Below are positions 1-64,000 of a DNA stretch of 64,000 bases, in pieces (within the stretch, counting starts at the first letter, position 1; each line of letters begins with the position of its first letter). The position numbers were made by a program, and so were the translations under genes. Under the pieces are notes generated by a model. The model saw nothing but the letters and a program-made list of their open reading frames with translations. It was not told the DNA's origin and did no database searches. Source of the DNA: Clostridiales bacterium (GTDB taxonomy: Bacteria > Bacillota > Clostridia > Lachnospirales > Lachnospiraceae); contig DUNO01000038.1 of assembly GCA_012839295.1 (NCBI GenBank), forward strand, positions 1-64,000, written 5' to 3'.

Positions 1-6
1 CGGAGA

Positions 7-43
7 AAAGGTGGCAGTTTTTTTGCCATCCTTTTCTTTTTTT
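7..43 (+). terminator. Rho-independent terminator of an upstream gene
   Basis: An 11-bp stem with a one-base bulge (AAAAGG-TGGCA pairing with TGCCA-TCCTTTT) is followed by a T-rich tract, TTTTCTTTTTTT. It would end a forward transcript entering from the left edge. The gene it serves lies outside the window. Confidence 0.7.
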
Positions 44-50
44 GACGAAA

Positions 51-90
51 AGCAGGGCCTCATAACTCAAACGAGTTATGAAGCCCTGCT
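51..90 (-). terminator. Long hairpin downstream of the GH2 gene
   Basis: Two 18-base arms pair with a single mismatch around an AAAC loop (arm ends AGCAGGGC and GCCCTGCT). Read on the minus strand, the stem is followed by TTTTCGTC. It lies 54 bases past the stop of the leftward GH2 gene and probably terminates it, backed up by a second hairpin at 99-122. Confidence 0.65.
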
Positions 91-98
91 TCCTTTAA

Positions 99-122
99 GG
101 GCTATCTATTTCCCGATAGCCC
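99..122 (-). terminator. Short hairpin after the GH2 gene, with a sister copy at 48233
   Basis: GGGCTATC pairs with GATAGCCC (8 bp) around a loop containing TATTTCCC. It lies about 20 bases past the GH2 stop codon. The sequence ATCTATTTCCCGATA followed by RCCCCT recurs at 48233-48254, downstream of the leftward transporter gene at 48270, although the hairpin is broken there. The U-tract is poor, so it may protect the mRNA 3' end rather than terminate. Confidence 0.45.
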
Positions 123-143
123 CTTTATTCACGTAAATTCAAC

Positions 144-2489
144 TTACGAAAAGTTAATTTCTAACACACTGCTCAGATCCTTCCCATCTACATGAAGCCT
201 CAATGCTCCGGCTTCGCTTTTTCTCACGGCGGCAAGGGCTTTTCCCATATAAGTGGTATATGTTCCGCTCGTGAAACGTTCTTCGGTGCAAGGTTCTGCG
301 CTTCCGAATCCCAGTAGCTCACCTCCCTCAACCTGCGCAGTCAAGGTTTGATCGTAATTTGATTCCACGACTCCATTTTCGCCGATAAGGGATATGTTAA
401 TAAATACAATTTCACCGGCCTTGGGCTTTCGGGTTTCTGAAGCAAGAGAAATGCTTAAATTATCCATAGCAGAGGAAAGCATGGTTTGAGACAGGGAATT
501 GCCGTTCTTGTCAAATACCATAGCTCTTATTGTACCGGATTGATACAGGGTCTTAAATTTAGCCTTGTAGTTTCGCAACTTCTTTTTGCCAATAGTTTTT
601 CCGTTCACTTCAAGCTGAATACTGTCGCCTGAGGCATAGACCTCCACAGTCGTCGGATTCCCATCACAGCCTCTCCAGCTCCAGCTGGAAACCGCATTGG
701 TTCCGCGCCAATAGGCTTTGTTCAGTTTCTCACCAGGATGATCCGGCGGCGTTATGGCTATGTAGGGTTTCGTACGCGTTCCCCAGACGAATCCTGCGTA
801 AGCTGCCTCGGCACCTATATTGCCAAGGATGTCAATAGCGCCTGCTTCGGAAAGCTTCCAAGGATATTTCTTGTTGAATCCAGCGGCTTCGTTTCTGTAA
901 GACCAGGAACCGAGTCCCGCTTCGCCAAGGTAATCCCAGGCTGTCCAGAAGAAGTCGCCGCAGACATGGTCATACTGTTGGACTTTTGACCAGTTATCCG
1001 CGATTTGGTACGGCATAGTTTCACTGCCGTATAAAAGGCGGCCAGGATGATTCTTACCGTCCTTTTGGTATCGCCCCGAAGCATAGTTGTATCCTACGAC
1101 GTCAAGAAGCTCGGCGCAAGGGGAAATGATTTTATCAATCGCTTTGCTGCCTACCAGCTTCTGGACAAGAACTCCGGCGAGCATCATAATCATATTAAAA
1201 AGTGTACTGCCGGAAGCCTTTGCGTTTTCGCCCTCAATTGGATCCTTGTATAAACCCTTGCCTTTTGAAGCTCCGAATAGCATTCCTGGGTTCAGTCCCA
1301 TCGTAATAGGCCTAGTTTGATCGTGCAGCCGGAAGGTTTCTACGATTTCCTGTAAGACTGATAAGCCTTTTTCATTGAAGGGCTCCAAATTCTCATTGCC
1401 TACGGAATACATGATTACTGACGGATGGTTGTAGTCCCGGAAGACGACATACATGACATCATTTTTAAAGTTATTTATAAAATCCACCCCATAATCATAG
1501 CGGTTCTTGCGCTCATACCACATATCCCACATTTCATCAATGAGGTAAATTCCATATTTGTCGCAAGCCCTCATGAACGCTTCAGAGCAGGGGTTGTGCG
1601 CGCTACGGATTGCATTAAATCCCGCCTCTTTCATAATCAGAACCCGCCGTTCCTCGGCCTCTTCATATGCACAAGCGCCCAGGATTCCATTATCATGATG
1701 TACGCATCCGCCGCGCAGCTTGACGCTCTTGCCGTTGATGAACAAGCCCTTTGAACTGTATTCGATTTTACGGATGCCGAAAATTTCTGAAACTGAATCA
1801 ACAATATTACCTTCAGAAAGCAATGAAACTCGGCACTCATATAATTCCGGGCTTTCTTCAGACCAAAGAAAAGCATCCGGGATATCAAGTTCAGTTTCCC
1901 TGCCGGTTCCCCTTGCGGCAATGACGCCGTCCCGTAGGATTTCAACCTGCACATCCGCTTCCCCTGTGAATTCGGTTTCCACCTTAACCCTTGCAGGAGA
2001 ATAGGAAATTGTAGAGATTTTTACACCGTGGAAAGGGATATGTGTTTTCTCGGCGACATAGAGCCAGACAGGGCGGTAGATACCGCTTCCTGAATACCAT
2101 CTGCTGTTAGGCAGCATGGTATTATCTGCTTCGACAGTAATTGTATTGCTTTCCCCGTACTTTAAAAAGCCATCGCATTCGACAAAGAAATTGACATAGC
2201 CATATGCGTTGAACTTCACCTTTTGTCCGTTTATATAAACGGTAGCATTTCGGTAAACACCCTCGAACTCAAGGCATACATATTTGTCCCGCCACTCAGC
2301 AGGAACGTAGGTAGTTTTCTCATAGATATATTTGCCGCCATGGTAAAATGCCCCACCTGTACTTCCCGGGCTATCTGCATTGCGCTTTTCGTAAAGCATT
2401 GCATCATGGGGAAGGATGACAGATACAGGCGGCTCCGTGCTGCCTTCCTTCCGAAACGTCCATTTGTCATTAAAATACACTCTATTCAT
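144..2489 (-). CDS. GH2 family beta-galactosidase-like glycosidase
   Basis: This 781-residue protein has the usual GH2 layout: an N-terminal jelly-roll sugar-binding domain (about 1-150), an immunoglobulin-like domain (about 155-240), a TIM barrel (about 245-560) and C-terminal Ig-like domains, the first resembling DUF4982. The acid/base glutamate is E366 in SVGNENLEP and the likely nucleophile is E490 in YGSETMPYQ. Both are conserved, so the enzyme should be active. No signal peptide is visible, which suggests cytoplasmic hydrolysis of imported galactosides or related beta-glycosides. The start is supported by AGAGGTG just upstream. It is transcribed away from the GH43 gene at 2774 across a shared regulatory region. 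A 3'-terminal relic of a second GH2 gene survives at 47345-47398. Beta-galactosidase is the family's commonest activity, but beta-glucuronidase or other exo-activity cannot be excluded. Confidence 0.85.
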   Translation of the reverse strand: MNRVYFNDKWTFRKEGSTEPPVSVILPHDAMLYEKRNADSPGSTGGAFYHGGKYIYEKTTYVPAEWRDKYVCLEFEGVYRNATVYINGQKVKFNAYGYVNFFVECDGFLKYGESNTITVEADNTMLPNSRWYSGSGIYRPVWLYVAEKTHIPFHGVKISTISYSPARVKVETEFTGEADVQVEILRDGVIAARGTGRETELDIPDAFLWSEESPELYECRVSLLSEGNIVDSVSEIFGIRKIEYSSKGLFINGKSVKLRGGCVHHDNGILGACAYEEAEERRVLIMKEAGFNAIRSAHNPCSEAFMRACDKYGIYLIDEMWDMWYERKNRYDYGVDFINNFKNDVMYVVFRDYNHPSVIMYSVGNENLEPFNEKGLSVLQEIVETFRLHDQTRPITMGLNPGMLFGASKGKGLYKDPIEGENAKASGSTLFNMIMMLAGVLVQKLVGSKAIDKIISPCAELLDVVGYNYASGRYQKDGKNHPGRLLYGSETMPYQIADNWSKVQQYDHVCGDFFWTAWDYLGEAGLGSWSYRNEAAGFNKKYPWKLSEAGAIDILGNIGAEAAYAGFVWGTRTKPYIAITPPDHPGEKLNKAYWRGTNAVSSWSWRGCDGNPTTVEVYASGDSIQLEVNGKTIGKKKLRNYKAKFKTLYQSGTIRAMVFDKNGNSLSQTMLSSAMDNLSISLASETRKPKAGEIVFINISLIGENGVVESNYDQTLTAQVEGGELLGFGSAEPCTEERFTSGTYTTYMGKALAAVRKSEAGALRLHVDGKDLSSVLEINFS

Positions 2490-2773
2490 TTTGCACCTCT
2501 ATTCTGCCAAAACTGGCTCTGTAACCTTTCTCATTAAACTCTAGAAGCACTATAACAGATTCCCATATGAATACGTTATAATAAATTCTACAATAATCTC
2601 ATAAATTCGTTGTAGAATAAAAATTTTAAAAATTAAAGTTAAAATATGATAGAAATAATTAATATACGTTAATAGGATGGTTCGTTCATGTGTTAAACTA
2701 AAAGCGAATCAATACTTGAGTTGTAGAGTTTGAAGAACGGCAAAACAATAACGATAGAAAGGTGAGGAGAAAT
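2490..2773. promoter_or_regulatory. Divergent regulatory region between GH2 and GH43
   Basis: This 284-bp AT-rich spacer separates the leftward GH2 gene from the rightward GH43 run. It contains a perfect 9-bp inverted repeat, ATTCTACAA (2585-2593) and TTGTAGAAT (2610-2618). A possible half-site, TTGTAGAG, occurs again near 2719. An AraC- or LacI-type operator is plausible. No confident -35/-10 pair was assigned. Confidence 0.45.
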
Positions 2774-4282
2774 ATGGAACATCAGAATGACAAACAAATC
2801 TTTAACCCAATTTTCCCTATAAATGAGTATATTCCGGACGGAGAACCACATGTGTTCGGTGACCGGGTATATCTATTCGGATCACATGACAAAGAAGGCG
2901 GCGAAACATTTTGTATGCTGGACTATGTGGTATATTCAGCGCCTGTAGACAATCTGAAAGAGTGGAGATGCGAGGGTACCACATATAGCGTGAAGCAGGA
3001 TCCGGAACATTCCGACCGTAATAAATATATGTATGCTCCGGATGTTGTCAAAGGCACTGACGGTCGGTTTTACCTGTACTACGCTATGGCAGGCGGCCGG
3101 TTTACCGGTCCCATCCATGTTGCGGTCTGCGATACCCCAGCAGGTAAGTACGAATATTACGGTTGTGTCCGCAATCCGGACGGTACGCCCTATACCCGCC
3201 ATATCACCTTCGATCCGGCGGTACTTAATGATAACGGAGAAATCTGGCTGTATTACGGCTGGTCATTGGCGGTGGATGAGTCCATGCTGCCTGGCGGAAA
3301 TACTGCGGAAGTGGCCGAAGCCATGAAGGAAAAGCTGCTTCAGGTGCAGGTGCAGATGTTTGAAAAGACGATGGAGGAGATTATCGCCGAGCCAGAGGGT
3401 ATTATGGGCGCCAATGTGGTGAAGCTCTCAGATGATATGCTGACGGTGATTACCGAACCGAACCGCATCGTACCAGGTCAGTTTGACGCCTTTGGAACCG
3501 GTTTTGAAGGGCATGCCTTTTTTGAGGCCAGCTCCATACGCAGGATCGGAGATATCTATTACTTTATCTATTCATCCCAGTTAAACCACGAGCTTTGCTA
3601 TGCCGCCAGCAGGTATCCCGATAAAGACTTTGTGTATGGCGGCACTATTATTTCAAATGGAGACGTGGGTTACCAGGGGCGCAAAGCAGAGGATCGGCTG
3701 AACCAAACTGGTAACAATCACGGCAGCATTGAATGCATCAACGGAGAATGGTATGTATTCTATCATCGTCATACCCATAAATCGCTTTACAGCCGGCAGG
3801 CATGTGCGGAGCCAATTACCATCACGCATGACGGAAAAATCCCCCAGGTGGAAGTCACCACACAGGGACTAAATGATAAACCCCTTGCTGCAAATGGGTG
3901 CTATCCAGCAGTAATCGCCTGCAACCTGACAAAGCCCGGAATGCCCCACATGATAGATGGCATTTATAAGGAGCCTGTGCCCCATATTACCCACAGCGGG
4001 GAGGAGCGTTTCATATCGGAAATCAGTGATGGAACGCTGATTGGGTACAAATATTTTGCATTTAACGGCGCGACACAGTTACGGTTACATATGCGAGGAG
4101 ATGCGGAAGGTACGCTGCAGATTCTGGCTGATGAGGAGTTGTTGGCGGAAATGCCTGTGAGACCCTCAAATAGCTGGACGGTATTGGAAACGCCTGTGGA
4201 AGCCTATGGCATGAAGGCTTTGTATATCAAGTTTTCGGGCACAGGAAATCTGGACTTCATCAGTTTTGAATTCGTAAATTAG
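2774..4282 (+). CDS. GH43 family glycosidase (arabinofuranosidase/xylosidase type)
   Basis: This 502-residue GH43-type five-bladed beta-propeller is followed by a C-terminal jelly-roll resembling CBM6 (about 375-502). The expected acidic triad is visible: general base D22 in IPDGEPHVF, D147 in HITFDPAV and general acid E251 in GHAFFEASS. GH43 enzymes release arabinose or xylose from arabinoxylan, arabinan or related oligosaccharides; the exact linkage cannot be read here. There is no signal peptide. I chose ATG 2774 over GTG 2762 because AAGGTGAGGA lies just before it. It begins a forward run, with the GPH transporter starting 17 bases after its stop. A paralogue lies at 41190-42635 and a short relic of a third copy at about 40986-41015. 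Confidence 0.85.
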   Translation: MEHQNDKQIFNPIFPINEYIPDGEPHVFGDRVYLFGSHDKEGGETFCMLDYVVYSAPVDNLKEWRCEGTTYSVKQDPEHSDRNKYMYAPDVVKGTDGRFYLYYAMAGGRFTGPIHVAVCDTPAGKYEYYGCVRNPDGTPYTRHITFDPAVLNDNGEIWLYYGWSLAVDESMLPGGNTAEVAEAMKEKLLQVQVQMFEKTMEEIIAEPEGIMGANVVKLSDDMLTVITEPNRIVPGQFDAFGTGFEGHAFFEASSIRRIGDIYYFIYSSQLNHELCYAASRYPDKDFVYGGTIISNGDVGYQGRKAEDRLNQTGNNHGSIECINGEWYVFYHRHTHKSLYSRQACAEPITITHDGKIPQVEVTTQGLNDKPLAANGCYPAVIACNLTKPGMPHMIDGIYKEPVPHITHSGEERFISEISDGTLIGYKYFAFNGATQLRLHMRGDAEGTLQILADEELLAEMPVRPSNSWTVLETPVEAYGMKALYIKFSGTGNLDFISFEFVN

Positions 4283-4299
4283 AATAGGAGGATTTCACA

Positions 4300-5766
4300 A
4301 TGAAGGTGAAAAAGCAATACCCTTACGATTTTAAGACAATATTCGGAATCAGCATTCAAGGGCTGATAAGCGTAGCAGGGGCGGCACTTATGTCGTCTAT
4401 GTTTATGGTGTACCTGACAGACTATTCAGGGATAGGCGCATGGGGTGCGGTGCTTGCGACAACCGTGTTGTTTGTGGGACGTATTTTCGATGCGGTAAAC
4501 GACCCGATACAGGGGTGGATTATGGACAACTATAAGGGAGGCAAGTGGGGAAAATACAAGCCCTTCGTGTTTGCATCCGTTATCGGTTCCACAGTTGCAC
4601 TCATTTTTCTATATAACCTTCCCGACTCTTTTGCGAAAATTCCGCTGCTTGCGGGGATATGGGTGTTTTTCTTTTACTTCGCTTTTGATGTAGCCACGTC
4701 GTTCAATGCTTTTATCCCTTTTACGAGGTCGATTACTGATGACGATGTTCTGCGCTCCAAGTTCTTCACAGTGAGCCGTATTGTTGGAACCTGTGGAGCA
4801 ATTCCGCTTGGCATGATAACGACGATTGCTCTTGCGGTGGGGGATAAGCTTGGCGGTATCAAGAACGCCATCGGTATATTAACCGTTGCCATGCTGATAC
4901 CCGTAGGTGCGATTTCCCTGGTCGGCGTAGCCTGTGTGAAAGAAGGAAAGCACCGTGAGGAAGGTGAAAACCATGAACGTATAAAATTCCGTGACATAGG
5001 CCGGATGCTGACGCAAAACAAAGCAATGCTCACCCACGTTCTGGCCAGCCTGTTCTCAGGATTTATGTGGACACTGATGACTACAGTGGAAATCTATTAT
5101 TTAAAATGGGCGTATTGTGCGGATCTTACGACCGGCGCAGTAGACAATGGCAAACTGGCTATGCTGACCATAGTTTTAGGGATGGCTTCTATTGTGCCGA
5201 TACTGTTTGCTACACCGTTCTCACCGATTCTTATTAAGAAGCTTGGTTCCAATATTAAGGTGCAGATACTAAGTATAGGTTTATCCGCTATTCCTTGCGC
5301 ACTTATAACCGTTTTTCAGTATATGGGTATACTGCAAAAAAACCTGCCCTTATTCCTGGTGCTTGTTTTCGCAGGTGGAATGATTTCTGGGCTCGGATAT
5401 GTCCCTGCAACCGGTATTTGGGCTGAATGTATCGACTACAACCGCTACAAGACGGGCAAAGAAATGGGTGCTTTGGTACAGGCTGTTCGCGGGATACTGG
5501 AAAAAGGCCAATCAGCTTTGGCTGGTGGCATTGTAGGTTCACTGCTGATTGCCATTGGTTATAGTGTGGATGCGAAAACAGGCGATTATTTAGGCAATTT
5601 ATCAAAAATGCCAGGTATCCTCAATAATTTCGGTGTCATTATGGGGATCATTCCTGCGGTTCTTGCGGTTGTTGCCGTCATCGTCTATAAGAAGATGTGG
5701 CCCATAACACCGGAAATCAAGCAGGCAATGAAGGAGCAGTTTGAGAAAGACCAGGAGGAACGATAA
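4300..5766 (+). CDS. GPH-family sugar:cation symporter
   Basis: This 488-residue polytopic membrane protein (about 12 predicted helices) is of the glycoside-pentoside-hexuronide:cation symporter family (MelB/XynB type). The signature around the second helix is IFDAVNDPIQGWIMD, matching the family's cation/sugar site with the paired aspartates. It starts 17 bases after the GH43 stop with AGGAGG, and is followed 30 bases later by a GH26-like glycosidase, so it probably imports the oligosaccharide that these enzymes cut. Two further GPH carriers lie at 48270 and 58878. The substrate is not determinable from sequence alone. Confidence 0.85.
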   Translation: MKVKKQYPYDFKTIFGISIQGLISVAGAALMSSMFMVYLTDYSGIGAWGAVLATTVLFVGRIFDAVNDPIQGWIMDNYKGGKWGKYKPFVFASVIGSTVALIFLYNLPDSFAKIPLLAGIWVFFFYFAFDVATSFNAFIPFTRSITDDDVLRSKFFTVSRIVGTCGAIPLGMITTIALAVGDKLGGIKNAIGILTVAMLIPVGAISLVGVACVKEGKHREEGENHERIKFRDIGRMLTQNKAMLTHVLASLFSGFMWTLMTTVEIYYLKWAYCADLTTGAVDNGKLAMLTIVLGMASIVPILFATPFSPILIKKLGSNIKVQILSIGLSAIPCALITVFQYMGILQKNLPLFLVLVFAGGMISGLGYVPATGIWAECIDYNRYKTGKEMGALVQAVRGILEKGQSALAGGIVGSLLIAIGYSVDAKTGDYLGNLSKMPGILNNFGVIMGIIPAVLAVVAVIVYKKMWPITPEIKQAMKEQFEKDQEER

Positions 5767-5796
5767 GATCACGCAACAGCGAAAGGAGATATTTTA

Positions 5797-7326
5797 ATGA
5801 ATCTGTCAAAAGAAGTATTTGAAACCGCACCCACGTATAGAAGAAATCCTTGGAAGCCAAAAAAAGGCTTGATATTGTCCGGCAGCGGGCAAAATTCTAT
5901 TGAAAGCGTACTTGCCGCAAGTCTCGCTTTGGGAGATGAAAGGAAACCGGCATTAGTCGCTTTTTATGAGGGTGTCTCTGATGGAGAGTATATAAAAAAT
6001 TGGATGATACGTGAAGTCCCGGCTCTGTTTCCCGGTGCAGTCCTGCAAATCGGCTTTGGCCTTCCGAATCAAAGTGAAGAAAAGATGCAGGCGGTAGCCC
6101 GTGGCGAGTGGAACGATGTCCTGAAAGAAGCTGCTATATTCTACCGTGACCTCGGACTGACTATATTATTGCGCATAGGATTTGAGTTTGACAGTACGAT
6201 CTGGAACCATTATAAGCCGGAGACCTATATAGGGGCATATAGACAATTTGTGAATGTGATCGAGGCTGTAGGCGCTAAAAATGTGGCAACGGTCTGGGAT
6301 GCTTATTCTATAGGAACGGACATAACGCCTGATTTCTATCCGGGCGATGACTGTGTCGATTGGTTTGGCTTCAATTCCCTCGCACCTAATTTCTTCCGTG
6401 AAAACCACATGGCGCAGATGGCGCATGCCCATGACAAGCCCATAATGAGTGGTGAGGCGGCTTATGCGTTGGGAGTCGAGGATATGTCGTTCCACGATTG
6501 GATTCACGGGTATTTTGATTCATTTCGCCGCGACGGAGTGCAGGCGGCTCAGTATATCAATTGGGAGTGGGAGAAGAGCCGTAGAGCAAAGGGTTGGAAC
6601 CATTGGGTCAACAGCAGATTTACGGAAGACGCAGAGCGTACCAAGGATTATATAGAGGCGATGCACGGTGACGATATGGTATACCGGGATGCAAATTATT
6701 TACAGCCTGTCTGCGTTTACGTTGATCCGACGATGAACTGCTATGAGGGAAAGGCGCCTGATGCCTGGAGCAAGGATGCTGACAGATACTGTCTGGTTGA
6801 TGGCTTTGATTATCATCTGGAGGGGGTCATTCCTAAGTTTGAGGAGCCGATACGCGCGGGGTGGGAAATTCAGGATGTTGGCAAGCTGCATTTTGATACC
6901 CCAGGTGATTTTTATGGTGAGTGCATAATATGGCCCTCTGAAAACGAAGAGTCTTTCACATTCTATGTCAATGATGAGGAGATCTTTTGGAACAAGCGTC
7001 TTGGCTGGCTGCATATACCAGTGGAGGGAGCCGGACAGGTAGACTTAACATTGAAACGCGTTGATGGCAAACCTCTACATATAAAGGGTGTCGCCCTTGT
7101 TAAGAAAGATGGCTCTCTTGAGGATCCGAAGCCTATACGCATTGGCAAAGGGATTAAATGGGATGCTCTGCCTAATGCGTTGCATTACCGTGTCTATAGG
7201 GGGCATCAGCTTATTGGCGTAACCGCTGACACACAGTATCCTTTATCGGAGGAAACGGGTAGCTCCTATAGTGTAGACGCAGTCTATAGATATCATGGAG
7301 CATCGGGTAGGGGACTTGCGATCTAA
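5797..7326 (+). CDS. GH26-like clan GH-A glycoside hydrolase
   Basis: This 509-residue protein has an N-terminal TIM barrel resembling GH26 and related clan GH-A enzymes. E130 in LLRIGFEFD sits where GH26 enzymes carry the acid/base, and E220 in PIMSGEAAY sits at the nucleophile strand. Residues from about 310 onward look like a beta-sandwich or lectin-like extension followed by a short fibronectin-like stretch. The usual GH26 acid/base motif (RPxHEMxG) is replaced by RIGFEFD, so this is a divergent member or a neighbouring family; activity could be mannanase, xylanase or something else. No signal peptide is seen. The start has AAAGGAGAT upstream. It lies inside the GH43-transporter-esterase run and is followed 19 bases later by an esterase. 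Confidence 0.65.
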   Translation: MNLSKEVFETAPTYRRNPWKPKKGLILSGSGQNSIESVLAASLALGDERKPALVAFYEGVSDGEYIKNWMIREVPALFPGAVLQIGFGLPNQSEEKMQAVARGEWNDVLKEAAIFYRDLGLTILLRIGFEFDSTIWNHYKPETYIGAYRQFVNVIEAVGAKNVATVWDAYSIGTDITPDFYPGDDCVDWFGFNSLAPNFFRENHMAQMAHAHDKPIMSGEAAYALGVEDMSFHDWIHGYFDSFRRDGVQAAQYINWEWEKSRRAKGWNHWVNSRFTEDAERTKDYIEAMHGDDMVYRDANYLQPVCVYVDPTMNCYEGKAPDAWSKDADRYCLVDGFDYHLEGVIPKFEEPIRAGWEIQDVGKLHFDTPGDFYGECIIWPSENEESFTFYVNDEEIFWNKRLGWLHIPVEGAGQVDLTLKRVDGKPLHIKGVALVKKDGSLEDPKPIRIGKGIKWDALPNALHYRVYRGHQLIGVTADTQYPLSEETGSSYSVDAVYRYHGASGRGLAI

Positions 7327-7345
7327 TATAGAAAGGGATGGTCAT

Positions 7346-8332
7346 ATGAAAACACTTATCAAACATTTATCGAATGATGATGCGAAACTAACTTGTTATA
7401 TCCATGATTACAGCGAGGAAATGCCCACCATAAAGCGACGTCCGGCAGTGCTCATCTTTCCCGGAGGCGGCTATATGATGTGTTCGGACAGGGAGGCCGA
7501 TCCCGTTGCGCTTTCCTATCTTTCGCTTGGGTACAATGCCTTTGTCCTTCGCTATACCGTCGGAGCAAAGGCCTCCTGTCAAAAGGCCTTTGACGATGCG
7601 GACGAGGCGATGAAATATCTGCGTGGGAACGACTGGGAACTCCGCATTGACAAAGACAAAATAGCGGTCGTGGGTTTTTCCGCCGGCGGACACTTGGCAG
7701 CATGGGTGTCTGTTCTTGGGGAAGAAAAACCTAATGCAGCCATCTTAGGATATCCTTGCACCATCGCAGAGAGTGGGAAAATGCTGGGCAAGGAATTTCC
7801 AGAGCTTATTGCGAATGTGGATAGTGCCACACCTCCAACGTTTCTTTTTGCTGCATGTGATGACAAGGTCGTACCTATTGAGCATTCGATTAAATATATG
7901 GAGGCTCTTGATAAGGCAAAGGTGAGCTTTGAGGCACATATTTTTGCGGGTGGAGGACATGGGTTCTCTTTGGCCAAGCCCCTCACGGCAGCAGGATATT
8001 CTTCCTATGTTAACCGCGACACAGCCAGGTGGTTTGACCTTAGCGCCGCATGGTTAACGAATCAATTTGGTGATTTTGAGGTAAGTAATGAGGCGCCGCC
8101 TGTAAAGATACTAGACAGCAATACACCTCTTGGACAGGTGATGGACAACAGCGAAGTTTACGCAAAATTCTTAGAATTTTTCCCGGCTTTGGACATAATG
8201 GTGAAGCAGGCTGTAGAAAAGGGCCAGGGGGATTTGGTGATGAGCATGTCTCTGCGATCCGCAGCCTCGGTTCAGCCACAGATGTTTGCAAAGAGTCAAT
8301 TGGATGCACTTGATGAGGCACTGGCGAATTGA
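7346..8332 (+). CDS. Alpha/beta-hydrolase esterase with an extra ~70-residue C-terminal domain
   Basis: This 328-residue protein has an acetyl-esterase-like alpha/beta-hydrolase fold (about 1-235). The oxyanion loop is FPGGGYMM, the nucleophile is S112 in GFSAGGH, the acid is D172 or D173 in CDDKVVP, and the histidine is H205 in GGGHGF. It probably deacetylates imported oligosaccharides. I placed the start at ATG 7346 because GAAAGGGA precedes it and the preceding gene stops at 7326. The tail from about residue 253 (SNTPLGQVMDN ... SMSLRSAASV) is not part of the hydrolase fold. It resembles the two free-standing small proteins at 43643 and 45635, so it looks like a portable helical module. 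The exact ester substrate is unknown. Confidence 0.8.
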   Translation: MKTLIKHLSNDDAKLTCYIHDYSEEMPTIKRRPAVLIFPGGGYMMCSDREADPVALSYLSLGYNAFVLRYTVGAKASCQKAFDDADEAMKYLRGNDWELRIDKDKIAVVGFSAGGHLAAWVSVLGEEKPNAAILGYPCTIAESGKMLGKEFPELIANVDSATPPTFLFAACDDKVVPIEHSIKYMEALDKAKVSFEAHIFAGGGHGFSLAKPLTAAGYSSYVNRDTARWFDLSAAWLTNQFGDFEVSNEAPPVKILDSNTPLGQVMDNSEVYAKFLEFFPALDIMVKQAVEKGQGDLVMSMSLRSAASVQPQMFAKSQLDALDEALAN

Positions 8333-8389
8333 AGCGGCGAAATACAATATCTGTTGAAGCTCTTATAGTTCATCAAATTGGGGGTATTT

Positions 8390-8727
8390 ATGAACACATT
8401 TACGAAGAAAGAACTGCTTATTTCATATGGCGGAGCTAGCATTTTTGGAGAGCTGTATTTGCCGGAAGCTTTGCAGGCCGAAAAAAAGGCAGTTGGAGTT
8501 ATGATAAGCCTGTCCTGATATTGCACGGTGACAGTGATAAGCTTGTCCCGGTACAATATGGCGAGCTTGCGCATAATGCGTTCACGAATTCGGTATATAT
8601 TGTTGTTCCTGGTGGTGAGCATGGATTTGCGCCTAATGAGGAAACAGCAGCCGTTGTGGATAATTTCTATCAGAAAAGAGAGGTATACTATGTCTATGCA
8701 CTCCTTCATTCTCAAACGAATAATTAA
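8390..8727 (+). pseudogene. Internally deleted alpha/beta-hydrolase (esterase) pseudogene
   Basis: An ORF starts at ATG 8390 with an esterase-like N-terminus (KKELLISYGGASIFGELYLP) and stops at 8518 after 42 codons. In another frame, the C-terminal part of such an enzyme continues: YDKPVLILHGDSDKLVPVQY carries the acid-region motif and GGEHGFAPNEET carries the catalytic histidine. The nucleophile elbow and core (roughly 150 residues in intact relatives) are missing, so a deletion with a frame change near 8500-8515 is the simplest reading. The tail overlaps the start of the next esterase gene at 8690. It cannot make an active hydrolase. Confidence 0.8.
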
Positions 8728-9568
8728 CAATAAGCCCAATAATGCCGGAACATCGTCCGGCATTATAAGGTATGACAACATTCTGTACGGGAGAAATCGT
8801 AAATGGAATCTGCTGGATCTCTATGTTCCAGACGACAGGCCACGCCCACTTCCGATTATTGTGAATATCCACGGCGGTGCCTGGGTTACCGGAAAGAAAG
8901 AGCAATCTGAGTTCTACTGCCTGGATATGGCAAGGCGTGGCTTTGCTGTAGTCAACTTCACTTATCGCCTTGCACCGCGATGGAAGCATCCTGCGCCGAT
9001 GGAAGACTGTAATAATGTCGTATTGTGGTTGTTGGAGCATGCGAAAGAGTATGATCTTGATACGAATTCAGTTTTCTTAATCGGCGACTCTGCCGGAGCC
9101 CACAACGCGGCGATGTACGCCTGTATGATTACAAGTCCGAAGTATGCCAAAAAGTTTGACATTAAACTCGCCGAATTCAGACCATCTGCAATATGTCTTA
9201 ACTGCGGTGTTTATGACATACAGTTAGAGCTTAACAATGACCCTAAAAAGATGATGAAAAACCTTATGGGGGATTTTCTCGGTAGGGGCTATGGTGAAGA
9301 TGAGGTACAAAATGCATCACCGATATATCATATCACCTCGTCATTCCCACGTACGTTCCTAATGTCTGCAACGGGGGATTTTCTCCTGCGTCAAGTTGAG
9401 CCCTTTGACCGGAGGCTGACGGAACTTGGAGTGGAACATATAACGAAAGTATATGGCGACGAAACAAACAAGCTCGACCACGTTTTTCACTGTCTGGATG
9501 TAAATGCGGAGCCGGCAATATTAGCAAACGACGAACAGGCGGACTTTTTGAGGAAATACATTAAATAG
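8690..9568 (+). CDS. Alpha/beta-hydrolase esterase (HSL/BD-FAE-like)
   Basis: This 292-residue esterase or lipase-like hydrolase has the oxyanion motif HGGAW (61-65) and the nucleophile S134 in IGDSAGAHNA. A histidine near the C-terminus (KLDHVFHCL region) probably completes the triad. The family resembles hormone-sensitive-lipase-type and bifunctional acetyl/feruloyl esterases found in plant-glycan clusters. The same frame is open back to 8528, but that stretch overlaps the pseudogene. ATG 8690, preceded by AGAGAGG, fits the family N-terminus better. An MFS carrier begins 19 bases after the stop. It presumably removes ester decorations from imported oligosaccharides in the cytoplasm. Confidence 0.75.
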   Translation: MSMHSFILKRIINNKPNNAGTSSGIIRYDNILYGRNRKWNLLDLYVPDDRPRPLPIIVNIHGGAWVTGKKEQSEFYCLDMARRGFAVVNFTYRLAPRWKHPAPMEDCNNVVLWLLEHAKEYDLDTNSVFLIGDSAGAHNAAMYACMITSPKYAKKFDIKLAEFRPSAICLNCGVYDIQLELNNDPKKMMKNLMGDFLGRGYGEDEVQNASPIYHITSSFPRTFLMSATGDFLLRQVEPFDRRLTELGVEHITKVYGDETNKLDHVFHCLDVNAEPAILANDEQADFLRKYIK

Positions 9569-9587
9569 ATAATGGGAGGAAAAATCA

Positions 9588-11018
9588 ATGGAAGCAACTC
9601 AAAAGACCGCACGCCGGAAGATGCGTGAAGTCAGAGAAATCGAACGCCTTGAAAAAGAACGCAGCAGGCCGAAAGGTCATGGATACGCATACTATCTGCT
9701 GCTAATTTTGTGCGTGGTATATATTACTGACGAAATAGCAACCGCCATTGGTGGACAAATGCAGAGCGTTATTGCGCAAGCAATATTTGCCCCGGTTTTT
9801 GGAGCGGAAATGGCAGTTGCCCGAATGAGCGCTCTTACTATGATATCACTACTTGGCGCGGGTTTAGCCTTTTTATATAAACCGCTGTCTGACCGCTTTG
9901 GGCGGAAGTTCTTTCTCGTAACGAATACCTTTGGAATGGGACTTTCCTTGCTGCTTATCAGTCTCTCCACAAATATACCCGTATATCTTCTTGGTGGATT
10001 CTTCACTACGTTCTTTGTTCAGCATGATATGCAGGTGGTTTATATTATTGAAACAGCACCTGCCAAGCATCGCGGAAAGGTATATTCCATGATTAAGGCA
10101 GTTGCTACAATGGGGATAATGCTAATTCCGGTGCTAAGAAATATATTTATTAGTACTGATATTTCCGGATGGCGAATGGTTTACATGATACCGGCTATTG
10201 TGGGTATGATTGTATCAGGCCTCGCTTTGATGTTTGCACGTGAGACAGATGCTTTTATTATGGCACGTCTCGCATATCTTCGCATGTCAGATGAAGAGAG
10301 GGCAGCGGCGAAAAAGGGAAAATCAGAAAGGGCATCCCAGGGAGGCTTGATTTCCGGGATTAAATTCTGCTTCCGTCATAAACAGCTGCGCTGGATTTTG
10401 CTTAGCGGTGCTTTTGTTATGTGGGGAATGATGCTGACTAGCTACTATGAAACTACAATGACCTACGGCTATGCTTCAAAGTTTCTTTCACAGGGAATGG
10501 CCCTGGAAGAAGCGAAACAAAGGGCTTTGCCATTTGTAACAAGCGCTTTATTCCTTTTCCCTGTTGGCAGCGCATTACTCCAGTTCGTGCAAGGCTTCAT
10601 CTCGGATAAATGGGGGCGTAAAGCGGCTGCCGTAATCTTAAGTGCTTCTGCACTTTGTTCATTTCTCCTATTTTTCTTTGGTGCGAATAATAATTGGGCA
10701 CCATATCTTGTTGGATTTTTAAGCGGTGCTGCAGTTGGAAGCTTTTGGGGGGCGATGGATGCCTGCTCGGTTATTACAACTGAATCTACACCGACAAATC
10801 TACGAACGTCCGTACTGACGGTTACACCTATGATAAGTGGCGTCTTGTATGGCTTTGTCATGAATTTGGCTCTGATTTTAATTAATGCGTATGGTGACGC
10901 ATATGTTGGCATAATCAGCGTTGCTATTGCTGCGCCGGGCTTGTTTATTGGCTTGATGATCCTGATATTCAAAGTGAAGGAAACCAGAGGGACAGACATT
11001 AATACAGTTGGTGAGTAA
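9588..11018 (+). CDS. MFS transporter, sugar-porter-like
   Basis: This 476-residue major facilitator protein has about 12 hydrophobic helices. The MFS motif A occurs in both halves: SDRFGRKFF after helix 2 and SDKWGRKAA after helix 8. A basic N-terminal tail of about 30 residues precedes the first helix. It differs from the GPH carriers in this window, so the region encodes two unrelated secondary transporter types. It lies between two esterase genes with GGGAGG before its start, which suggests uptake of an esterified sugar or export of a breakdown product. The substrate is unassigned. Confidence 0.75.
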   Translation: MEATQKTARRKMREVREIERLEKERSRPKGHGYAYYLLLILCVVYITDEIATAIGGQMQSVIAQAIFAPVFGAEMAVARMSALTMISLLGAGLAFLYKPLSDRFGRKFFLVTNTFGMGLSLLLISLSTNIPVYLLGGFFTTFFVQHDMQVVYIIETAPAKHRGKVYSMIKAVATMGIMLIPVLRNIFISTDISGWRMVYMIPAIVGMIVSGLALMFARETDAFIMARLAYLRMSDEERAAAKKGKSERASQGGLISGIKFCFRHKQLRWILLSGAFVMWGMMLTSYYETTMTYGYASKFLSQGMALEEAKQRALPFVTSALFLFPVGSALLQFVQGFISDKWGRKAAAVILSASALCSFLLFFFGANNNWAPYLVGFLSGAAVGSFWGAMDACSVITTESTPTNLRTSVLTVTPMISGVLYGFVMNLALILINAYGDAYVGIISVAIAAPGLFIGLMILIFKVKETRGTDINTVGE

Positions 11019-11058
11019 AAGTAATAAATCTTAGGTCATCTTAAGGAGGTATCAGATT

Positions 11059-12354
11059 ATGGGATTAATTCTCAAAGTTAGCAATGGGCAAATTAGGGGC
11101 GTTGAAACAGAGAACGCATTTGTCTATAAAGGAATTCCGTATGCAAAGCCTCCTGTCGGTAAACTACGTTTCAATGCTCCTCAAGCCTGTGAGCCGTGGG
11201 AAGGGATCTATGAGGCAGATACATTTCCGAATAGGTGTGTGCAGGGCAGTCAATCCCCTGACAGCATGTACGGTAAAGAATTCTATGCTGATTCTGAGTG
11301 GATACCGCCGGAAAGTGAAGATTGCCTATATTTGAATGTGTGGATCCCGAAGTTTGTAAAAGAACCATGTCCTGTTGCTATTTGGATACACGGAGGCGGT
11401 TTTCTCAGTGGGTTTAGCTCTGAGGTGGAATTCGACGGAGAGGAATATGCCAAGCGAGGTGTTATTCTTGTCACTATTAACTATCGACTTGGGATGTTAG
11501 GGTTTTTCTGCCATCCGGAACTTACGGCGCGTGATGGACGAAGTGGAAATTATGGACTATTAGACCAAATTGCCGCAATCGATTGGGTTCGTGAAAATAT
11601 CGGAGCCTTCGGTGGCGATATAAACAATATTACATTATTTGGACAATCTGCGGGAGGCATTAGTGTTCTTTCTCTGGTATCCTCTCCGTTAATGGAAGGG
11701 AAAATTCACAGAGCTATTATTCAAAGTGCCGGAGGGTATAAAGGTTTAATTAAGCAAATGATTGCCTTGAACAGGCATGAAAAAGTGTTTGCAGGCTTTC
11801 TTAAGAAAAAGCGGCTTTCACTGGATTCATTGTACGATATCCCGGCAGAGCAGTTGTTATCCTTGGCAGATAAGTTCTTGAGATACGCTCCATTACGCAC
11901 TGGGTTGTTTCTGAATTTTGTGCCGGTTATTGACGGATATGTAATACCGATGAATGTTTCCTTGGCTGCAGAGCAGGGGAAAACTATGCGAATACCTTAT
12001 ATGCTCGGCTGCACAAAAAATGACATTACCGTCGGAAAATCCGGTGTGAAAGACAAAGCAAAGAATAATATGCTAACCAGTGCCTCTGATTGGTGTCGTA
12101 TCCATGCCGCTCAAGGCATAAATGGCTATGTATATTATTTTACACATGACCTTCCTGGTGATGGTAATGGAGCATTTCACTCTTCCGAGCTTTGGTATAT
12201 GTTTGGGACGTTAGACAGATGCTGGCGTCCGATGGGTAAAACTGATTATGTGCTGTCTGAAAGGATGATTGACCATTGGGTAGCTTTTATGAAAAACGAT
12301 GACCCCGGATGGCAAGCTTATAGCAAGGAGAATCCATATATAGAGGAATTTTAG
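11059..12354 (+). CDS. Type-B carboxylesterase
   Basis: This 431-residue protein of the carboxylesterase type-B family has the oxyanion motif HGGGF (111-115), the nucleophile S197 in FGQSAGGIS and a C-terminal catalytic-histidine motif, GAFHSSELW. The segment LGCTKNDIT probably lies near the acidic residue. It is shorter than the roughly 500-residue classical members. No signal peptide is seen. GGAGG precedes the start. Its position between an MFS carrier and a GH106-like glycosidase implies a role in removing acyl or aryl esters from plant oligosaccharides. Confidence 0.8.
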   Translation: MGLILKVSNGQIRGVETENAFVYKGIPYAKPPVGKLRFNAPQACEPWEGIYEADTFPNRCVQGSQSPDSMYGKEFYADSEWIPPESEDCLYLNVWIPKFVKEPCPVAIWIHGGGFLSGFSSEVEFDGEEYAKRGVILVTINYRLGMLGFFCHPELTARDGRSGNYGLLDQIAAIDWVRENIGAFGGDINNITLFGQSAGGISVLSLVSSPLMEGKIHRAIIQSAGGYKGLIKQMIALNRHEKVFAGFLKKKRLSLDSLYDIPAEQLLSLADKFLRYAPLRTGLFLNFVPVIDGYVIPMNVSLAAEQGKTMRIPYMLGCTKNDITVGKSGVKDKAKNNMLTSASDWCRIHAAQGINGYVYYFTHDLPGDGNGAFHSSELWYMFGTLDRCWRPMGKTDYVLSERMIDHWVAFMKNDDPGWQAYSKENPYIEEF

Positions 12355-12402
12355 TAGAGAAGGCATTTGAAAGTGCTAATCTTTACAACAAGAGAGGTAA
12401 TT

Positions 12403-15096
12403 ATGAATTTTAAAGTTAAAAAGCTGATAAATGATAAAGGGGATAATTATATTTTCCCGTTTCTATGGCTGCACGGCGAAGAGGAAGATGTCTTAAGAAG
12501 ATATATGCAGGCAATCGATGAAAATAATATTAAAGCAGTCTGCATTGAAAGCAGGCCGCACCCGGATTACTGCGGACCTAAATGGTGGCAGGACATGGAT
12601 GTAATACTTGATGAGGCCAAAAAACTTAATATGAAGGTTTGGATTTTAGATGACAGCCATTTTCCTACCGGATATGCCAATGGTGCTATGGCAGGCCAAC
12701 CAGATGAGAGATGCCGTCAAAGCATCTGCTGCCGGATATATGAATGTGCCGGGGGCGAAAAATTACGGGTCGAAAAGGAGGAGCTGCTGCATCCGGAGCC
12801 TTTTCAACCATCTTATATCGAAAATTATATGATTGATCAAATTGTATCACGGGTATTTGACGATGATAAACTGTTGGGTATCGTTGCAGTGCGCATCGAT
12901 GAGGATAAGAATGGCTTCGCTAATGAACCATATCGTATTGATCTGTCAGATAAAGTCAGGGATGATACCTTGACTTGGGAAGCACCAGAGGGGGAATGGC
13001 GGATCTATGCCTTGCATTTGTCCCGGAACCTTGGATTTCATCGTAACTATATCAACATGATGGATAAGGAATCCTGCAAAGTTTTAATTGACGCCGTTTA
13101 TGAGCCCCATTATGCACATTATAAAGAGGAGTTCGGTAAAACAATCGCCGGGTTCTTTTCCGATGAGCCAGAGCTTGGAAACGGGCACCTTTATGAACAA
13201 GGTAACGTTTTTGGATTAAAGGGTGATTTTCCATGGAGCTTGGAATTGGAGGAGGTACTACGGAAGCAATATGGGGATGAGCTGATATTCAAACTGCCTT
13301 TATTATGGGAAGAAGAAGCTGATGACGATAAAAAGGCAGAAGTCCGCTATTCTTATATGAACTCTGTAACCAGATTGGTAGAAGAGGATTTTTCATTTCA
13401 AATTGGTATCTGGTGCAGGGGACATGGTGTGCAGTACGTTGGCCATGTGATAGAAGATAATAACCAGCATGCCAGAACCGGTTCCTCCTTAGGACATTAT
13501 TACCGTGGTCTCGCCGGTCAGGATATGGCTGGAATCGATGACATTGGTGGCCAAGTATTGCCCCAAGGTGAAGAGTTGGATAAAAATGACGGAATTTTTG
13601 ACAGAAGGATAGGTGAATTTTATCATTACATGCTGGGAAAACTGGCAAATTCAGCTGCTGCGATAGAACCACTGAAAAAGGGCAACTCCATGTGTGAAAT
13701 CTTTGGTGCTTATGGCTGGTCGGAAGGACTGAGACTCGAAAAATACCTCCTGGATCATTTTCTTGTGAGAGGAATTAATCATTACGTGCCACATGCATAT
13801 AGCGCAAAAGCCTATCCTGACCCGGATTGCCCTCCTCACTTTTATGCGGACGGTAATAATCCACAACACCGTCATTTTGGAAAACTGATGGCATACACCA
13901 ACCGTGTCTGCGAGCTGATCAGCGGTGGAAGACATATTGCACCGGTTGCTGTATTGTATCATGGTGAAGGTGAATGGACTGGAACATGCATGTATTCCCA
14001 CAAGGTTGGGCATGTGCTGGCAGATGCCCAGATTGATTATGACTATATTCCACAGGATGTATTTGATCAGGTTGAAGGATTTAAAACAGTCGTAACGAAG
14101 GGGCTTCTGAAAGTGAACACACAGGAATATAAAACTGTTATTGTTCCGAATGTCCAATACATCACAAAGGCTTTTGCCGAATATACAGTTAAGATGGTCA
14201 AGAACGGTATTGAAGTATTATTTGTGGACGGCTTACCCAAAGGCATCTGTAATGTGGAGAATGCTTCCGAAAGTGCGGAATTAATTTCACGGATCCAAAC
14301 CTGTCCGGTGGTTAAACTGAATGAAACAGTACGGATTCTAAAGAATAATAATTGTGCAGATATCACGATTGAACCGGCGGATAATAGAATCCGCTATTAT
14401 CACTATGTACATCAGGATGGATCGTCTGTTTACCTTTTTGTAAATGAAGGCTCAAAACCGTATCAGGGCTTTGTTAAATTCAATGATGCGCCCGGAGGCT
14501 ATATCTATAATGCCTGGGATAATTGTCTTGAAGAAGCCGTTTTCAACGGCAGTGAATTGTCTGTCTATATCGAACCTTATAAGAGCCTGATTTTGGTTAT
14601 GGATTCCTCGATTGAAGATTTAAATGAGGTAAAAGACTTTGTAAGACAGCCGGTAACCATGACCGGAGAGAAGCTTGCTTTTGCCGGTGAATGGAAACGC
14701 AGTCTTTGCAGAAGTATTGATTATCCGAATTTTAGGGATGAGAAGATCATAAGGATACCGGATCATTTGGCAGAGGAGGAACCGGAGTTTTCCGGCTTTG
14801 TTCGTTATGAGAATAATTTTATAGCAGAAGCAGGCAAAAAAACCATAATTGAGATTACGGATGCACATGAAGGAGTAGAAATCTTTGTAAATGGACAAAG
14901 CTTCGACATTCAGATTGTACCAGACTACTTGTTTGACATAACTGCTGCAATTAAGGATGGCGATAATATGCTGGTCATCGAAGTTGCTACTACTCCTGAA
15001 AGAGAAATGGCTAAAGTCCCTAATGCATTTATGCAGATTGTGGAAGCTACTGGATATACGGGTATTACCGGCGATATAAATATATATCAGGGATAA
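12403..15096 (+). CDS. Large GH106-like glycoside hydrolase (putative alpha-L-rhamnosidase)
   Basis: This 897-residue cytoplasmic glycosidase has an N-terminal barrel region with SRPHPD (50-55) and LDDSHFPTGYANGA (82-95), a central acidic motif GFFSDEP (E255), a motif CEIFGAYGWSEG, and a C-terminal galactose-binding-like jelly-roll (about 790-897). The layout and N-terminal pattern resemble GH106 alpha-rhamnosidases and related jelly-roll glycosylhydrolases, but the family match is distant. I chose ATG 12403 with AGAGAGGTAA upstream; a start at 12367 would add 12 unlikely residues. A paralogue lies at 25570, and two fragments of a third copy survive at 41017-41119. It ends the forward run of module 1. 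Confidence 0.6.
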   Translation: MNFKVKKLINDKGDNYIFPFLWLHGEEEDVLRRYMQAIDENNIKAVCIESRPHPDYCGPKWWQDMDVILDEAKKLNMKVWILDDSHFPTGYANGAMAGQPDERCRQSICCRIYECAGGEKLRVEKEELLHPEPFQPSYIENYMIDQIVSRVFDDDKLLGIVAVRIDEDKNGFANEPYRIDLSDKVRDDTLTWEAPEGEWRIYALHLSRNLGFHRNYINMMDKESCKVLIDAVYEPHYAHYKEEFGKTIAGFFSDEPELGNGHLYEQGNVFGLKGDFPWSLELEEVLRKQYGDELIFKLPLLWEEEADDDKKAEVRYSYMNSVTRLVEEDFSFQIGIWCRGHGVQYVGHVIEDNNQHARTGSSLGHYYRGLAGQDMAGIDDIGGQVLPQGEELDKNDGIFDRRIGEFYHYMLGKLANSAAAIEPLKKGNSMCEIFGAYGWSEGLRLEKYLLDHFLVRGINHYVPHAYSAKAYPDPDCPPHFYADGNNPQHRHFGKLMAYTNRVCELISGGRHIAPVAVLYHGEGEWTGTCMYSHKVGHVLADAQIDYDYIPQDVFDQVEGFKTVVTKGLLKVNTQEYKTVIVPNVQYITKAFAEYTVKMVKNGIEVLFVDGLPKGICNVENASESAELISRIQTCPVVKLNETVRILKNNNCADITIEPADNRIRYYHYVHQDGSSVYLFVNEGSKPYQGFVKFNDAPGGYIYNAWDNCLEEAVFNGSELSVYIEPYKSLILVMDSSIEDLNEVKDFVRQPVTMTGEKLAFAGEWKRSLCRSIDYPNFRDEKIIRIPDHLAEEEPEFSGFVRYENNFIAEAGKKTIIEITDAHEGVEIFVNGQSFDIQIVPDYLFDITAAIKDGDNMLVIEVATTPEREMAKVPNAFMQIVEATGYTGITGDINIYQG

Positions 15097-15618
15097 TAGA
15101 AATGTAATTTTTATAGAACCATCTAATCAGTGGAATAAATCTGATGCAGTACGGAAAAGGTAGAGAACTTCCTCGGGGTTCCGGGATTGAAGTTTGGAAA
15201 GTGTTTCTTCGTCGATGCTATGGGATGCGATACCGGCAGTTGGAGCTACAATAAGCTGAATACATAATATAGAACTCCTGGAAATACAGTCAAGACAGGG
15301 ACGCTTTGGCTGCATTTCCAGGAGTTTTTAAATTCTAGGTCATAAAATAAAAAGTACTAATTAGATTACGGGATTGTGATTGCTTCCAGACCTGGATTCA
15401 CTGTATCAAATATATTAAGAAAGGTATAATTGACAAAAAACTTCTGCTTGTGCAGTATATTTGTAATAATGGCTAAAAATCTATGTGTTTTGTGCAATAT
15501 TTTAAACATTATAGAGCAAGGAAGCTGCTTTTTGTTTATTGTGTCTTGATATATGATAGTAATATCGGATAATTGTACAGGCTTGATGAATTTTATTCCA
15601 GGTAAGGGGGGAGAACAA
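15097..15618 (+). other. 522-bp spacer with a gene relic and a hairpin
   Basis: A 40-codon open frame without a start (15145-15267) ends at TAA and reads like the end of a real protein (ENFLGVPGLKFGKCFFVDAM). I do not recognise the family. It is followed by a strong hairpin at 15273-15327. The rest, 15330-15618, is AT-rich and holds the leader of the chemoreceptor gene. A TTGACA at about 15431 has no well-spaced -10 box, so no promoter is claimed. Confidence 0.4.
15273..15327 (+). terminator. Hairpin terminator before the chemoreceptor gene
   Basis: AACTCCTGGAAAT pairs with ATTTCCAGGAGTT (13 bp), with an inner CAG/CTG pairing, followed by TTTTTA. It separates the GH106-like gene and the adjacent relic from the chemoreceptor gene. 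Confidence 0.65.
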
Positions 15619-17775
15619 ATGAAGAAAGATAAAAGCAGAATAGAGGAAAATATGACCAAGGGAATATTCCAAGATCGATTAAAAAGAGCAAATCAAAGAG
15701 TAACAAAGAAGAAAGAAATATCCGCATTTTTGGAAAGAAAACTTCGTAGCAGCCGTGGGATCCGGAGTAAGATTTTATTTACAACATTTATCCCCATTCT
15801 CTTGATGATACTTTTTGGTATCGTTTGTTATGTTAGGACTGCCAGGGCAATCACTGCCAACTACGAAAAAAGTACTGTTGATACTATTAATGCTGTTGGC
15901 GACTATCTTGGACTGGGTCTGGAAAGTGTTCAAAATAAGTCAATAGAATTGGTTTTTAGTAACTCGGTTACGGACTATTATAATCGGAATAATGCTACGG
16001 TTACCCTGGATGATATAAAAAAATATAATAAATTAAAAGATGAAGTAGTTGTAATGCAAACGATGAATCCGTTTATTGGAAATATTACCTTATTCGGAAA
16101 ATATGGTAAAACTATATCTACAGCAGCTTCAAATAATATGAATGACCAAATGTACTTGGATTTTAATAATTCTATAGCTGCAAATAAAATGGAGGAGGTT
16201 AAGAATGGCGGTTTATGGATGGGAAAGCATTCTAACCTCGATGAATTACTAGGGACAGATGGAGAGAATTATTCGGCTTCCTATCTTGCCTGTATGGGTT
16301 CAGGTGAGGGGTATATTGTGATTGATATTTCCAAGGATACCATAAAGGAAAGCCTGTCAAAGATTAATTACGGTAAGGGCAGTGTTCTTGGATTTGTATC
16401 TGCAGATGGGAAAGAAACACTGTCTAATACGGACAATGCGACAGTGTTTTCTAATTTGAAATATTATCTGGAGGCAGCTTCTGGAGATAAATTAGTAGGA
16501 CAATCCTACCAGGCCTATAATGGGACAGAATATTTATATGTATTTACCAAAGTGGGGGAAACTGGATGTATGATATGTGCGTTGATTCCGAAGTCAACGA
16601 TATTAAAGCAGACAGATAGTATAAAGTTATTGATTGTTCTGTTTATCATTATCGCAGCCGTTATTGCATTCATCCTCGGAACGATAATAGCAAGGGGAAT
16701 TGGTAATGCAATAGTGACATTGGTGCAGAACATTTCCAGGGTAGCTAAGGGTGATTTGACCGTTAAGTTTGAAACAAAGCGCAAAGATGAATTTCTTATG
16801 CTATCAAAGAGTCTTAATGAAATGATCGGCAGCATGGAAAGTTTAATAAGAGAGGTGGCGGTAGTTGGGTATAAAGTTAACGGTTCTGCCATACTCCTTT
16901 CTTCGGTATCAGAAACTATTTTAGCAGGTGCTAAGGACATTGGTTTAACGATTGATGAAATTGGGAAAGGGATCGTACAGCAGGCTGATGATACACAAAA
17001 CTGTTCTGACCAGATGTGTCAGCTTTCAGATAAAATAAGTCAGTTAGATTCAAGTACTGGTGAAATTGATCTGATTGCAAAAGATACAAAGATGATTGTT
17101 GGTAATGGTATTCTTATCGTTGACGAATTAAAGAATAAAACTCAGGATACATGTGATATTACAGAAGCGGTCATAAAAAACATTGAAGAGTTGGAAGAAC
17201 AGTCCAATGGGATTGCAAAGTTTGTAGGCATCATTAATGAAATTGCAGTGCAAACCAATTTACTGTCCTTAAATGCTTCAATCGAAGCCTCAAGAGCAGG
17301 GCATGCCGGACGGGGATTTGCGGTGGTAGCTGCAGAAATACGGAAATTGGCAGATGAATCAGTGAAAGCGGCGAAAGAAATTAAAAGCATCGTTACTAAT
17401 ATTGAAGAGAAAACGCAGAACACGGTTGATACTACCAAAAAGGCTAAGAATATTGTTTTGTCACAGACACAGGCACTTAACAGGTCAGTGGATCTCTTTG
17501 AAAACATTGATCAGCACGTTGTTGAACTAATAAGAAATCTTCAAACCATAACCACTGGAATAAAGGGGATTGATTCGGCGAAACAAGGTACGATGGAAGC
17601 CATAAGTAATATTTCAGCAATATCCCAGGAAACTGCGGCATCCTCCGAGGAGGTAAATGAAACCGTCAATAACCAAGTCCTGCTTGTGGAAAGACTCAGC
17701 CAATCCGCTGGTGAGTTGGCTGGAGATGCGGTGAGGCTGAAGGTTGCAATTCAGGTATTCCGAATTAGCGAATAA
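15619..17775 (+). CDS. Methyl-accepting chemotaxis protein
   Basis: This 718-residue chemoreceptor has a cytoplasmic lead of about 50 residues, transmembrane helix 1 (about 52-72), an extracellular Cache-like sensor domain (about 75-330), transmembrane helix 2 (about 335-355), a HAMP domain and a signalling coiled coil. The hallmark hairpin tip is visible ([20 protein letters not shown]). The C-terminus lacks an obvious NWETF pentapeptide. ATG 15619 is preceded by GGGGGGAG. A chemoreceptor sitting between sugar-degrading operons probably senses a sugar, or a sugar-bound binding protein, of this region. The unusually long N-terminal cytoplasmic segment is odd for the family. Confidence 0.9.
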
Positions 17776-18209
17776 TGAAATGGACATATTCTACTATCAA
17801 GGTGAAGAAATGTTGATAAAGAAAACGAATTTGCAATAACGTGATCTCGGATTTGTTTGGTACAATGTAGTAAGATTTTAGAATATTGGCTTAGATTACC
17901 TACGAAATAAGAATATTAAACAAGGATTGGCCAAAGGACGTTTCGATACGGTTTAAGAAAAATAGTACCAAAAGAATTAAGAGGAGGTAGCTCCAGAAAG
18001 GTGTCTGAAGCCATGTCAACCTTAGAATATAGAATGCAGGAAATCTTAACTGTTTCATAAAATCTTACAACAAGATGAAAGGTATGATCACAATTCTCTT
18101 GTTTAATAACCTATAGTGGCAGAATGGTTCCGCAGATTATTTGATTGTAAGTTGCCTGATTGGAGCCCTTGGTGTTATTAGGATATATACAGGTAGAGTG
18201 GAGAATAGT
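17776..18209 (+). other. 434-bp spacer upstream of the first sensor kinase
   Basis: No intact gene is seen. The stretch 17972-18003 matches 41152-41183 (28 of 32 bases), the leader of the second GH43 gene. It is joined directly to 18005-18045, which matches 42710-42752, downstream of that GH43 gene. It therefore looks like a recombination scar. The remainder holds the leader of the kinase gene. Confidence 0.5.
17972..18045 (+). repeat. Two-part repeat matching both flanks of the second GH43 gene
   Basis: The first part (17972-18003) shares AGCTCCAGAAAGGTG exactly with 41169-41183. The second part (18005-18045) shares CTGAAGC-Y-ATGTCAACC and onward with 42710-42752, 28 bases with one mismatch and then GGAAATCTT. 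At the other locus, about 1.5 kb containing the GH43 gene separates the two parts. This is either an excision scar or two copies of a recurrent junction. Confidence 0.65.
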
Positions 18210-20060
18210 ATGAAGAAAATTTTTGCATGGATAGAAAAAGTGAAAAAAACATTTCAACTCTTTGGTATAATGGGTGAAGTGTATATTTTTAATATGCTGC
18301 TGCTATTTCTGGCTTTTCTGGTTATGGCTTTGATTGTTAGCTATAATTTTTCCCGTCAGGGAAGAACGTATCAGATGAATTATAATTATGCAGCGCTTAA
18401 AGGAATTGAGAATCTGATGCATGAGCAGGAAAATCAGTTTATGGAAGTACTGAAAAGCAGCTATTATGAATCATTAAACGGCGGCAATATTTTTGGTAAT
18501 CCGGAAATGGATTCATCTCAGGAAGAAGAACAGAAACAAAGAAAATCGCGTATCAGTGATTTTCTGCATAATTCTTTTAATACAGGTTATGGGAGCCTGT
18601 CCGTTTATAGTGCAAAGGATGACTGTGCTTATACCTATATGAACCGGAGAATTTATACATACACAGATGATACTGTAAATGAAATGCGTAATGTTTATAA
18701 GGACAAGCATGCACATTTGGTTATGACATCGTCGACGATTTCAGGAAGACATGGTAAAGACAGAACCTATGGGATGATTTACAGCATTCGCAGTGTGGAT
18801 ACCTATGAAAATATAGGCGCATTACAGTTAGAATATAAAACAGGCCTCATTGATTACCTGCTGGAAAAATCGTATCCCTCTGTCATGGGGGATTTTCTGA
18901 TTATCGGTGCCAATGGAGAAGTTTTTTATGATTCTACAGGACAGTGGTATGAGAAGATTTATCCATATGCCGCACAACTTTTGGAAAGTAAAGGAGAAAC
19001 CAGGACGATTAAGTTCGGAGAGGGGAAATACTATTTTAATTCTCTGCAGGCTGAAACTGAATTATATCATGGACTGCATTACTTTGGATTCCTTGCCTAT
19101 GATGAAGTATACCAGAATATCAGAATCACGTTAAATTATATGATTGGTGTTATGGGTATCATGATTATTATTTCTGGTATTGCCATGTTTATCAATGTCC
19201 AGGCAAAGTCCCGGATTTTGCGGAAAATATATGCGGCGATGAAAAATGTCAGACAGGGTAATCTCGATGTGCAGGTGGAGCTTTCTGGAGGACGGCAGGG
19301 GGAACTGACAGAAATAGCTTATTCTTTTAACAAAATGACTGTGGATTTAAAGGGATATATAAAGCGGGAATATCAGCTGAAGCTAGAGCAGCAGCAATAT
19401 TTGCTGATGGCACTTCAGGCACAGATAAATCCGCATTTTCTTGCCAATTCCTTTGAAGCAATCCGGATGAAAGCCATGCTGGATGGAGAAAAGGAAATTG
19501 AGCAGATGGTCATGATTCTCTCAAAAATATTCCGGAATGCGGCAAAGGGTGACACTGTTCTTACAATAGGTACTGAGGTGGATAACTGTGAAAGCTATTT
19601 GTGGTTACATAAAATCAGGTTTCAGAATCAGCTGTCCTATCACTTGGAGGTACCGGAAGAAGTTCGTCAATATGTCATCGTCCGTCATGCACTGCAGGTT
19701 ATCGTAGAAAACTATATGGTTTACAGCTTTGACGGTAGTAGAGAAGATAATGAAATATCAATCCGCGGTGAAAAGGCGGGAGACTGGATCATACTGACGA
19801 TCCAGGATAACAGCGAAGGGGTATCTGAGGAAAAACTGGAAGAGATGAGAGGATATATTCGGGATCCACAGAGTACGGATCAAAGAAAACATATAGGACT
19901 TGGCAATGTAAGCCGGAGAATGCGAATTGTTTTTGGTGACGACTTTCAATTTACGATAGATTCTGCGCAGGATGGTGGACTTATTGAAAAACTGAAATTT
20001 CGTGCATGTATAGAAGAGGAGGTAGGCCATGCTGTACAAAGTGATACTGGTAGAAGATGA
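18210..20060 (+). CDS. YesM-type sensor histidine kinase
   Basis: This 616-residue membrane sensor kinase has transmembrane helix 1 (about 24-46), an extracellular Cache-like domain (about 50-300), transmembrane helix 2 (about 307-329), a HAMP domain, a HisKA-type (YesM) phosphoacceptor with H409 in AQINPHFLANS, and an ATP-binding domain ending near 600. The usual FLFN(T/S)L motif reads FLANSFEAI. ATG 18210 with GTGGAG upstream fits the signal-anchor start. It overlaps the response regulator by 32 bp, so the pair is translationally coupled. The partner ABC importer follows at 21814, which suggests that it controls it. Confidence 0.88.
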   Translation: MKKIFAWIEKVKKTFQLFGIMGEVYIFNMLLLFLAFLVMALIVSYNFSRQGRTYQMNYNYAALKGIENLMHEQENQFMEVLKSSYYESLNGGNIFGNPEMDSSQEEEQKQRKSRISDFLHNSFNTGYGSLSVYSAKDDCAYTYMNRRIYTYTDDTVNEMRNVYKDKHAHLVMTSSTISGRHGKDRTYGMIYSIRSVDTYENIGALQLEYKTGLIDYLLEKSYPSVMGDFLIIGANGEVFYDSTGQWYEKIYPYAAQLLESKGETRTIKFGEGKYYFNSLQAETELYHGLHYFGFLAYDEVYQNIRITLNYMIGVMGIMIIISGIAMFINVQAKSRILRKIYAAMKNVRQGNLDVQVELSGGRQGELTEIAYSFNKMTVDLKGYIKREYQLKLEQQQYLLMALQAQINPHFLANSFEAIRMKAMLDGEKEIEQMVMILSKIFRNAAKGDTVLTIGTEVDNCESYLWLHKIRFQNQLSYHLEVPEEVRQYVIVRHALQVIVENYMVYSFDGSREDNEISIRGEKAGDWIILTIQDNSEGVSEEKLEEMRGYIRDPQSTDQRKHIGLGNVSRRMRIVFGDDFQFTIDSAQDGGLIEKLKFRACIEEEVGHAVQSDTGRR

Positions 20061-21624
20061 TCCATTGATACGGGAAGGTTTAAGCAAGATTATTTCCTGG
20101 AATGAATTTGGTCTGGAAGTTGTGGGCTGCGCAGCGGATGGAGAAAAGGCTCTGAGGCTTCTTGAAGATATCTCCGCAGATGTCTGTATTACGGATATCA
20201 AGATGCCCCATATGGACGGTCTTACGTTGATGAAAAAGTGTAATGGGACAAATCGGAGAATGAAGTATGTCGTACTCAGTGGGTATACGGATTTTGAACT
20301 GGTCAAGGAAGCGGCTCAAATCGGGATTGAGAATTATCTGGTTAAACCCGTGAATAAGGAGGAACTTGTCCAGACTTTGGTAACGATTGTGGAGAAGCTG
20401 GATGCGGAGCAGAGAAGACAGGAAGCGGTGAATGAAGGTATCCAGGTTTTTCGGGATAATCTGCTGTATCGTTGGATTACAGGTGGAATTACCTATGAGG
20501 AACTTCTGGATAGAAAATCTTACCTTGGATTCCCTATTCTAAATAATTATATGGTAGGGATCATTAGGCTTTCATCAGCCACAGGGGAGAGCCAAGTGCA
20601 GAAAATGTATAAGAGTGAAAAAGAAAAACGTTTAAAGGGACTTTTATTCATGCAGAATAATTTTGCGGACAGTAGTGCTGGCATGATTGATTTGGAAGGT
20701 AATCTGCTACTGTTGTTTCCAGATGCAGATGTAAATTATGAGCGTATTGATGCACATATACAGAAAATGGTAAGGTACGCAGCAACAGATCAGATGTTTT
20801 ATGCATTTGCAGCTATGGGAACAGTAGTAAAGTCTCCGGGAGAACTGGAAAAAAGTTATTATGAAGCCAGATTTATACTGGATAATTATGCAATATGTTC
20901 GGAAAAAAATGTGGTATGGTATGAAGAAATCAGCCAGTATATCAGGAACATACCCTCAGATTATTATGAAAAGATGCTAATGCTGACCAGTAAGTTTAAT
21001 CCGGATGATAAAGGGGAGATTTTTCAGCTTCTTGAGGAAGTGATGGGAGATATCAGCAGAACTCCCGGTATCCGATGGGAGACTCTGCAGGCTTTTGGTG
21101 TTATTTTTTTGGGTAATATTTTACAGAATATAAAACGATATAAACCCCATATTGCCACAGAGATGGAACAGCTGCAGTTGCAGATTGCGGAAATATACCA
21201 ATGCAATTCTTTGAAAGAAATGATACATTGGATGAAAGAACTGATAGAGAAGGCTCTGATTGTATCAAGACAGGATTCAGGAAAGTACAGCCAGGTGATT
21301 AATGGGCTGATTCAATATATGAAATTCAATTATGATAAAGATATTTGTATTAAAAATATTGCCGATCTCTTTCATATGAGTCCCGTGTATCTAGGCAGGC
21401 TTTTTTTTCAGGAGACAGGAAAATCTTTTACGGAATATCTGAATAGTCTGAGGTTAAATCAGGCGAAAGATTTACTGGCGAATACAGATATTCAGATTCA
21501 GCAGATAGCAGAAAAAGTCGGTTATCAGAATTCCAATTATTTTTATACCGTCTTCAAAAAAAAAGCGGGCATGACACCGGCGGAATTCCGCTGCAGGAGC
21601 AAAAAGAGTATCCCTGTACAATAG
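20029..21624 (+). CDS. YesN-type response regulator with AraC DNA-binding domain
   Basis: This 531-residue response regulator has an N-terminal receiver domain (about 1-120) with phospho-acceptor D56 in CITDIKMP, acidic residues E9, D10 and D11, and the conserved lysine in LVKPVNKEE. The middle part is family-specific, and the C-terminus is a double helix-turn-helix AraC domain (about 425-525; MSPVYLGRLFFQETGKSF). The start lies inside the kinase gene with GAGGAGG upstream. It probably activates the ABC operon beginning at 21814, which lies beyond a terminator. Confidence 0.9.
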   Translation: MLYKVILVEDDPLIREGLSKIISWNEFGLEVVGCAADGEKALRLLEDISADVCITDIKMPHMDGLTLMKKCNGTNRRMKYVVLSGYTDFELVKEAAQIGIENYLVKPVNKEELVQTLVTIVEKLDAEQRRQEAVNEGIQVFRDNLLYRWITGGITYEELLDRKSYLGFPILNNYMVGIIRLSSATGESQVQKMYKSEKEKRLKGLLFMQNNFADSSAGMIDLEGNLLLLFPDADVNYERIDAHIQKMVRYAATDQMFYAFAAMGTVVKSPGELEKSYYEARFILDNYAICSEKNVVWYEEISQYIRNIPSDYYEKMLMLTSKFNPDDKGEIFQLLEEVMGDISRTPGIRWETLQAFGVIFLGNILQNIKRYKPHIATEMEQLQLQIAEIYQCNSLKEMIHWMKELIEKALIVSRQDSGKYSQVINGLIQYMKFNYDKDICIKNIADLFHMSPVYLGRLFFQETGKSFTEYLNSLRLNQAKDLLANTDIQIQQIAEKVGYQNSNYFYTVFKKKAGMTPAEFRCRSKKSIPVQ

Positions 21625-21664
21625 AAAATTGTTTATAAGTTAAGTATGTATGATTTCTATAAGC

Positions 21665-21715
21665 AAACTTGTATGATTTTATTTTAAAAAGTAAAATTAT
21701 ACAAGTTTATTTTTT
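21665..21715 (+). terminator. Terminator between the regulator and the ABC operon
   Basis: AAACTTGTATGATTTTA pairs with TAAAATTATACAAGTTT (17 bp including one G-T pair), followed by ATTTTTT. It ends the two-component transcript and makes the ABC operon separately controllable. The next 100 bases before 21814 contain TTACAATAT as a possible -10 region. Confidence 0.8.
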
Positions 21716-21813
21716 GTAGTCACATGTAAAGTATTTAAAGTTTAATTAAAAAAAGGCGGCTGTTACAATATATCTATAAGAAATGCACAAGGAACAAAAG
21801 AAGGAGATATAAA

Positions 21814-22737
21814 ATGGAGGTTGCAAAACGTTCTAAAAAAAGGAGATATTTGACTAAAGGCCAGCTTGTATTGCTGGGCATGACATTGCCGTCAATCCTG
21901 CTTATTACCGTGTTCTGCTATTTGCCAATGTCTGGCTGGATTTATTCTTTTTTTGATTATCGGATTGGATATAAATTAAGCAATAGTGAATTTGTAGGGC
22001 TGGCAAACTTTAGGTATGCTTTTGGAGATACCTATGTTTTAAAGGTGATTGGTAATACACTGATTATCAGTTTTCTGGGAATGCTGAATCTGCCGATTGC
22101 CTGTGCAATCGCGATTCTTTTGTCGGAGGTGCGGTTTAGCAAGTTTCGAAGGGCAGTACAGACGGTGATCACTCTGCCGAATTTTATCAGCTGGGTCATC
22201 GTTTACTCAATTGCCTTTGCCCTGTTTTCGACAGATGGGTTGATTACATCCTTGATTGCATCTATTACCGGGCAGGCACCGACAGCTACACTTTTATCGA
22301 ATCCGGCAACAGCAAAATTATTTATGGTGGGATTGAATATTTGGAAATCAGCAGGATACAGCTCGATTATTTTCTTTGCTTCGATTACAGGAATTGATCC
22401 GGAACTCTATGATGCAGCGAAGGTAGATGGGGCTGGCAGATGGCATCAGATTAAATTCATTACTGTTCCAAGCCTGCTCCCTACCCTGATGGTATTGGCG
22501 ATCATACAGGTTGGTTTTATACTGAATAATGGATTTGAACAGTTTTACTGTTTTGTAAATCCGGTTATCCGGGATCAGATTGAGGTTCTTGATTACTATG
22601 TATACCGTTTGGGCATGCTGCAGAATGATGTTCCGTTATCTACGGCGGTCAGCATGTGTAAAACATTTGTCAGCGTAGTCCTGGTATTCAGCGTTAACAA
22701 ACTGGCAAAGAAGATTAATGGACAATCTGTAATATAG
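21814..22737 (+). CDS. ABC sugar transporter permease, LplB type
   Basis: This 307-residue inner-membrane permease has six hydrophobic helices and the cytoplasmic EAA loop ELYDAAKVDGAGRWHQI, which contacts the ATPase. It belongs to the LplB/YteP class used by low-GC bacteria for oligosaccharide import. A strong AAGGAGAT site precedes it, and the second permease starts 12 bases after its stop. No ATPase gene is present, so a shared MsmX-like ATPase encoded elsewhere is expected. Confidence 0.9.
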   Translation: MEVAKRSKKRRYLTKGQLVLLGMTLPSILLITVFCYLPMSGWIYSFFDYRIGYKLSNSEFVGLANFRYAFGDTYVLKVIGNTLIISFLGMLNLPIACAIAILLSEVRFSKFRRAVQTVITLPNFISWVIVYSIAFALFSTDGLITSLIASITGQAPTATLLSNPATAKLFMVGLNIWKSAGYSSIIFFASITGIDPELYDAAKVDGAGRWHQIKFITVPSLLPTLMVLAIIQVGFILNNGFEQFYCFVNPVIRDQIEVLDYYVYRLGMLQNDVPLSTAVSMCKTFVSVVLVFSVNKLAKKINGQSVI

Positions 22738-22749
22738 GAAGGTGAGAAC

Positions 22750-23640
22750 ATGACGAAGAAAAAAATATCAGGCAGGGAAATGCTTTTTCAGATATGTATG
22801 ATAATTCTATTTGTGGTGCTGTTTATCATATGTTTTTATCCGTTTTATTACATTTTTATTGCATCCATCAGTAATCCGCAATCTGTTACTTCAACCAGTA
22901 TACGGTTTTTGCCGATTCAGCCTACTCTGAGTAATTTCAGGAAAGTGCTTGAACTGAACGGAATTTGGAGATCTTTTATTGTATCTTTAGCACGAACGGT
23001 AATTGGTACGATGGTGACGTTATTATTTACCAGTATGCTGGCATTTACACTGACGCAGAAAGAATTGCCGTGCAGAAAATTTTTCTACCGGTTTGCGGTG
23101 GTGTCCATGTATATCAATGCAGGACTGATTCCTTGGTATCTGACAATGCGCAGCCTTCATCTGAAAGATAGTTTTCTGGTTTATATATTGCCAACAGCGT
23201 TATCCGCTTATTGCCTTGTGCTGGTGAAAACTTATATAGAATCCATCCCCACGGCATTGGAAGAATCAGCTAGAATCGACGGCGCAGGTTACTTCAGCAT
23301 ATACTGGAAAATCATTTTGCCGGTATGCATGCCGATCCTGGCAGCCGTAATCGTCTTCACTGCGGTAGGGCAGTGGAACTCATGGACAGATAACCTGCTT
23401 TTGGTAGATGATAATAACTTGAGGACATTACAGCTGACTCTGCTGGAGTATTTAAACCGGGCTAATAATATTGCATCACAAGCCAGAACTGGAGGTGCGG
23501 TAGTCGATGGTTCCAATATTACACCATTTACGCTGCGAATGACAATAACGATGGTCGTTACGCTGCCGATTCTGATTGTATATCCCTTTATGCAGAAGTA
23601 TTTTATTAAAGGTATTATGATCGGTGCTGTAAAAGGATAA
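22750..23640 (+). CDS. ABC sugar transporter permease, YtcP type
   Basis: This 296-residue second permease of the importer has six helices and the EAA loop ALEESARIDGAGYFSIY. The C-terminal end (KGIMIGAVKG) is typical of YtcP-class proteins. GGAAGGTGAG precedes the start. Together with the 21814 permease it forms the heterodimeric channel. Confidence 0.9.
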   Translation: MTKKKISGREMLFQICMIILFVVLFIICFYPFYYIFIASISNPQSVTSTSIRFLPIQPTLSNFRKVLELNGIWRSFIVSLARTVIGTMVTLLFTSMLAFTLTQKELPCRKFFYRFAVVSMYINAGLIPWYLTMRSLHLKDSFLVYILPTALSAYCLVLVKTYIESIPTALEESARIDGAGYFSIYWKIILPVCMPILAAVIVFTAVGQWNSWTDNLLLVDDNNLRTLQLTLLEYLNRANNIASQARTGGAVVDGSNITPFTLRMTITMVVTLPILIVYPFMQKYFIKGIMIGAVKG

Positions 23641-23707
23641 GGTGCGACAGAATGGAAATGCCTGTAAAAAGGTTTTTCATAAATAAAAAAGAGAGAGGGT
23701 AAAGAAC

Positions 23708-25426
23708 ATGAAAAGAAAAGTAATTGCAATTGTACTGGTAGTGGCGATGATTATGTCCCTGACAGCCTGCAGAAGCAGTTCAAACCAGTCAAAAGGAAGC
23801 TCCGGCAATGTGGCACCGACAACTTCCGAAGGGGAGGAGCTTGAAGATGTCACTCTGAATGTCTTTATGGATTTGGGATCTACTTTAAGTAGTGGGATTC
23901 AAAGTGACCCTGTCGCTGAGTACATCAAAGAGAAAACGGGGGTAACGCTGAATTTAGAGGGTTTTGATAATCAAAAAGAATCTGTTATGGTTGCGAGCGG
24001 CGATTTGTATGATGTAACTATTATTGACCAGCCAGCTTATATACCACCATTGATATCTTCAGGATCGGTGGCTGATTTGTCAGACTGGATACAGTATGCA
24101 CCGAACGTAACAGAGAGTTCCCAAGCGTCGCTTAAATACAGCAAAGAGTTTCTGAGTGATGAATCGGGCAAGCTTTTCGTACTTCCTATGCGCACCAAGG
24201 CTGAGGCTGTTCCTTCGGCAAGAGATATGGATGGTAACTTTGTGCGCTGGGATCATTATGTGGAAGCGGGTTCTCCGGCAATAAATTCTATTGACGATTT
24301 GCTTGATTTGCTGGAAACAATTCAAAAGAACCATCCGGAAACAGATAGTGGGCAGAAAACCTATGCAGTATCACAGTGGTCGGATTGGGGAAGAGGATCT
24401 TTCGAATCACAACTTAGTAAGTATCTTGGAAAAACGGGAATACCGCTCTTTAGTTCCTATGATACGGATGACTTGGAGTATCACGATCTTTTTGACGATG
24501 AAAACCTTTATCTGGCTTATGCAAAGTATATGTTTAATGCAAATCAGAGAGGTATCCTGGATCCTGAGGCCTTTATTCAGAGACATGAGGATTATAATGC
24601 GAAGCTGCAGGATGGCCGGGTGTTATCAACAATGTACCAGTGGGAAATTAACGGCATAAATAATGAACTGGTGAACTCTGGGAAAGCAGGTTTTGTAGAT
24701 ATACCTTTTGCAGATACAAAAGAATATCCGGCAAAGATCAAATGTGTCGCACCATTCGGTTATCGGCAGCGTCTGCTGGTTGTATCTTCAAAATGCGATG
24801 ATAAAAAGATGAGAGCAATTATGCGTTTAATTGATTTTGTATATTCAGAAAAGGGTGCAAGAACAATAGTCAATGGTCCGGAGGGTATCACCTGGGAAAT
24901 TGATGACAAAGGGGTGGCAAACTTTACAGAAGAGACATTAAAGGCACAGAGGGCAGATCCCACTTACCTCTCCACCCAGGGCGCTAAATATTATCAGGGA
25001 ATTATAGGACTAGATTATGATTTGTATGATTCTACCGGAAAAAGGTTTTATGACCTGACTTTAAACAGTGATTATATTAAAGATGCACTTAATGATTATG
25101 AGAAAGAATACTGTAAGTTCTACGGTATTGATGTACCGTTGGATGTAATGACAGAAAGAAAAAACCAGTCTGTTGATAATCGCGCATATGAGATGTTGAT
25201 GCCTTCGGAACATCCTACAGATATTTCCAGAAGCACGACAAGTATCGAAGCTTATATGGAACAGCAACTTCCGGGTCTGATCATGTCAAAGAATCAGGAA
25301 GAATATGACGTCAAACTTGCTGAAATCAGGGAAAAACTGAAAAGTATGGATTATGATACCACAAATGCTTACTACAGGGAAGCATTTAAAAACGCAGTTG
25401 TAACATATGACAAATTAATGAAATAA
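23708..25426 (+). CDS. ABC transporter extracellular solute-binding lipoprotein
   Basis: This 572-residue lipoprotein has a signal peptide (positive MKRK, then a hydrophobic core) and the lipobox SLTAC, with lipidated C22 followed by a Ser-rich linker. The mature part is a large type-1 extracellular solute-binding fold of the LipO/YtcQ class (about 550 residues), which binds oligosaccharides in B. subtilis-like systems. It follows its two permeases, and a stable hairpin lies right after it (25439-25485), which may keep its mRNA segment abundant. Substrate is inferred from the downstream GH106-like enzyme: probably a rhamnose-containing oligosaccharide. Confidence 0.9.
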   Translation: MKRKVIAIVLVVAMIMSLTACRSSSNQSKGSSGNVAPTTSEGEELEDVTLNVFMDLGSTLSSGIQSDPVAEYIKEKTGVTLNLEGFDNQKESVMVASGDLYDVTIIDQPAYIPPLISSGSVADLSDWIQYAPNVTESSQASLKYSKEFLSDESGKLFVLPMRTKAEAVPSARDMDGNFVRWDHYVEAGSPAINSIDDLLDLLETIQKNHPETDSGQKTYAVSQWSDWGRGSFESQLSKYLGKTGIPLFSSYDTDDLEYHDLFDDENLYLAYAKYMFNANQRGILDPEAFIQRHEDYNAKLQDGRVLSTMYQWEINGINNELVNSGKAGFVDIPFADTKEYPAKIKCVAPFGYRQRLLVVSSKCDDKKMRAIMRLIDFVYSEKGARTIVNGPEGITWEIDDKGVANFTEETLKAQRADPTYLSTQGAKYYQGIIGLDYDLYDSTGKRFYDLTLNSDYIKDALNDYEKEYCKFYGIDVPLDVMTERKNQSVDNRAYEMLMPSEHPTDISRSTTSIEAYMEQQLPGLIMSKNQEEYDVKLAEIREKLKSMDYDTTNAYYREAFKNAVVTYDKLMK

Positions 25427-25438
25427 AAGTTAAAGTCC

Positions 25439-25485
25439 TCACAGGTTGTTCATTTTATCGGAAACGGATAAATGGCAGCCTGTGA
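25439..25485 (+). terminator. Stable hairpin after the first solute-binding gene
   Basis: TCACAGGTTG pairs with CAGCCTGTGA (10 bp, one G-T), with an inner TTTATC/GATAAA stem. There is no U-tract, so it is more likely an mRNA-stabilising or attenuating hairpin inside the operon than a true terminator. It lies 13 bases past the binding-protein stop and 84 bases before the GH106-like gene. Confidence 0.6.
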
Positions 25486-25569
25486 ATGGTATCTGGAAGA
25501 CAGTACCGGTTTAAAGAAAATCATCATTTGAATCCGGATGGCAGATTTTATGGAGGAAAGGGAGGCACA

Positions 25570-28155
25570 ATGAATAAACGAGTAATAGAGGTCATGCAGG
25601 GAAGAGGAGAAAATTATATTCTCCCATTTTTATGGCTGCATGGTGCTGAGGAAGAAATGCTTCGCCACTGCATGGAAAAAATAGACAACTGTGGTATTAA
25701 GGCGGTATGCCTGGAGTCACGGCCGCATCCGGATTTCGCTGGACCGCGTTGGTGGCATGACCTGGATATACTGATTGATGAAGCCAAAAAAAGGAATATG
25801 CGGATCTGGATACTGGACGATTCCCATTTTCCTACCGGCTATGCTAATGGAGCAGCAGCGCAAGCTCCGGAACATCTAAAGAGATGGGCGCTGACAGAGC
25901 GGGTGCTCCCTGTGGACGGGCCAGTGAAAGGCTGCAGGTTTGCTGTAGCGACCCGGATGGGATATACTTATATCGATAAAGGTCAGGATATACACAGTGA
26001 ACCTTTCCGGGAAGAGCTGGTGGCGGTGATTGCGGGACGGCGTATCGAAACAGATGGAAAGGTGCAATATACCCAGCTGGAGGATGTTACCGGTCAGGTT
26101 ACGGAGGAGGGCTGGCTTCAGAAAGATTTTCCTGAGGGGACATACAGTCTGTTTACATATACCAAAAGACTGGGTGCAGCAGCCGGGCAGAATGATTATA
26201 TTTCCATGCTGGAGAAGGATTCGGTAAAGATTCTGCTGGATACGGTATATGAGCCGCATTATCAAAGATATAAGGAAGAGTTTGGAAAGACTATAGCCGG
26301 TTTTTTCTCGGATGAGCCGGGTTTTTATAATTTACCAGATACTTTATACGGCTTGGGGCGGATTGGGGATGACATGCCACTTCCCTGGACGGATGATGTG
26401 ACGGTAAAATTTAAAAAACAAACGGCTGACGGGCGGGATTTAGCCATGTTGCCGGGGTTGTTCCACCAATTGGAGGGTCAGGAAAGGCAGGCATGCTATG
26501 CCTATATGGATATTATCACAAAAAAATATCAAGCCAATTTTTCGGATCAGATAGGAAACTGGTGCCGAGAGCACGAGGTAGAATATATTGGGCATGTGCT
26601 GGAGGACGGTCTCTACTCGCAGAACCTTGGTGCCGGGACAGGCCACTACTTCAGGGCTCTTCATGGACAGCATATGGGAGGCATTGATATTGTGCTGAAT
26701 TACCTTCTTCCGGGCAGGGATTATGATAATGGCATATTTACTCATTACGAATTACCGGTTCTCGGTGCCTCCGTTGCCCAGCAGAATGTGTGGATGAAAG
26801 GCAGGAGCATGTGTGAGATATTCGGTGCCTTTGGCTGGTCCGAGGGACTCTCACTGATGAAATGGATGGCCGATCATATGATGGTAAACGGCATTAATTG
26901 GTTTGTTCCACATGCTTTTACGGATAAGGCGTTTCCGGATCCGGATAATCCGCCGCAGTTTTATGCACAGGGTAATGATCCCCAATACAGATACATGCAT
27001 GTGCTGTTTCACTATATGAACCGTATCTGCCATCTGTTTAACGGCGGACAGGCGGCAGTTGATGTGGCGGTTTTCTTCCCGGCGGAGGGAAGCTGGATGG
27101 GAAAAAGCAGAAGCCCCGCATATATTGGCCGGATGTGCCTGCAGCATCAGATTCCCTACCAGATTCTATGCATGGATAATCTGAAACTGGCGGAAGTAAA
27201 AGGTGGAAGGATCTGCATTGGCAATGCGGCCTACCGGTGTCTGGTCGTGGACAGTATAGAATACCTGCCCGCGGAATATCTCGAAATTTTCAAAAACCTG
27301 ATAGAAAAAGGTGCCTGCATCCGGTTTGTCAATGTAGTACCTGCAGGAACGGACGGTAGCCGTATGGAAAGTTGGAGCGCGGTTATGGAGGAGGAGCTAT
27401 TGACACTGTTTCATGACTACCGGATATGCAGACCGGCGGCATTCAGTAAATGGCTGAGATGCTATCGGTATGAGCAGGAGGATGTGACAATTTTGATGTT
27501 TGCCAATTCCTCCATGACGCAGGAGATAGACGTGGCTGTTACACTGCCGGAAGCGGAAAAAACAATCGGTTACGATGCTTTAAATGATGTGATGTTCGTG
27601 CCGGATATGCAGGAGGATGACAGGATGTATCTGCAACTGGATAAGGGAGAATCATTCCTGCTGTTTATGGGCAAAGAAGCGGATCTGACAGCGCTGTCGG
27701 AGTGTGGTAAAGAAATGAAAAGCTGCACGGTGAAGATGACCTGGACAGATATGGAGGGGGAGTACCGGATTTCTCTGGCACCGTATTATGCACAAGAGAC
27801 ATTTGAGCCGTTCGGTACGAAGAAAGTACTGGATGATGTAATAAACTGGAGGAAGGATTTTGCCGGTATCATACGATATGAGACAACCTTTACCGGAAAA
27901 GCAGAGGTATTGAAGTTGGAGCACTGTTACGGACCGGCAGAAGTGTGTGTCAACGGACAGTCTTGCGGCGTGCGTATTGCGTATCCGTATATCTTTGATA
28001 TTAGCAGTTGTACATCAGATGGAGAAAACCGGTTGCGGATCGAGGTGGCAACGACACTTGGTGAAGTGCTAAAGGATCCCATGTCTCTGGAGCGTGCCAT
28101 GGAACCAGTAGGTATCCTGGGAACATTGAAGTTGGGAAAAAGGCAGAGTAACTAA
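25570..28155 (+). CDS. Large GH106-like glycoside hydrolase, second paralogue
   Basis: This 861-residue paralogue of the 12403 protein shares SRPHPD (50-55), LDDSHFPTGYANGA (82-95), GFFSDEP (E249), CEIFGAFGWSEG and the C-terminal jelly-roll with the motif VCVNGQSCG. The strong conservation of these blocks between the two copies marks them as probable active-site elements. I placed the start at ATG 25570 with AAGGGAGG upstream; the open frame back to 25486 lacks a ribosome site. It lies downstream of an ABC importer, whereas the first copy travels with an MFS carrier. This suggests the two copies act on differently imported oligosaccharides. Alpha-L-rhamnosidase is the best guess, with moderate support. 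Confidence 0.6.
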   Translation: MNKRVIEVMQGRGENYILPFLWLHGAEEEMLRHCMEKIDNCGIKAVCLESRPHPDFAGPRWWHDLDILIDEAKKRNMRIWILDDSHFPTGYANGAAAQAPEHLKRWALTERVLPVDGPVKGCRFAVATRMGYTYIDKGQDIHSEPFREELVAVIAGRRIETDGKVQYTQLEDVTGQVTEEGWLQKDFPEGTYSLFTYTKRLGAAAGQNDYISMLEKDSVKILLDTVYEPHYQRYKEEFGKTIAGFFSDEPGFYNLPDTLYGLGRIGDDMPLPWTDDVTVKFKKQTADGRDLAMLPGLFHQLEGQERQACYAYMDIITKKYQANFSDQIGNWCREHEVEYIGHVLEDGLYSQNLGAGTGHYFRALHGQHMGGIDIVLNYLLPGRDYDNGIFTHYELPVLGASVAQQNVWMKGRSMCEIFGAFGWSEGLSLMKWMADHMMVNGINWFVPHAFTDKAFPDPDNPPQFYAQGNDPQYRYMHVLFHYMNRICHLFNGGQAAVDVAVFFPAEGSWMGKSRSPAYIGRMCLQHQIPYQILCMDNLKLAEVKGGRICIGNAAYRCLVVDSIEYLPAEYLEIFKNLIEKGACIRFVNVVPAGTDGSRMESWSAVMEEELLTLFHDYRICRPAAFSKWLRCYRYEQEDVTILMFANSSMTQEIDVAVTLPEAEKTIGYDALNDVMFVPDMQEDDRMYLQLDKGESFLLFMGKEADLTALSECGKEMKSCTVKMTWTDMEGEYRISLAPYYAQETFEPFGTKKVLDDVINWRKDFAGIIRYETTFTGKAEVLKLEHCYGPAEVCVNGQSCGVRIAYPYIFDISSCTSDGENRLRIEVATTLGEVLKDPMSLERAMEPVGILGTLKLGKRQSN

Positions 28156-28330
28156 GGCTGGATTTACACAAGATTGCACAGAAAGAGGGTGGTTACTATT
28201 TTGATATCATTCTTATATTTAGGTTGAATTATCCATCCCATAGGGTGCAAAATCCATATTAGATATTAAGGTGATATATTATAATGACTATGCACCTACA
28301 TTAAACCTAATATTAAGGAGGAGTCATAGT

Positions 28331-29716
28331 ATGAGAAGAAAAGTAATATCAATTATTTTGCTTGCCACTTTAGTTTTTAATATGGTGGGATGCGGAAAGG
28401 CGGAACCTGCTAAGCCGCAAGAACCAGGGCAGCAGCAAAACACTGGAAACGAAGCACGGGAAGATTTGGATTCAGGAAACGGAGCAGATACAGAAGATAC
28501 AAAGCCATTTGAAGGTGTAACGCTATCGTTGATGTTGACGAACACATCTGGAATGGAGGGCCTGCAGGCGGTTATTGAAAAAGCAGAAGAAAAATTCGGA
28601 TTCAAGATTGAATTAGATAACACCGGCAGCGGAGGGACTGAGTATAACTCTTTAGTAAGGACACGGCTGATTTCAGGAGAGATGGCTGATATACTGTATT
28701 ATAATGCCGGTGCAGTATTGAAGAAGCAGCATCCTGAAGACTATTTTATGGATTTATCAGGAAACAAGGCAATAATGGAGCGGTTGGATGAAACCTTTAT
28801 AAAAACTGTTTCCGTAGGTAAAGAAACATACGGCGTTCCGGTTTCATCATCTCAAGCAGGAGGGATACTCTATAATAAAGCTAAATATAAAGAATTAGGT
28901 CTTGAAGTGCCGCACACATGGGCAGATTTTTTGGCTAACTGTGAAAAAGCAAAAGAAGCAGGCGAGACCGCCGTTATAAGCTCCTTTGGGTCAGGGTGGT
29001 GCCAAATCGTCCCGAGTCTTGGCAATTATTATAATGTTCATTCCGCATACCCGGACTTTGCGGAGCGGTTGGAGGCTGGTAAAGCAAAATTTGCCGAATT
29101 GCCGGAAGCGACTAAAAGTATCTCAAAGTGTGCAGATTTAATCCCGTATATCAACGAAGATTTTATGGCGACTACATATGACGATGCTTGTGACAGATTC
29201 GCCCAAGGAGAAGGCGTACATTTCATTATGTTGACACAGGCGCTTTCCAATATTTACTCACTGTATGGAAAAGAAGTTACAGATAATATTGGTGTATTCG
29301 GTGTCCCTGGGGATAATCCCGATGACCATGGACTGACAATTTGGATGCCAAACTGCTTATATGGAAATAAGGATTCGAAGAATAAAGATGCTATTATGGC
29401 ATTCTTTGAATTCTACATCTCTGATGAAGCGCTTGATACATATGCATCATTTTCACCGCCTGATGGTCCGTATTTGGTGAAAGGCTTTGAAATGCCGGAG
29501 AATGTATATCCTTTAGTCAAGGAAGATATGCAGGCGTATTTTGATGCCGGAAAAGTTTATCCCGCCATGGAATTTGAAGTATCCTTAGAAGACGGCCAAT
29601 TTGCAGCGTTGATATCAGAGCTGACATTAGGGGTCATATCTACAGAAAAAGCAGCACAAACATATGATGAAAACCTTAAACAAAGCGCGATTCAATTGGG
29701 CTACCAGTGGGACTAG
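28331..29716 (+). CDS. ABC transporter extracellular solute-binding lipoprotein (second importer)
   Basis: This 461-residue lipoprotein has signal peptide MRRKVISIILLATLVF and lipobox NMVGCGK (C21), followed by a low-complexity Glu/Gln-rich linker. The mature domain is a typical type-1 sugar-binding protein (about 420 residues, smaller than the 572-residue partner of the first importer). The start at ATG 28331 follows AAGGAGGAG. A TATAAT lies at 28280-28285 without a clear -35, consistent with an activator-dependent promoter. It is the first gene of the operon running to 34642. A 14-bp hairpin separates it from the permeases. Confidence 0.9.
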   Translation: MRRKVISIILLATLVFNMVGCGKAEPAKPQEPGQQQNTGNEAREDLDSGNGADTEDTKPFEGVTLSLMLTNTSGMEGLQAVIEKAEEKFGFKIELDNTGSGGTEYNSLVRTRLISGEMADILYYNAGAVLKKQHPEDYFMDLSGNKAIMERLDETFIKTVSVGKETYGVPVSSSQAGGILYNKAKYKELGLEVPHTWADFLANCEKAKEAGETAVISSFGSGWCQIVPSLGNYYNVHSAYPDFAERLEAGKAKFAELPEATKSISKCADLIPYINEDFMATTYDDACDRFAQGEGVHFIMLTQALSNIYSLYGKEVTDNIGVFGVPGDNPDDHGLTIWMPNCLYGNKDSKNKDAIMAFFEFYISDEALDTYASFSPPDGPYLVKGFEMPENVYPLVKEDMQAYFDAGKVYPAMEFEVSLEDGQFAALISELTLGVISTEKAAQTYDENLKQSAIQLGYQWD

Positions 29717-29745
29717 AGTAGATTAAATATCCGATACTGTGTTGG

Positions 29746-29791
29746 GCGAAGGCTGCTGTAGAGACAGAAATTATTTTACAGCAGCTTTCGC
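29746..29791 (+). terminator. Stable hairpin after the second solute-binding gene
   Basis: GCGAAGGCTGCTGT pairs with ACAGCAGCTTTCGC (14 bp with one G-T pair) around an 18-base loop. No U-tract follows, so partial attenuation or 3'-end protection of the binding-protein mRNA is more likely than full termination. It lies between the binding-protein and permease genes. Confidence 0.65.
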
Positions 29792-29821
29792 AGCATCAGA
29801 GACAACGGATGGGAGAAGAAA

Positions 29822-30679
29822 ATGAATAAGAGTAAAATGTATCACAATGGATTTGTTTTTCCGGTAATCCTGATTTTTAGCATATTTTTTATCATACCGA
29901 TGGTAATATCGTTTTATTTTAGCTTGACGGTATGGAACTTAGATTCAGTCAGGTTCATTGGGCTGGATAATTTTAAGACTCTTTTACACAGCGGACCATT
30001 AATTACAGGGTTTAAAAATACTTTTATTTATATAATTTTTGGTTCAGGCGGCGTTACGGTTATTTCGTTTATGATAGCTGTTTTTTTGACTAGCAGAATA
30101 AGGACTAAGAACCTGCTTCGCTCGGTTGTTTTTTTCCCTAATTTGGTTTCTTCTGTTGCTGTTGGCATAACGTTTATAGCCCTGATGCACCCTAGCAAAG
30201 GTATGATTAATGCCCTTATAAAAGCATTGGGAGGTTCCAGTATAAGTTTTCTTGGTGATCCCAAAATTGCCATTTTTTCCACAATAGCGGTTATGTTATG
30301 GAAAGGATTTAGTATAGCAACGGTTATTTATATTGCGGGTATTACATCAATTGACCCCGGCTATTTCGAAGCAGCAGCCATTGATGGTGCACATGGATGG
30401 AAGAAATTAAGATACATTACAATCCCTTTAACCAAAGATTCAATTAATACTGTACTCATGCTAAGTGTTATTGGAAGTTTTAGAAATTTCGATTTGATAT
30501 GGGCATTAACAGGAGGCGGCCCAGGATATGCTACAGATAATGTCGCTTCCAGTATATATAAGCAATACACGTTGGGCTTTTATGGATTATCTACTGCGGG
30601 CAATGTTATATTGCTGATTACCACTGCCCTTTTGATATTTCCGCTGCAGAGGTTACTTAGAGGGAAGGGGGACGAGTGA
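29822..30679 (+). CDS. ABC sugar transporter permease (MalF-like)
   Basis: This 285-residue permease has six helices and the EAA loop GYFEAAAIDGAHGWKKL. It is the CUT1-type first permease of the second importer, and the next permease gene starts at 30681, directly after its stop. GGGAGAAG precedes the start. No ATPase gene follows, as in the first importer. Confidence 0.9.
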   Translation: MNKSKMYHNGFVFPVILIFSIFFIIPMVISFYFSLTVWNLDSVRFIGLDNFKTLLHSGPLITGFKNTFIYIIFGSGGVTVISFMIAVFLTSRIRTKNLLRSVVFFPNLVSSVAVGITFIALMHPSKGMINALIKALGGSSISFLGDPKIAIFSTIAVMLWKGFSIATVIYIAGITSIDPGYFEAAAIDGAHGWKKLRYITIPLTKDSINTVLMLSVIGSFRNFDLIWALTGGGPGYATDNVASSIYKQYTLGFYGLSTAGNVILLITTALLIFPLQRLLRGKGDE

Positions 30680-30680
30680 T

Positions 30681-31511
30681 ATGAACAGGAAGAGAATGTT
30701 AATATGGATTGGAGACATTATAGGATGCGTAGTTGCTTTTGTGGTATTCATTGTGCCCTTTTTGTTTATGTTTATAAATTCCCTTAAGGATAGGAAGGAA
30801 GCGAATGCCCTCAATATGAAGCTGCCCGAGGTTTTCCATTGGGAAAACTATTGGAAGGTAATTAAAGAAAGTGATTTTTTAATTCTCAGAGCCTTTAAAA
30901 ATTCTTTGCTGTTAAGCTTTTTTGCAGTAATTATTCTGGTTATCATATGTTCAATGGGCGGCTATTACCTGCAGCGAAGGAAGGATCGTTTATCGAAAGC
31001 ACTGAATATTTACATTATGCTGGGATTGATGATACCTTCTGCCATATTACCAACCATTTGGGTGTTGCAGCGTTTAGGGATTTTTAAAACCTTGTTCAGC
31101 ATGGTTTTGGTAGAAGTAGCCCTTACCATCCCGTTTACCATTATGCTGTATATCGGCTATATGTCAGGAATTCCATCTGAATTGGAAGAATCTGCGTATA
31201 TTGACGGATGTGGTCCGGGTAAAACTTTTTGGTTAGTGATTTTCCCCTTATTAAAGTCAATACATGCTACTTCAATAATACTTAATGCTGTTTCAATATT
31301 TAATGATTTTACGAATCCACTGTATTTTTTACCTGGTCAGAAGAATGTGACAGTGCAGCAGACAATCTATAATTTTATGGGAAGATATCAGACCTCGTAT
31401 AATTTGCTTTTCGCCGATGTCATATTAATCACATTACCTATGCTTATCTTGTTCTTGATCTTTAACAAAAAGATAGTAGAGGGTATAGTTGCGGGAGCAG
31501 TTAAGGGATAG
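30681..31511 (+). CDS. ABC sugar transporter permease (MalG-like)
   Basis: This 276-residue permease has six helices and the EAA loop ELEESAYIDGCGPGKTF, and ends with VEGIVAGAVKG. It starts one base after the previous stop codon, so translation is probably coupled. It completes the CUT1-type channel. The GH78 rhamnosidase follows 15 bases later. Confidence 0.9.
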   Translation: MNRKRMLIWIGDIIGCVVAFVVFIVPFLFMFINSLKDRKEANALNMKLPEVFHWENYWKVIKESDFLILRAFKNSLLLSFFAVIILVIICSMGGYYLQRRKDRLSKALNIYIMLGLMIPSAILPTIWVLQRLGIFKTLFSMVLVEVALTIPFTIMLYIGYMSGIPSELEESAYIDGCGPGKTFWLVIFPLLKSIHATSIILNAVSIFNDFTNPLYFLPGQKNVTVQQTIYNFMGRYQTSYNLLFADVILITLPMLILFLIFNKKIVEGIVAGAVKG

Positions 31512-31526
31512 TTTAGGAGGCGGGAT

Positions 31527-33689
31527 ATGAATTGGAAGGCTAAATGGATAACGGCACATGATGGGAACAGCGATATTTGCCCGGTATTTCGCTGCAGATG
31601 GGATACATTAAAACCGATAGCAAAAGCGGAACTGGTATTGACTGCCCTCGGGGTCTACGAGGCGTGCCTGAATGGAAAGCGGGTTAGCAATTATGTTCTG
31701 GCACCTGGCTGGACTGCTTATGAAAAAAGACTGCAGTACCAAAGCTATGATATTACCGGTTTGCTGGCTGCTGAAAATGAACTGTTAGTTACAGTAGGAA
31801 AGGGATGGTACTCTTCCCGTATGCCAGGTGAGACAAATATTAAAGATATGGAGCGCCGGATGGCAAGGCCGAGAGGGCTGCTTGGGGAAATCAGATTATT
31901 ATTTGCAGATGGCACACAAAAAACGATAGCTACTGGCACCGGATGGGAATATGGTGAAAGTCCTGTAAGATTTAGTGAAATTTATGACGGCGAGGCATAT
32001 GATGCTTCCTTTATAACACAAGAATGGAAAGCTTGCAAACTTTTAAAGCAATCAAATGAAATTCTTATACCCCAGGAGGGTGAAATAATCCGTGAGCATG
32101 AGATCGTATATGCAAAGTCGGTATTTACCACACCTGCAGGGGAAACCGTGGTAGATTTTGGTCAGGAAGTAACCGGATATGCAGAGTTTACCATTGATGC
32201 CAAGTTCGGTGACAAGGTAAAGATATTGCACGGCGAAGTCCTTGATAAGGATGGGAATTTCTATAATGCAAACTATCGGAGTGCAAAGGCTGAGATAAAT
32301 TATATATGCTGTGATGGGATACAGACTTGGCATCCGAGACTGACGTTTTTTGGTTTCCGGTATTTAAAGCTTGTGGAATTTCCGGGCATTGCTTTGCCTG
32401 AGCAATTCAAAGCAATCGCGGTGTATTCAGACATATTAAAAACAGGCCAATTAAAGTGCTCCGATGATGGTTTAAACCAGCTTTTTTCTAATATTTTCTG
32501 GAGCCAAAAGGGTAATTTTTTGGACGTTCCTACAGATTGCCCTCAAAGAGATGAGCGGCTGGGCTGGACAGGGGATGCGCAGGTTTTTGCCAAGGCTGCT
32601 TGTTATAACTACGATGTGGAAACATTTTATATAAAATGGTTAAATGATTTGCGTATGTCACAAAGGGAAAACGGTGGAATACCTACGGTTATTCCGGATT
32701 ATCTGCCGGAATTTGAGCCCAGTGCGGCTTGGGGGGATGCCTCTGCTATCATGCCCTGGCAATTGTATATGACATATGGGAATGTCCAAATTTTACGAAA
32801 CCAATTTGACAGCATGAAAAAATGGGTGGACTACATAACAAACTGTACCAATCATCCCTTTCTTTGGACAGGAGGCGTGCACCTTGGGGATTGGCTGGGA
32901 TTAGACGCACCTTCCGGCAGCTTTAAAGGTTCCAGTAGGGACGACTTCATTGCAACCGTGTATTATGCCAATTCTACCAGATTATTGGCTAAGACAGGTC
33001 GAATTTTAAATGAAGATATTACGGAATATGAAGAACTCTATCAAAATATAGTAAAGACCTTTAGAAAAACATATACTGAATATCAAACAGAAACAGAGTA
33101 TGTATTAGCGATATGGTTTGGTCTGGAAGCTAACCCCGAAGAGGCGGCAGATAAACTGGCAAAGATAATCAAAGAAGATGGGTACAAGCTGCGCACGGGA
33201 TTCCTCGGGACTGCTTATGTGTTACATGTACTAAGTAAATATGGACATACAAAACTGGCATATACATTGCTGCTGCGAAAGGAATATCCGTCTTGGCTTT
33301 TTTCTGTAGGTAAAGGCGCAACGACCATTTGGGAGCATTGGGATGGCATCATGGAGGATGGGAGTTTTTGGAGTACGGATATGAATTCATTTAACCATTA
33401 CGCTTATGGGGCTGTAGCTGATTGGGTATACGAACAGGCAGCGGGAATACAGCCGGTTGAAGATGCACCCGGATTTGTCAAAGTGCGGATTGCACCCAAA
33501 CCTGACACGAGGCTTCATTGGTTGAAAGCATCCTTTCGGACCCGCCATGGACGAATTGTTTCCAAATGGGAATGCAAAGAGGATGCCATAAAGTACGAGC
33601 TGACAACCCCTGTTCCAGCATATGTGATAATTGATGGCAAGGAGGCTGAAGTTGGACCGGGTTCTTATATCTTTTGGGGGAATATTTAA
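31527..33689 (+). CDS. GH78 alpha-L-rhamnosidase
   Basis: This 720-residue GH78 enzyme has two N-terminal beta-sandwich domains (about 1-300), an (alpha/alpha)6 barrel (about 305-630) and a C-terminal beta-sandwich. The acid is E343 in CPQRDERLGWTGD and the second catalytic glutamate is E603 in TTIWEHWDG. It lacks the extra N-terminal domain present in the longer paralogue at 56021. It has no signal peptide, so it should cleave alpha-L-rhamnose from oligosaccharides brought in by the adjacent ABC importer. GGAGGCGG precedes the start. Confidence 0.92.
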   Translation: MNWKAKWITAHDGNSDICPVFRCRWDTLKPIAKAELVLTALGVYEACLNGKRVSNYVLAPGWTAYEKRLQYQSYDITGLLAAENELLVTVGKGWYSSRMPGETNIKDMERRMARPRGLLGEIRLLFADGTQKTIATGTGWEYGESPVRFSEIYDGEAYDASFITQEWKACKLLKQSNEILIPQEGEIIREHEIVYAKSVFTTPAGETVVDFGQEVTGYAEFTIDAKFGDKVKILHGEVLDKDGNFYNANYRSAKAEINYICCDGIQTWHPRLTFFGFRYLKLVEFPGIALPEQFKAIAVYSDILKTGQLKCSDDGLNQLFSNIFWSQKGNFLDVPTDCPQRDERLGWTGDAQVFAKAACYNYDVETFYIKWLNDLRMSQRENGGIPTVIPDYLPEFEPSAAWGDASAIMPWQLYMTYGNVQILRNQFDSMKKWVDYITNCTNHPFLWTGGVHLGDWLGLDAPSGSFKGSSRDDFIATVYYANSTRLLAKTGRILNEDITEYEELYQNIVKTFRKTYTEYQTETEYVLAIWFGLEANPEEAADKLAKIIKEDGYKLRTGFLGTAYVLHVLSKYGHTKLAYTLLLRKEYPSWLFSVGKGATTIWEHWDGIMEDGSFWSTDMNSFNHYAYGAVADWVYEQAAGIQPVEDAPGFVKVRIAPKPDTRLHWLKASFRTRHGRIVSKWECKEDAIKYELTTPVPAYVIIDGKEAEVGPGSYIFWGNI

Positions 33690-33703
33690 TGAGGAGGGAA
33701 AAT

Positions 33704-34642
33704 ATGTTACCCATAAAAAAATATCCATTCGAGGTTCCGAAAAACAAAATAGTGCGTGTTATAATAGATACGGATGCCGCATGTGAGGCTGACGACCAAT
33801 TCGCCATAGTGCATGCATTGTTATCACCGAAGCTGGACGTAAGAGGGATTACGGCAGAGCACTTCCATGCATTTTTTGGGGAAGTCAATACCATGGAAAA
33901 AAGCTACAGTGAGATTTTAAAGGTATTGGATATTCTGAAGCTTAACGGGAAATACCCTGTATATAGGGGCGTAGCAGATGGATTGAGGGATGAAATAACA
34001 CCTGCAGGGTCTGATGCGGCACATTTTATTATTGAAGAGGCAAGGCGTGAAAATGAAACTCAACCACTGTTTGTAGTATGCCAGGGCGCGCTTACCAATG
34101 TGGCGGATGCCCTCCTGGTTGACCCGGATATTGCACAAAAATTAACGGTAATATGGATTGGCGGCGGTAAGTACCCGGAGGGCGGGAGTGAGTTTAACTG
34201 CATGGGTGACCCGAACGCTGTTAACGTAGTTATGGACTCAAAAGTTGCCCTGTGGCAGGTTCCGGATAATGTTTATTCCATGATGACGGTTGGTTTTTCG
34301 GAGCTTTATCATTATGTTTATCCTTGCGGCGAGATAGGGAAATACCTGGTGGAAAACCTGTTTCGGTTTAGCGTACAGGCGTGTACCAATGAAATTATGA
34401 ATGAGGCAACCTCATACCCTGTGGGGGAGAGCTGGAGACTAGGGGATTCACCTATACTTGGATTATTATTATCAGAAAATGCGGATTATATAGAAATGCC
34501 TGCTCCTCGTGTGGAGAAAAACGGAGAATACAGATTGAGACCTTCCAATTGCAGAAAAATAAGGGTATACCAGTCTATAGATTCACATTTTATATTCAAT
34601 GATATGTATTCAAAGCTAGCGTATAATTACGCTAACTTATAA
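33704..34642 (+). CDS. Nucleoside-hydrolase-like protein
   Basis: This 312-residue protein resembles inosine-uridine nucleoside hydrolases. The N-terminal calcium-binding aspartate cluster reads IDTDAACEADDQFAI, with two more residues between DTD and DD than in the classical DTDPGxDD form. A later GDPNAVNVV segment fits the family. I chose ATG 33704 with GAGGAGGG upstream, which puts the start after the GH78 stop at 33689. Its place in a rhamnosidase/ABC operon is unusual for purine salvage, so it may hydrolyse an N- or O-glycoside of plant origin. The function is open. Confidence 0.7.
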   Translation: MLPIKKYPFEVPKNKIVRVIIDTDAACEADDQFAIVHALLSPKLDVRGITAEHFHAFFGEVNTMEKSYSEILKVLDILKLNGKYPVYRGVADGLRDEITPAGSDAAHFIIEEARRENETQPLFVVCQGALTNVADALLVDPDIAQKLTVIWIGGGKYPEGGSEFNCMGDPNAVNVVMDSKVALWQVPDNVYSMMTVGFSELYHYVYPCGEIGKYLVENLFRFSVQACTNEIMNEATSYPVGESWRLGDSPILGLLLSENADYIEMPAPRVEKNGEYRLRPSNCRKIRVYQSIDSHFIFNDMYSKLAYNYANL

Positions 34643-34687
34643 AAAGCAACTATATGCTCTGTCTTTTTCGATGGGAGTGGTTTATCA

Positions 34688-36475
34688 ATGAAGACCATGG
34701 TATTGCAAAAAAGAATGATATTGGTTTTTTCTATTCTGGTCTCTATTTCGTCAATTGCCTTTGGATCAATTTATTATTTAATTGTTTGGAATAACTATAT
34801 AAAATTAGAAAAAAAGAATCTGCAGGTTGCTGCAGATAACTACGCACAGCAATATATCTTTACTACCGAACAAATGGAACAAGTGATTCAAAACCTCTTA
34901 TCCGATCAGGAAGTCCTAAATTCCATCGGCATATTGTCTTATACTAATAAAGAAGAGATAAATAAGCGCTCTTATTATGTTGACGCAAAAAACATAATCC
35001 AGACGGCGCTCAATACGCACTTTTTGAAAAAGAATTTCAGCAGAGTGACACTATTTATGCAAAATGGCATCGTAATAAGTGGAACAAGTTATCAGAGCAA
35101 CCCTACGGATAGTGCTAAAGATATTTCGGATTTAGACTGGCTTTTTTTGCTGGAAGGGAAAAGAGGACAATATGTACTCTTACCTGAGCATGCTGATAAT
35201 TGGACAAAGCTAGAAGATAAGCAGGTGGTTTCTGTTGTAAAGCAAATATTAGGAAAAGACCTGGGATATTTTGAAGTTCAAAAAAGTGTTGAGTCTTTAA
35301 ACAGCATGTTTGTTCCGGAAAACCCAATGTGGAATCTGTTCGTATATCAAAATGACGAATTGCTTTATAGCAGCAAAAGGGATAACTATCAAGAGGATGC
35401 TGGTTTTATTAACTCTGTTTTAGGTAATGTGGAGATGACAGACAGGGCGCAAATCCATAATACGAATGGCTATCTGATGGCAATCAGTCGAATGCAAAAC
35501 CATAATATTCGAGTGGTGATAATAGACCATACCCCTTTATTGAAAGAAACAATGAAAACCGTCCTGCCTCTTACATTACTTATCATTATCGGAATGTTAA
35601 GCGTTTCAACCACCTATGTATATGTATCGTCCAGGTATATATTGCAGCCGATCAGGCAGTTAAAGTTTCTGATGGAACGTACAGATATAGAACACCTGAA
35701 GGTTTCGGAAGAAAAAACGATAATTAAGGATGCAGATATAAAGGAATTATATGATACTTATGCGGAAGTTTTATTAAAACTTAAGCGGAGCATACAAAAA
35801 GAAAGGTGGCTGTCCGAGCTTCAAAAACAAGCGCAATTCGACCTTTTACAGGCACAGGTAAACCCGCATTTTCTTTTTAATATCTTAAATGTGATATCAA
35901 GCCGTGGTTTGGAAAATGGTGATGAAGCCATATGCGAAATCTGTGCAGATTTGGCTCAAATGCTCCGGTATTCGACTAATGTAATAGAAAAACAGGGTAC
36001 TGTGGCAAGTGAAATACAGTATTTGGAAATGTACCTTGCGCTTTTACGTTTTCGTTATCAGGATAAACTAAAATATGAGATACATGTAGAGGAACAATTA
36101 AATGATTTTGAAATCCCTAAGCTATCATTACAGCAGATAGTGGAAAATTCCATATTACATGCTTTTAAGACACTGGACTGTGTAAAAAAGATAATAATTA
36201 CCGGAAAAAGTTCAAAAGACACATGGGAAATAAGTATTTGTGATAATGGTACAGGCATGTCGGAGGAAACCATTAAGAGCATAAATGAGCGGTGCGAACA
36301 AATAAGGGAAGCGCTCACCGAGAAAAGAGAGCATATCGAAATGGAGATAGGCGGAATGGGGATAGTCAATACTTATGCCAGGATGTATCAAATATATGAA
36401 AATCGGTTCAGCATGAATATAAATTCTGACGAGTCTGGAACACAAGTTTTATTCACTGTGGAACGGGGGGATTAG
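34688..36475 (+). CDS. YesM-type sensor histidine kinase (second system)
   Basis: This 595-residue membrane kinase has transmembrane helix 1 (about 10-33), an extracellular sensor domain (about 40-285), transmembrane helix 2 (about 291-313), a HAMP-like linker, the phosphoacceptor H394 in AQVNPHFLFNIL, and a C-terminal ATPase domain with the G-box DNGTGMSEE. It is followed by its response regulator 3 bases after the stop. It probably senses the sugar handled by the importer encoded at 28331-31511. It starts 45 bases past the nucleoside-hydrolase-like gene and may share its transcript. Confidence 0.9.
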   Translation: MKTMVLQKRMILVFSILVSISSIAFGSIYYLIVWNNYIKLEKKNLQVAADNYAQQYIFTTEQMEQVIQNLLSDQEVLNSIGILSYTNKEEINKRSYYVDAKNIIQTALNTHFLKKNFSRVTLFMQNGIVISGTSYQSNPTDSAKDISDLDWLFLLEGKRGQYVLLPEHADNWTKLEDKQVVSVVKQILGKDLGYFEVQKSVESLNSMFVPENPMWNLFVYQNDELLYSSKRDNYQEDAGFINSVLGNVEMTDRAQIHNTNGYLMAISRMQNHNIRVVIIDHTPLLKETMKTVLPLTLLIIIGMLSVSTTYVYVSSRYILQPIRQLKFLMERTDIEHLKVSEEKTIIKDADIKELYDTYAEVLLKLKRSIQKERWLSELQKQAQFDLLQAQVNPHFLFNILNVISSRGLENGDEAICEICADLAQMLRYSTNVIEKQGTVASEIQYLEMYLALLRFRYQDKLKYEIHVEEQLNDFEIPKLSLQQIVENSILHAFKTLDCVKKIIITGKSSKDTWEISICDNGTGMSEETIKSINERCEQIREALTEKREHIEMEIGGMGIVNTYARMYQIYENRFSMNINSDESGTQVLFTVERGD

Positions 36476-36478
36476 CGA

Positions 36479-37957
36479 ATGTATAAAGTTTTAGTGGTTG
36501 ATGATGAAGTAAGCTCCCTGAATCATCTTTGCAATATTATAAAACAGAAAAGCCAAGGCTTCGTTATCATTGACACTGCTACAAACGGAGCACAGGCACT
36601 GGAAAAAATTGAGTCTGCAAAGCCGGATGTTTTGTTTACTGATGTTTTAATGCCGATTATAAATGGAATAGAACTGGCGGCGAAAGTCAAAGAAACCGAT
36701 TTGGATATTTTAACTGTAATTGTAAGCGGCCACAGTGATTTCGAGTATGCAAGGGGCGCTATTCAATCAGAGGTCTGTGAATATATATTAAAACCTGTCA
36801 GACCCTCTGAAATAGAGAAGCTTATGGTTCGGTTAAGGGATAAGCTGGATGTTAAGTATTATGAAAAAAGAAAATTGTTCTTAAAAAGAATAGCTGGCGG
36901 CAATCCTGGTGGAGATGAAAAACGGCTGAAAAACCTTTTTCCGGATGAGAACTATTATGCTGCGATATATCGTAAAAATGGGCTTCCGGCAAGATTTTCG
37001 GAGAAAGGTTTTATAGATATATATTCCCTGCCTGACGAAAAAGTCATTATGTATGGCAGGGATGAGAATGAAATCTTAAGCATATGCCCGGCTGATCTGA
37101 TTTATCAAAAAAGCTGGTGGGAATATTTTCAGACATTATATAAGAGGATGCTGGATGAGGCTTCTTTTCTCACGGCGATAGTGCGCAAGGATGCATTTGA
37201 GTCATGCGAATTGCCAAGAATAATTAGAACGCTCTATAACAATTTGGATGAGAGCATAGTTATAGGGCAAAATCAATTACTATTGCAAAATAATATTAAA
37301 CCTCTGGCAGGTTTTAAGGATGATGGATTTAATATTACCATGTTGGAGCATTATATAAAGATTAACGATTCCGCCCAGTTAAAGAAAAGTATTTTACAGA
37401 AATTAAAAAAATGGGAGGAAGATAAATACCCACAGATTTTGGTTGAAGAAAAGATTCGGTTTTTACTGATGTACTTTAGTAATAGGGGATATATTGAAAG
37501 TATTAATGAAATCTTATTAGACGATATATTCTCGGAAACGATTTCTATGGGGAACCTTTCTAATAGCATATGTTCACTGCTTTTTGCGGATCAGAAGGCA
37601 GATTTGATAGCATATGATAAAGAGCATGATTATAGGATGATCATACAATACCTGGAGGGACATCTGAATGAAACTATTTCCGCACAGAGCATTTGCAAAC
37701 GATTTGCGATGTCCCAAAATACTTTAAGCCGCATATTCAATAAATATGCAGGATGTTCTTTTTCTAAATTATTAACCCAAATGCGTATGGAAAGGGCAAA
37801 GAAATACATGATGGAAAACCCCAGACAATTGATTAGGGATATCGCTGACAGTATTGGTATTTCTGACCAGTTTTATTTTAGCAGGGTATTCCGTTCCTAT
37901 TATGGGGTAAGTCCGACGGAGTATATGGAAGGATTAATGGTCAAGATCCCGGAATAA
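36479..37957 (+). CDS. YesN-type response regulator with AraC domain (second system)
   Basis: This 492-residue response regulator has a receiver domain (about 1-120) with D55 in LFTDVLMP, acidic D8-D9-E10 and conserved K in ILKPVRPSE, and a C-terminal AraC double helix-turn-helix (about 390-485). GGGGGGA precedes the start and the spacing to the kinase is 3 bases. It ends the operon and is followed by a hairpin at 38008-38042. Confidence 0.9.
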   Translation: MYKVLVVDDEVSSLNHLCNIIKQKSQGFVIIDTATNGAQALEKIESAKPDVLFTDVLMPIINGIELAAKVKETDLDILTVIVSGHSDFEYARGAIQSEVCEYILKPVRPSEIEKLMVRLRDKLDVKYYEKRKLFLKRIAGGNPGGDEKRLKNLFPDENYYAAIYRKNGLPARFSEKGFIDIYSLPDEKVIMYGRDENEILSICPADLIYQKSWWEYFQTLYKRMLDEASFLTAIVRKDAFESCELPRIIRTLYNNLDESIVIGQNQLLLQNNIKPLAGFKDDGFNITMLEHYIKINDSAQLKKSILQKLKKWEEDKYPQILVEEKIRFLLMYFSNRGYIESINEILLDDIFSETISMGNLSNSICSLLFADQKADLIAYDKEHDYRMIIQYLEGHLNETISAQSICKRFAMSQNTLSRIFNKYAGCSFSKLLTQMRMERAKKYMMENPRQLIRDIADSIGISDQFYFSRVFRSYYGVSPTEYMEGLMVKIPE

Positions 37958-38007
37958 TCAACCCGCTCCTGTTTATATTCATCATAGAAATGAACATAAT
38001 GGGTTAA

Positions 38008-38042
38008 ATGGATATCTCAGATTAAGCGAGATATCCATTTTG
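38008..38042 (+). terminator. Terminator after the second two-component system
   Basis: AATGGATATCTC pairs with GAGATATCCATT (12 bp) and is followed by a short TTTTG tract. Confidence 0.7.
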
Positions 38043-38318
38043 TATATATCTTCAGTCTTATAATCAAATTTGAAAAATAAATAAAACGAATTGCTAATAA
38101 TAACAGTGAATTTTTCATAACTGATTTTGGGAGTTGTTTGCTAAAATGAACATAAAAGGAGGATGCAATATATCAGATTTCACAAAAAAAGAACTTAGAT
38201 GTCCATATCAGGACTTACATAGGGTATGGCAAAGAAAAGGGTATGTGGTGATTCTCTGAAGTAATCAGGACTTCTAGCATATCCTGAAATATTATTTAGT
38301 TAGGAGGGAGCCGTTTCA
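38043..38318 (+). other. Spacer before the phosphotransferase-like gene
   Basis: This 276-bp AT-rich spacer has no recognised gene. A 37-codon ORF (ATG AAC ATA AAA ... ending CTC TGA, about 38147-38260) has no good ribosome site and matches no family I know. It may be another relic. The leader of the 38319 gene ends with TTAGGAGGGAG. Confidence 0.35.
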
Positions 38319-39314
38319 ATGCAGAGTAAGACTAAAAATAGGATTACCATGGAACAAATTAAAGAGCTGGTATCTGAAAAGTTTGACGGTGTTGAACTTG
38401 CAGAGCTATATGAATTGAAGGAAGGGCTGTTTAATTCGGCCTATTTTCTTAAGGGGAATGGTGTTTTCCAGAATGGAGCAGTTCTCAAAATTGGACCGTC
38501 CCCCAATACCTATACTCTTACATATGAACAAGAGATAATGAAAGCAGAGATAGAAGTCTATAATCTTTTGAAGAATAAGAATATACCGGTACCGACAATA
38601 CTCGCATCCGATACTTCGAAAGAGAAATATCCATTTGATTATTTTTTCATGAGCTTTATGGAGGGAAAAACATGGAGGACATCGAGAAAAGCCGTGAAAG
38701 AAAATAGAGATAAACTAATGCATGAGTTAGGAAGATATAACGCAGTAGTTCATAGCATCCAGGGTGAATACTTTGGCTATATAAAGGAGGCACCACGCTT
38801 TAGGCATAAAACATGGGATAAAGCCTTCATTGGTATGATAGAAGATATTTTAAACGACGGAAAGCATTTGGGATGTAAATTACCATACGATCAGATATTA
38901 ATGACAGTGAAGGAATATAGAGATGTTCTGGCTGAGGTGTTAGAACCAACCTTAGTTATTTATGATATGTGGGCAGGTAATATATTCATATCAGAAAATA
39001 ATGTCAATACATCAATCACTGGGTTTATTGATTTTGAGAGAGCTTTTTGGGGGGATCCTTTAGCTGATTTTACGTCAGCTACAATGATATTTGATGATGT
39101 AGAACAAGAAAGAGAATTTATTAAGGGATATGAGGAGCAGCAGCAACGACCTTTATCTATTGGTAAATCTGAGCGCATTCGAATGAATTTATACAAGCTT
39201 TATTTAGCTTTAATTATACATATTGAGACTTATCGCTATCCCATGTTAATTGCGAAAGCAATCCAATCGAATTCTCGAAAAACAATAACCAAATTACTAA
39301 ATGTCATTATGTAA
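38319..39314 (+). CDS. Aminoglycoside-phosphotransferase-family kinase-like protein
   Basis: This 331-residue protein has an APH/choline-kinase-like fold. The catalytic loop is LVIYDMWAGNIFI, where the usual HxDxxxxN histidine is replaced by tyrosine; the aspartate and asparagine are kept. The metal-binding DFG-like segment reads GFIDFERAFWGDP. It could phosphorylate a sugar, an aminoglycoside or another small molecule. In this setting a sugar-kinase-like role is an inference only. It sits alone before the GH39 genes, with AGGAGGGAG at its start. Confidence 0.7.
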   Translation: MQSKTKNRITMEQIKELVSEKFDGVELAELYELKEGLFNSAYFLKGNGVFQNGAVLKIGPSPNTYTLTYEQEIMKAEIEVYNLLKNKNIPVPTILASDTSKEKYPFDYFFMSFMEGKTWRTSRKAVKENRDKLMHELGRYNAVVHSIQGEYFGYIKEAPRFRHKTWDKAFIGMIEDILNDGKHLGCKLPYDQILMTVKEYRDVLAEVLEPTLVIYDMWAGNIFISENNVNTSITGFIDFERAFWGDPLADFTSATMIFDDVEQEREFIKGYEEQQQRPLSIGKSERIRMNLYKLYLALIIHIETYRYPMLIAKAIQSNSRKTITKLLNVIM

Positions 39315-39317
39315 AAT

Positions 39318-39410
39318 GGTCTGGATGGTTGGGAGGCTTATGTCATCAAGAAAGCGGAGAAATATAACCAATATGCAGTCTGCGAAATCTTGCAGAAATA
39401 TATCAATTAG
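39318..39410 (+). pseudogene. Short C-terminal coding relic
   Basis: An open frame with no start codon encodes 30 residues of protein-like composition (GLDGWEAYVIKKAEKYNQYA and onward) and ends in TAG at 39408-39410, just inside the GH39 ribosome site AGGAGG. The parent family is not recognised. It fits the pattern of truncated gene remains in 39-48 kb. Confidence 0.35.
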
Positions 39411-39421
39411 GAGGAAAATTT

Positions 39422-40948
39422 ATGATAAACTATACACTTGACTATAAGTCATCGGTGAAACCCTTGCCGCATTTCTGGGAAACCTGTGTCGGGAGCAGTT
39501 TTGCGGTGTCGGCTCTACATGAAGATTACAGAACGCACTTGACAAAATGCGTGAGAGAACTCGGCTTCAAGTATGTACGTTTTCACGGCATATTTGACGA
39601 TGATATGGGATTGCTTTGTATCGCCGATGAAAATGAAATTGACTTTGATAAGAAATTTATGTTATCTTTCGAGAAAGTTGATTCGGTTTTTGATTTTCTT
39701 CTGTCAATTGGAGTTCGTCCATATGTTGAATTCTGTTTTATGCCGGAAGTCCTGGCCTCGGGTACGACAACGATTTTCGATAACAGAAAGACTTCGCCGC
39801 CAAAAGATTATGACGCTTGGCAGTGGCTTTGCGAACGTTTTACGTCGCACTGCGTAGAGCGTTATGGTTTAGGCGAAGTCCGGCAGTGGTTTTTCGAGGT
39901 GTGGAACGAGCCGAATATTGGCGGGGTGGGTCAGCCGATGGGCTTCTGGGGCGGAACACAAGAAGAATACTTTAAGTTATATAAGTATGCTACACTCGGT
40001 GTAAAAAATGTTGATAGCCGCCTTCGAACCGGTGGTCCGGCGACATCAACAAACGCCTGGATTCCGGAGTTCGTCGGTTATAGCAGGGAGAACAGCGTGC
40101 CTGTTGATTTTGTCGCGACGCATCATTATCCAACTGATGATGTTATCGGGCTTGCGTTGGAAAAGCTGATAAGCGTGGGTGAGCAGGTAAAAGCGGGTAA
40201 AACAGATCCGGAACTTATGGCACAGTATATGCAAGAGTTTCAGGATACAAAAGAGAATGCTTGGGAACGTGTTCCGCGAGGCGCACTGACGGAAATGACA
40301 AAACGGGCGATCAAAGAAGCCGACGGGCTGCCTGTGTATTATACCGAGTGGAACAGTTGGGCCGGACTGTCATCTGATGGTCCCTTCGGAGCGTCTTTTG
40401 CTGCAAAAACGATTATGGACACTGTCGGGCTTGTTGACCTTTATTGCTACTGGCATTTTTCCGATGTCACGGAGGACTCACAGGAGAAAGAATTTTACGG
40501 CGGAATGGGTTTACTAACAAAGCATGGCGTACCGAAAGCAACGTATCGTGGGTTTGAGCTATTGCACGAACTTGGCAGTGAAATGTACGCTGAAGTTTTT
40601 AATCAAAATACAATAGATATCTATTCCGTCAAAAAGCCTGAAGCACACGCAGTACAACTCCTCGTAATCAATCACCAATCGCTGAATCAGGAGATTAATG
40701 ACGAGACGATAGACATTGAAATTACAGGCCTGCCGTCGTTTACAAAAGCCGAGATAAAGCGGATAGACGAGAACAATGGCAATGCTTTGAAATTCTTTGA
40801 AAATAATGATGCTTGCGAAATTAGTGAACTCATTGAGATTAGCAAACTTAAAACAGAGCCAGTAAATGTTAAGTTCAGCAATGGCAATGCAAAGTTTGTG
40901 CTTGATTTACCGAAACAGGGAATTGCGCTTGTAACGATATATTATTAA
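39422..40948 (+). CDS. GH39 beta-xylosidase-like glycosidase (copy 1)
   Basis: This 508-residue GH39 enzyme has a TIM barrel (about 1-390) and a C-terminal beta-sandwich (about 395-508). The acid/base is E163 in FEVWNEPN and the nucleophile is E309 in YYTEWNSW, both conserved. It lacks a signal peptide. GH39 members mostly hydrolyse beta-xylosides, and some act on other sugars. It starts with AGGAGG. Two more GH39 genes follow at 43939 and 45916 in the same orientation, which points to local duplication. Its GC content seems a little higher than that of the other two. Confidence 0.88.
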   Translation: MINYTLDYKSSVKPLPHFWETCVGSSFAVSALHEDYRTHLTKCVRELGFKYVRFHGIFDDDMGLLCIADENEIDFDKKFMLSFEKVDSVFDFLLSIGVRPYVEFCFMPEVLASGTTTIFDNRKTSPPKDYDAWQWLCERFTSHCVERYGLGEVRQWFFEVWNEPNIGGVGQPMGFWGGTQEEYFKLYKYATLGVKNVDSRLRTGGPATSTNAWIPEFVGYSRENSVPVDFVATHHYPTDDVIGLALEKLISVGEQVKAGKTDPELMAQYMQEFQDTKENAWERVPRGALTEMTKRAIKEADGLPVYYTEWNSWAGLSSDGPFGASFAAKTIMDTVGLVDLYCYWHFSDVTEDSQEKEFYGGMGLLTKHGVPKATYRGFELLHELGSEMYAEVFNQNTIDIYSVKKPEAHAVQLLVINHQSLNQEINDETIDIEITGLPSFTKAEIKRIDENNGNALKFFENNDACEISELIEISKLKTEPVNVKFSNGNAKFVLDLPKQGIALVTIYY

Positions 40949-40985
40949 TGAGGATTTTGTCAAATTAATAAAGCCTGCAGCCACA

Positions 40986-41119
40986 GACAGTTACGGCTGC
41001 ATATGCGGGGAGACGAGGACATTATTATCGTGGTATCGCTGGTCAGGATATGGCTGGAATCGATGACATTGGTGACCGGGTATTGCTCCTACCGGCAATG
41101 TAAATACATATCAGGAATA
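40986..41119 (+). pseudogene. Mosaic relic: GH43 fragment joined to two GH106-like fragments
   Basis: Three remnants lie end to end. The first, about 40986-41015, matches the C-terminal domain of the 2774 GH43 gene near 4075-4104 (RQLRLHMRGDED versus TQLRLHMRGDAE). The second, 41017-41088, matches the 12403 gene at 13492-13563 with about 66 of 72 bases identical (GHYYRGIAGQDMAGIDDIG). The third, 41090-41119, matches that gene's last codons (TGNVNTYQE-stop versus TGDINIYQG-stop). The pieces are in different frames and cannot encode an enzyme. They show that further GH43 and GH106-like copies once stood here. Confidence 0.85.
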
Positions 41120-41189
41120 GTTATAAGTCCTATCCAAAATATATAGCAAGAAAGATTTAAGGGGAGACAGCTCCAGAAAGGTGGTTTTT

Positions 41190-42635
41190 ATGAAACAACA
41201 AGCATTTAATCCATATTTGCCAAGCTATGAATACATTCCAGACGGAGAGCCTTATGTCTTTGGGGGTCGGGTTTATGTCTTTGGGAGCCATGATAAGTTT
41301 AATGGAACAGAGTTTTGCATGAATGATTATGTATGCTGGTCCGCTCCTATTGATGATTTGGGCAACTGGACAAATGAAGGGGTGATCTATCGGAGGTCAC
41401 AGGATCCTCTGAATAAGAAAGGGAATCAGTTCCTCTATGCCCCAGATATGCAGCAGGGGCCGGACGGTAGATATTACCTCTACTATGCTTTGAACCGGGA
41501 ATCTGTTATGTCAGTAGCAGTCAGTGATAAAATAACGGGACCCTATCAATTCTACGGGCATGTGAAATATCCCGATGGCCGGATTTTTGGAAAGCAAAAG
41601 GGTGATGTTAATAATTTTGATCCCGGCGTATTCGTTGATGATGATGGGGAAATATATCTGTATACAGGTTTTGCACCTGTCGGTATGATAAAGACAATGA
41701 TGAAGTTGAGAGGGTGCAAACTAGACGGAGCATATTGCGTCCAGCTTGAACCTGATATGTTGACAATTAAAAAAGATCCTGTAATAGTGGCACCAGGAGC
41801 TGATATATCCAAGGGAACAGGGTTTGAGGGGCATGAATTCTTTGAAGCCAGCAGTATGAGAAAAATAGGAAAACGGTATTATTTCATATATTCCTCCATA
41901 TTAAGCCATGAGCTTTGCTATGCGGTAAGTGACAGACCCGATGGAGGCTTTCAGTATGGGGGCACGATTGTGAGCAACGGCGATGTGGGGATATATAGTT
42001 GTGAACATGCGGTTAACTATTTGGGCAATACCCATGGAAGTATCGTTGAAATAGCAGGCGAATGGTATGTGTTCTATCATCGCGTGACAAATGCGCACCA
42101 TTATTCAAGACAAGGGTGTGCGGAGCGGATAAGGATAAAGAAGGATGGCAGGATCTTGCAGGCAGAGATAACCAGCTGTGGGTTGAATGGAGATCCTTTA
42201 TCGGGGACGGGTACTTATGAAGCGCGAATTGCCTGCAACCTTTCCAGCAAAATTGGCACTTATCAGTGTGGTCTTAAATTGGCAAATAAAAAAGCATTGG
42301 AAAGCCATCCTTATTTTACTCAGAGCGGAGGAGACCGGGAAGCGAATGGAGATCAGTATATCGCCAATATGAGAGATGGTGCTTGGGCAGGGTATAAATA
42401 TTTTAAATTTAACGGGGAAAAGGAAATTTCCATCCGTGCCAGGGGGACAGCAAAAGGGGCATTTCAGGTCTATACTAAGCGAGGGGGAAAACCTATAGCT
42501 AGGTTTGAGATACAGCCGACAACAGACTGGGATACATATATTTCTGACTTCAATATACCAGCGGGAGAGCATGCATTATATTTTGAGTTTTCAGGAACAG
42601 GGGCACTGGATTTTTCATCCTTTACGATGAAATGA
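41190..42635 (+). CDS. GH43 family glycosidase (second paralogue)
   Basis: This 481-residue GH43 propeller has a C-terminal CBM6-like jelly-roll, as in the 2774 protein. The acidic triad is D18 in IPDGEPYVF, D144 in NNFDPGVF and E219 in GHEFFEASS. I chose ATG 41190; GTG 41181 is part of the ribosome site AAAGGTGG. The flanks of this gene are the two segments found fused at 17972-18045. It is followed 10 bases later by a broken AraC regulator. Arabinofuranosidase or xylosidase activity is expected. Confidence 0.87.
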   Translation: MKQQAFNPYLPSYEYIPDGEPYVFGGRVYVFGSHDKFNGTEFCMNDYVCWSAPIDDLGNWTNEGVIYRRSQDPLNKKGNQFLYAPDMQQGPDGRYYLYYALNRESVMSVAVSDKITGPYQFYGHVKYPDGRIFGKQKGDVNNFDPGVFVDDDGEIYLYTGFAPVGMIKTMMKLRGCKLDGAYCVQLEPDMLTIKKDPVIVAPGADISKGTGFEGHEFFEASSMRKIGKRYYFIYSSILSHELCYAVSDRPDGGFQYGGTIVSNGDVGIYSCEHAVNYLGNTHGSIVEIAGEWYVFYHRVTNAHHYSRQGCAERIRIKKDGRILQAEITSCGLNGDPLSGTGTYEARIACNLSSKIGTYQCGLKLANKKALESHPYFTQSGGDREANGDQYIANMRDGAWAGYKYFKFNGEKEISIRARGTAKGAFQVYTKRGGKPIARFEIQPTTDWDTYISDFNIPAGEHALYFEFSGTGALDFSSFTMK

Positions 42636-42645
42636 AAGGGGCGAA

Positions 42646-43348
42646 ATGAAAAAAGAATTTTATGAATTCATTTTTGCATTGCGTTCGAGTGGTTTCAAGC
42701 ATCATACACCTGAAGCTATGTCAACCTTAGAATATAGGTCGGAGGAAATCTTTCATGGTTTTACTGATGCTTTAAGTATCGGTTGACGGTGATGTAGGTA
42801 ACTTTTCTCCTAATCAAGTTCGGGATTTACGTTATCTACTCGTAGGAGTTAATTTTACCTGCTGTTACTCCCTGGTAAAGCTTAATGTTGATGCGGAATA
42901 TGTTTATAGCCTTAGCGATTATTATATCAACAAGGCGGATAATATGTCGTCTGTATCTGAATTGAAGGAATTGTTTATAGAGATGGGAAATGCTTACCTT
43001 TCTCTCATAGTTGAAAAGCAACAAGCCGTATATGGACATCCATTAGATAAATGTATCCATTTTATTAACCAGCAGTTATATAGTAACCTTACTGCGCATC
43101 AAGTGGCAGAGCATATGCATATGAATTTAACGTATCTGACAACTTTATTTAAAGAAAAAACTAGCTACTCTTTATACGAATATATCCAATTTCGTAAAAT
43201 TGAAGAGGCAAAACAAATGCTTAAACATACTTCAGCTTCAGTTACGGATATCGCTTATGCCCTAGGGTATAGCAGCACACCCCATTTCTCAAAAGCATTT
43301 AAAAATTTTGTAGGTAAAACACCACAAAAATACCGAATAGAAAACTAA
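42646..43348 (+). pseudogene. Decayed AraC-family transcriptional regulator
   Basis: ATG 42646, with AAAGGGG upstream, opens a 46-codon frame (MKKEFYEFIFALRSSGFKHH and onward) that stops at 42784-42786. A different frame, open from 42776 with no start, continues as the middle and C-terminal part of an AraC-type regulator (NFSPNQVRDLRYLLVG, then the helix-turn-helix block HMNLTYLTTLFKEK and ALGYSSTPHFSKAFK). In intact relatives about 100 residues separate these parts, so an internal deletion with frame change is likely. An internal ATG at 42944 could in principle express a 134-residue DNA-binding fragment with a complete HTH region. Confidence 0.7.
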
Positions 43349-43642
43349 GTGTTTTAAATAATACCCTTGATTTTATAGCTGAAATCGAGGGTAATATTTT
43401 GCATTAATTTAACTTTTTATGGATTAAGTTGCAAAAAATTTGCCTTATATATAAAAAACCAAAATATGTATAAAACTAGATGTTGTTTATATGCTATAGT
43501 TCATTTACAAAGAATGTTAATCTCTTTGAAATAAGTGGCAAAGATTAAGTGCAATACTGGCATTTATTTGAGCCGTAATTCAGAAGAAAGGAGAGAGCAT
43601 GAATATTCAGTTCTGAATATATCGATGCCGAAGGATATAGTA
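43349..43642 (+). other. Spacer with terminator and leader of the first small-domain gene
   Basis: It holds the hairpin at 43362-43393. An AT-rich stretch follows, with TTGTTT (about 43482) and TACAAA 17 bases later as a possible promoter. After that comes a minicistron: GAAAGGAG, then ATG 43599 and a stop after five codons, 27 bases before the 43643 gene. Confidence 0.4.
43362..43398 (+). terminator. Terminator after the AraC relic
   Basis: TACCCTTGATTT pairs with AAATCGAGGGTA (12 bp including one G-T), followed by ATATTTT. Confidence 0.65.
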
Positions 43643-43855
43643 ATGTTTAATGAAAATTCAAAAATTGGAGATCTATTAAAAAATGAGGCTGCAAAGGCAG
43701 TTATAGAAAAACATTTGCCCAAACTAGCAACAACTCCACGGTTAAGCATGGCTAAAATGTTTACCCTGAAAGACCTAGTATCGTTTCCGCAGGTAGGAAT
43801 ATCCCAGGAGCAGTTGGAGATTTGTTGTAATGCTTTAGCCGAAATACAGGAATAG
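43643..43855 (+). CDS. Small orphan helical-domain protein (copy 1)
   Basis: This 70-residue protein starts MFNENSKIGDLLKNEAAKAV, continues with PRLSMAKMFTLKDL, and has no signal peptide or membrane segment. It is similar along its whole length to the 71-residue protein at 45635 and, more weakly, to the C-terminal tail of the esterase at 7346. Each free copy directly precedes a GH39 gene (84 bases here). I chose ATG 43643 because it matches the start of the paralogue and AAGGA lies 7 bases upstream; the open frame extends back to 43535. The function is unknown. A small helical accessory module for binding or oligomerisation is an inference. It resembles DUF1858-type folds only loosely. Confidence 0.65.
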   Translation: MFNENSKIGDLLKNEAAKAVIEKHLPKLATTPRLSMAKMFTLKDLVSFPQVGISQEQLEICCNALAEIQE

Positions 43856-43938
43856 TCCTATGTAAAAATTTATTCAGTAGTTGGTTAATTATACATTTAT
43901 AGTTTTATGAATAAAAATTGTCCATCCAGGAGGTAAAG

Positions 43939-45531
43939 ATGAAATTTAATATTGCAAAAAACACTCTATTAAAAGCTTTTAATAAACACCAGCAATTTTG
44001 TGTTGGTAGTTGTCACGCATTTATGGCGCTGCGTACAGATTATATACACCAGTTAAAAACGGTGCATGACGAACTCGGTATAAAATATGTTCGTTTTCAC
44101 GGTATATTTAATGATGATATGAATACTATTTGTGATTTTACGAATATTTTCCCTATTCCAGGTGGAGAACGTTTTAGGGAGATATCTTTTCACCGGTGTG
44201 GAATAGCCTTTGATAATATACTGTCTATCGGTATGAAACCGTTTATAGAGCTAGGGTTTATGCCATCGCAACTTGCGAATGCTCCTGTCCAGGGAAATAT
44301 GACGTTTTATGGGAGCAATGTCAATTTACCGAAAGATTATGATGAATGGGCAGGATATATTCAAGAGTTTATCAGATATTTAATTCATCGTTATGGTGAA
44401 AAAGAAGTATTAGAATGGTATTTTGAAGTTTGGAATGAACCAGACTTAAAGGGAGTATTTTTTAATGATACAAAACAAGATTATTTTAAGCTGTATGAGG
44501 CTACAGTGAATGCAATTAAGAGAGTACATAGCGGTTTGCGTGTAGGAGGGCCGTCTACAAGCGGAAGTAAGTGGATACAATCCTTTATTACCTATTGTAA
44601 GGAGAATAAATTACCACTAGATTTCGTTTCCACTCATCAGTATGCTGGAGATCCCCTTATTGGGGTAACTGATGCTGGTGATCCTGATTTGGAAGGAGCA
44701 GAAGTCAGTTTTGATAAATCGGGTTTTTTAAAAATTGGTGAGCTATTTGAAAAATTGCCCGAAGATACAAAATGTCTTGACATATTAAGGATGATATTCT
44801 CTGACCCTACGGAGACAAAGGATTTACATGAAAATCTGTTTAGGAAAAATGCAATGATTGCAAAAAAGCAGAGCGATGGTCTGCCGCTTTTATACACGGA
44901 ATGGAATTTATGCGCGTCTTTCTCGGCAATATCCAACGATACACGTAAAGCTGCCGCTTATCTCATTAAAACATCACTTGATATCGAGGATTATGTAGAT
45001 GGTTCTGCGGTTTGGTGTTTTAGTGATATATTTGAGGAACTGCATCAATTTACACAGGAATTTCATGGAGGGTTTGGGTTACAAACGCTGAATGGAATCC
45101 CGAAGCCCAGCTTCTATGCACTTAAAATGCTAGCTATGGTTGGCGGTAATCGACTGGATCTAGGGGCTGAAAGTACAGATGGAGAAATTGGAATCGCCGC
45201 ATTTTCTGACGAAAATACAAAGCAAGTGCTGTTGTTCCGACATAAAATGAAGCAACTCAGCTTGCCTAAGGTGACTGCGACAGTATCTTTTGAGCTTAAT
45301 AAAAGACCAGCCGGTGTTACTTTATATCGTATTGATGATACTCATTGCAATCCATACCAGCTCTGGCTAGATGAGGGGAGTCCATCAGATTTGACACCGT
45401 CAGAAATAGAGGAATATAAAGAAAAGACTTCGATGAAGAAGGAAAAGATAGAATTTAGCTATGAAAATGGTGTTATGGCTTTCGATGCTATGCTAGGAGT
45501 AAATGATATCTGGCTAATATGTATTGAATAA
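43939..45531 (+). CDS. GH39 beta-xylosidase-like glycosidase (copy 2)
   Basis: This 530-residue GH39 enzyme has the acid/base E167 in FEVWNEPD and the nucleophile E321 in LLYTEWNL. The barrel spans about 1-400, followed by a C-terminal beta-sandwich with a charged insertion near the end. I chose ATG 43939 with CCAGGAGG upstream. It is preceded by the 70-residue orphan protein and followed by a second orphan protein and a third GH39. The N-terminal pocket residues (VGSCHAFMALRTDY) are shared with copy 3 more than with copy 1. Confidence 0.87.
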   Translation: MKFNIAKNTLLKAFNKHQQFCVGSCHAFMALRTDYIHQLKTVHDELGIKYVRFHGIFNDDMNTICDFTNIFPIPGGERFREISFHRCGIAFDNILSIGMKPFIELGFMPSQLANAPVQGNMTFYGSNVNLPKDYDEWAGYIQEFIRYLIHRYGEKEVLEWYFEVWNEPDLKGVFFNDTKQDYFKLYEATVNAIKRVHSGLRVGGPSTSGSKWIQSFITYCKENKLPLDFVSTHQYAGDPLIGVTDAGDPDLEGAEVSFDKSGFLKIGELFEKLPEDTKCLDILRMIFSDPTETKDLHENLFRKNAMIAKKQSDGLPLLYTEWNLCASFSAISNDTRKAAAYLIKTSLDIEDYVDGSAVWCFSDIFEELHQFTQEFHGGFGLQTLNGIPKPSFYALKMLAMVGGNRLDLGAESTDGEIGIAAFSDENTKQVLLFRHKMKQLSLPKVTATVSFELNKRPAGVTLYRIDDTHCNPYQLWLDEGSPSDLTPSEIEEYKEKTSMKKEKIEFSYENGVMAFDAMLGVNDIWLICIE

Positions 45532-45634
45532 ATATGCTGATTAATATCCTCAGCTTTTAGCGTTATTAACAATCACGAATAAAAAGAAAGGAAAAGTATG
45601 AGTATTGGTTTTCATCTGTCATACAGGGGGATTT

Positions 45635-45850
45635 ATGGAATTCAATGAGAACTCAAAGATAAGTGAATTGATAAGTAACGAAGCAGCAAAAAGCGTTATG
45701 AATAAGCATTTCTCTGGATTGATGTTGAACCCAAGGTTCAGTATGGCAAAAGCATTGACTTTGAAAGAGCTGGCGGCTTATCCGCGAGCGCATATTTCTG
45801 GGGAGCAACTAAAGGCCTGTTGTGAAGATTTGGAAAAAATTCATCAATAA
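45635..45850 (+). CDS. Small orphan helical-domain protein (copy 2)
   Basis: This 71-residue paralogue of the 43643 protein shares FNENSKI, NEAAK, PRFSMAK, TLKEL, and ISxEQL near the C-terminus. The ribosome site AGGGGGA precedes ATG 45635. An upstream 16-codon minicistron (ATG 45598, with AAAGGA before it) overlaps this start and stops at 45646-45648, which suggests translational coupling. GH39 copy 3 follows 65 bases later. The repeated order orphan-then-GH39 is unlikely to be chance. Function unknown. Confidence 0.65.
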   Translation: MEFNENSKISELISNEAAKSVMNKHFSGLMLNPRFSMAKALTLKELAAYPRAHISGEQLKACCEDLEKIHQ

Positions 45851-45915
45851 TATGTGGTATTAAGCGGATAAAGCACTCATTGTGGATGGAATATCTTGGC
45901 TTGGGAGGTAATTAT

Positions 45916-47067
45916 ATGATTAATTTTACAATTGATACAAATGATAAGACAGAATTTCCTCATTATTGGGAAAACTGCGTAGGTAGTTGCCATGCATATA
46001 CAGCTCTGAGGGAGGATTACAGGAAACAGCTGAAAAAGGCACATGAAGAATTGGGCTTCCGGTCAGTTAGATTCCATGGATTATTCAATGATAATATGAG
46101 TGTTTGCTCCCAGCAAAGTTCATCTGATCCTTCTTCTGTGGATAATTTGGCCTATAATTTTGCGAATATTGATAATATTTTTGATTTTTTGCTTAGTATA
46201 GGGATGAAACCATTTGTAGAGATTGGAGACATGCCCGGATGTCTGGCCTCAGGGGATGAAACATTTTTTAATTATAAAATGAATATAACACCTCCGACTG
46301 ATTATGGTAAATGGAATGATTTTATTTATACTTTTATTGAGCATTTGGGTGACCGATATGGAAGGCAAGAGATAACAAGCTGGCTTTTTGAAGTTTGGAA
46401 CGAACCAAACATGGCTATTTTCTGGACAGGAACAAAGGATCAATACTTTGAGTTGTATAAAAATACTGTTAAAGCAATTAAGGCATACGACAGCCAGCTG
46501 AAAGTTGGGGGGCCGGCCACTTCATGTAATGCCTGGATTCCAGACCTGATTCAGTTTTGCAAGGAGAATAAACTCCCTTTAGATTTTATTACAACGCATC
46601 ATTATCCTTCGGACGAACAGCTATGGGAAAAAGGAGAGTTTGATTTCAGTGATGTAATGGCAATTGTGCTCAGCGGGGAAAAAAGTAAATTTGGTCGGGA
46701 TATTATGAAAAAAATGGCGTTTAAGGCACATGAGCAAGCTGGGAATTATCCTTTGTATTATACAGAGTGGAATCCATCGTCCATGATAATTGATGATATA
46801 CATGATGAATGTTATTCTGCGTCTATGACAGCGAAAATATTATCGGATAATGACGGTTTGGTAGATGGGTATTCGTTTTGGACCTTCAGCGATATCTTCG
46901 AGGAATGCGGCCAAAAGGCTGGGGTATTTTACGGTGGGTTATGTGGGCATTGGGATTGTATAGAAACTGGCGAAGAAGCAGAAAAGAATACCTTGTCTTC
47001 AAAATCATGGTTAAATGCATATGAGAAATATAAAAACAAGGGAGTTCCAAGCCTTAGTAAGTATTAG
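45916..47067 (+). CDS. GH39 glycosidase lacking its C-terminal domain (copy 3)
   Basis: This 383-residue GH39-type barrel has the acid/base E163 in FEVWNEPN and the nucleophile E284 in YYTEWNPS intact. After the motif VFYGG (about residue 340) the similarity to copies 1 and 2 stops. About 40 unrelated residues, ending GVPSLSKY, replace the C-terminal beta-sandwich of 110-130 residues. DNA after the stop contains fragments of other glycosidase genes, so the end was probably created by a deletion. The barrel may fold, but activity is uncertain. GGGAGG precedes ATG 45916. Confidence 0.7.
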   Translation: MINFTIDTNDKTEFPHYWENCVGSCHAYTALREDYRKQLKKAHEELGFRSVRFHGLFNDNMSVCSQQSSSDPSSVDNLAYNFANIDNIFDFLLSIGMKPFVEIGDMPGCLASGDETFFNYKMNITPPTDYGKWNDFIYTFIEHLGDRYGRQEITSWLFEVWNEPNMAIFWTGTKDQYFELYKNTVKAIKAYDSQLKVGGPATSCNAWIPDLIQFCKENKLPLDFITTHHYPSDEQLWEKGEFDFSDVMAIVLSGEKSKFGRDIMKKMAFKAHEQAGNYPLYYTEWNPSSMIIDDIHDECYSASMTAKILSDNDGLVDGYSFWTFSDIFEECGQKAGVFYGGLCGHWDCIETGEEAEKNTLSSKSWLNAYEKYKNKGVPSLSKY

Positions 47068-47344
47068 GATACCAAAAGTGATAAAAGGATCAACAGACGG
47101 TAAGAACTATTTTATTATTGAAAATAAAACAAAAGTATCGAGTGATTATGCTCATGACTGGGTATTAGGGTGTTAGTAATGGATATACACCCCAGAAAGT
47201 AATCGATATTGCAGTACAAAAAGAAGGAGAACTGGATATGAGGGTATCCTGGAAGAATACAGGTGCAGTTGGTTACAATATCATCTCAACTGTCTACCGA
47301 AAGGGGGGAGCATATCAGGATTACGGGCTTTATCCGCAAATTAC
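47068..47344 (+). pseudogene. Relic of a glycosidase C-terminal domain
   Basis: Two frames separated by stops read like the C-terminal discoidin/Ig portion of a larger glycosidase: PKVIKGSTDGKNYFIIEN, then (about 47172-47340) GELDMRVSWKNTGAVGYNII followed by YGLYPQITYENL. The pattern resembles tails of GH39/GH43-type enzymes that carry F5/8-like domains. There is no catalytic part and no start codon. Confidence 0.55.
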
Positions 47345-47398
47345 TTATGAGAATTTGAGTTCTAACACGCTGTCCAAATCCTTCCCGGATACATAAAC
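47345..47398 (-). pseudogene. Relic of the 3' end of a second GH2 gene
   Basis: Read on the minus strand, 17 codons plus a stop give VYVSGKDLDSVLELKFS, closely matching the last residues of the GH2 protein at 144 (LHVDGKDLSSVLEINFS). It shows that another leftward GH2 gene once lay here. The rest of that gene is gone. Confidence 0.8.
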
Positions 47399-47521
47399 TT
47401 TTTTATATATTTCTGAAATAAAACTCAAACAAAACTCAAACAATTGAATTGTAAAATAAGCGTGTCAAATGGATGAGCAGTTCATCCAAAACACAATAAA
47501 ACAATAACGGAGGAATTTATC

Positions 47522-47992
47522 ATGGCGTTACAAGGAAAAGAACTGAGAGAGGCAATCAAAAACACGCTTGAAACCATGAAAACAGGAACTTTTGCAGTCA
47601 ACAATCCATCGAAAATTGATACAAATTTTGAAGAACAAATCAGAGATCGTTTGATGACAGGGTTTGAAAACTGGAACAAGGGATATGACGTTTGGGAAGA
47701 ATGGTGTAATACGCTTTATGAGCCAGATGCTTATTATAACGTGCACGGGAAGCGTATGACTCTGACCGAGTATAAGGCTTCTATGAAGCAAATAATGGCA
47801 GCGGTCGACATTCAAATGGGCGATTTCGAGAACATTATCATCAGAGATGATTGGTGCTCAATCCGCTATTCAATTACTACAAGAAACCTGCAAACGGGCG
47901 AAATCAGCAATGCTCAAACTATGGAATTCGTCCATTTCAAAGATAACGGCGGCGATATCGGTGCAAGAGTTATCGAAGGTTGGGCGCAATAG
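47522..47992 (+). CDS. SnoaL/NTF2-like protein
   Basis: This 156-residue protein has the cone-shaped alpha+beta NTF2/SnoaL-like pattern: helical N-terminus, WCNTLYEPDAYYNVHGKRMT, then beta strands with WCSIRYSITTR and MEFVHFKDNGG. The family includes ketosteroid-isomerase-like enzymes and non-catalytic pocket proteins that bind small hydrophobic molecules or sugars. GGAGG precedes the start. It stands alone between relics and the leftward transporter/esterase pair. A role in handling an aglycone or modified sugar would fit but is speculative. Confidence 0.65.
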   Translation: MALQGKELREAIKNTLETMKTGTFAVNNPSKIDTNFEEQIRDRLMTGFENWNKGYDVWEEWCNTLYEPDAYYNVHGKRMTLTEYKASMKQIMAAVDIQMGDFENIIIRDDWCSIRYSITTRNLQTGEISNAQTMEFVHFKDNGGDIGARVIEGWAQ

Positions 47993-48269
47993 AAGGTAAT
48001 TACGCGAAGTGCTGAGCAGCATATAATCAAGTTCGTACCTACGGATGACCCGCTCTCAAACACCATCAAAGCGATACGTACATCAACTTGCTAAATAAAA
48101 AAACTATCGGAGATTTGTGAGAGGAGGCGGCTAGTCACCGCCTCCTACTCGATTATAAGGGATTTTTTTCTGATAGGTAAGTTTTGATTCAATATCTGAA
48201 ATCGCATATTTGCTAAGTTTATTTTATAAAAATCATCTATTTCCCGATAACCCCTCTGAGTTTAAGGAA
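47993..48269. other. Spacer between convergent genes with relics and a hairpin
   Basis: The forward open frame near 48000-48095 (SAEQHIIKFVPTDDPLSNTI, then stop) looks like a protein C-terminus of unknown family. A strong 8-bp GC-rich hairpin lies at 48123-48145. At 48233-48254 the sequence ATCTATTTCCCGATAACCCCT repeats the 3' trailer of the GH2 gene (104-124). Confidence 0.4.
48123..48145. terminator. GC-rich hairpin between convergent genes
   Basis: GGAGGCGG pairs exactly with CCGCCTCC around a 7-base loop, and outer GAG/CTC can extend it. No immediate U-tract; a T-run follows about 17 bases later. It is likely a bidirectional end of the converging transcripts. Confidence 0.45.
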
Positions 48270-49649
48270 TCATTCGGCTATATCTAAAATTGAAGCATGT
48301 TTTTCTCCGTTTTCTTTTCTGATTTGCGGCATTAATTTATCAAGATTATAGAATTTCGCCGTAATTGCAGAAAGAATATATAAAGCGAGCGGAATAAAGC
48401 TGACTAATAAACGGAGCATTAAAATAGCAGAAGCTGGTTGGTCTACAGTAACGCCCTCTACAGTGCTTATATAACCGGCCCCATTTAGGAATACGCCGAG
48501 AAGGAATGCTCCAAATGCGCTGCCGAGGTTGCTTGTGAGGTTTGGTATTACGCTGAGTGTTGCCTCAAGGCGGTGCATACCCTTCCATTCGTTGTATTCG
48601 GCACAATCGATAATCATCAGGCCAGCTAACATGCTGAGCGGAACAGCTCCGATACCAACAAAGATACTTGCAAGGATAATTATCATTAAGTTTGCACCAG
48701 CGAACCAGTAAATGACACAGCCGATACATTGAATTATTATTCCGGCCAAAATGACGTCCCTGATAGCAAATTTTTTGAGCAAGGGAGGGAAAATAAACAT
48801 AATAGGAACCATAAGAAGCTGGACAGCGGCGGTCAAGCCCATGGCCTCAACATTTTTAACTACATAAGTAAAATAGAATACTGATACCCCCATATTTGCA
48901 ACTATACTTGAAATAAGAGTTATAAAAGCGATTTGGTAAATGTATTTATTTGATTTTAATACCTTAAACATTCCCTTAAGATCCAAATGCTCCGTCGTAG
49001 CATCAACATTATATTTTTCAGGAATAAAGAAGAAGCGGAGCAAGCCAATTAATGTTGCTGGTACTGCAAAAATTGTGATTAAGGTTGTCCAACCCTTTGC
49101 CGATGTGGCCATTGTGCCCATTAAAATCGGAAACCCAATATTTACGACAACTGCGCCAAGCATTGTAATTAAGCCGCCGTATGAGGTCAAGGCAACATAT
49201 TTTTCCTGGTTGTTAAAGGCACGTACGATATACGGGGTTTGTGCGGCAGCCATAATGGAATTAAAGCCTGAATTAACTAAAATATAAACGGATAGTACCC
49301 AGATACATTTCGCTACCATACTAAAGCTTGGAGGGCAGGAGAAAAGCAAAACGGTGCTTGCCCAAGTGCCGATGATGCAAAGCTCGTATGGACGTCCCCT
49401 ACCAAGCTTTGTATTCGTTTTGTCTACAACATACCCGATTATCATATCCGTAAAAATGTCAAGCACGCGGCTGGCAAGCATTAAGGTACCGACGAGCGCA
49501 ATGTTCATGCCCAGGATATTTGTGCAATAAATTGTTAAAAAGCCTAAAATCATTACATTCATGCTTGTGCTAAAACCCTTTAGCGACCATGTCCACAGCT
49601 CTTTTTGCGTAAGCTTGTTAGGATTTTTTTGTTTTTTTACCTTCTCCAT
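48270..49649 (-). CDS. GPH-family sugar:cation symporter (second copy)
   Basis: This 459-residue membrane carrier has about 12 helices and the GPH-type signature RVLDIFTDMIIGYVVD after the first helices. The family imports glycosides, pentosides or hexuronides with a cation. I chose the start at 49649, with GGTGAGGGAG upstream, instead of a start 16 codons earlier. It is transcribed after the large esterase gene (49670-51691), 20 bases away, so the two probably form a small operon divergent from the AraC gene at 51901. The substrate is probably an ester-decorated oligosaccharide cut by that esterase. Confidence 0.8.
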   Translation of the reverse strand: MEKVKKQKNPNKLTQKELWTWSLKGFSTSMNVMILGFLTIYCTNILGMNIALVGTLMLASRVLDIFTDMIIGYVVDKTNTKLGRGRPYELCIIGTWASTVLLFSCPPSFSMVAKCIWVLSVYILVNSGFNSIMAAAQTPYIVRAFNNQEKYVALTSYGGLITMLGAVVVNIGFPILMGTMATSAKGWTTLITIFAVPATLIGLLRFFFIPEKYNVDATTEHLDLKGMFKVLKSNKYIYQIAFITLISSIVANMGVSVFYFTYVVKNVEAMGLTAAVQLLMVPIMFIFPPLLKKFAIRDVILAGIIIQCIGCVIYWFAGANLMIIILASIFVGIGAVPLSMLAGLMIIDCAEYNEWKGMHRLEATLSVIPNLTSNLGSAFGAFLLGVFLNGAGYISTVEGVTVDQPASAILMLRLLVSFIPLALYILSAITAKFYNLDKLMPQIRKENGEKHASILDIAE

Positions 49650-49669
49650 AGTAATCTCCCTCACCTTAA

Positions 49670-51691
49670 TTATTTTACAATGATTCTTACCCTGCAAATG
49701 TTTTTCACTTGTGTAAAAATATCCTCCTTATCCCCGTTGCGGTTAGCATATACGCGTACGACTGCAAAATATGTACCAGGAGCCTGATAAGAAAAATTGA
49801 TTTTGCAGGTTGCTTTTTCCCCATTATCTCTAATATTTGATAATTCACAGGGAACCGGATAATTTTCTTCACCCTCAAAGCTGAATTCAGCCTTAACGAT
49901 TTTGCCCGTTCCTTCTGGAAGCTCTATTTCTGCTATAAATTCAATGCCCTCGTTAACAGAAGCTTCGACATGATCCTTACCATTTGCCGTCAATACAACC
50001 GTGGGCTGGATGCCATGCCTGTCGTTTGCCTTTTCGGGTACTGAAAGCTGCCCGTCACGGATTGAATATTCGGTGGTTTTGCTCGGGGCAATACCGCGCT
50101 CAACCCAATCACTTAGATCGAGGAGGGCTTGGTGTAAACCGCCCAGATAGCTGATTAGATGCAATTCATCAACTGTTTTTGATTGATCGTCATGTAAGGC
50201 GTGGTCAAAATACCAAAGCCGAAACCTGTCGTCAATTTTATCTCCCAGATGTGTCTTTATTAAGCTTCTGTACCAATCGGGCTGCCAGGGAAAAGCGCTT
50301 TCGTCCATAAGCGTTGCTACCACAATCATTTTGCAGTTAAAATCGCCGCTTTGAATTGACCCTGCGCCACCATGTGAAATAATAGGACCGACAAGCATTG
50401 CCCTTTGAGGGTATTTTGGTGTTCCATCCCCATTCCTGAATTGGTCAAAGCCTATATAAGTTTCATCGGGTAATTGGTGCCTGTGGTAGGTTTGAATGGC
50501 AATATAGCGGGAATTATCTATCATAATTTCATCGCCCATTTTCACCTTTGCTAATTGTCCAAGCATGTCATTTATTCCAAACCCGTCGGCAATTGTGATC
50601 CGTGTTCCGTCAATAAGCTTTTCAAGCGGAACCTTATATCCCGCGATTTCTCCGGTCATAAATTCAATTGTGGTGGAAGCTAGATATAAATCGCCTGTGA
50701 GTGGCGTATCGATTTCGATAAATGGGCGGTTTTCTGTATTTATAACTGTTTTTCCTGCCGTCCATGCATCGTCTGCGCCTGATTTATATTTTATATCCTC
50801 ATCATTTTTCTCATTAGGTATAAATACATTTGTGACTTTTGCTCTGTGCTGTATCCTGTCCCTTCTTGCACTGCCGTTTTCTTCGGCACCTAAGTAACCG
50901 GGCAGCGTCCAAAAATCCTCATAGTACTGTGCGTCAAGTACGTCGACAAGCGGCTGTAAAACAGGTAAAGCACCGTCATCAATTGTTTTATATTGAAACC
51001 AAACCCGTGGGGGAAAGCCCATTTTTGTCACTTCTTCAAAAGCGGAGAGCTCTTCCCCGTTAAGCTCCTTTTTTAAATCGACTGCACTGCCAGGCTCAAT
51101 ATAATCTGCAATAAGCGGCAGCTTGTGCCTTAAAACCCTTTTTGCGTGTGCACGGACAGAAAACATATTTGGGATAGAGATAGGGCTCCCTATGATATAG
51201 GGTACCGCACCGTCCCATGTGTCGGTGTTTTCAACGCAGCTCATTGTTTTATAACCGCCACCGCTGCCGCCGTAAATGTATCCGAAGGGGCGGTACCCGC
51301 CATATAGCTTTATGGCAATTTCCCTTGAATACTCCGCTGCTGCCGCACTTGCCCGATATATGATGGTCGGGTCTGCAAGTGGCCCAAAAGCAGTGGGAAC
51401 GCCCATATTGCTTTCCACAAAATAAGCTCCGTGGGTTATTGCAAACGCAATTTTATCTTCTTCGCCCCTGCGCTCTATTGATGCATTTTCACTGCCTTGG
51501 ACAGGAGGCATGAATTGGAAAAATCTTCCTGTATAGCTTTGTTTTTCAGGAAAGAAGAAGGAAAATTTTAAATCAGTGCCTTCAAAGCCTCCGTGGATAT
51601 ATTGGTAATTGACGCTGGTTTCCCGCCATTCATCAATATCAATATAGGGCTTTTGAAAAACAAGGTCATTTTTGGAATTATATTTTTCCAT
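49670..51691 (-). CDS. Large alpha/beta-hydrolase-like esterase of unclear family
   Basis: This 673-residue protein has the serine-hydrolase elbow YIYGGSGGGYKT (S143), with no signal peptide. A histidine in WYFDHALHDD and the following helix SDWVERGIAPS resemble the C-terminal part of several esterase-like hydrolases that carry a lid insertion. An Ig-like domain occupies about 575-673. The length and the long insertion between the elbow and the histidine are unlike ordinary carbohydrate esterases. The true substrate is not known. It pairs with a GPH transporter downstream and an AraC regulator divergently, so it most likely acts on an imported plant glycan ester. AAAGGAA precedes the start. 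Confidence 0.55.
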   Translation of the reverse strand: MEKYNSKNDLVFQKPYIDIDEWRETSVNYQYIHGGFEGTDLKFSFFFPEKQSYTGRFFQFMPPVQGSENASIERRGEEDKIAFAITHGAYFVESNMGVPTAFGPLADPTIIYRASAAAAEYSREIAIKLYGGYRPFGYIYGGSGGGYKTMSCVENTDTWDGAVPYIIGSPISIPNMFSVRAHAKRVLRHKLPLIADYIEPGSAVDLKKELNGEELSAFEEVTKMGFPPRVWFQYKTIDDGALPVLQPLVDVLDAQYYEDFWTLPGYLGAEENGSARRDRIQHRAKVTNVFIPNEKNDEDIKYKSGADDAWTAGKTVINTENRPFIEIDTPLTGDLYLASTTIEFMTGEIAGYKVPLEKLIDGTRITIADGFGINDMLGQLAKVKMGDEIMIDNSRYIAIQTYHRHQLPDETYIGFDQFRNGDGTPKYPQRAMLVGPIISHGGAGSIQSGDFNCKMIVVATLMDESAFPWQPDWYRSLIKTHLGDKIDDRFRLWYFDHALHDDQSKTVDELHLISYLGGLHQALLDLSDWVERGIAPSKTTEYSIRDGQLSVPEKANDRHGIQPTVVLTANGKDHVEASVNEGIEFIAEIELPEGTGKIVKAEFSFEGEENYPVPCELSNIRDNGEKATCKINFSYQAPGTYFAVVRVYANRNGDKEDIFTQVKNICRVRIIVK

Positions 51692-51900
51692 ATGATGTTC
51701 CTTTCAGAAGTTATTGAGAGTCGTTGAGACGTTGATTTCATTGTATCGGTTATAGCAAAAAATAATATATTTATTTTGGTTTTTGAATATAAAAAGTGGT
51801 GTATTTAATTGATTTTGGCCAAAAAATATATAATAAAGCTATTTTTTAAAAATGAAATGCGCTATAATAATCTATAAAATAGATCTGTGGGGTAATTAGA
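51692..51900. promoter_or_regulatory. Divergent regulatory region between esterase and AraC gene
   Basis: This 209-bp AT-rich spacer has TATAAT at about 51863 toward the AraC gene. Two similar segments, TTATTTTGG (51771) and TTGATTTTGG (about 51809), each followed by an A/T run ending ATATA, form a direct repeat about 38 bases apart, as AraC operators often do. No confident -35 was found. Confidence 0.4.
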
Positions 51901-53133
51901 ATGCTGTTTGAAAACTTTCCTGAGAGATTGTACCTTTTTTCGGGACAATTAGAAGCTGCCTGTGGGCTTTCCCTTTGGTGTTTCAGTGAGACTAAAAAGC
52001 TCTTAGCTTCAACTTGTAAATATGAACAGGTATTTTTATTTTTGCTTGAAACTGGCGGTTGCTTGGACTATGCCGTAAGCAAGGCACGGATATATTCAAG
52101 ACCGCTGATGCTTAGTGATTCTATGGGACTGATGTGGATAGCTGATTATATAGGAAATGATGAAGATGACCCGCATGTTATTGTTATGGGCCCAATTTTT
52201 AGTACAGCATCCCCAATAAGAAATATCGAGGCCTCGCTCAAAAAAATGAATATATCAGTTTCTTTGACAAGTGAGCTCCTTAAAAATATTGAAACGATAC
52301 CAATTCTTTCGCATTATTCAATAGAGCTTTTTACAAAGATGCTTCACTTTACTATAAAGGGAGAGAGCATATCCTCAGGGCAATTTCATATTCAAGAATT
52401 AAGAGGTGAAATTGTGAATGAAAAAATGGAAGAAACAATTAATAAAGCAATACACGCAAGAGAAACCGAAAGCATAATGCTGGAGCAAATAAGAAAAGGC
52501 AATATTTATTTTGAAGATATAACAAATAAAGCGACTTCGTATGAAAATAATCAATATTTTGACACAGGTTCGCCGGGCAGGGATACTAAAAATATGATAA
52601 TTATTTTTATAGGTTGCTGCGCAAGGGCGGCAATGGACGGTGGGTTATCTTACGAGATCGCCATGGATTTAGAAAAAATCTATGTGACAAAAGTGGAAAA
52701 TGCTATTACTATAACTGACTTAATAAATATTACCCAAACGATGCATGGTGATTTTGTACGCAGAGTCCATAAAATGAAAGAATCTCCTAACTTATCAAGA
52801 GCGACTAAAAATTGCATTGCATACATCCAAGCGAATCTTTTAAAAAGGTTTACCCTTGAGGACCTGGCGAACTTTGTAGGATACACAGAGTATTATCTCA
52901 CAAAGAAGTTTAAAAAAGAGATTGGCGTAAAATTAATAGATTATATTAGGGATGCAAGGCTTGAATATGCAAAAAATATTTTAGAAAGCACAAATAAAAG
53001 CATCGATAAAATCAGTGAAAGCTTATTTTTTTCATCAAGATATTATTTCAGTAAGGTTTTTGCCCAAAAATATGGTGTCCCGCCTGGGGAATATAGAAAG
53101 TTATATGATAATGGGGAAAAAGAGGAGAAATGA
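51901..53133 (+). CDS. AraC-family transcriptional regulator
   Basis: This 410-residue regulator has an N-terminal sensory domain (about 1-290) that resembles PocR-like ligand-binding domains of AraC regulators and no receiver motif. The C-terminal double helix-turn-helix covers about 300-400 (FVGYTEYYLTKKFKKEIGVK; then FFSSRYYFSKVF). It is divergent from the esterase/GPH pair and probably controls it. Convergence with the isomerase gene is separated by a bidirectional terminator at 53134-53180. Confidence 0.85.
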   Translation: MLFENFPERLYLFSGQLEAACGLSLWCFSETKKLLASTCKYEQVFLFLLETGGCLDYAVSKARIYSRPLMLSDSMGLMWIADYIGNDEDDPHVIVMGPIFSTASPIRNIEASLKKMNISVSLTSELLKNIETIPILSHYSIELFTKMLHFTIKGESISSGQFHIQELRGEIVNEKMEETINKAIHARETESIMLEQIRKGNIYFEDITNKATSYENNQYFDTGSPGRDTKNMIIIFIGCCARAAMDGGLSYEIAMDLEKIYVTKVENAITITDLINITQTMHGDFVRRVHKMKESPNLSRATKNCIAYIQANLLKRFTLEDLANFVGYTEYYLTKKFKKEIGVKLIDYIRDARLEYAKNILESTNKSIDKISESLFFSSRYYFSKVFAQKYGVPPGEYRKLYDNGEKEEK

Positions 53134-53180
53134 AAAAAAACCGTGTTGAAGTCACTACAGGATTTTAACACGGTTTTTTT
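53134..53180. terminator. Bidirectional terminator between convergent genes
   Basis: AAAAAAAACCGTGTT is followed, after a 19-base loop, by AACACGGTTTTTTT. Both strands end in a U-tract, so it serves the AraC gene and the leftward isomerase gene. Confidence 0.85.
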
Positions 53181-53202
53181 GGTCATGGTGGGTCAACCCA
53201 GC

Positions 53203-54681
53203 TTATGCGAAAGGATTCTCAGTCTTATACAGCATCCCCTCAGGCTGGTTAAATCCGATATCAGTTACGCCGAGATAGCGGAACAGGTTGAATAAGGATT
53301 TCCCAAAATGGCCGAAGGCAACAGCACCATGGTGTGGATAATTCTTCTCAATTAATACATGGCGGTAGAAGCGTCCCATTTCTGGAATTGCAAATACGCC
53401 AATGGAACCAAAGGAGCGGGTTGCAACGGGAAGGACCTCGCCCTCCGCAACATAAGCCTTCAGCTGTGCATCAGCAGTGCTCTGGAGACGGAAGAAGGTG
53501 ATCTCACCGGGGATGATATCACCCTCTAAGGTGCCGCGGGTGATGTTAGGCTCCTGGTCAGGCTCTAACGCCCTTGCCATAATCTTCTGGTATTTCATGG
53601 AGGAGCTGCCCAGCTTACAGGCTGCTGTATTGCCGCAGTGGAAGCCCATGAAGGTATCCTTGAGGGTATAATTGAACTTGCCCTTAATTTCGGATGCATA
53701 CATATCGGCAGGAACCGTATTGTTAATATCAAGCAGGGTAACGGTATCCTCGCTGATGCAGGTTCCGATGTACTCGCTTAAGGCACCGTAGATATCTACC
53801 TCACAGGAAACCGGGATTCCCCGGGCTGCCAAACGGCCATTGACATAGCATGGGACGAAGCCGAACTGTGTCTGGAAGGCAGGCCAGCATTTATTGGCGA
53901 AGGTTACAAACTCACGGGAACCTTTATGGTCTCTCGCCCAATCAAGCAGGGTAAGCTCATACTGGGCCAGCTTAGGAAGAATGCCGGGCATCTTATTTCC
54001 CTCCCCCAGCTCCTCCTCCATGTCCTTGATAACCTCAGGGATACGGGGGTCATTTACATGGTCGTTAAAGGCTGCGAATAAATCAAGCTCTGAATTCTCC
54101 TCGATCTCAACGCCTAAATTGTAAAGCTGCTTGATCGGGGCGTTGCAGGCAAGGAAGTCCTGGGGACGTGGTCCGAAGGAGATGATCTTTAGGTTATTCA
54201 GGGCAATCACGGTTCTTGCAAGGGGAAGGAACTCCTGGATCATATCAGCGACTTCCGTTGCAGTACCGACCGGGTATTCCGGGATATAAGCCTTGATTTC
54301 ACGGAGCTTCAGGTTATAGCTTGCGTTGAGCATGCCGCAGTAGGCATCGCCCCTGCCGTCCATCAGGTCATCGCCGCTTTCTTCGGCAGCAGCTACAAAC
54401 ATGGCCGGGCCGTCAAATAATTTTGCCAGCAGGGTCTCTGAGGTTTCAGGACCAAAGTTTCCAAGATATACGACAAGGGCGTTACATCCGGCTTCCTTTA
54501 CATCTGCTAAAGCCTTGGTCATATGTATCTCATTTTCCACAGTTACGGGACATTCATAAATCTCCCCGTAGCTTTTCTTATAGGCAGCTACGACGGCATG
54601 TCTTCTTCTTTCTGACAGCTCCATCGGGAAGCAGTCACGGCTTACGGCAACGATGCCGAGCTTTACGGTAGGCATATTCAT
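53203..54681 (-). CDS. L-fucose/L-arabinose isomerase-family protein
   Basis: This 492-residue protein has the FucI/AraA-superfamily fold: an N-terminal substrate-binding Rossmann-like domain (MNMPTVKLGIVAVSRD), a middle domain with CGMLNASYNL, and a metal-centre C-terminal part (GFHCGNTAACKLGSSS; GAVAFGHFGKS). The family converts aldoses and ketoses such as L-fucose or L-arabinose. The exact sugar is not shown. It is the only central sugar-isomerisation enzyme in the window. It has its own strong promoter on the minus strand and AGGAGG before its start. It seems transcriptionally separate from the AraC gene at 54776. Confidence 0.75.
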   Translation of the reverse strand: MNMPTVKLGIVAVSRDCFPMELSERRRHAVVAAYKKSYGEIYECPVTVENEIHMTKALADVKEAGCNALVVYLGNFGPETSETLLAKLFDGPAMFVAAAEESGDDLMDGRGDAYCGMLNASYNLKLREIKAYIPEYPVGTATEVADMIQEFLPLARTVIALNNLKIISFGPRPQDFLACNAPIKQLYNLGVEIEENSELDLFAAFNDHVNDPRIPEVIKDMEEELGEGNKMPGILPKLAQYELTLLDWARDHKGSREFVTFANKCWPAFQTQFGFVPCYVNGRLAARGIPVSCEVDIYGALSEYIGTCISEDTVTLLDINNTVPADMYASEIKGKFNYTLKDTFMGFHCGNTAACKLGSSSMKYQKIMARALEPDQEPNITRGTLEGDIIPGEITFFRLQSTADAQLKAYVAEGEVLPVATRSFGSIGVFAIPEMGRFYRHVLIEKNYPHHGAVAFGHFGKSLFNLFRYLGVTDIGFNQPEGMLYKTENPFA

Positions 54682-54729
54682 TTTTGTTTCCTCCTGATTT
54701 CTGGATAAAGTTTATTAAGTGTACTAACT

Positions 54730-54758
54730 ATTATATAGCCTTTCCGGCGTACAGTCAA
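54730..54758 (-). promoter_or_regulatory. Sigma-A-type promoter of the isomerase gene
   Basis: Reading leftward: TTGACT at 54758-54753, a 17-bp spacer, TATAAT at 54735-54730. It lies about 50 bases before the isomerase start codon. The near-consensus hexamers predict a strong promoter. Confidence 0.75.
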
Positions 54759-54775
54759 ATAACTTTTAAACCATC

Positions 54776-55765
54776 TTATTTCCCGGGGCCGGTACCACCT
54801 CTATACGCGGTGGGAGTAGCGCCGGTCCTGCTTTTAAAGAGATTGATAAAATTAACCTCGTTCATAAAGCCGGACAGCTCGCTTATCTTATAGATAGGAA
54901 GGGAGGAATTTGATAAAAGAAGCTTTGCCTTACTGATCCTTAGCTCGATGAGGTAGGCATTGGGCGAATAACCGGTATATTTTTTGAATTCCCTGGATAG
55001 ATGAAACTTGCTGACCCCGGCGAAGGACGATAGGCCGTCGAGGGTTAATTGGTTTGTGAAATTGCTTTCCATATATCTTTGCAGATATTTGATATAGTCC
55101 GGTATTGCTTGGGAATCCTTGTTCTTGTCCTTTAAAAGCTTCATAAGGAGGCTCTCCAGCTTCATGGATACCTCAAATTCACGGTATGGGCTGATCTCTT
55201 GGTAGCCCTTAAGGAGCTGCTCTAATTCGGACTGATAAAATCCGTCAATGGGGCAGTAAAAGTTAACGCTGCCGGATTCATTGAATCTCTTATAGAACCA
55301 GGAGGCGGTTTTTCCGTTGAAATGCAGGACGCTATGGAACCAGGCAGCTCCGTTAGTATAATAGGAATGTGGCTTCCTGCAGTCAATAAAAAAGCCCATG
55401 CCCTTAGACATCTCATATTTCTTATTCTCATATTCAAGAATTCCATTTCCTTCATAGGTGTATAGAAGAAGGTAGGAGGAATAATTCTTTCGCCGTGTGT
55501 TGAAGTGCTTTCCTGTATTCATAAGGCTGAATACCTGGATATACAGAAGATGGCTTTCCGCAAAGCTGCTGATTGGGACAAGGCCGATGGTCCGGCTCTC
55601 GCCCTCTAAGGTAAAGGTAACGTTTTTTCTGTCATTCTTCAAATAGGCGGAATAGTCGTCCATATTCTGATAGATTGGGCGAAGCCTCTCTTTATTCTTT
55701 TCTAGCTCCTCAAAGGTTGTGGGAATACTAAAATCAAAATCCATGAAATGGATATGGTCAAACAT
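54776..55765 (-). CDS. AraC-family transcriptional regulator
   Basis: This 329-residue regulator has an N-terminal cupin-like AraC ligand-binding domain (about 50-190; KKYEMSKGMGFFIDCRKPHS) and a C-terminal double helix-turn-helix (about 225-325; FAGVSKFHLSREFKKYTG). I chose ATG 55765 with GGAGGGAC upstream. The same frame stays open for 63 more codons, but these come from the AT-rich 15-bp repeat (LTNIYLTNIYL and so on), which is unlikely to be translated. It is divergent from the GH78 gene at 56021 and probably regulates it. Confidence 0.85.
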   Translation of the reverse strand: MFDHIHFMDFDFSIPTTFEELEKNKERLRPIYQNMDDYSAYLKNDRKNVTFTLEGESRTIGLVPISSFAESHLLYIQVFSLMNTGKHFNTRRKNYSSYLLLYTYEGNGILEYENKKYEMSKGMGFFIDCRKPHSYYTNGAAWFHSVLHFNGKTASWFYKRFNESGSVNFYCPIDGFYQSELEQLLKGYQEISPYREFEVSMKLESLLMKLLKDKNKDSQAIPDYIKYLQRYMESNFTNQLTLDGLSSFAGVSKFHLSREFKKYTGYSPNAYLIELRISKAKLLLSNSSLPIYKISELSGFMNEVNFINLFKSRTGATPTAYRGGTGPGK

Positions 55766-55780
55766 AATGTCCCTCCATAT

Positions 55781-55900
55781 AAAATAAATATTGGCAAGAT
55801 AAATATTGGCAAGATAAATATTAGTAAGATAGATATTAGTAAGATAAATATTAGTAAGATAAATATTAGTAAGATAGATACTAGCAAAATAAATATTAGC
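55781..55900. repeat. Eight tandem 15-bp repeats upstream of an AraC gene
   Basis: Eight adjacent copies of AAGATAAATATTAGT or close variants (changes such as A-to-G at base 7 and AGT-to-GGC/AGC at the end). The array sits between the start of the leftward AraC gene (55765) and the promoter of the rightward GH78 gene (55933-55962). Read on the minus strand it would encode LTNIY units in frame with the regulator. Confidence 0.95.
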
Positions 55901-55932
55901 AAGAAACTTTAATTTTACAGCAAGATACATCA

Positions 55933-55962
55933 TTGATAAAGAATTAAAATGCATACTATAAT
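55933..55962 (+). promoter_or_regulatory. Likely promoter of the GH78 gene
   Basis: TTGATA (55933-55938), an 18-bp spacer and TATAAT (55957-55962). It lies about 58 bases before the GH78 start and directly beside the tandem repeats. Confidence 0.65.
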
Positions 55963-56020
55963 TAATATAATATATGTTTTGCAGGAGAGCAAGATTATTT
56001 TGTAATAGATGGAGGCGGAT

Positions 56021-58657
56021 ATGATGAAATTAATAAAATTGCAATGCCAAAACCGCAGCATGCCCATAGGAATCGGGGCGCAGCCCTATTTCTCCTGGGT
56101 GCTGGAAAGTGATGACTCCGAGGTTATCCAAGTAACCTATCATATTGTGGTAAAGGAAGCCCAGGCAGTAGTGTGGGATTCCGGCCTTGTACATAGCCCT
56201 AAGTCGGCCTATGTTGAATATGCCGGTGAGGCCTTAAAGAGCTGCACCTCCTACACCTGGCAGGTTACTGTCCAGGATAACCATCAAAATACAAGCACAG
56301 AAGCTTCCGTATTTGAGACGGGAATCCTATCTCCTAGGGATTGGAAGGCCCGGTGGGTGATCTCGCCGCTGTATAAGAAGCCTGTAAAAAAAGTGAAGCC
56401 TGCAGTGCAGTTTCGTAAAGCGTTCCAATTAGAAAGGAGGGTTATCAGAGCCCGTGTTTATGCTACCTGCCATGGTATCTACCGGCTGTCTGTTAACGGG
56501 GCACGTCCGGATGACAGGGAGATGGCTCCGGAATTTACCGTATATGAAAAAAGCCTGTGCGTACAGGCCTATGATGTAACATCCCTGCTGCAAACCGGTG
56601 ATAATGTATTAGGTATGGAGGTGGCTGACGGCTGGTACAGGGGAGGAACGACGAAGCAGACCTATCCTGGCTGGGATCCAAGCCTTGCCTGCTTATGGCA
56701 GCTCGTAGTTACCTATGAGGATGATACACAGGAAATTATATGCTCTGATGCTGATATAAAGGTTGGAACTGGCGCAATTACCTCCTCCGATCTGTTTCAC
56801 GGAGAAAGCTATGATGACAACCTGGCTCAAAAGGGCTGGGATACTCCTGACTTTAATGCTTCCTCATGGCAGCAGGCCGAGCTCGGCAGCTTTGGTTATG
56901 AAGCGCTTATCCCACAAGAGGGAGAACCGGTCCGCCCGGTGCTGATCTTGCCGGTAAAGAAAATCATTACCACTCCAAAGGGTGAGACGGTGCTGGATTT
57001 TGGGCAGAATATGGCCGGAAGGCTGAGGGCAGCGATCAACCTGCCAAAAGGTGCAACGGCTACCTTTGAGCACAGCGAGACCTTGGATAAGGAGGGCAAC
57101 TATTTCAATAATATCCAGGGCATTAACCAGAAGGACAGCTTCACCTCCTCAGGCCGGCCGGCCTTGTTTGAGCCTGCATTTACCTTCCATGGCTTTCGCT
57201 ACGTACGTGTAACCGGAATCCCACAGGTTCATAAAGAGGATTTTACTGCGGTGGTGCTGTCTACGGATGAGGCCTGGATTAGTACCTTCGAGTGCTCTGA
57301 TGCGAGGATTAACCGTCTTGTAGAAAATACGCGCTGGAGCCAGCGCTCCAATATGCTCTCCGTCCCGACGGATTGTCCCCAGCGTGAAAAAATGGGCTGG
57401 ACAGGTGACATGACCGTATATGCAAGGACAGCTTTTATGAACCAGAACCTGACGGGTCTAGTGACCCGTTGGCTGGAAAGCGTGGCCTATGTACAGCTGC
57501 CCGACGGCCAGGTTCCCAACGTTGCTCCATGGCCGGATTTCTATAAGATGGTTTCCAAGCTCACCAACGTCCTGCTGGGAGGCTCCTTTAAGGATATCGG
57601 CTCCAGCGGCTGGGGGGATGCTTCCGCCGCCGTTCCTTGGGAACTATATGTGGCGACGGGGAATACAGCAATTTTGAGAAAGCAGTATGAGTCCATGAAG
57701 GCATGGGTTGAATATATGCGCCGTCAGGCCGCTGCTAAGCGTCCGAAAAAGGGAGCGCTACCGGAGGATATGGAGCAGTATCTATGGGATACGGGCTTCC
57801 ATTTTGGGGAGTGGCTGATTCCAAGCGCCACCAAGCACGGAAGCATGTCCGCCGCTGTGCGCAAGAGCGCAAAGGCAGGCCGCTATTACATTGCGCCGGT
57901 ATATTTTTATACCTCTTGTAGGACATTAGCGGATACAGCCCACATACTTGGTAAGGTGGAGGATGCAAAAGCTTATGGTGAACTGGCGGTAAAGATCAAG
58001 GCCGCTTACCAGGCGAGCATGGTACTGCCGGATGGGCGACTAAAGATAGATGTACAGGGGGCATATGCTTTAGCCCTTGGAGCAGGCCTGATCCCGGAGC
58101 ATCTCCGTAAAAAGGCAGCGGCAAGGCTAGCCAAGCTGATCCACCAGAATGATGACAGGCTTGATACAGGCTTCCTGCCTACCCCCTTCCTCTTGGATGC
58201 GCTATCTGACAATGGCTATGCTTCTCTTGCCTATACCCTGCTGCGGCAGGATCAGCGGCCCAGCTGGATGTTCGAGGTGGAGAAGGGGGCAACTACCATT
58301 TGGGAGAATTGGAATTGCGAGGATGCAAAAGGAAATGTGCAGACGATTTCTATGAACCACTATGCCTTTGGCTGTGTGGCAGACTGGATTTACCGAAAGA
58401 TTGGCGGCATTGTGCGCACCGGCGTCGGCTATAGCGAGTTCCGTATCCAGCCCCAGCCAGATAGTGGGCTGGCCTGGGGAAAGCAAAGCTATAATTCTCC
58501 GAATGGCAGGATTGTGAGCGAGTGGCGCCAGGAAAATGGCAGGTTTTACTTACATGCTGAAATACCCTGCAATACTAGGGCAGTAATCATTCTCCCGGAT
58601 GGGCAAACCTATCCTGTTGGAAGCGGAGCCTATGACTATAGCTGCGACATACTCTAG
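56021..58657 (+). CDS. GH78 alpha-L-rhamnosidase (longer paralogue)
   Basis: This 878-residue GH78 enzyme has an extra N-terminal beta-sandwich (about 1-105) before the two sandwich domains found in the 31527 protein, then an (alpha/alpha)6 barrel (about 420-790) and a C-terminal sandwich. The acid is E456 in DCPQREKMGWTGD and the second catalytic glutamate is E762 in TTIWENWN. No signal peptide. Start ATG 56021 (or 56024) follows GGAGG. The first GH78 travels with an ABC importer, but this one lies beside a GPH carrier and an AraC regulator, so the two probably process different rhamnosides. A broken esterase gene follows directly. Confidence 0.92.
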   Translation: MMKLIKLQCQNRSMPIGIGAQPYFSWVLESDDSEVIQVTYHIVVKEAQAVVWDSGLVHSPKSAYVEYAGEALKSCTSYTWQVTVQDNHQNTSTEASVFETGILSPRDWKARWVISPLYKKPVKKVKPAVQFRKAFQLERRVIRARVYATCHGIYRLSVNGARPDDREMAPEFTVYEKSLCVQAYDVTSLLQTGDNVLGMEVADGWYRGGTTKQTYPGWDPSLACLWQLVVTYEDDTQEIICSDADIKVGTGAITSSDLFHGESYDDNLAQKGWDTPDFNASSWQQAELGSFGYEALIPQEGEPVRPVLILPVKKIITTPKGETVLDFGQNMAGRLRAAINLPKGATATFEHSETLDKEGNYFNNIQGINQKDSFTSSGRPALFEPAFTFHGFRYVRVTGIPQVHKEDFTAVVLSTDEAWISTFECSDARINRLVENTRWSQRSNMLSVPTDCPQREKMGWTGDMTVYARTAFMNQNLTGLVTRWLESVAYVQLPDGQVPNVAPWPDFYKMVSKLTNVLLGGSFKDIGSSGWGDASAAVPWELYVATGNTAILRKQYESMKAWVEYMRRQAAAKRPKKGALPEDMEQYLWDTGFHFGEWLIPSATKHGSMSAAVRKSAKAGRYYIAPVYFYTSCRTLADTAHILGKVEDAKAYGELAVKIKAAYQASMVLPDGRLKIDVQGAYALALGAGLIPEHLRKKAAARLAKLIHQNDDRLDTGFLPTPFLLDALSDNGYASLAYTLLRQDQRPSWMFEVEKGATTIWENWNCEDAKGNVQTISMNHYAFGCVADWIYRKIGGIVRTGVGYSEFRIQPQPDSGLAWGKQSYNSPNGRIVSEWRQENGRFYLHAEIPCNTRAVIILPDGQTYPVGSGAYDYSCDIL

Positions 58658-58682
58658 GGAGAAACAATTAAAGGAGCTCAGG

Positions 58683-58817
58683 ATGCCCTATATTTCCAGG
58701 GATTATGAAACCGGAGGGCATGGTCTGGAAATCGGGGAGGATAGCGACGCGGAAGGCTGGGTAGATGAGGCGGTCAGCTTTTGGAAAAGTATAGGCGAGG
58801 ATGGAGGTGGAAGATAA
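58683..58817 (+). pseudogene. C-terminal remnant of an alpha/beta-hydrolase esterase
   Basis: ATG 58683, with AAAGGAG 6 bases before it, opens a 44-codon frame. It reads like the end of a carbohydrate esterase: YETGGHGLEIGEDSDAEGWV, with the GGHG catalytic-histidine motif, then DEAVSFWKSI. The nucleophile part and the rest of the enzyme are missing. It could be translated as a small peptide, but it is almost surely the remains of a larger gene, like the relic at 8390. Confidence 0.65.
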
Positions 58818-58877
58818 CAGAGGGCTTAATTTGAAGGGGTTTCATTAAAACTAGAAAATGAGGAGGTACTTTGGATT

Positions 58878-60227
58878 ATGAAGGAAAATGCAGAAAAAGT
58901 CGGTGGATTGGAGAAGCTTGCTTTTGCGTTGGCAAATGTGGGGAATATACCTATAATGACATTGATTAATTCGTTTTTACTGATCTTTTACACTGATGTG
59001 GCAGGTATTAATCCTGCCGTAGTGGGCACACTTTTTATTATTTCACGTGTGGTGGACGGAATTAACGATCCGATTATGGGATTTATTATTGATCATTTAC
59101 CAAAGACAAAAATGGGACGTTTCCGGCCTTATATCATCATTGGGGCATTTTTATGCTCGATTAACTATCTATTACTATGGTTTGGGCCAATAATGTTTCC
59201 TGGAATTAAAGTTGTAATAATTTACATATCTTATCTGCTTATCGGCATAACCTTTGATTTAATGGATATCCCGTTAAATAGTATGATTCCGGTCATGACG
59301 GAGGATATGAAGCAAAGAAGCTCCTTAAGCTCAATCAAGGGAACATCATATATTATTGGCGGAGTGGTATTAAGTGTAATTGCTCCGATGATACTGCAGA
59401 GGTATCAAAGCTCGCTGCAGGGATATATCATTATTGTAATGGTAGCTGTACTGATTGTGATCTGCTTTTCAACCATTGGTGCTTTAGGTACGAAAGAACG
59501 TGTACAACCAGTGAAAGACGAGAAGTATAAATTCAAAGACTTATTCCCGATGCTCAGGCAAAGGCCGGTATTAGCTCTTTTTATTGCTACACTTTCCAGC
59601 GGTATTTCATCGGCTGTTGTAGCGGGAACCAATGTCTTTTTTGCAACGTATATTTTAGATAATAGGCTTGAGGTATTGAGTGTAGGGGGCTTGCTTTCTT
59701 TGCTCGGAATGATTCCCGGTGTTATTGCTGCAGCAGCTTTTGCGAATAAATTTGGTAAGGCCAAGATATTTACGATTAGCCTCCTGATTCCGGTTGTATT
59801 CACATTATTAAGATTGGTCAATATAACCAGCATTCCGCTATACTATGCTTGCAGCCTGGTAAATGCCTTTGGACAGGGTATCATGATTTCATTAATGTAC
59901 AGCATTCAGGCAGATAATGTGGACTATATTGAATATAAATTAAATAATCGTGCAGAAGGTGCTTTGGCGTCTTTGAATTCTTTTGTTACAAAAGCGGGCC
60001 AGGGATTAGGTGGTGCTATTCCGAGTTATATTTTAGCCGCTACCGGTTATGTTGCCCATACGAAACAGACCGGTATGGCATATACAGGAATGGTTCTAAT
60101 TACAATTATAATACCGCCTATATTTATGCTGATTTCGGCATTGGTATTCGGAATTGGTTATAACTTAAATAATAAGTCGATGCAGGAAGTCATTAATACA
60201 CTGCATGCAAAAAGAGAGAGTAAATAA
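58878..60227 (+). CDS. GPH-family sugar:cation symporter (third copy)
   Basis: This 449-residue carrier has about 12 helices and the GPH signature RVVDGINDPIMGFIID. It is probably co-transcribed with the GH78 at 56021 and imports a rhamnose-containing glycoside. GAGGAGG precedes the start. A complex inverted repeat at 60284-60358 follows its stop. Confidence 0.85.
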   Translation: MKENAEKVGGLEKLAFALANVGNIPIMTLINSFLLIFYTDVAGINPAVVGTLFIISRVVDGINDPIMGFIIDHLPKTKMGRFRPYIIIGAFLCSINYLLLWFGPIMFPGIKVVIIYISYLLIGITFDLMDIPLNSMIPVMTEDMKQRSSLSSIKGTSYIIGGVVLSVIAPMILQRYQSSLQGYIIIVMVAVLIVICFSTIGALGTKERVQPVKDEKYKFKDLFPMLRQRPVLALFIATLSSGISSAVVAGTNVFFATYILDNRLEVLSVGGLLSLLGMIPGVIAAAAFANKFGKAKIFTISLLIPVVFTLLRLVNITSIPLYYACSLVNAFGQGIMISLMYSIQADNVDYIEYKLNNRAEGALASLNSFVTKAGQGLGGAIPSYILAATGYVAHTKQTGMAYTGMVLITIIIPPIFMLISALVFGIGYNLNNKSMQEVINTLHAKRESK

Positions 60228-60470
60228 TTACGTTGCGATATAATCTAAATTTTTTGTAAAGAGTTCAGTTGAAATATTTAATAAACAGGCTAAACGGAAC
60301 ATTTATAATCCCGGATCTAACCAATATCGGGAGCTATAAAGGATCTGTTTAGCCTGTTCATTAGCAAAACGGTTACTATGCTTCCGGAGGGATCCAAGGA
60401 TATCAAGCCGGAGTTCGTATGGAAGGGTGATAGCATTAAGGTTCTATTGATATTCCTATTATGGATTCGT
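60228..60470 (+). other. Spacer after the third GPH carrier
   Basis: It holds the inverted repeat at 60284-60358 and, in 60375-60450, an open frame (LPEGSKDIKPEFVWKGDSIK) that resembles no family I recognise and has no start. It may be another relic. Confidence 0.35.
60284..60358. other. Long inverted repeat with nested hairpin
   Basis: AACAGGCTAAACGGA pairs with TCTGTTTAGCCTGTT (15 bp, one G-T). The interior contains a second hairpin formed by CCCGGAT and AT-TCGGG. There is no U-tract on either strand, so it may be an mRNA 3' structure or a recombination-prone palindrome rather than a classical terminator. Confidence 0.5.
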
Positions 60471-60893
60471 TTATGACTCCGGTTGAACTGTACCAGCCTT
60501 TGATTTTTTCTTTTTATGTATGCTTTCCGTTCCGGCCTCCAGCGCAGTCTGGTAATACCAGCATTTATGATTTATCACTTCCATCGTCTTTTTCAGGTCC
60601 TCCATCTGCTTCTCAACAAAGGCCATCCGTTCCATGAACATATCATAACGCTGCTGCAGGGATGAATCTCCTTGGGAACACCAGTCAAAAAATTTCTTGA
60701 TGTCTTTGATGGGCATACCGGTAGCCTTCAGGCATTCGATCATTTTTAAAGAATCCAAATCGGTATCCTTGAAAATGCGTATACCGCTCGCAGTGCGCTC
60801 TATAAATGGCATTAATCCCTCTTTATCGTAATATCGCAGGGTATATACTGTGAGATTTAATTTCTTGGCAACTTCACCAATTGAATAAGTCAT
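60471..60893 (-). CDS. MerR-family transcriptional regulator
   Basis: This 140-residue protein has an N-terminal winged helix-turn-helix (YSIGEVAKKLNLTVYTLRYY), a dimerisation coiled coil and a short C-terminal tail, without the cysteine-rich metal site of classical MerR. This is the AdhR/NmlR-like or small-molecule class. AGGAAGGGG precedes the start. It has its own promoter and a leader hairpin. It may act at the 19-bp-spacer promoter at 62709-62739, which carries a MerR-type operator. That link is an inference. Confidence 0.85.
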   Translation of the reverse strand: MTYSIGEVAKKLNLTVYTLRYYDKEGLMPFIERTASGIRIFKDTDLDSLKMIECLKATGMPIKDIKKFFDWCSQGDSSLQQRYDMFMERMAFVEKQMEDLKKTMEVINHKCWYYQTALEAGTESIHKKKKSKAGTVQPES

Positions 60894-60916
60894 GATCTTT
60901 CCCCTTCCTATAAAAA

Positions 60917-60937
60917 TAGAGCCTCAAGCCAGCTCTA
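60917..60937 (-). terminator. Leader hairpin before MerR
   Basis: On the minus strand TAGAGC pairs with GCTCTA and is followed by TTTTT, 24 bases before the MerR start codon. It could act as a transcriptional attenuator, or it may include an operator half (CCTAGAGC). Confidence 0.4.
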
Positions 60938-60949
60938 GGTTTTGCGGCA

Positions 60950-60978
60950 AATGTATCATAAATTTTGGGTTATGTCAA
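60950..60978 (-). promoter_or_regulatory. Promoter of the MerR gene
   Basis: Reading leftward: TTGACA (60978-60973), a 17-bp spacer, TACATT (60955-60950). Confidence 0.65.
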
Positions 60979-61433
60979 TGCTATTGATGAACTATCTGCC
61001 ACTTAAATGCTGACATTTTGAAGTGTGGGCTTCTTGCTTCAATGGCCACTGTACTTTACTTCCAAGAAAAAGCTTGCGGCTGGTATGCTTTCCACAGCTT
61101 GATTTCCCCCAGCTCCTACAATCTGGAATTACTGTAAGCCCTCAAGGTATTGACAAAGAGAATACGTTTCTTTGTTATGAGTCTGGTGAAACAGGAAAAG
61201 GATTATTATGCATTTTTGATATAAAGATTGAAATATTTTGTGATTTTAACGAATGGAAATCACTGGATTTTACAATGATATCCTGCTATAATAGCATCAT
61301 CTGATTTAATTTCTAGGCTGTCATTTGCAGCTCCCGGCATTTCTGCCGATTTGTTACTCACAGACATTACATCAAGTAAGGAACTCGTCAGCAACCAACA
61401 GGAAAGCCAACAAAGAATACATTTTGGATGGTA

Positions 61434-61462
61434 TTGCGTCGACTGCCGGCATTTGCTATAAT
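61434..61462 (+). promoter_or_regulatory. Promoter of the Rpn-family gene
   Basis: TTGCGT (61434-61439), a 17-bp spacer and TATAAT (61457-61462), about 80 bases before the start codon. Confidence 0.55.
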
Positions 61463-61539
61463 CTTATCAGAAGAGCAGAATCGGAGCTGGAATAGGCGTG
61501 GTACCCCTGGTCTGTCGGCGGGATACACAGGAGGGAATC

Positions 61540-62457
61540 ATGCAATTATTATTTGAAGAAACAAAAGATAGCTATATTGTTAAGAACAAAGGAGGGCGGC
61601 TGAATCCCCTCAACGACTACCTTTTTAAGCAGTACATGGGGACGGAGGAGTGTAAGGTATGTCTGATTTCGTTCTTGAATGCAGTACTGGGGGAGAAGCT
61701 TGTGGATGTGGAGATTATAGAAAATCTGGAATTGCCGCAGGAAACGCCGGAAGGGAAGTTTGGAAGACTTGACGTAAGGGCAAAATTACCGGATGGCACG
61801 CAGGTTAACATCGAGGTACAATTGCTGAATGAAGATAATATCGTAAAACGGAGCCAATATTATAACGGAAGACTGTTTGTCTCAGGAATCGGCAGGGGGG
61901 ATGACTACAAGGAGTTAGGGAAGGTAATCTCGATAAATATACTTAACTTTAACTATCTGGCTTACCCGGAATTTCACATCAGCAGCCACTTCCGGGTAGA
62001 CCAGCATCCGGAGGATGTGTTGTCCTATGACCAGGAGATACACTTTCTGGAACTTAAGAAGTTCTATGGCAGGGGACAGTATGACCGGAACAATTCCCTG
62101 CACCGTTGGATGAAGTATTTTGACCGTAACCTTAAGGAAGATGAATTAAAGGAGTTGGTGAGGATGGACGGAGCAATTGCAGCAGCAGAGGAGAGAAACA
62201 AAAGGGCAGCAGCCAGTGAGAAAGAGATGCGTTATTACGAAGCGATGGAGGACGCCCGGAGGAATATGATTAGCTCTATGAATTACCAGTGGGAGCGAGG
62301 CAAAGAAGAGGGTAGAGAAGAAGGAAGAGAAGAAGGCGAGTTAAGACTCGCTGCTTTGATGGAACGGTTGCTGCAGGACAAGCGAATAGAAGATCTGCAG
62401 CAATGTATAAAGGATCCAGAGCTTAGAGAAAAATTGTACCAGGAATATGATTTGTAG
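61540..62457 (+). CDS. Rpn-family PD-(D/E)XK nuclease/transposase-like protein
   Basis: This 305-residue protein belongs to the Rpn/PDDEXK_2 family (recombination-promoting nuclease or putative transposase). The core runs LNDYLFKQYMG, then FGRLDVRAKLPDGTQVNIEVQL, which carries the D-x(n)-ExQ nuclease residues, and ends with a Glu/Arg-rich coiled-coil region (EEGREEGREEG). ATG 61540 has GGAGGG upstream. Such genes often occur singly in clostridia, near rearranged DNA. Here it lies between the decayed carbohydrate region and the ECF locus. Confidence 0.85.
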   Translation: MQLLFEETKDSYIVKNKGGRLNPLNDYLFKQYMGTEECKVCLISFLNAVLGEKLVDVEIIENLELPQETPEGKFGRLDVRAKLPDGTQVNIEVQLLNEDNIVKRSQYYNGRLFVSGIGRGDDYKELGKVISINILNFNYLAYPEFHISSHFRVDQHPEDVLSYDQEIHFLELKKFYGRGQYDRNNSLHRWMKYFDRNLKEDELKELVRMDGAIAAAEERNKRAAASEKEMRYYEAMEDARRNMISSMNYQWERGKEEGREEGREEGELRLAALMERLLQDKRIEDLQQCIKDPELREKLYQEYDL

Positions 62458-62493
62458 AAATTTCCCGACAAATACAGATCAGATGATAAAGAG

Positions 62494-62529
62494 AGCTGTC
62501 TAACGGTAATTACCGGATGGACGGCTTTT
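62494..62529 (+). terminator. Terminator after the Rpn-family gene
   Basis: AGCTGTC pairs with GACGGCT (one G-T), enclosing a second small hairpin GGTAATTACC, followed by TTTTC. Confidence 0.55.
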
Positions 62530-62708
62530 CTTTATGTCCTGCCATACCATATTTTGCATTTAGGTATTTAGAGATAACATACTCTATGCAGGACTAAAAT
62601 TGTCAATGGTGAAAATGAATTAGTCCTACGATCGTGAATTTAGAATTACATTTTATAATTTACTTTAATATTTTACGGTAAAATCAACAGTAAAATCAAC
62701 CAACGGGG

Positions 62709-62739
62709 TTGACCTAGAGTGAACTATAGGTATTACAAT
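62709..62739 (+). promoter_or_regulatory. MerR-type promoter with 19-bp spacer and operator
   Basis: TTGACC (62709-62714) and TACAAT (62734-62739) are 19 bp apart, two more than normal. Between them lies an imperfect palindrome, CCTAGAGTGAACTATAGG (62713-62730). A lengthened spacer containing a dyad is the hallmark of promoters activated by MerR-family regulators, such as the one encoded at 60471. Confidence 0.75.
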
Positions 62740-62787
62740 AATTAGTGCTAAGCTTTAGAGAATAATAGTTTGTTTAGGAGTATGAAA

Positions 62788-63303
62788 ATGAAGAATAGTA
62801 CGAAAAAACTTGTTTTTGCAGCTGTATTTTTGGCACTCTGCCTGGTGCTTCCATTCCTGACTGGAAACAACCGACAGTTAGGCACTTTACTTTCCCTGAT
62901 GCACATTCCTGTGCTGCTGTGCGGATTTATCTGTGGATGGCAATACGGTCTTGTAGTAGGCTTGATTGCTCCAATCTTGCGGTCTGTTTTGTTTGGGATG
63001 CCTCCGATGCCGGTCGTAGCAATTCCAATGGCATTCGAGCTGGCTGCTTATGGCTTTTTAGCAGGATTGCTTAATAAATACCTGCCGAAGGGGAACCGGT
63101 TTGTTTTTATAAGTATGGTTATTGCCATGATAGGCGGGAGATTGATTAATCTTGCGGCGTCTTTCCTGTTCGGGACCCCTGCGATTTTGTCTTCCTTACA
63201 TAGTCTTTTTATTGGAACCCTTCCCGGTATTGTGATCCAGATGCTTCTAATACCGGCTGTGGTAGGTGCACTTAACAAAGCGAGGTTGATGCAGGATGTT
63301 TAA
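62788..63303 (+). CDS. ECF transporter S component
   Basis: This 171-residue membrane protein has about six helices, of the ECF transporter substrate-binding (S) family. The segment LMHIPVLLCGFICGWQYGLV fits the family's second helix and loop. The substrate (vitamin, nucleobase or other) is not apparent. I chose ATG 62788, with AGGAG 7 bases before it, rather than ATG 62782 or a TTG at 62770. It overlaps the following kinase gene by 8 bases and is probably switched on by the MerR-type promoter. The EcfA/EcfT energising genes are not in this window. Confidence 0.8.
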   Translation: MKNSTKKLVFAAVFLALCLVLPFLTGNNRQLGTLLSLMHIPVLLCGFICGWQYGLVVGLIAPILRSVLFGMPPMPVVAIPMAFELAAYGFLAGLLNKYLPKGNRFVFISMVIAMIGGRLINLAASFLFGTPAILSSLHSLFIGTLPGIVIQMLLIPAVVGALNKARLMQDV

Positions 63304-63832
63304 AATACCGGAATTATTACAAAATGAGAAGAGAATAATCGTCGCCATTGATGGCAGGTGTGCCGCCGGCAAGTCTACCCTTGCTGATGAATTAGCTTTA
63401 AAGTTTGACGGCACTGTTATACGGATGGATCATTTTTTTCTTCCTGCTGCCCTGCGGGACGGGGAAAGAGTAAACCTGCATTATGAACGTTTTGAGGCAG
63501 AGGTTATCAAAGGATTGAAGAGCGGTGGGCCATTTACTTATCAGGTATTCAACTGCAAAACACAATGCTGTGATGAAATTGTCCCCGTTCCTTATAAGCG
63601 GTTGGTTATTGTTGAAGGAGCGTATTCCATGCTGCCGCAGTTTGAGCAGATATATGACTATAAAATATTTGCAGACATATCAGGGCAGGAGCAGATACGC
63701 CGGATTGTCAACCGTAATGGGCCGGAAGCCTATAAAGATTTCCGCGATAAATGGATACCGGCAGAAGAGCGGTATCTCGAACAGTATAAAATAAAGCAAA
63801 AATGTGACGAGATATTCCGCAATGATATTTAA
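63296..63832 (+). CDS. Uridine-kinase-like P-loop phosphotransferase
   Basis: This 178-residue P-loop kinase has Walker A GRCAAGKST (about 20-28), a DHFF motif after strand 2 (MDHFFLP), and a mid-protein VEGAYSMLP that resembles the nucleoside-binding region of uridine kinases. It is shorter than typical Udk. Because it overlaps the S-component gene, it may phosphorylate the transported nucleoside-like or vitamin substrate. A general nucleoside kinase is also possible. Confidence 0.8.
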   Translation: MFKIPELLQNEKRIIVAIDGRCAAGKSTLADELALKFDGTVIRMDHFFLPAALRDGERVNLHYERFEAEVIKGLKSGGPFTYQVFNCKTQCCDEIVPVPYKRLVIVEGAYSMLPQFEQIYDYKIFADISGQEQIRRIVNRNGPEAYKDFRDKWIPAEERYLEQYKIKQKCDEIFRNDI

Positions 63833-63878
63833 CAATGAAATTGATATTTTAATCATAAATTAAGGAGGATTTTTTTAA

Positions 63879-64000
63879 ATGGAAAAGTCAAAAGTGTATT
63901 TTACTGATTTTAGAACAAAATTAGGTGAGGGATTACCTTCAAAATTAAAAAGATTAATATGGAAAGCTGGAATTGACCAGATTGATATGGACAAAAAGTT
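63879..64000 (+). CDS. DUF362-family protein (start only, cut by the window edge)
   Basis: The first 40 codons are visible (KVYFTDFRTKLGEGLPSKLK). They match the opening of DUF362 proteins, which usually carry iron-sulphur ferredoxin-like modules further on. AAGGAGGA lies upstream. It may be the third gene of the ECF locus, 46 bases after the kinase stop. Function unknown. Confidence 0.7.
   Translation, partial: MEKSKVYFTDFRTKLGEGLPSKLKRLIWKAGIDQIDMDKK

Follow-up and report, generated by a model that had tools for sequence, protein, structure and literature searches.

Two small free-standing proteins and the C-terminal tail of an esterase, all encoded in the 64,000-nucleotide stretch of Clostridiales DNA analysed here (the window), belong to one module family. 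By sequence comparison, this module matches the C-terminal domain (CTD) of the FMN-binding gut beta-glucuronidases (GUS) and the C-terminal ends of two GH3 enzymes whose structures are solved. Our preferred reading, to which we assign a probability of about 40%, is that the module is a portable six-helix cap for handling the aglycone; when fused it would lie beside the active-site mouth of its host, and the free copies would form a separate subunit for the adjacent GH39 glycosidase.

Copy 1 (43643..43855, plus strand, 70 aa) and copy 2 (45635..45850, plus strand, 71 aa) are paralogues with 54% identity, and the motifs NEAAK, PR-SMAK, TLK-L and IS-EQL, by which an earlier note on the sequence had recognised the pair, were all found in both. 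The start sites are supported by Shine-Dalgarno-like sequences (GAAGGA for copy 1, GGGGG for copy 2). Over 69 codons, the two genes differ at 22 first, 16 second and 46 third positions, and because the substitutions are mostly at third positions, the free copies are constrained at the protein level. Tiny ORFs of 5 and 16 codons (43599-43616 and 45598-45648), each with its own Shine-Dalgarno-like sequence, precede the free modules, and the 16-codon ORF overlaps the start of copy 2. The AlphaFold2 model of copy 1 (50 sequences) is all-helical, consisting of six helices, with a mean pLDDT of 82 and a pTM of 0.63. The esterase starts with an alpha/beta-hydrolase catalytic domain (7346..8104, plus strand; BD-FAE/Abhydrolase_3 in Pfam), of which the closest solved relative is MGS-M1 (4q3k, E 1.8e-93). 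The module (8105..8332, plus strand; residues 254-328) is located past this domain, whose end is near residue 241 in that relative. The tail is 21% identical to the free copies, a likeness that is weak by eye; its AlphaFold model places helices at residues 263-328, with a block pLDDT of 81-86 from residue 271 on, and gives a six-helix run like that of the free copy.

For the relationship among the three, a jackknife profile was prepared from 128 modules, leaving out the window copies and their near copies, although window copies had been part of the profiles by which the family itself was originally gathered. When the 308 ORFs of the window were searched, this profile matched copy 1 (E 3.1e-24), copy 2 (7e-20) and the esterase (1.4e-7), while the best of 1848 decoys reached E 2.6. 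One further window ORF at 7.7 is noise, and no module was found in the window ORFs beyond these three. Thus the tail is the same module as the free copies, as had been proposed, and the profile search that had been suggested for further copies returned many, both free and fused. The tail was also matched at 3.3e-6 by a profile of GH2, GH3 and GH78 modules only (best decoy 3.4). Two sub-profiles were at variance with the rest: a profile of SDR modules only did not list it, and with a profile of the modules of other esterases its E value of 0.5 was no better than the decoys. Against Pfam-A and NCBIfam, the free copies matched no family above the curated cut-off, the one Pfam match being RPAP3_C (E 0.14, under its cut-off), and two further modules likewise gave nothing above cut-off in Pfam. 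Neither dockerin nor any other known docking domain was matched in the window copies by Pfam. The statement that the module falls into no named family therefore holds for Pfam and NCBIfam but not for the printed literature, where it appears as the CTD of the FMN-binding beta-glucuronidases; our search, confined to papers open without subscription, returned none in which the module is recognisably treated as a single family.

Each free copy lies immediately upstream of a GH39 gene, as the earlier note had stated. Copy 1 is followed after 83 nt (module stop to GH39 ATG) by the gene at 43939..45531 (plus strand; PF01229 1.5e-93; Shine-Dalgarno GGAGG), and copy 2 after 65 nt by the gene at 45916..47067 (plus strand; PF01229 1.3e-94; GGAGG before the ATG). 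A further GH39 gene of the locus (39422..40948, plus strand; PF01229 1.4e-90) has no module before it. The product of 45916-47067 has 383 aa against 508 and 530 for the other two, with a C-terminus shorter by about 125-150 residues in the alignment, and a search of the other frames found no continuation. The window also holds four rhamnosidase-like genes without the module (12367-15096, 25486-28155, 31527-33689 and 56009-58657; two match GH106 and two GH78), and a fucose-isomerase-like gene at 53203-54681.

We consider it very improbable that the two free copies are relics of a deleted host whose C-terminal module once preceded GH39. There are five other loci where the gene ending directly before a GH39 gene bears the module, namely a GH78 (L394), three GH2 (L305-L307, with marginal module matches of E 0.005-0.026) and a GH3 (L343), with host types assigned by BLAST. 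However, no remnant of a host is seen upstream of the window copies, they have their own start sites and codon-level constraint, and they resemble the SDR-type (N-terminal) modules rather than those of GH2, GH3 and GH78.

The association with GH39 was also evaluated across genomes. Modules are present in all 12 genomes that have a GH39 closely related to those of the window (E<1e-130) and in 33 of 282 others; the 12 are other genomes of the order sample, the window genome being left out, and the counts come from two overlapping, non-identical samples (295 and 246 genomes). Nine of the 12 belong to one family (f8) and are thus phylogenetically non-independent, so that the p value of 4e-11 overstates the case. 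In genomes with more distant GH39s, modules were found in 2 of 16. No GH39 ORF with a fused module was found in 60 GH39 loci, most of which are distant relatives; of the five loci with a module-bearing gene before GH39, L305-L307 and L343 belong to these 60 and L394 was an additional one.

Free copies elsewhere have more varied surroundings. We kept 16 intact ones (the two of the window, L065, L066, L068, L140, L157 and L384-L392, where those of L389 and L390 are near-identical). A glycosidase is next door in three, i.e. GH39 twice in the window and a GH2-module gene in L140; three lie beside another carbohydrate enzyme (polysaccharide deacetylase in L384 and L391, polysaccharide lyase 8 in L386) and two beside an SDR gene (L065 and L385). 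For the other eight (L066, L068, L157, L387, L388, L389, L390 and L392), no glycosidase, carbohydrate enzyme or SDR was found among the neighbours scanned, which were only some of them. Their neighbours are AgrB, tRNA editing with a response regulator, serine dehydratase, a tRNA synthetase-like protein, LiaF, DUF436 with a recombinase, and POR. The claim that the module is always with glycan enzymes therefore does not hold for the free copies; two of the three glycosidase neighbours are those of the window itself. At the class level, many free copies seem to form a sequence type of their own. In L384 and L391, from two genomes of genus g579, the gene order is a polysaccharide deacetylase, the free module, a DHODB-like Fe-S protein and a protein of 461/462 aa, the last being a Fer4_20/pyridine nucleotide oxidoreductase by Pfam in L384. 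The eight copies beside unrelated genes are what one would expect if the free module were a small regulator or ligand sensor acting independently of the neighbouring enzyme; the two GH39 pairs in the window and the predominance of enzyme fusions elsewhere make this quite improbable.

The fused hosts were then counted in a census of 151 module ORFs with distinct module strings, labelled by BLAST to references and nearly all checked with Pfam, where the sampling was steered by the queries and above all by an SDR-led scan. The hosts were GH78 (40), GH3 (33), GH3-module-module-SDR (3), GH2 (15), GH43 (4), apiosidase-like (6), esterase (13), SDR (24) and a STAS-APH kinase (1), with 11 entries free or cut (one of them, in L116, is a cut copy of a GH3 tail that is itself in the list) and one unassigned. 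The 139 fused ORFs hence comprise 101 glycosidases, 13 esterases, 24 SDRs and one kinase. The latter (L077, 5770-7290), a STAS domain and an APH-type kinase with a C-terminal module, is the only such host seen. The earlier view that the module is free in one place and fused in another agrees with these numbers. The fused copies are mainly on enzymes of glycans and glycosides, with SDRs and a kinase as further hosts, and most free copies elsewhere have no glycosidase beside them. The module is C-terminal in GH3, GH78, esterases and most GH2, and N-terminal in most SDRs and in 4 of the 6 apiosidase-like proteins. Across the different hosts, most modules share 17-33% identity with copy 1, and the nearest neighbour of a module is of the same host class in 131 of 152 cases (shuffled mean 27, maximum 45).

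With regard to distribution, 46 of the 295 genomes sampled in the order have the module by a 12-sequence profile (E<=0.01); later profiles gave 32 of 321 for the class, 13 of 398 sampled across the phylum and 51 of 197 for the family holding Paenibacillus and Cohnella (that of G738). Profiles and cut-offs differ between the samples, so these figures are not mutually comparable; the order, phylum and class samples include the window's own genome while the 197-genome family sample does not. In that family, 30 of the 51 positive genomes have a single match, with a profile that undercounts. The window's own genome has 13 module places. Its contig C16 carries a 56-aa module copy directly followed by a GH3_C/Fn3-like fragment (L069, 6889-7508), perhaps a broken GH3 locus. 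With the narrower profile A5, no match at 0.001 was obtained in any of the 33 genus mates; the module is nonetheless carried by at least two (G011 and G021; L011 and L015), on GH78-like and GH3-like ORFs.

Several module-bearing genes may occur in one operon. For example, four such genes stand in a row in Paenibacillus nanensis (L161), namely GH78-module, esterase-module, GH3-module and module-SDR, and in P. soyae (L160) and Cohnella thailandensis (L162) a natural GH3-module-module-SDR fusion exists; such fusions are listed as L143-L145, L160 and L162 being L143 and L144 taken from named records. Among the best 29 loci of the SDR-led scan (L160-L188), the SDR and the module are in one ORF in 21 and not in 8. 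Around the 21 module-SDR genes, the module is carried by 12 of 14 GH78, 6 of 7 esterase, 6 of 6 GH3 and 1 of 2 GH43 neighbours, and by none of 7 P450 and 2 apiosidase-like neighbours. For all 29 loci, with a length cut-off different from that of the 21-locus count, the corresponding values are 14/16, 6/7, 10/11 and 1/2, with 0/7 for P450 and 0/1 for apiosidase-like. When compared with the best 30 GH78 matches drawn from the family, where the module was found in 7, carriage by GH78 in the 21 module-SDR loci (12 of 14) is significantly higher (Fisher 1.8e-4). In this comparison set, the locus ends before the C-terminus for two of the 30, a single profile at 4e-4 supports one of the 7, and part of the loci are module operons in their own right. 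In L164 and L186, module-SDR is directly followed by a protein of 802-816 aa that matches GH5 weakly and lacks the module. The seven P450-like genes without the module near module-SDR (that of L175 at 4761-5948, the one checked with Pfam, and six others) hint at catabolism of terpenoid or flavonoid glycosides, and the combination of GH78, esterase, GH3 and SDR hosts with nearby P450 genes looks like a glycoside-plus-aglycone pathway.

Such clustering is what would be expected if the modules of neighbouring enzymes docked with each other or with a common partner and so held the pathway together, with the free copies as linkers or competitors. The row of four in P. nanensis, the tandem fusions, the enrichment of module-bearing GH78 together with esterases and GH3 around module-SDR, and the free copies that flank an SDR gene in L065 and L385, when elsewhere SDRs are fused to the module, all argue for docking. 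Nevertheless, we regard it as rather unlikely. Modules of different hosts are divergent and group by host class, P450 and apiosidase-like neighbours have none, many genomes have a single match even allowing for the undercount, and a common substrate accounts for the clustering equally well. With a clearly lower likelihood than capping, the module would serve the whole pathway in common, as carrier or chaperone of the aglycone. The rhamnosidase, glucosidase, esterase and dehydrogenase of a glycoside operon would then each bear their own copy, and the free copies would hand the hydrophobic aglycone on, or offer it, to enzymes that lack the module, GH39 among them.

The choice leans towards capping because of the work on GUS. 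According to PMC8748916 and PMC9377255, the GUS CTD is mobile and not visible in crystals, and it sits just outside the active site in AlphaFold models; removal of the CTD of Rh2GUS by a stop after residue 644 lowered the activity on mycophenolate glucuronide eightfold, and Rh3GUS depends critically on its CTD for triclosan glucuronide. If residue 644 is counted without the tag, the Rh2GUS truncation would remove the module (662-754 in 8ges, taken to be the same enzyme) with a short linker. Docking accounts for the clustering and the tandem fusion, and both readings fit; as the GUS data come from single purified enzymes, without partner enzymes, capping is preferred. The reported mobility of the CTD also speaks against a purely structural role, in which the module would stabilise its host or make it multimeric and have no part in substrate handling. 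Such a role would suit a small, all-helical fold and the tetramer described in PMC3622683 for the Paenibacillus GH3 enzyme PSTG; with free copies in unrelated contexts, we judge it improbable.

The capping reading thus accounts for the GUS deletions, for modules that differ by host, for operons with both glycoside and aglycone steps, and for the pairing of free modules with GH39. The hosts would act on glycosides whose aglycones are small and in many cases bulky or hydrophobic, and the fused module, a mobile cap next to the mouth of the active site, would help to hold or position the aglycone; grouping by host class is expected if modules are tuned to their hosts. For the two window genes, the cap would be made apart from its enzyme, as a small subunit that serves the neighbouring GH39. 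From adjacency, constraint and co-occurrence, we infer this action in trans, as we do the contact with the aglycone. On the other side, SDR and STAS-kinase hosts and attachment at either terminus are odd for an active-site cap, no fused GH39 was found in the 60 loci, and 13 of 16 free copies have no glycosidase among the neighbours scanned. The free form beside GH39 offers a simple test system where the cap can be added or omitted, and the natural GH3-module-module-SDR fusion allows docking to be separated from capping.

Finally, we compare the module with known systems. In Foldseek, the free copy scored best with two GH3 enzymes, 9lql at E 0.1 (probability 0.97) and 7ms2 at E 0.38 (TMq about 0.68-0.69), followed by the small NMR proteins 2k5e and, further down, 2k53. 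Nothing was under E 0.001, so the homology claim rests on sequence and the structure is supportive. The NMR proteins, which we take to be DUF1858-like small helical domains, align over nearly the whole length (TM about 0.53-0.55) with weak E values of 1.3 and 8.3. DUF1858 (PF08984) was rejected, with no Pfam match, hhalign probabilities of 2.4 and 3.8% against 11 DUF1858 sequences, and the CxxC that is invariant in these 11 aligned members absent in that form from the window copies. With the window-led profile A7, the Roseburia GUS 7kgz was matched at its C-terminus (residues 653-732, E 2e-9); for other GUS C-termini the profile gave 7e-4 (6mvg) and a marginal 0.011 (6mvh). A CTD-like module also lies behind a GH2 core in L072 and L140, whereas the window copies are free or on an esterase, with no GH2 and no sign of FMN, and the published CTD has about 150 residues compared with 70-90 for the module. 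For the GH3 beta-glucosidases, the likeness is in sequence (C. thermocellum BglB, 7ms2, 4e-9; PSTG1, 8j9f/9lql, 2e-4) and in fold (best TMq 0.69 and 0.60, Foldseek E 0.1-1.2), while the GH3 type has an insert of about 10-20 residues and the window copies are separate proteins or esterase-borne. The segment in question covers residues 676-754 of 7ms2, and 9lql has heptyl thioglucoside bound. PSTG cleaves sesaminol triglucoside according to PMC3622683, and from its structure title 9lql is probably that enzyme. One family, without a Pfam or NCBIfam model, joins the CTD of drug-reactivating gut GUS, the modules of GH3, GH78, GH43, esterases and SDRs, and free small proteins. Compared with the carbohydrate-binding modules of CAZymes, it differs in being helical, in occurring also on SDRs and a kinase and in having no Pfam CBM match, but it is likewise a portable add-on of many enzyme families; if the carrier reading were true, it would belong to a system for handling plant secondary metabolites as substrates, one that does for small molecules what carbohydrate-binding modules do for glycans.
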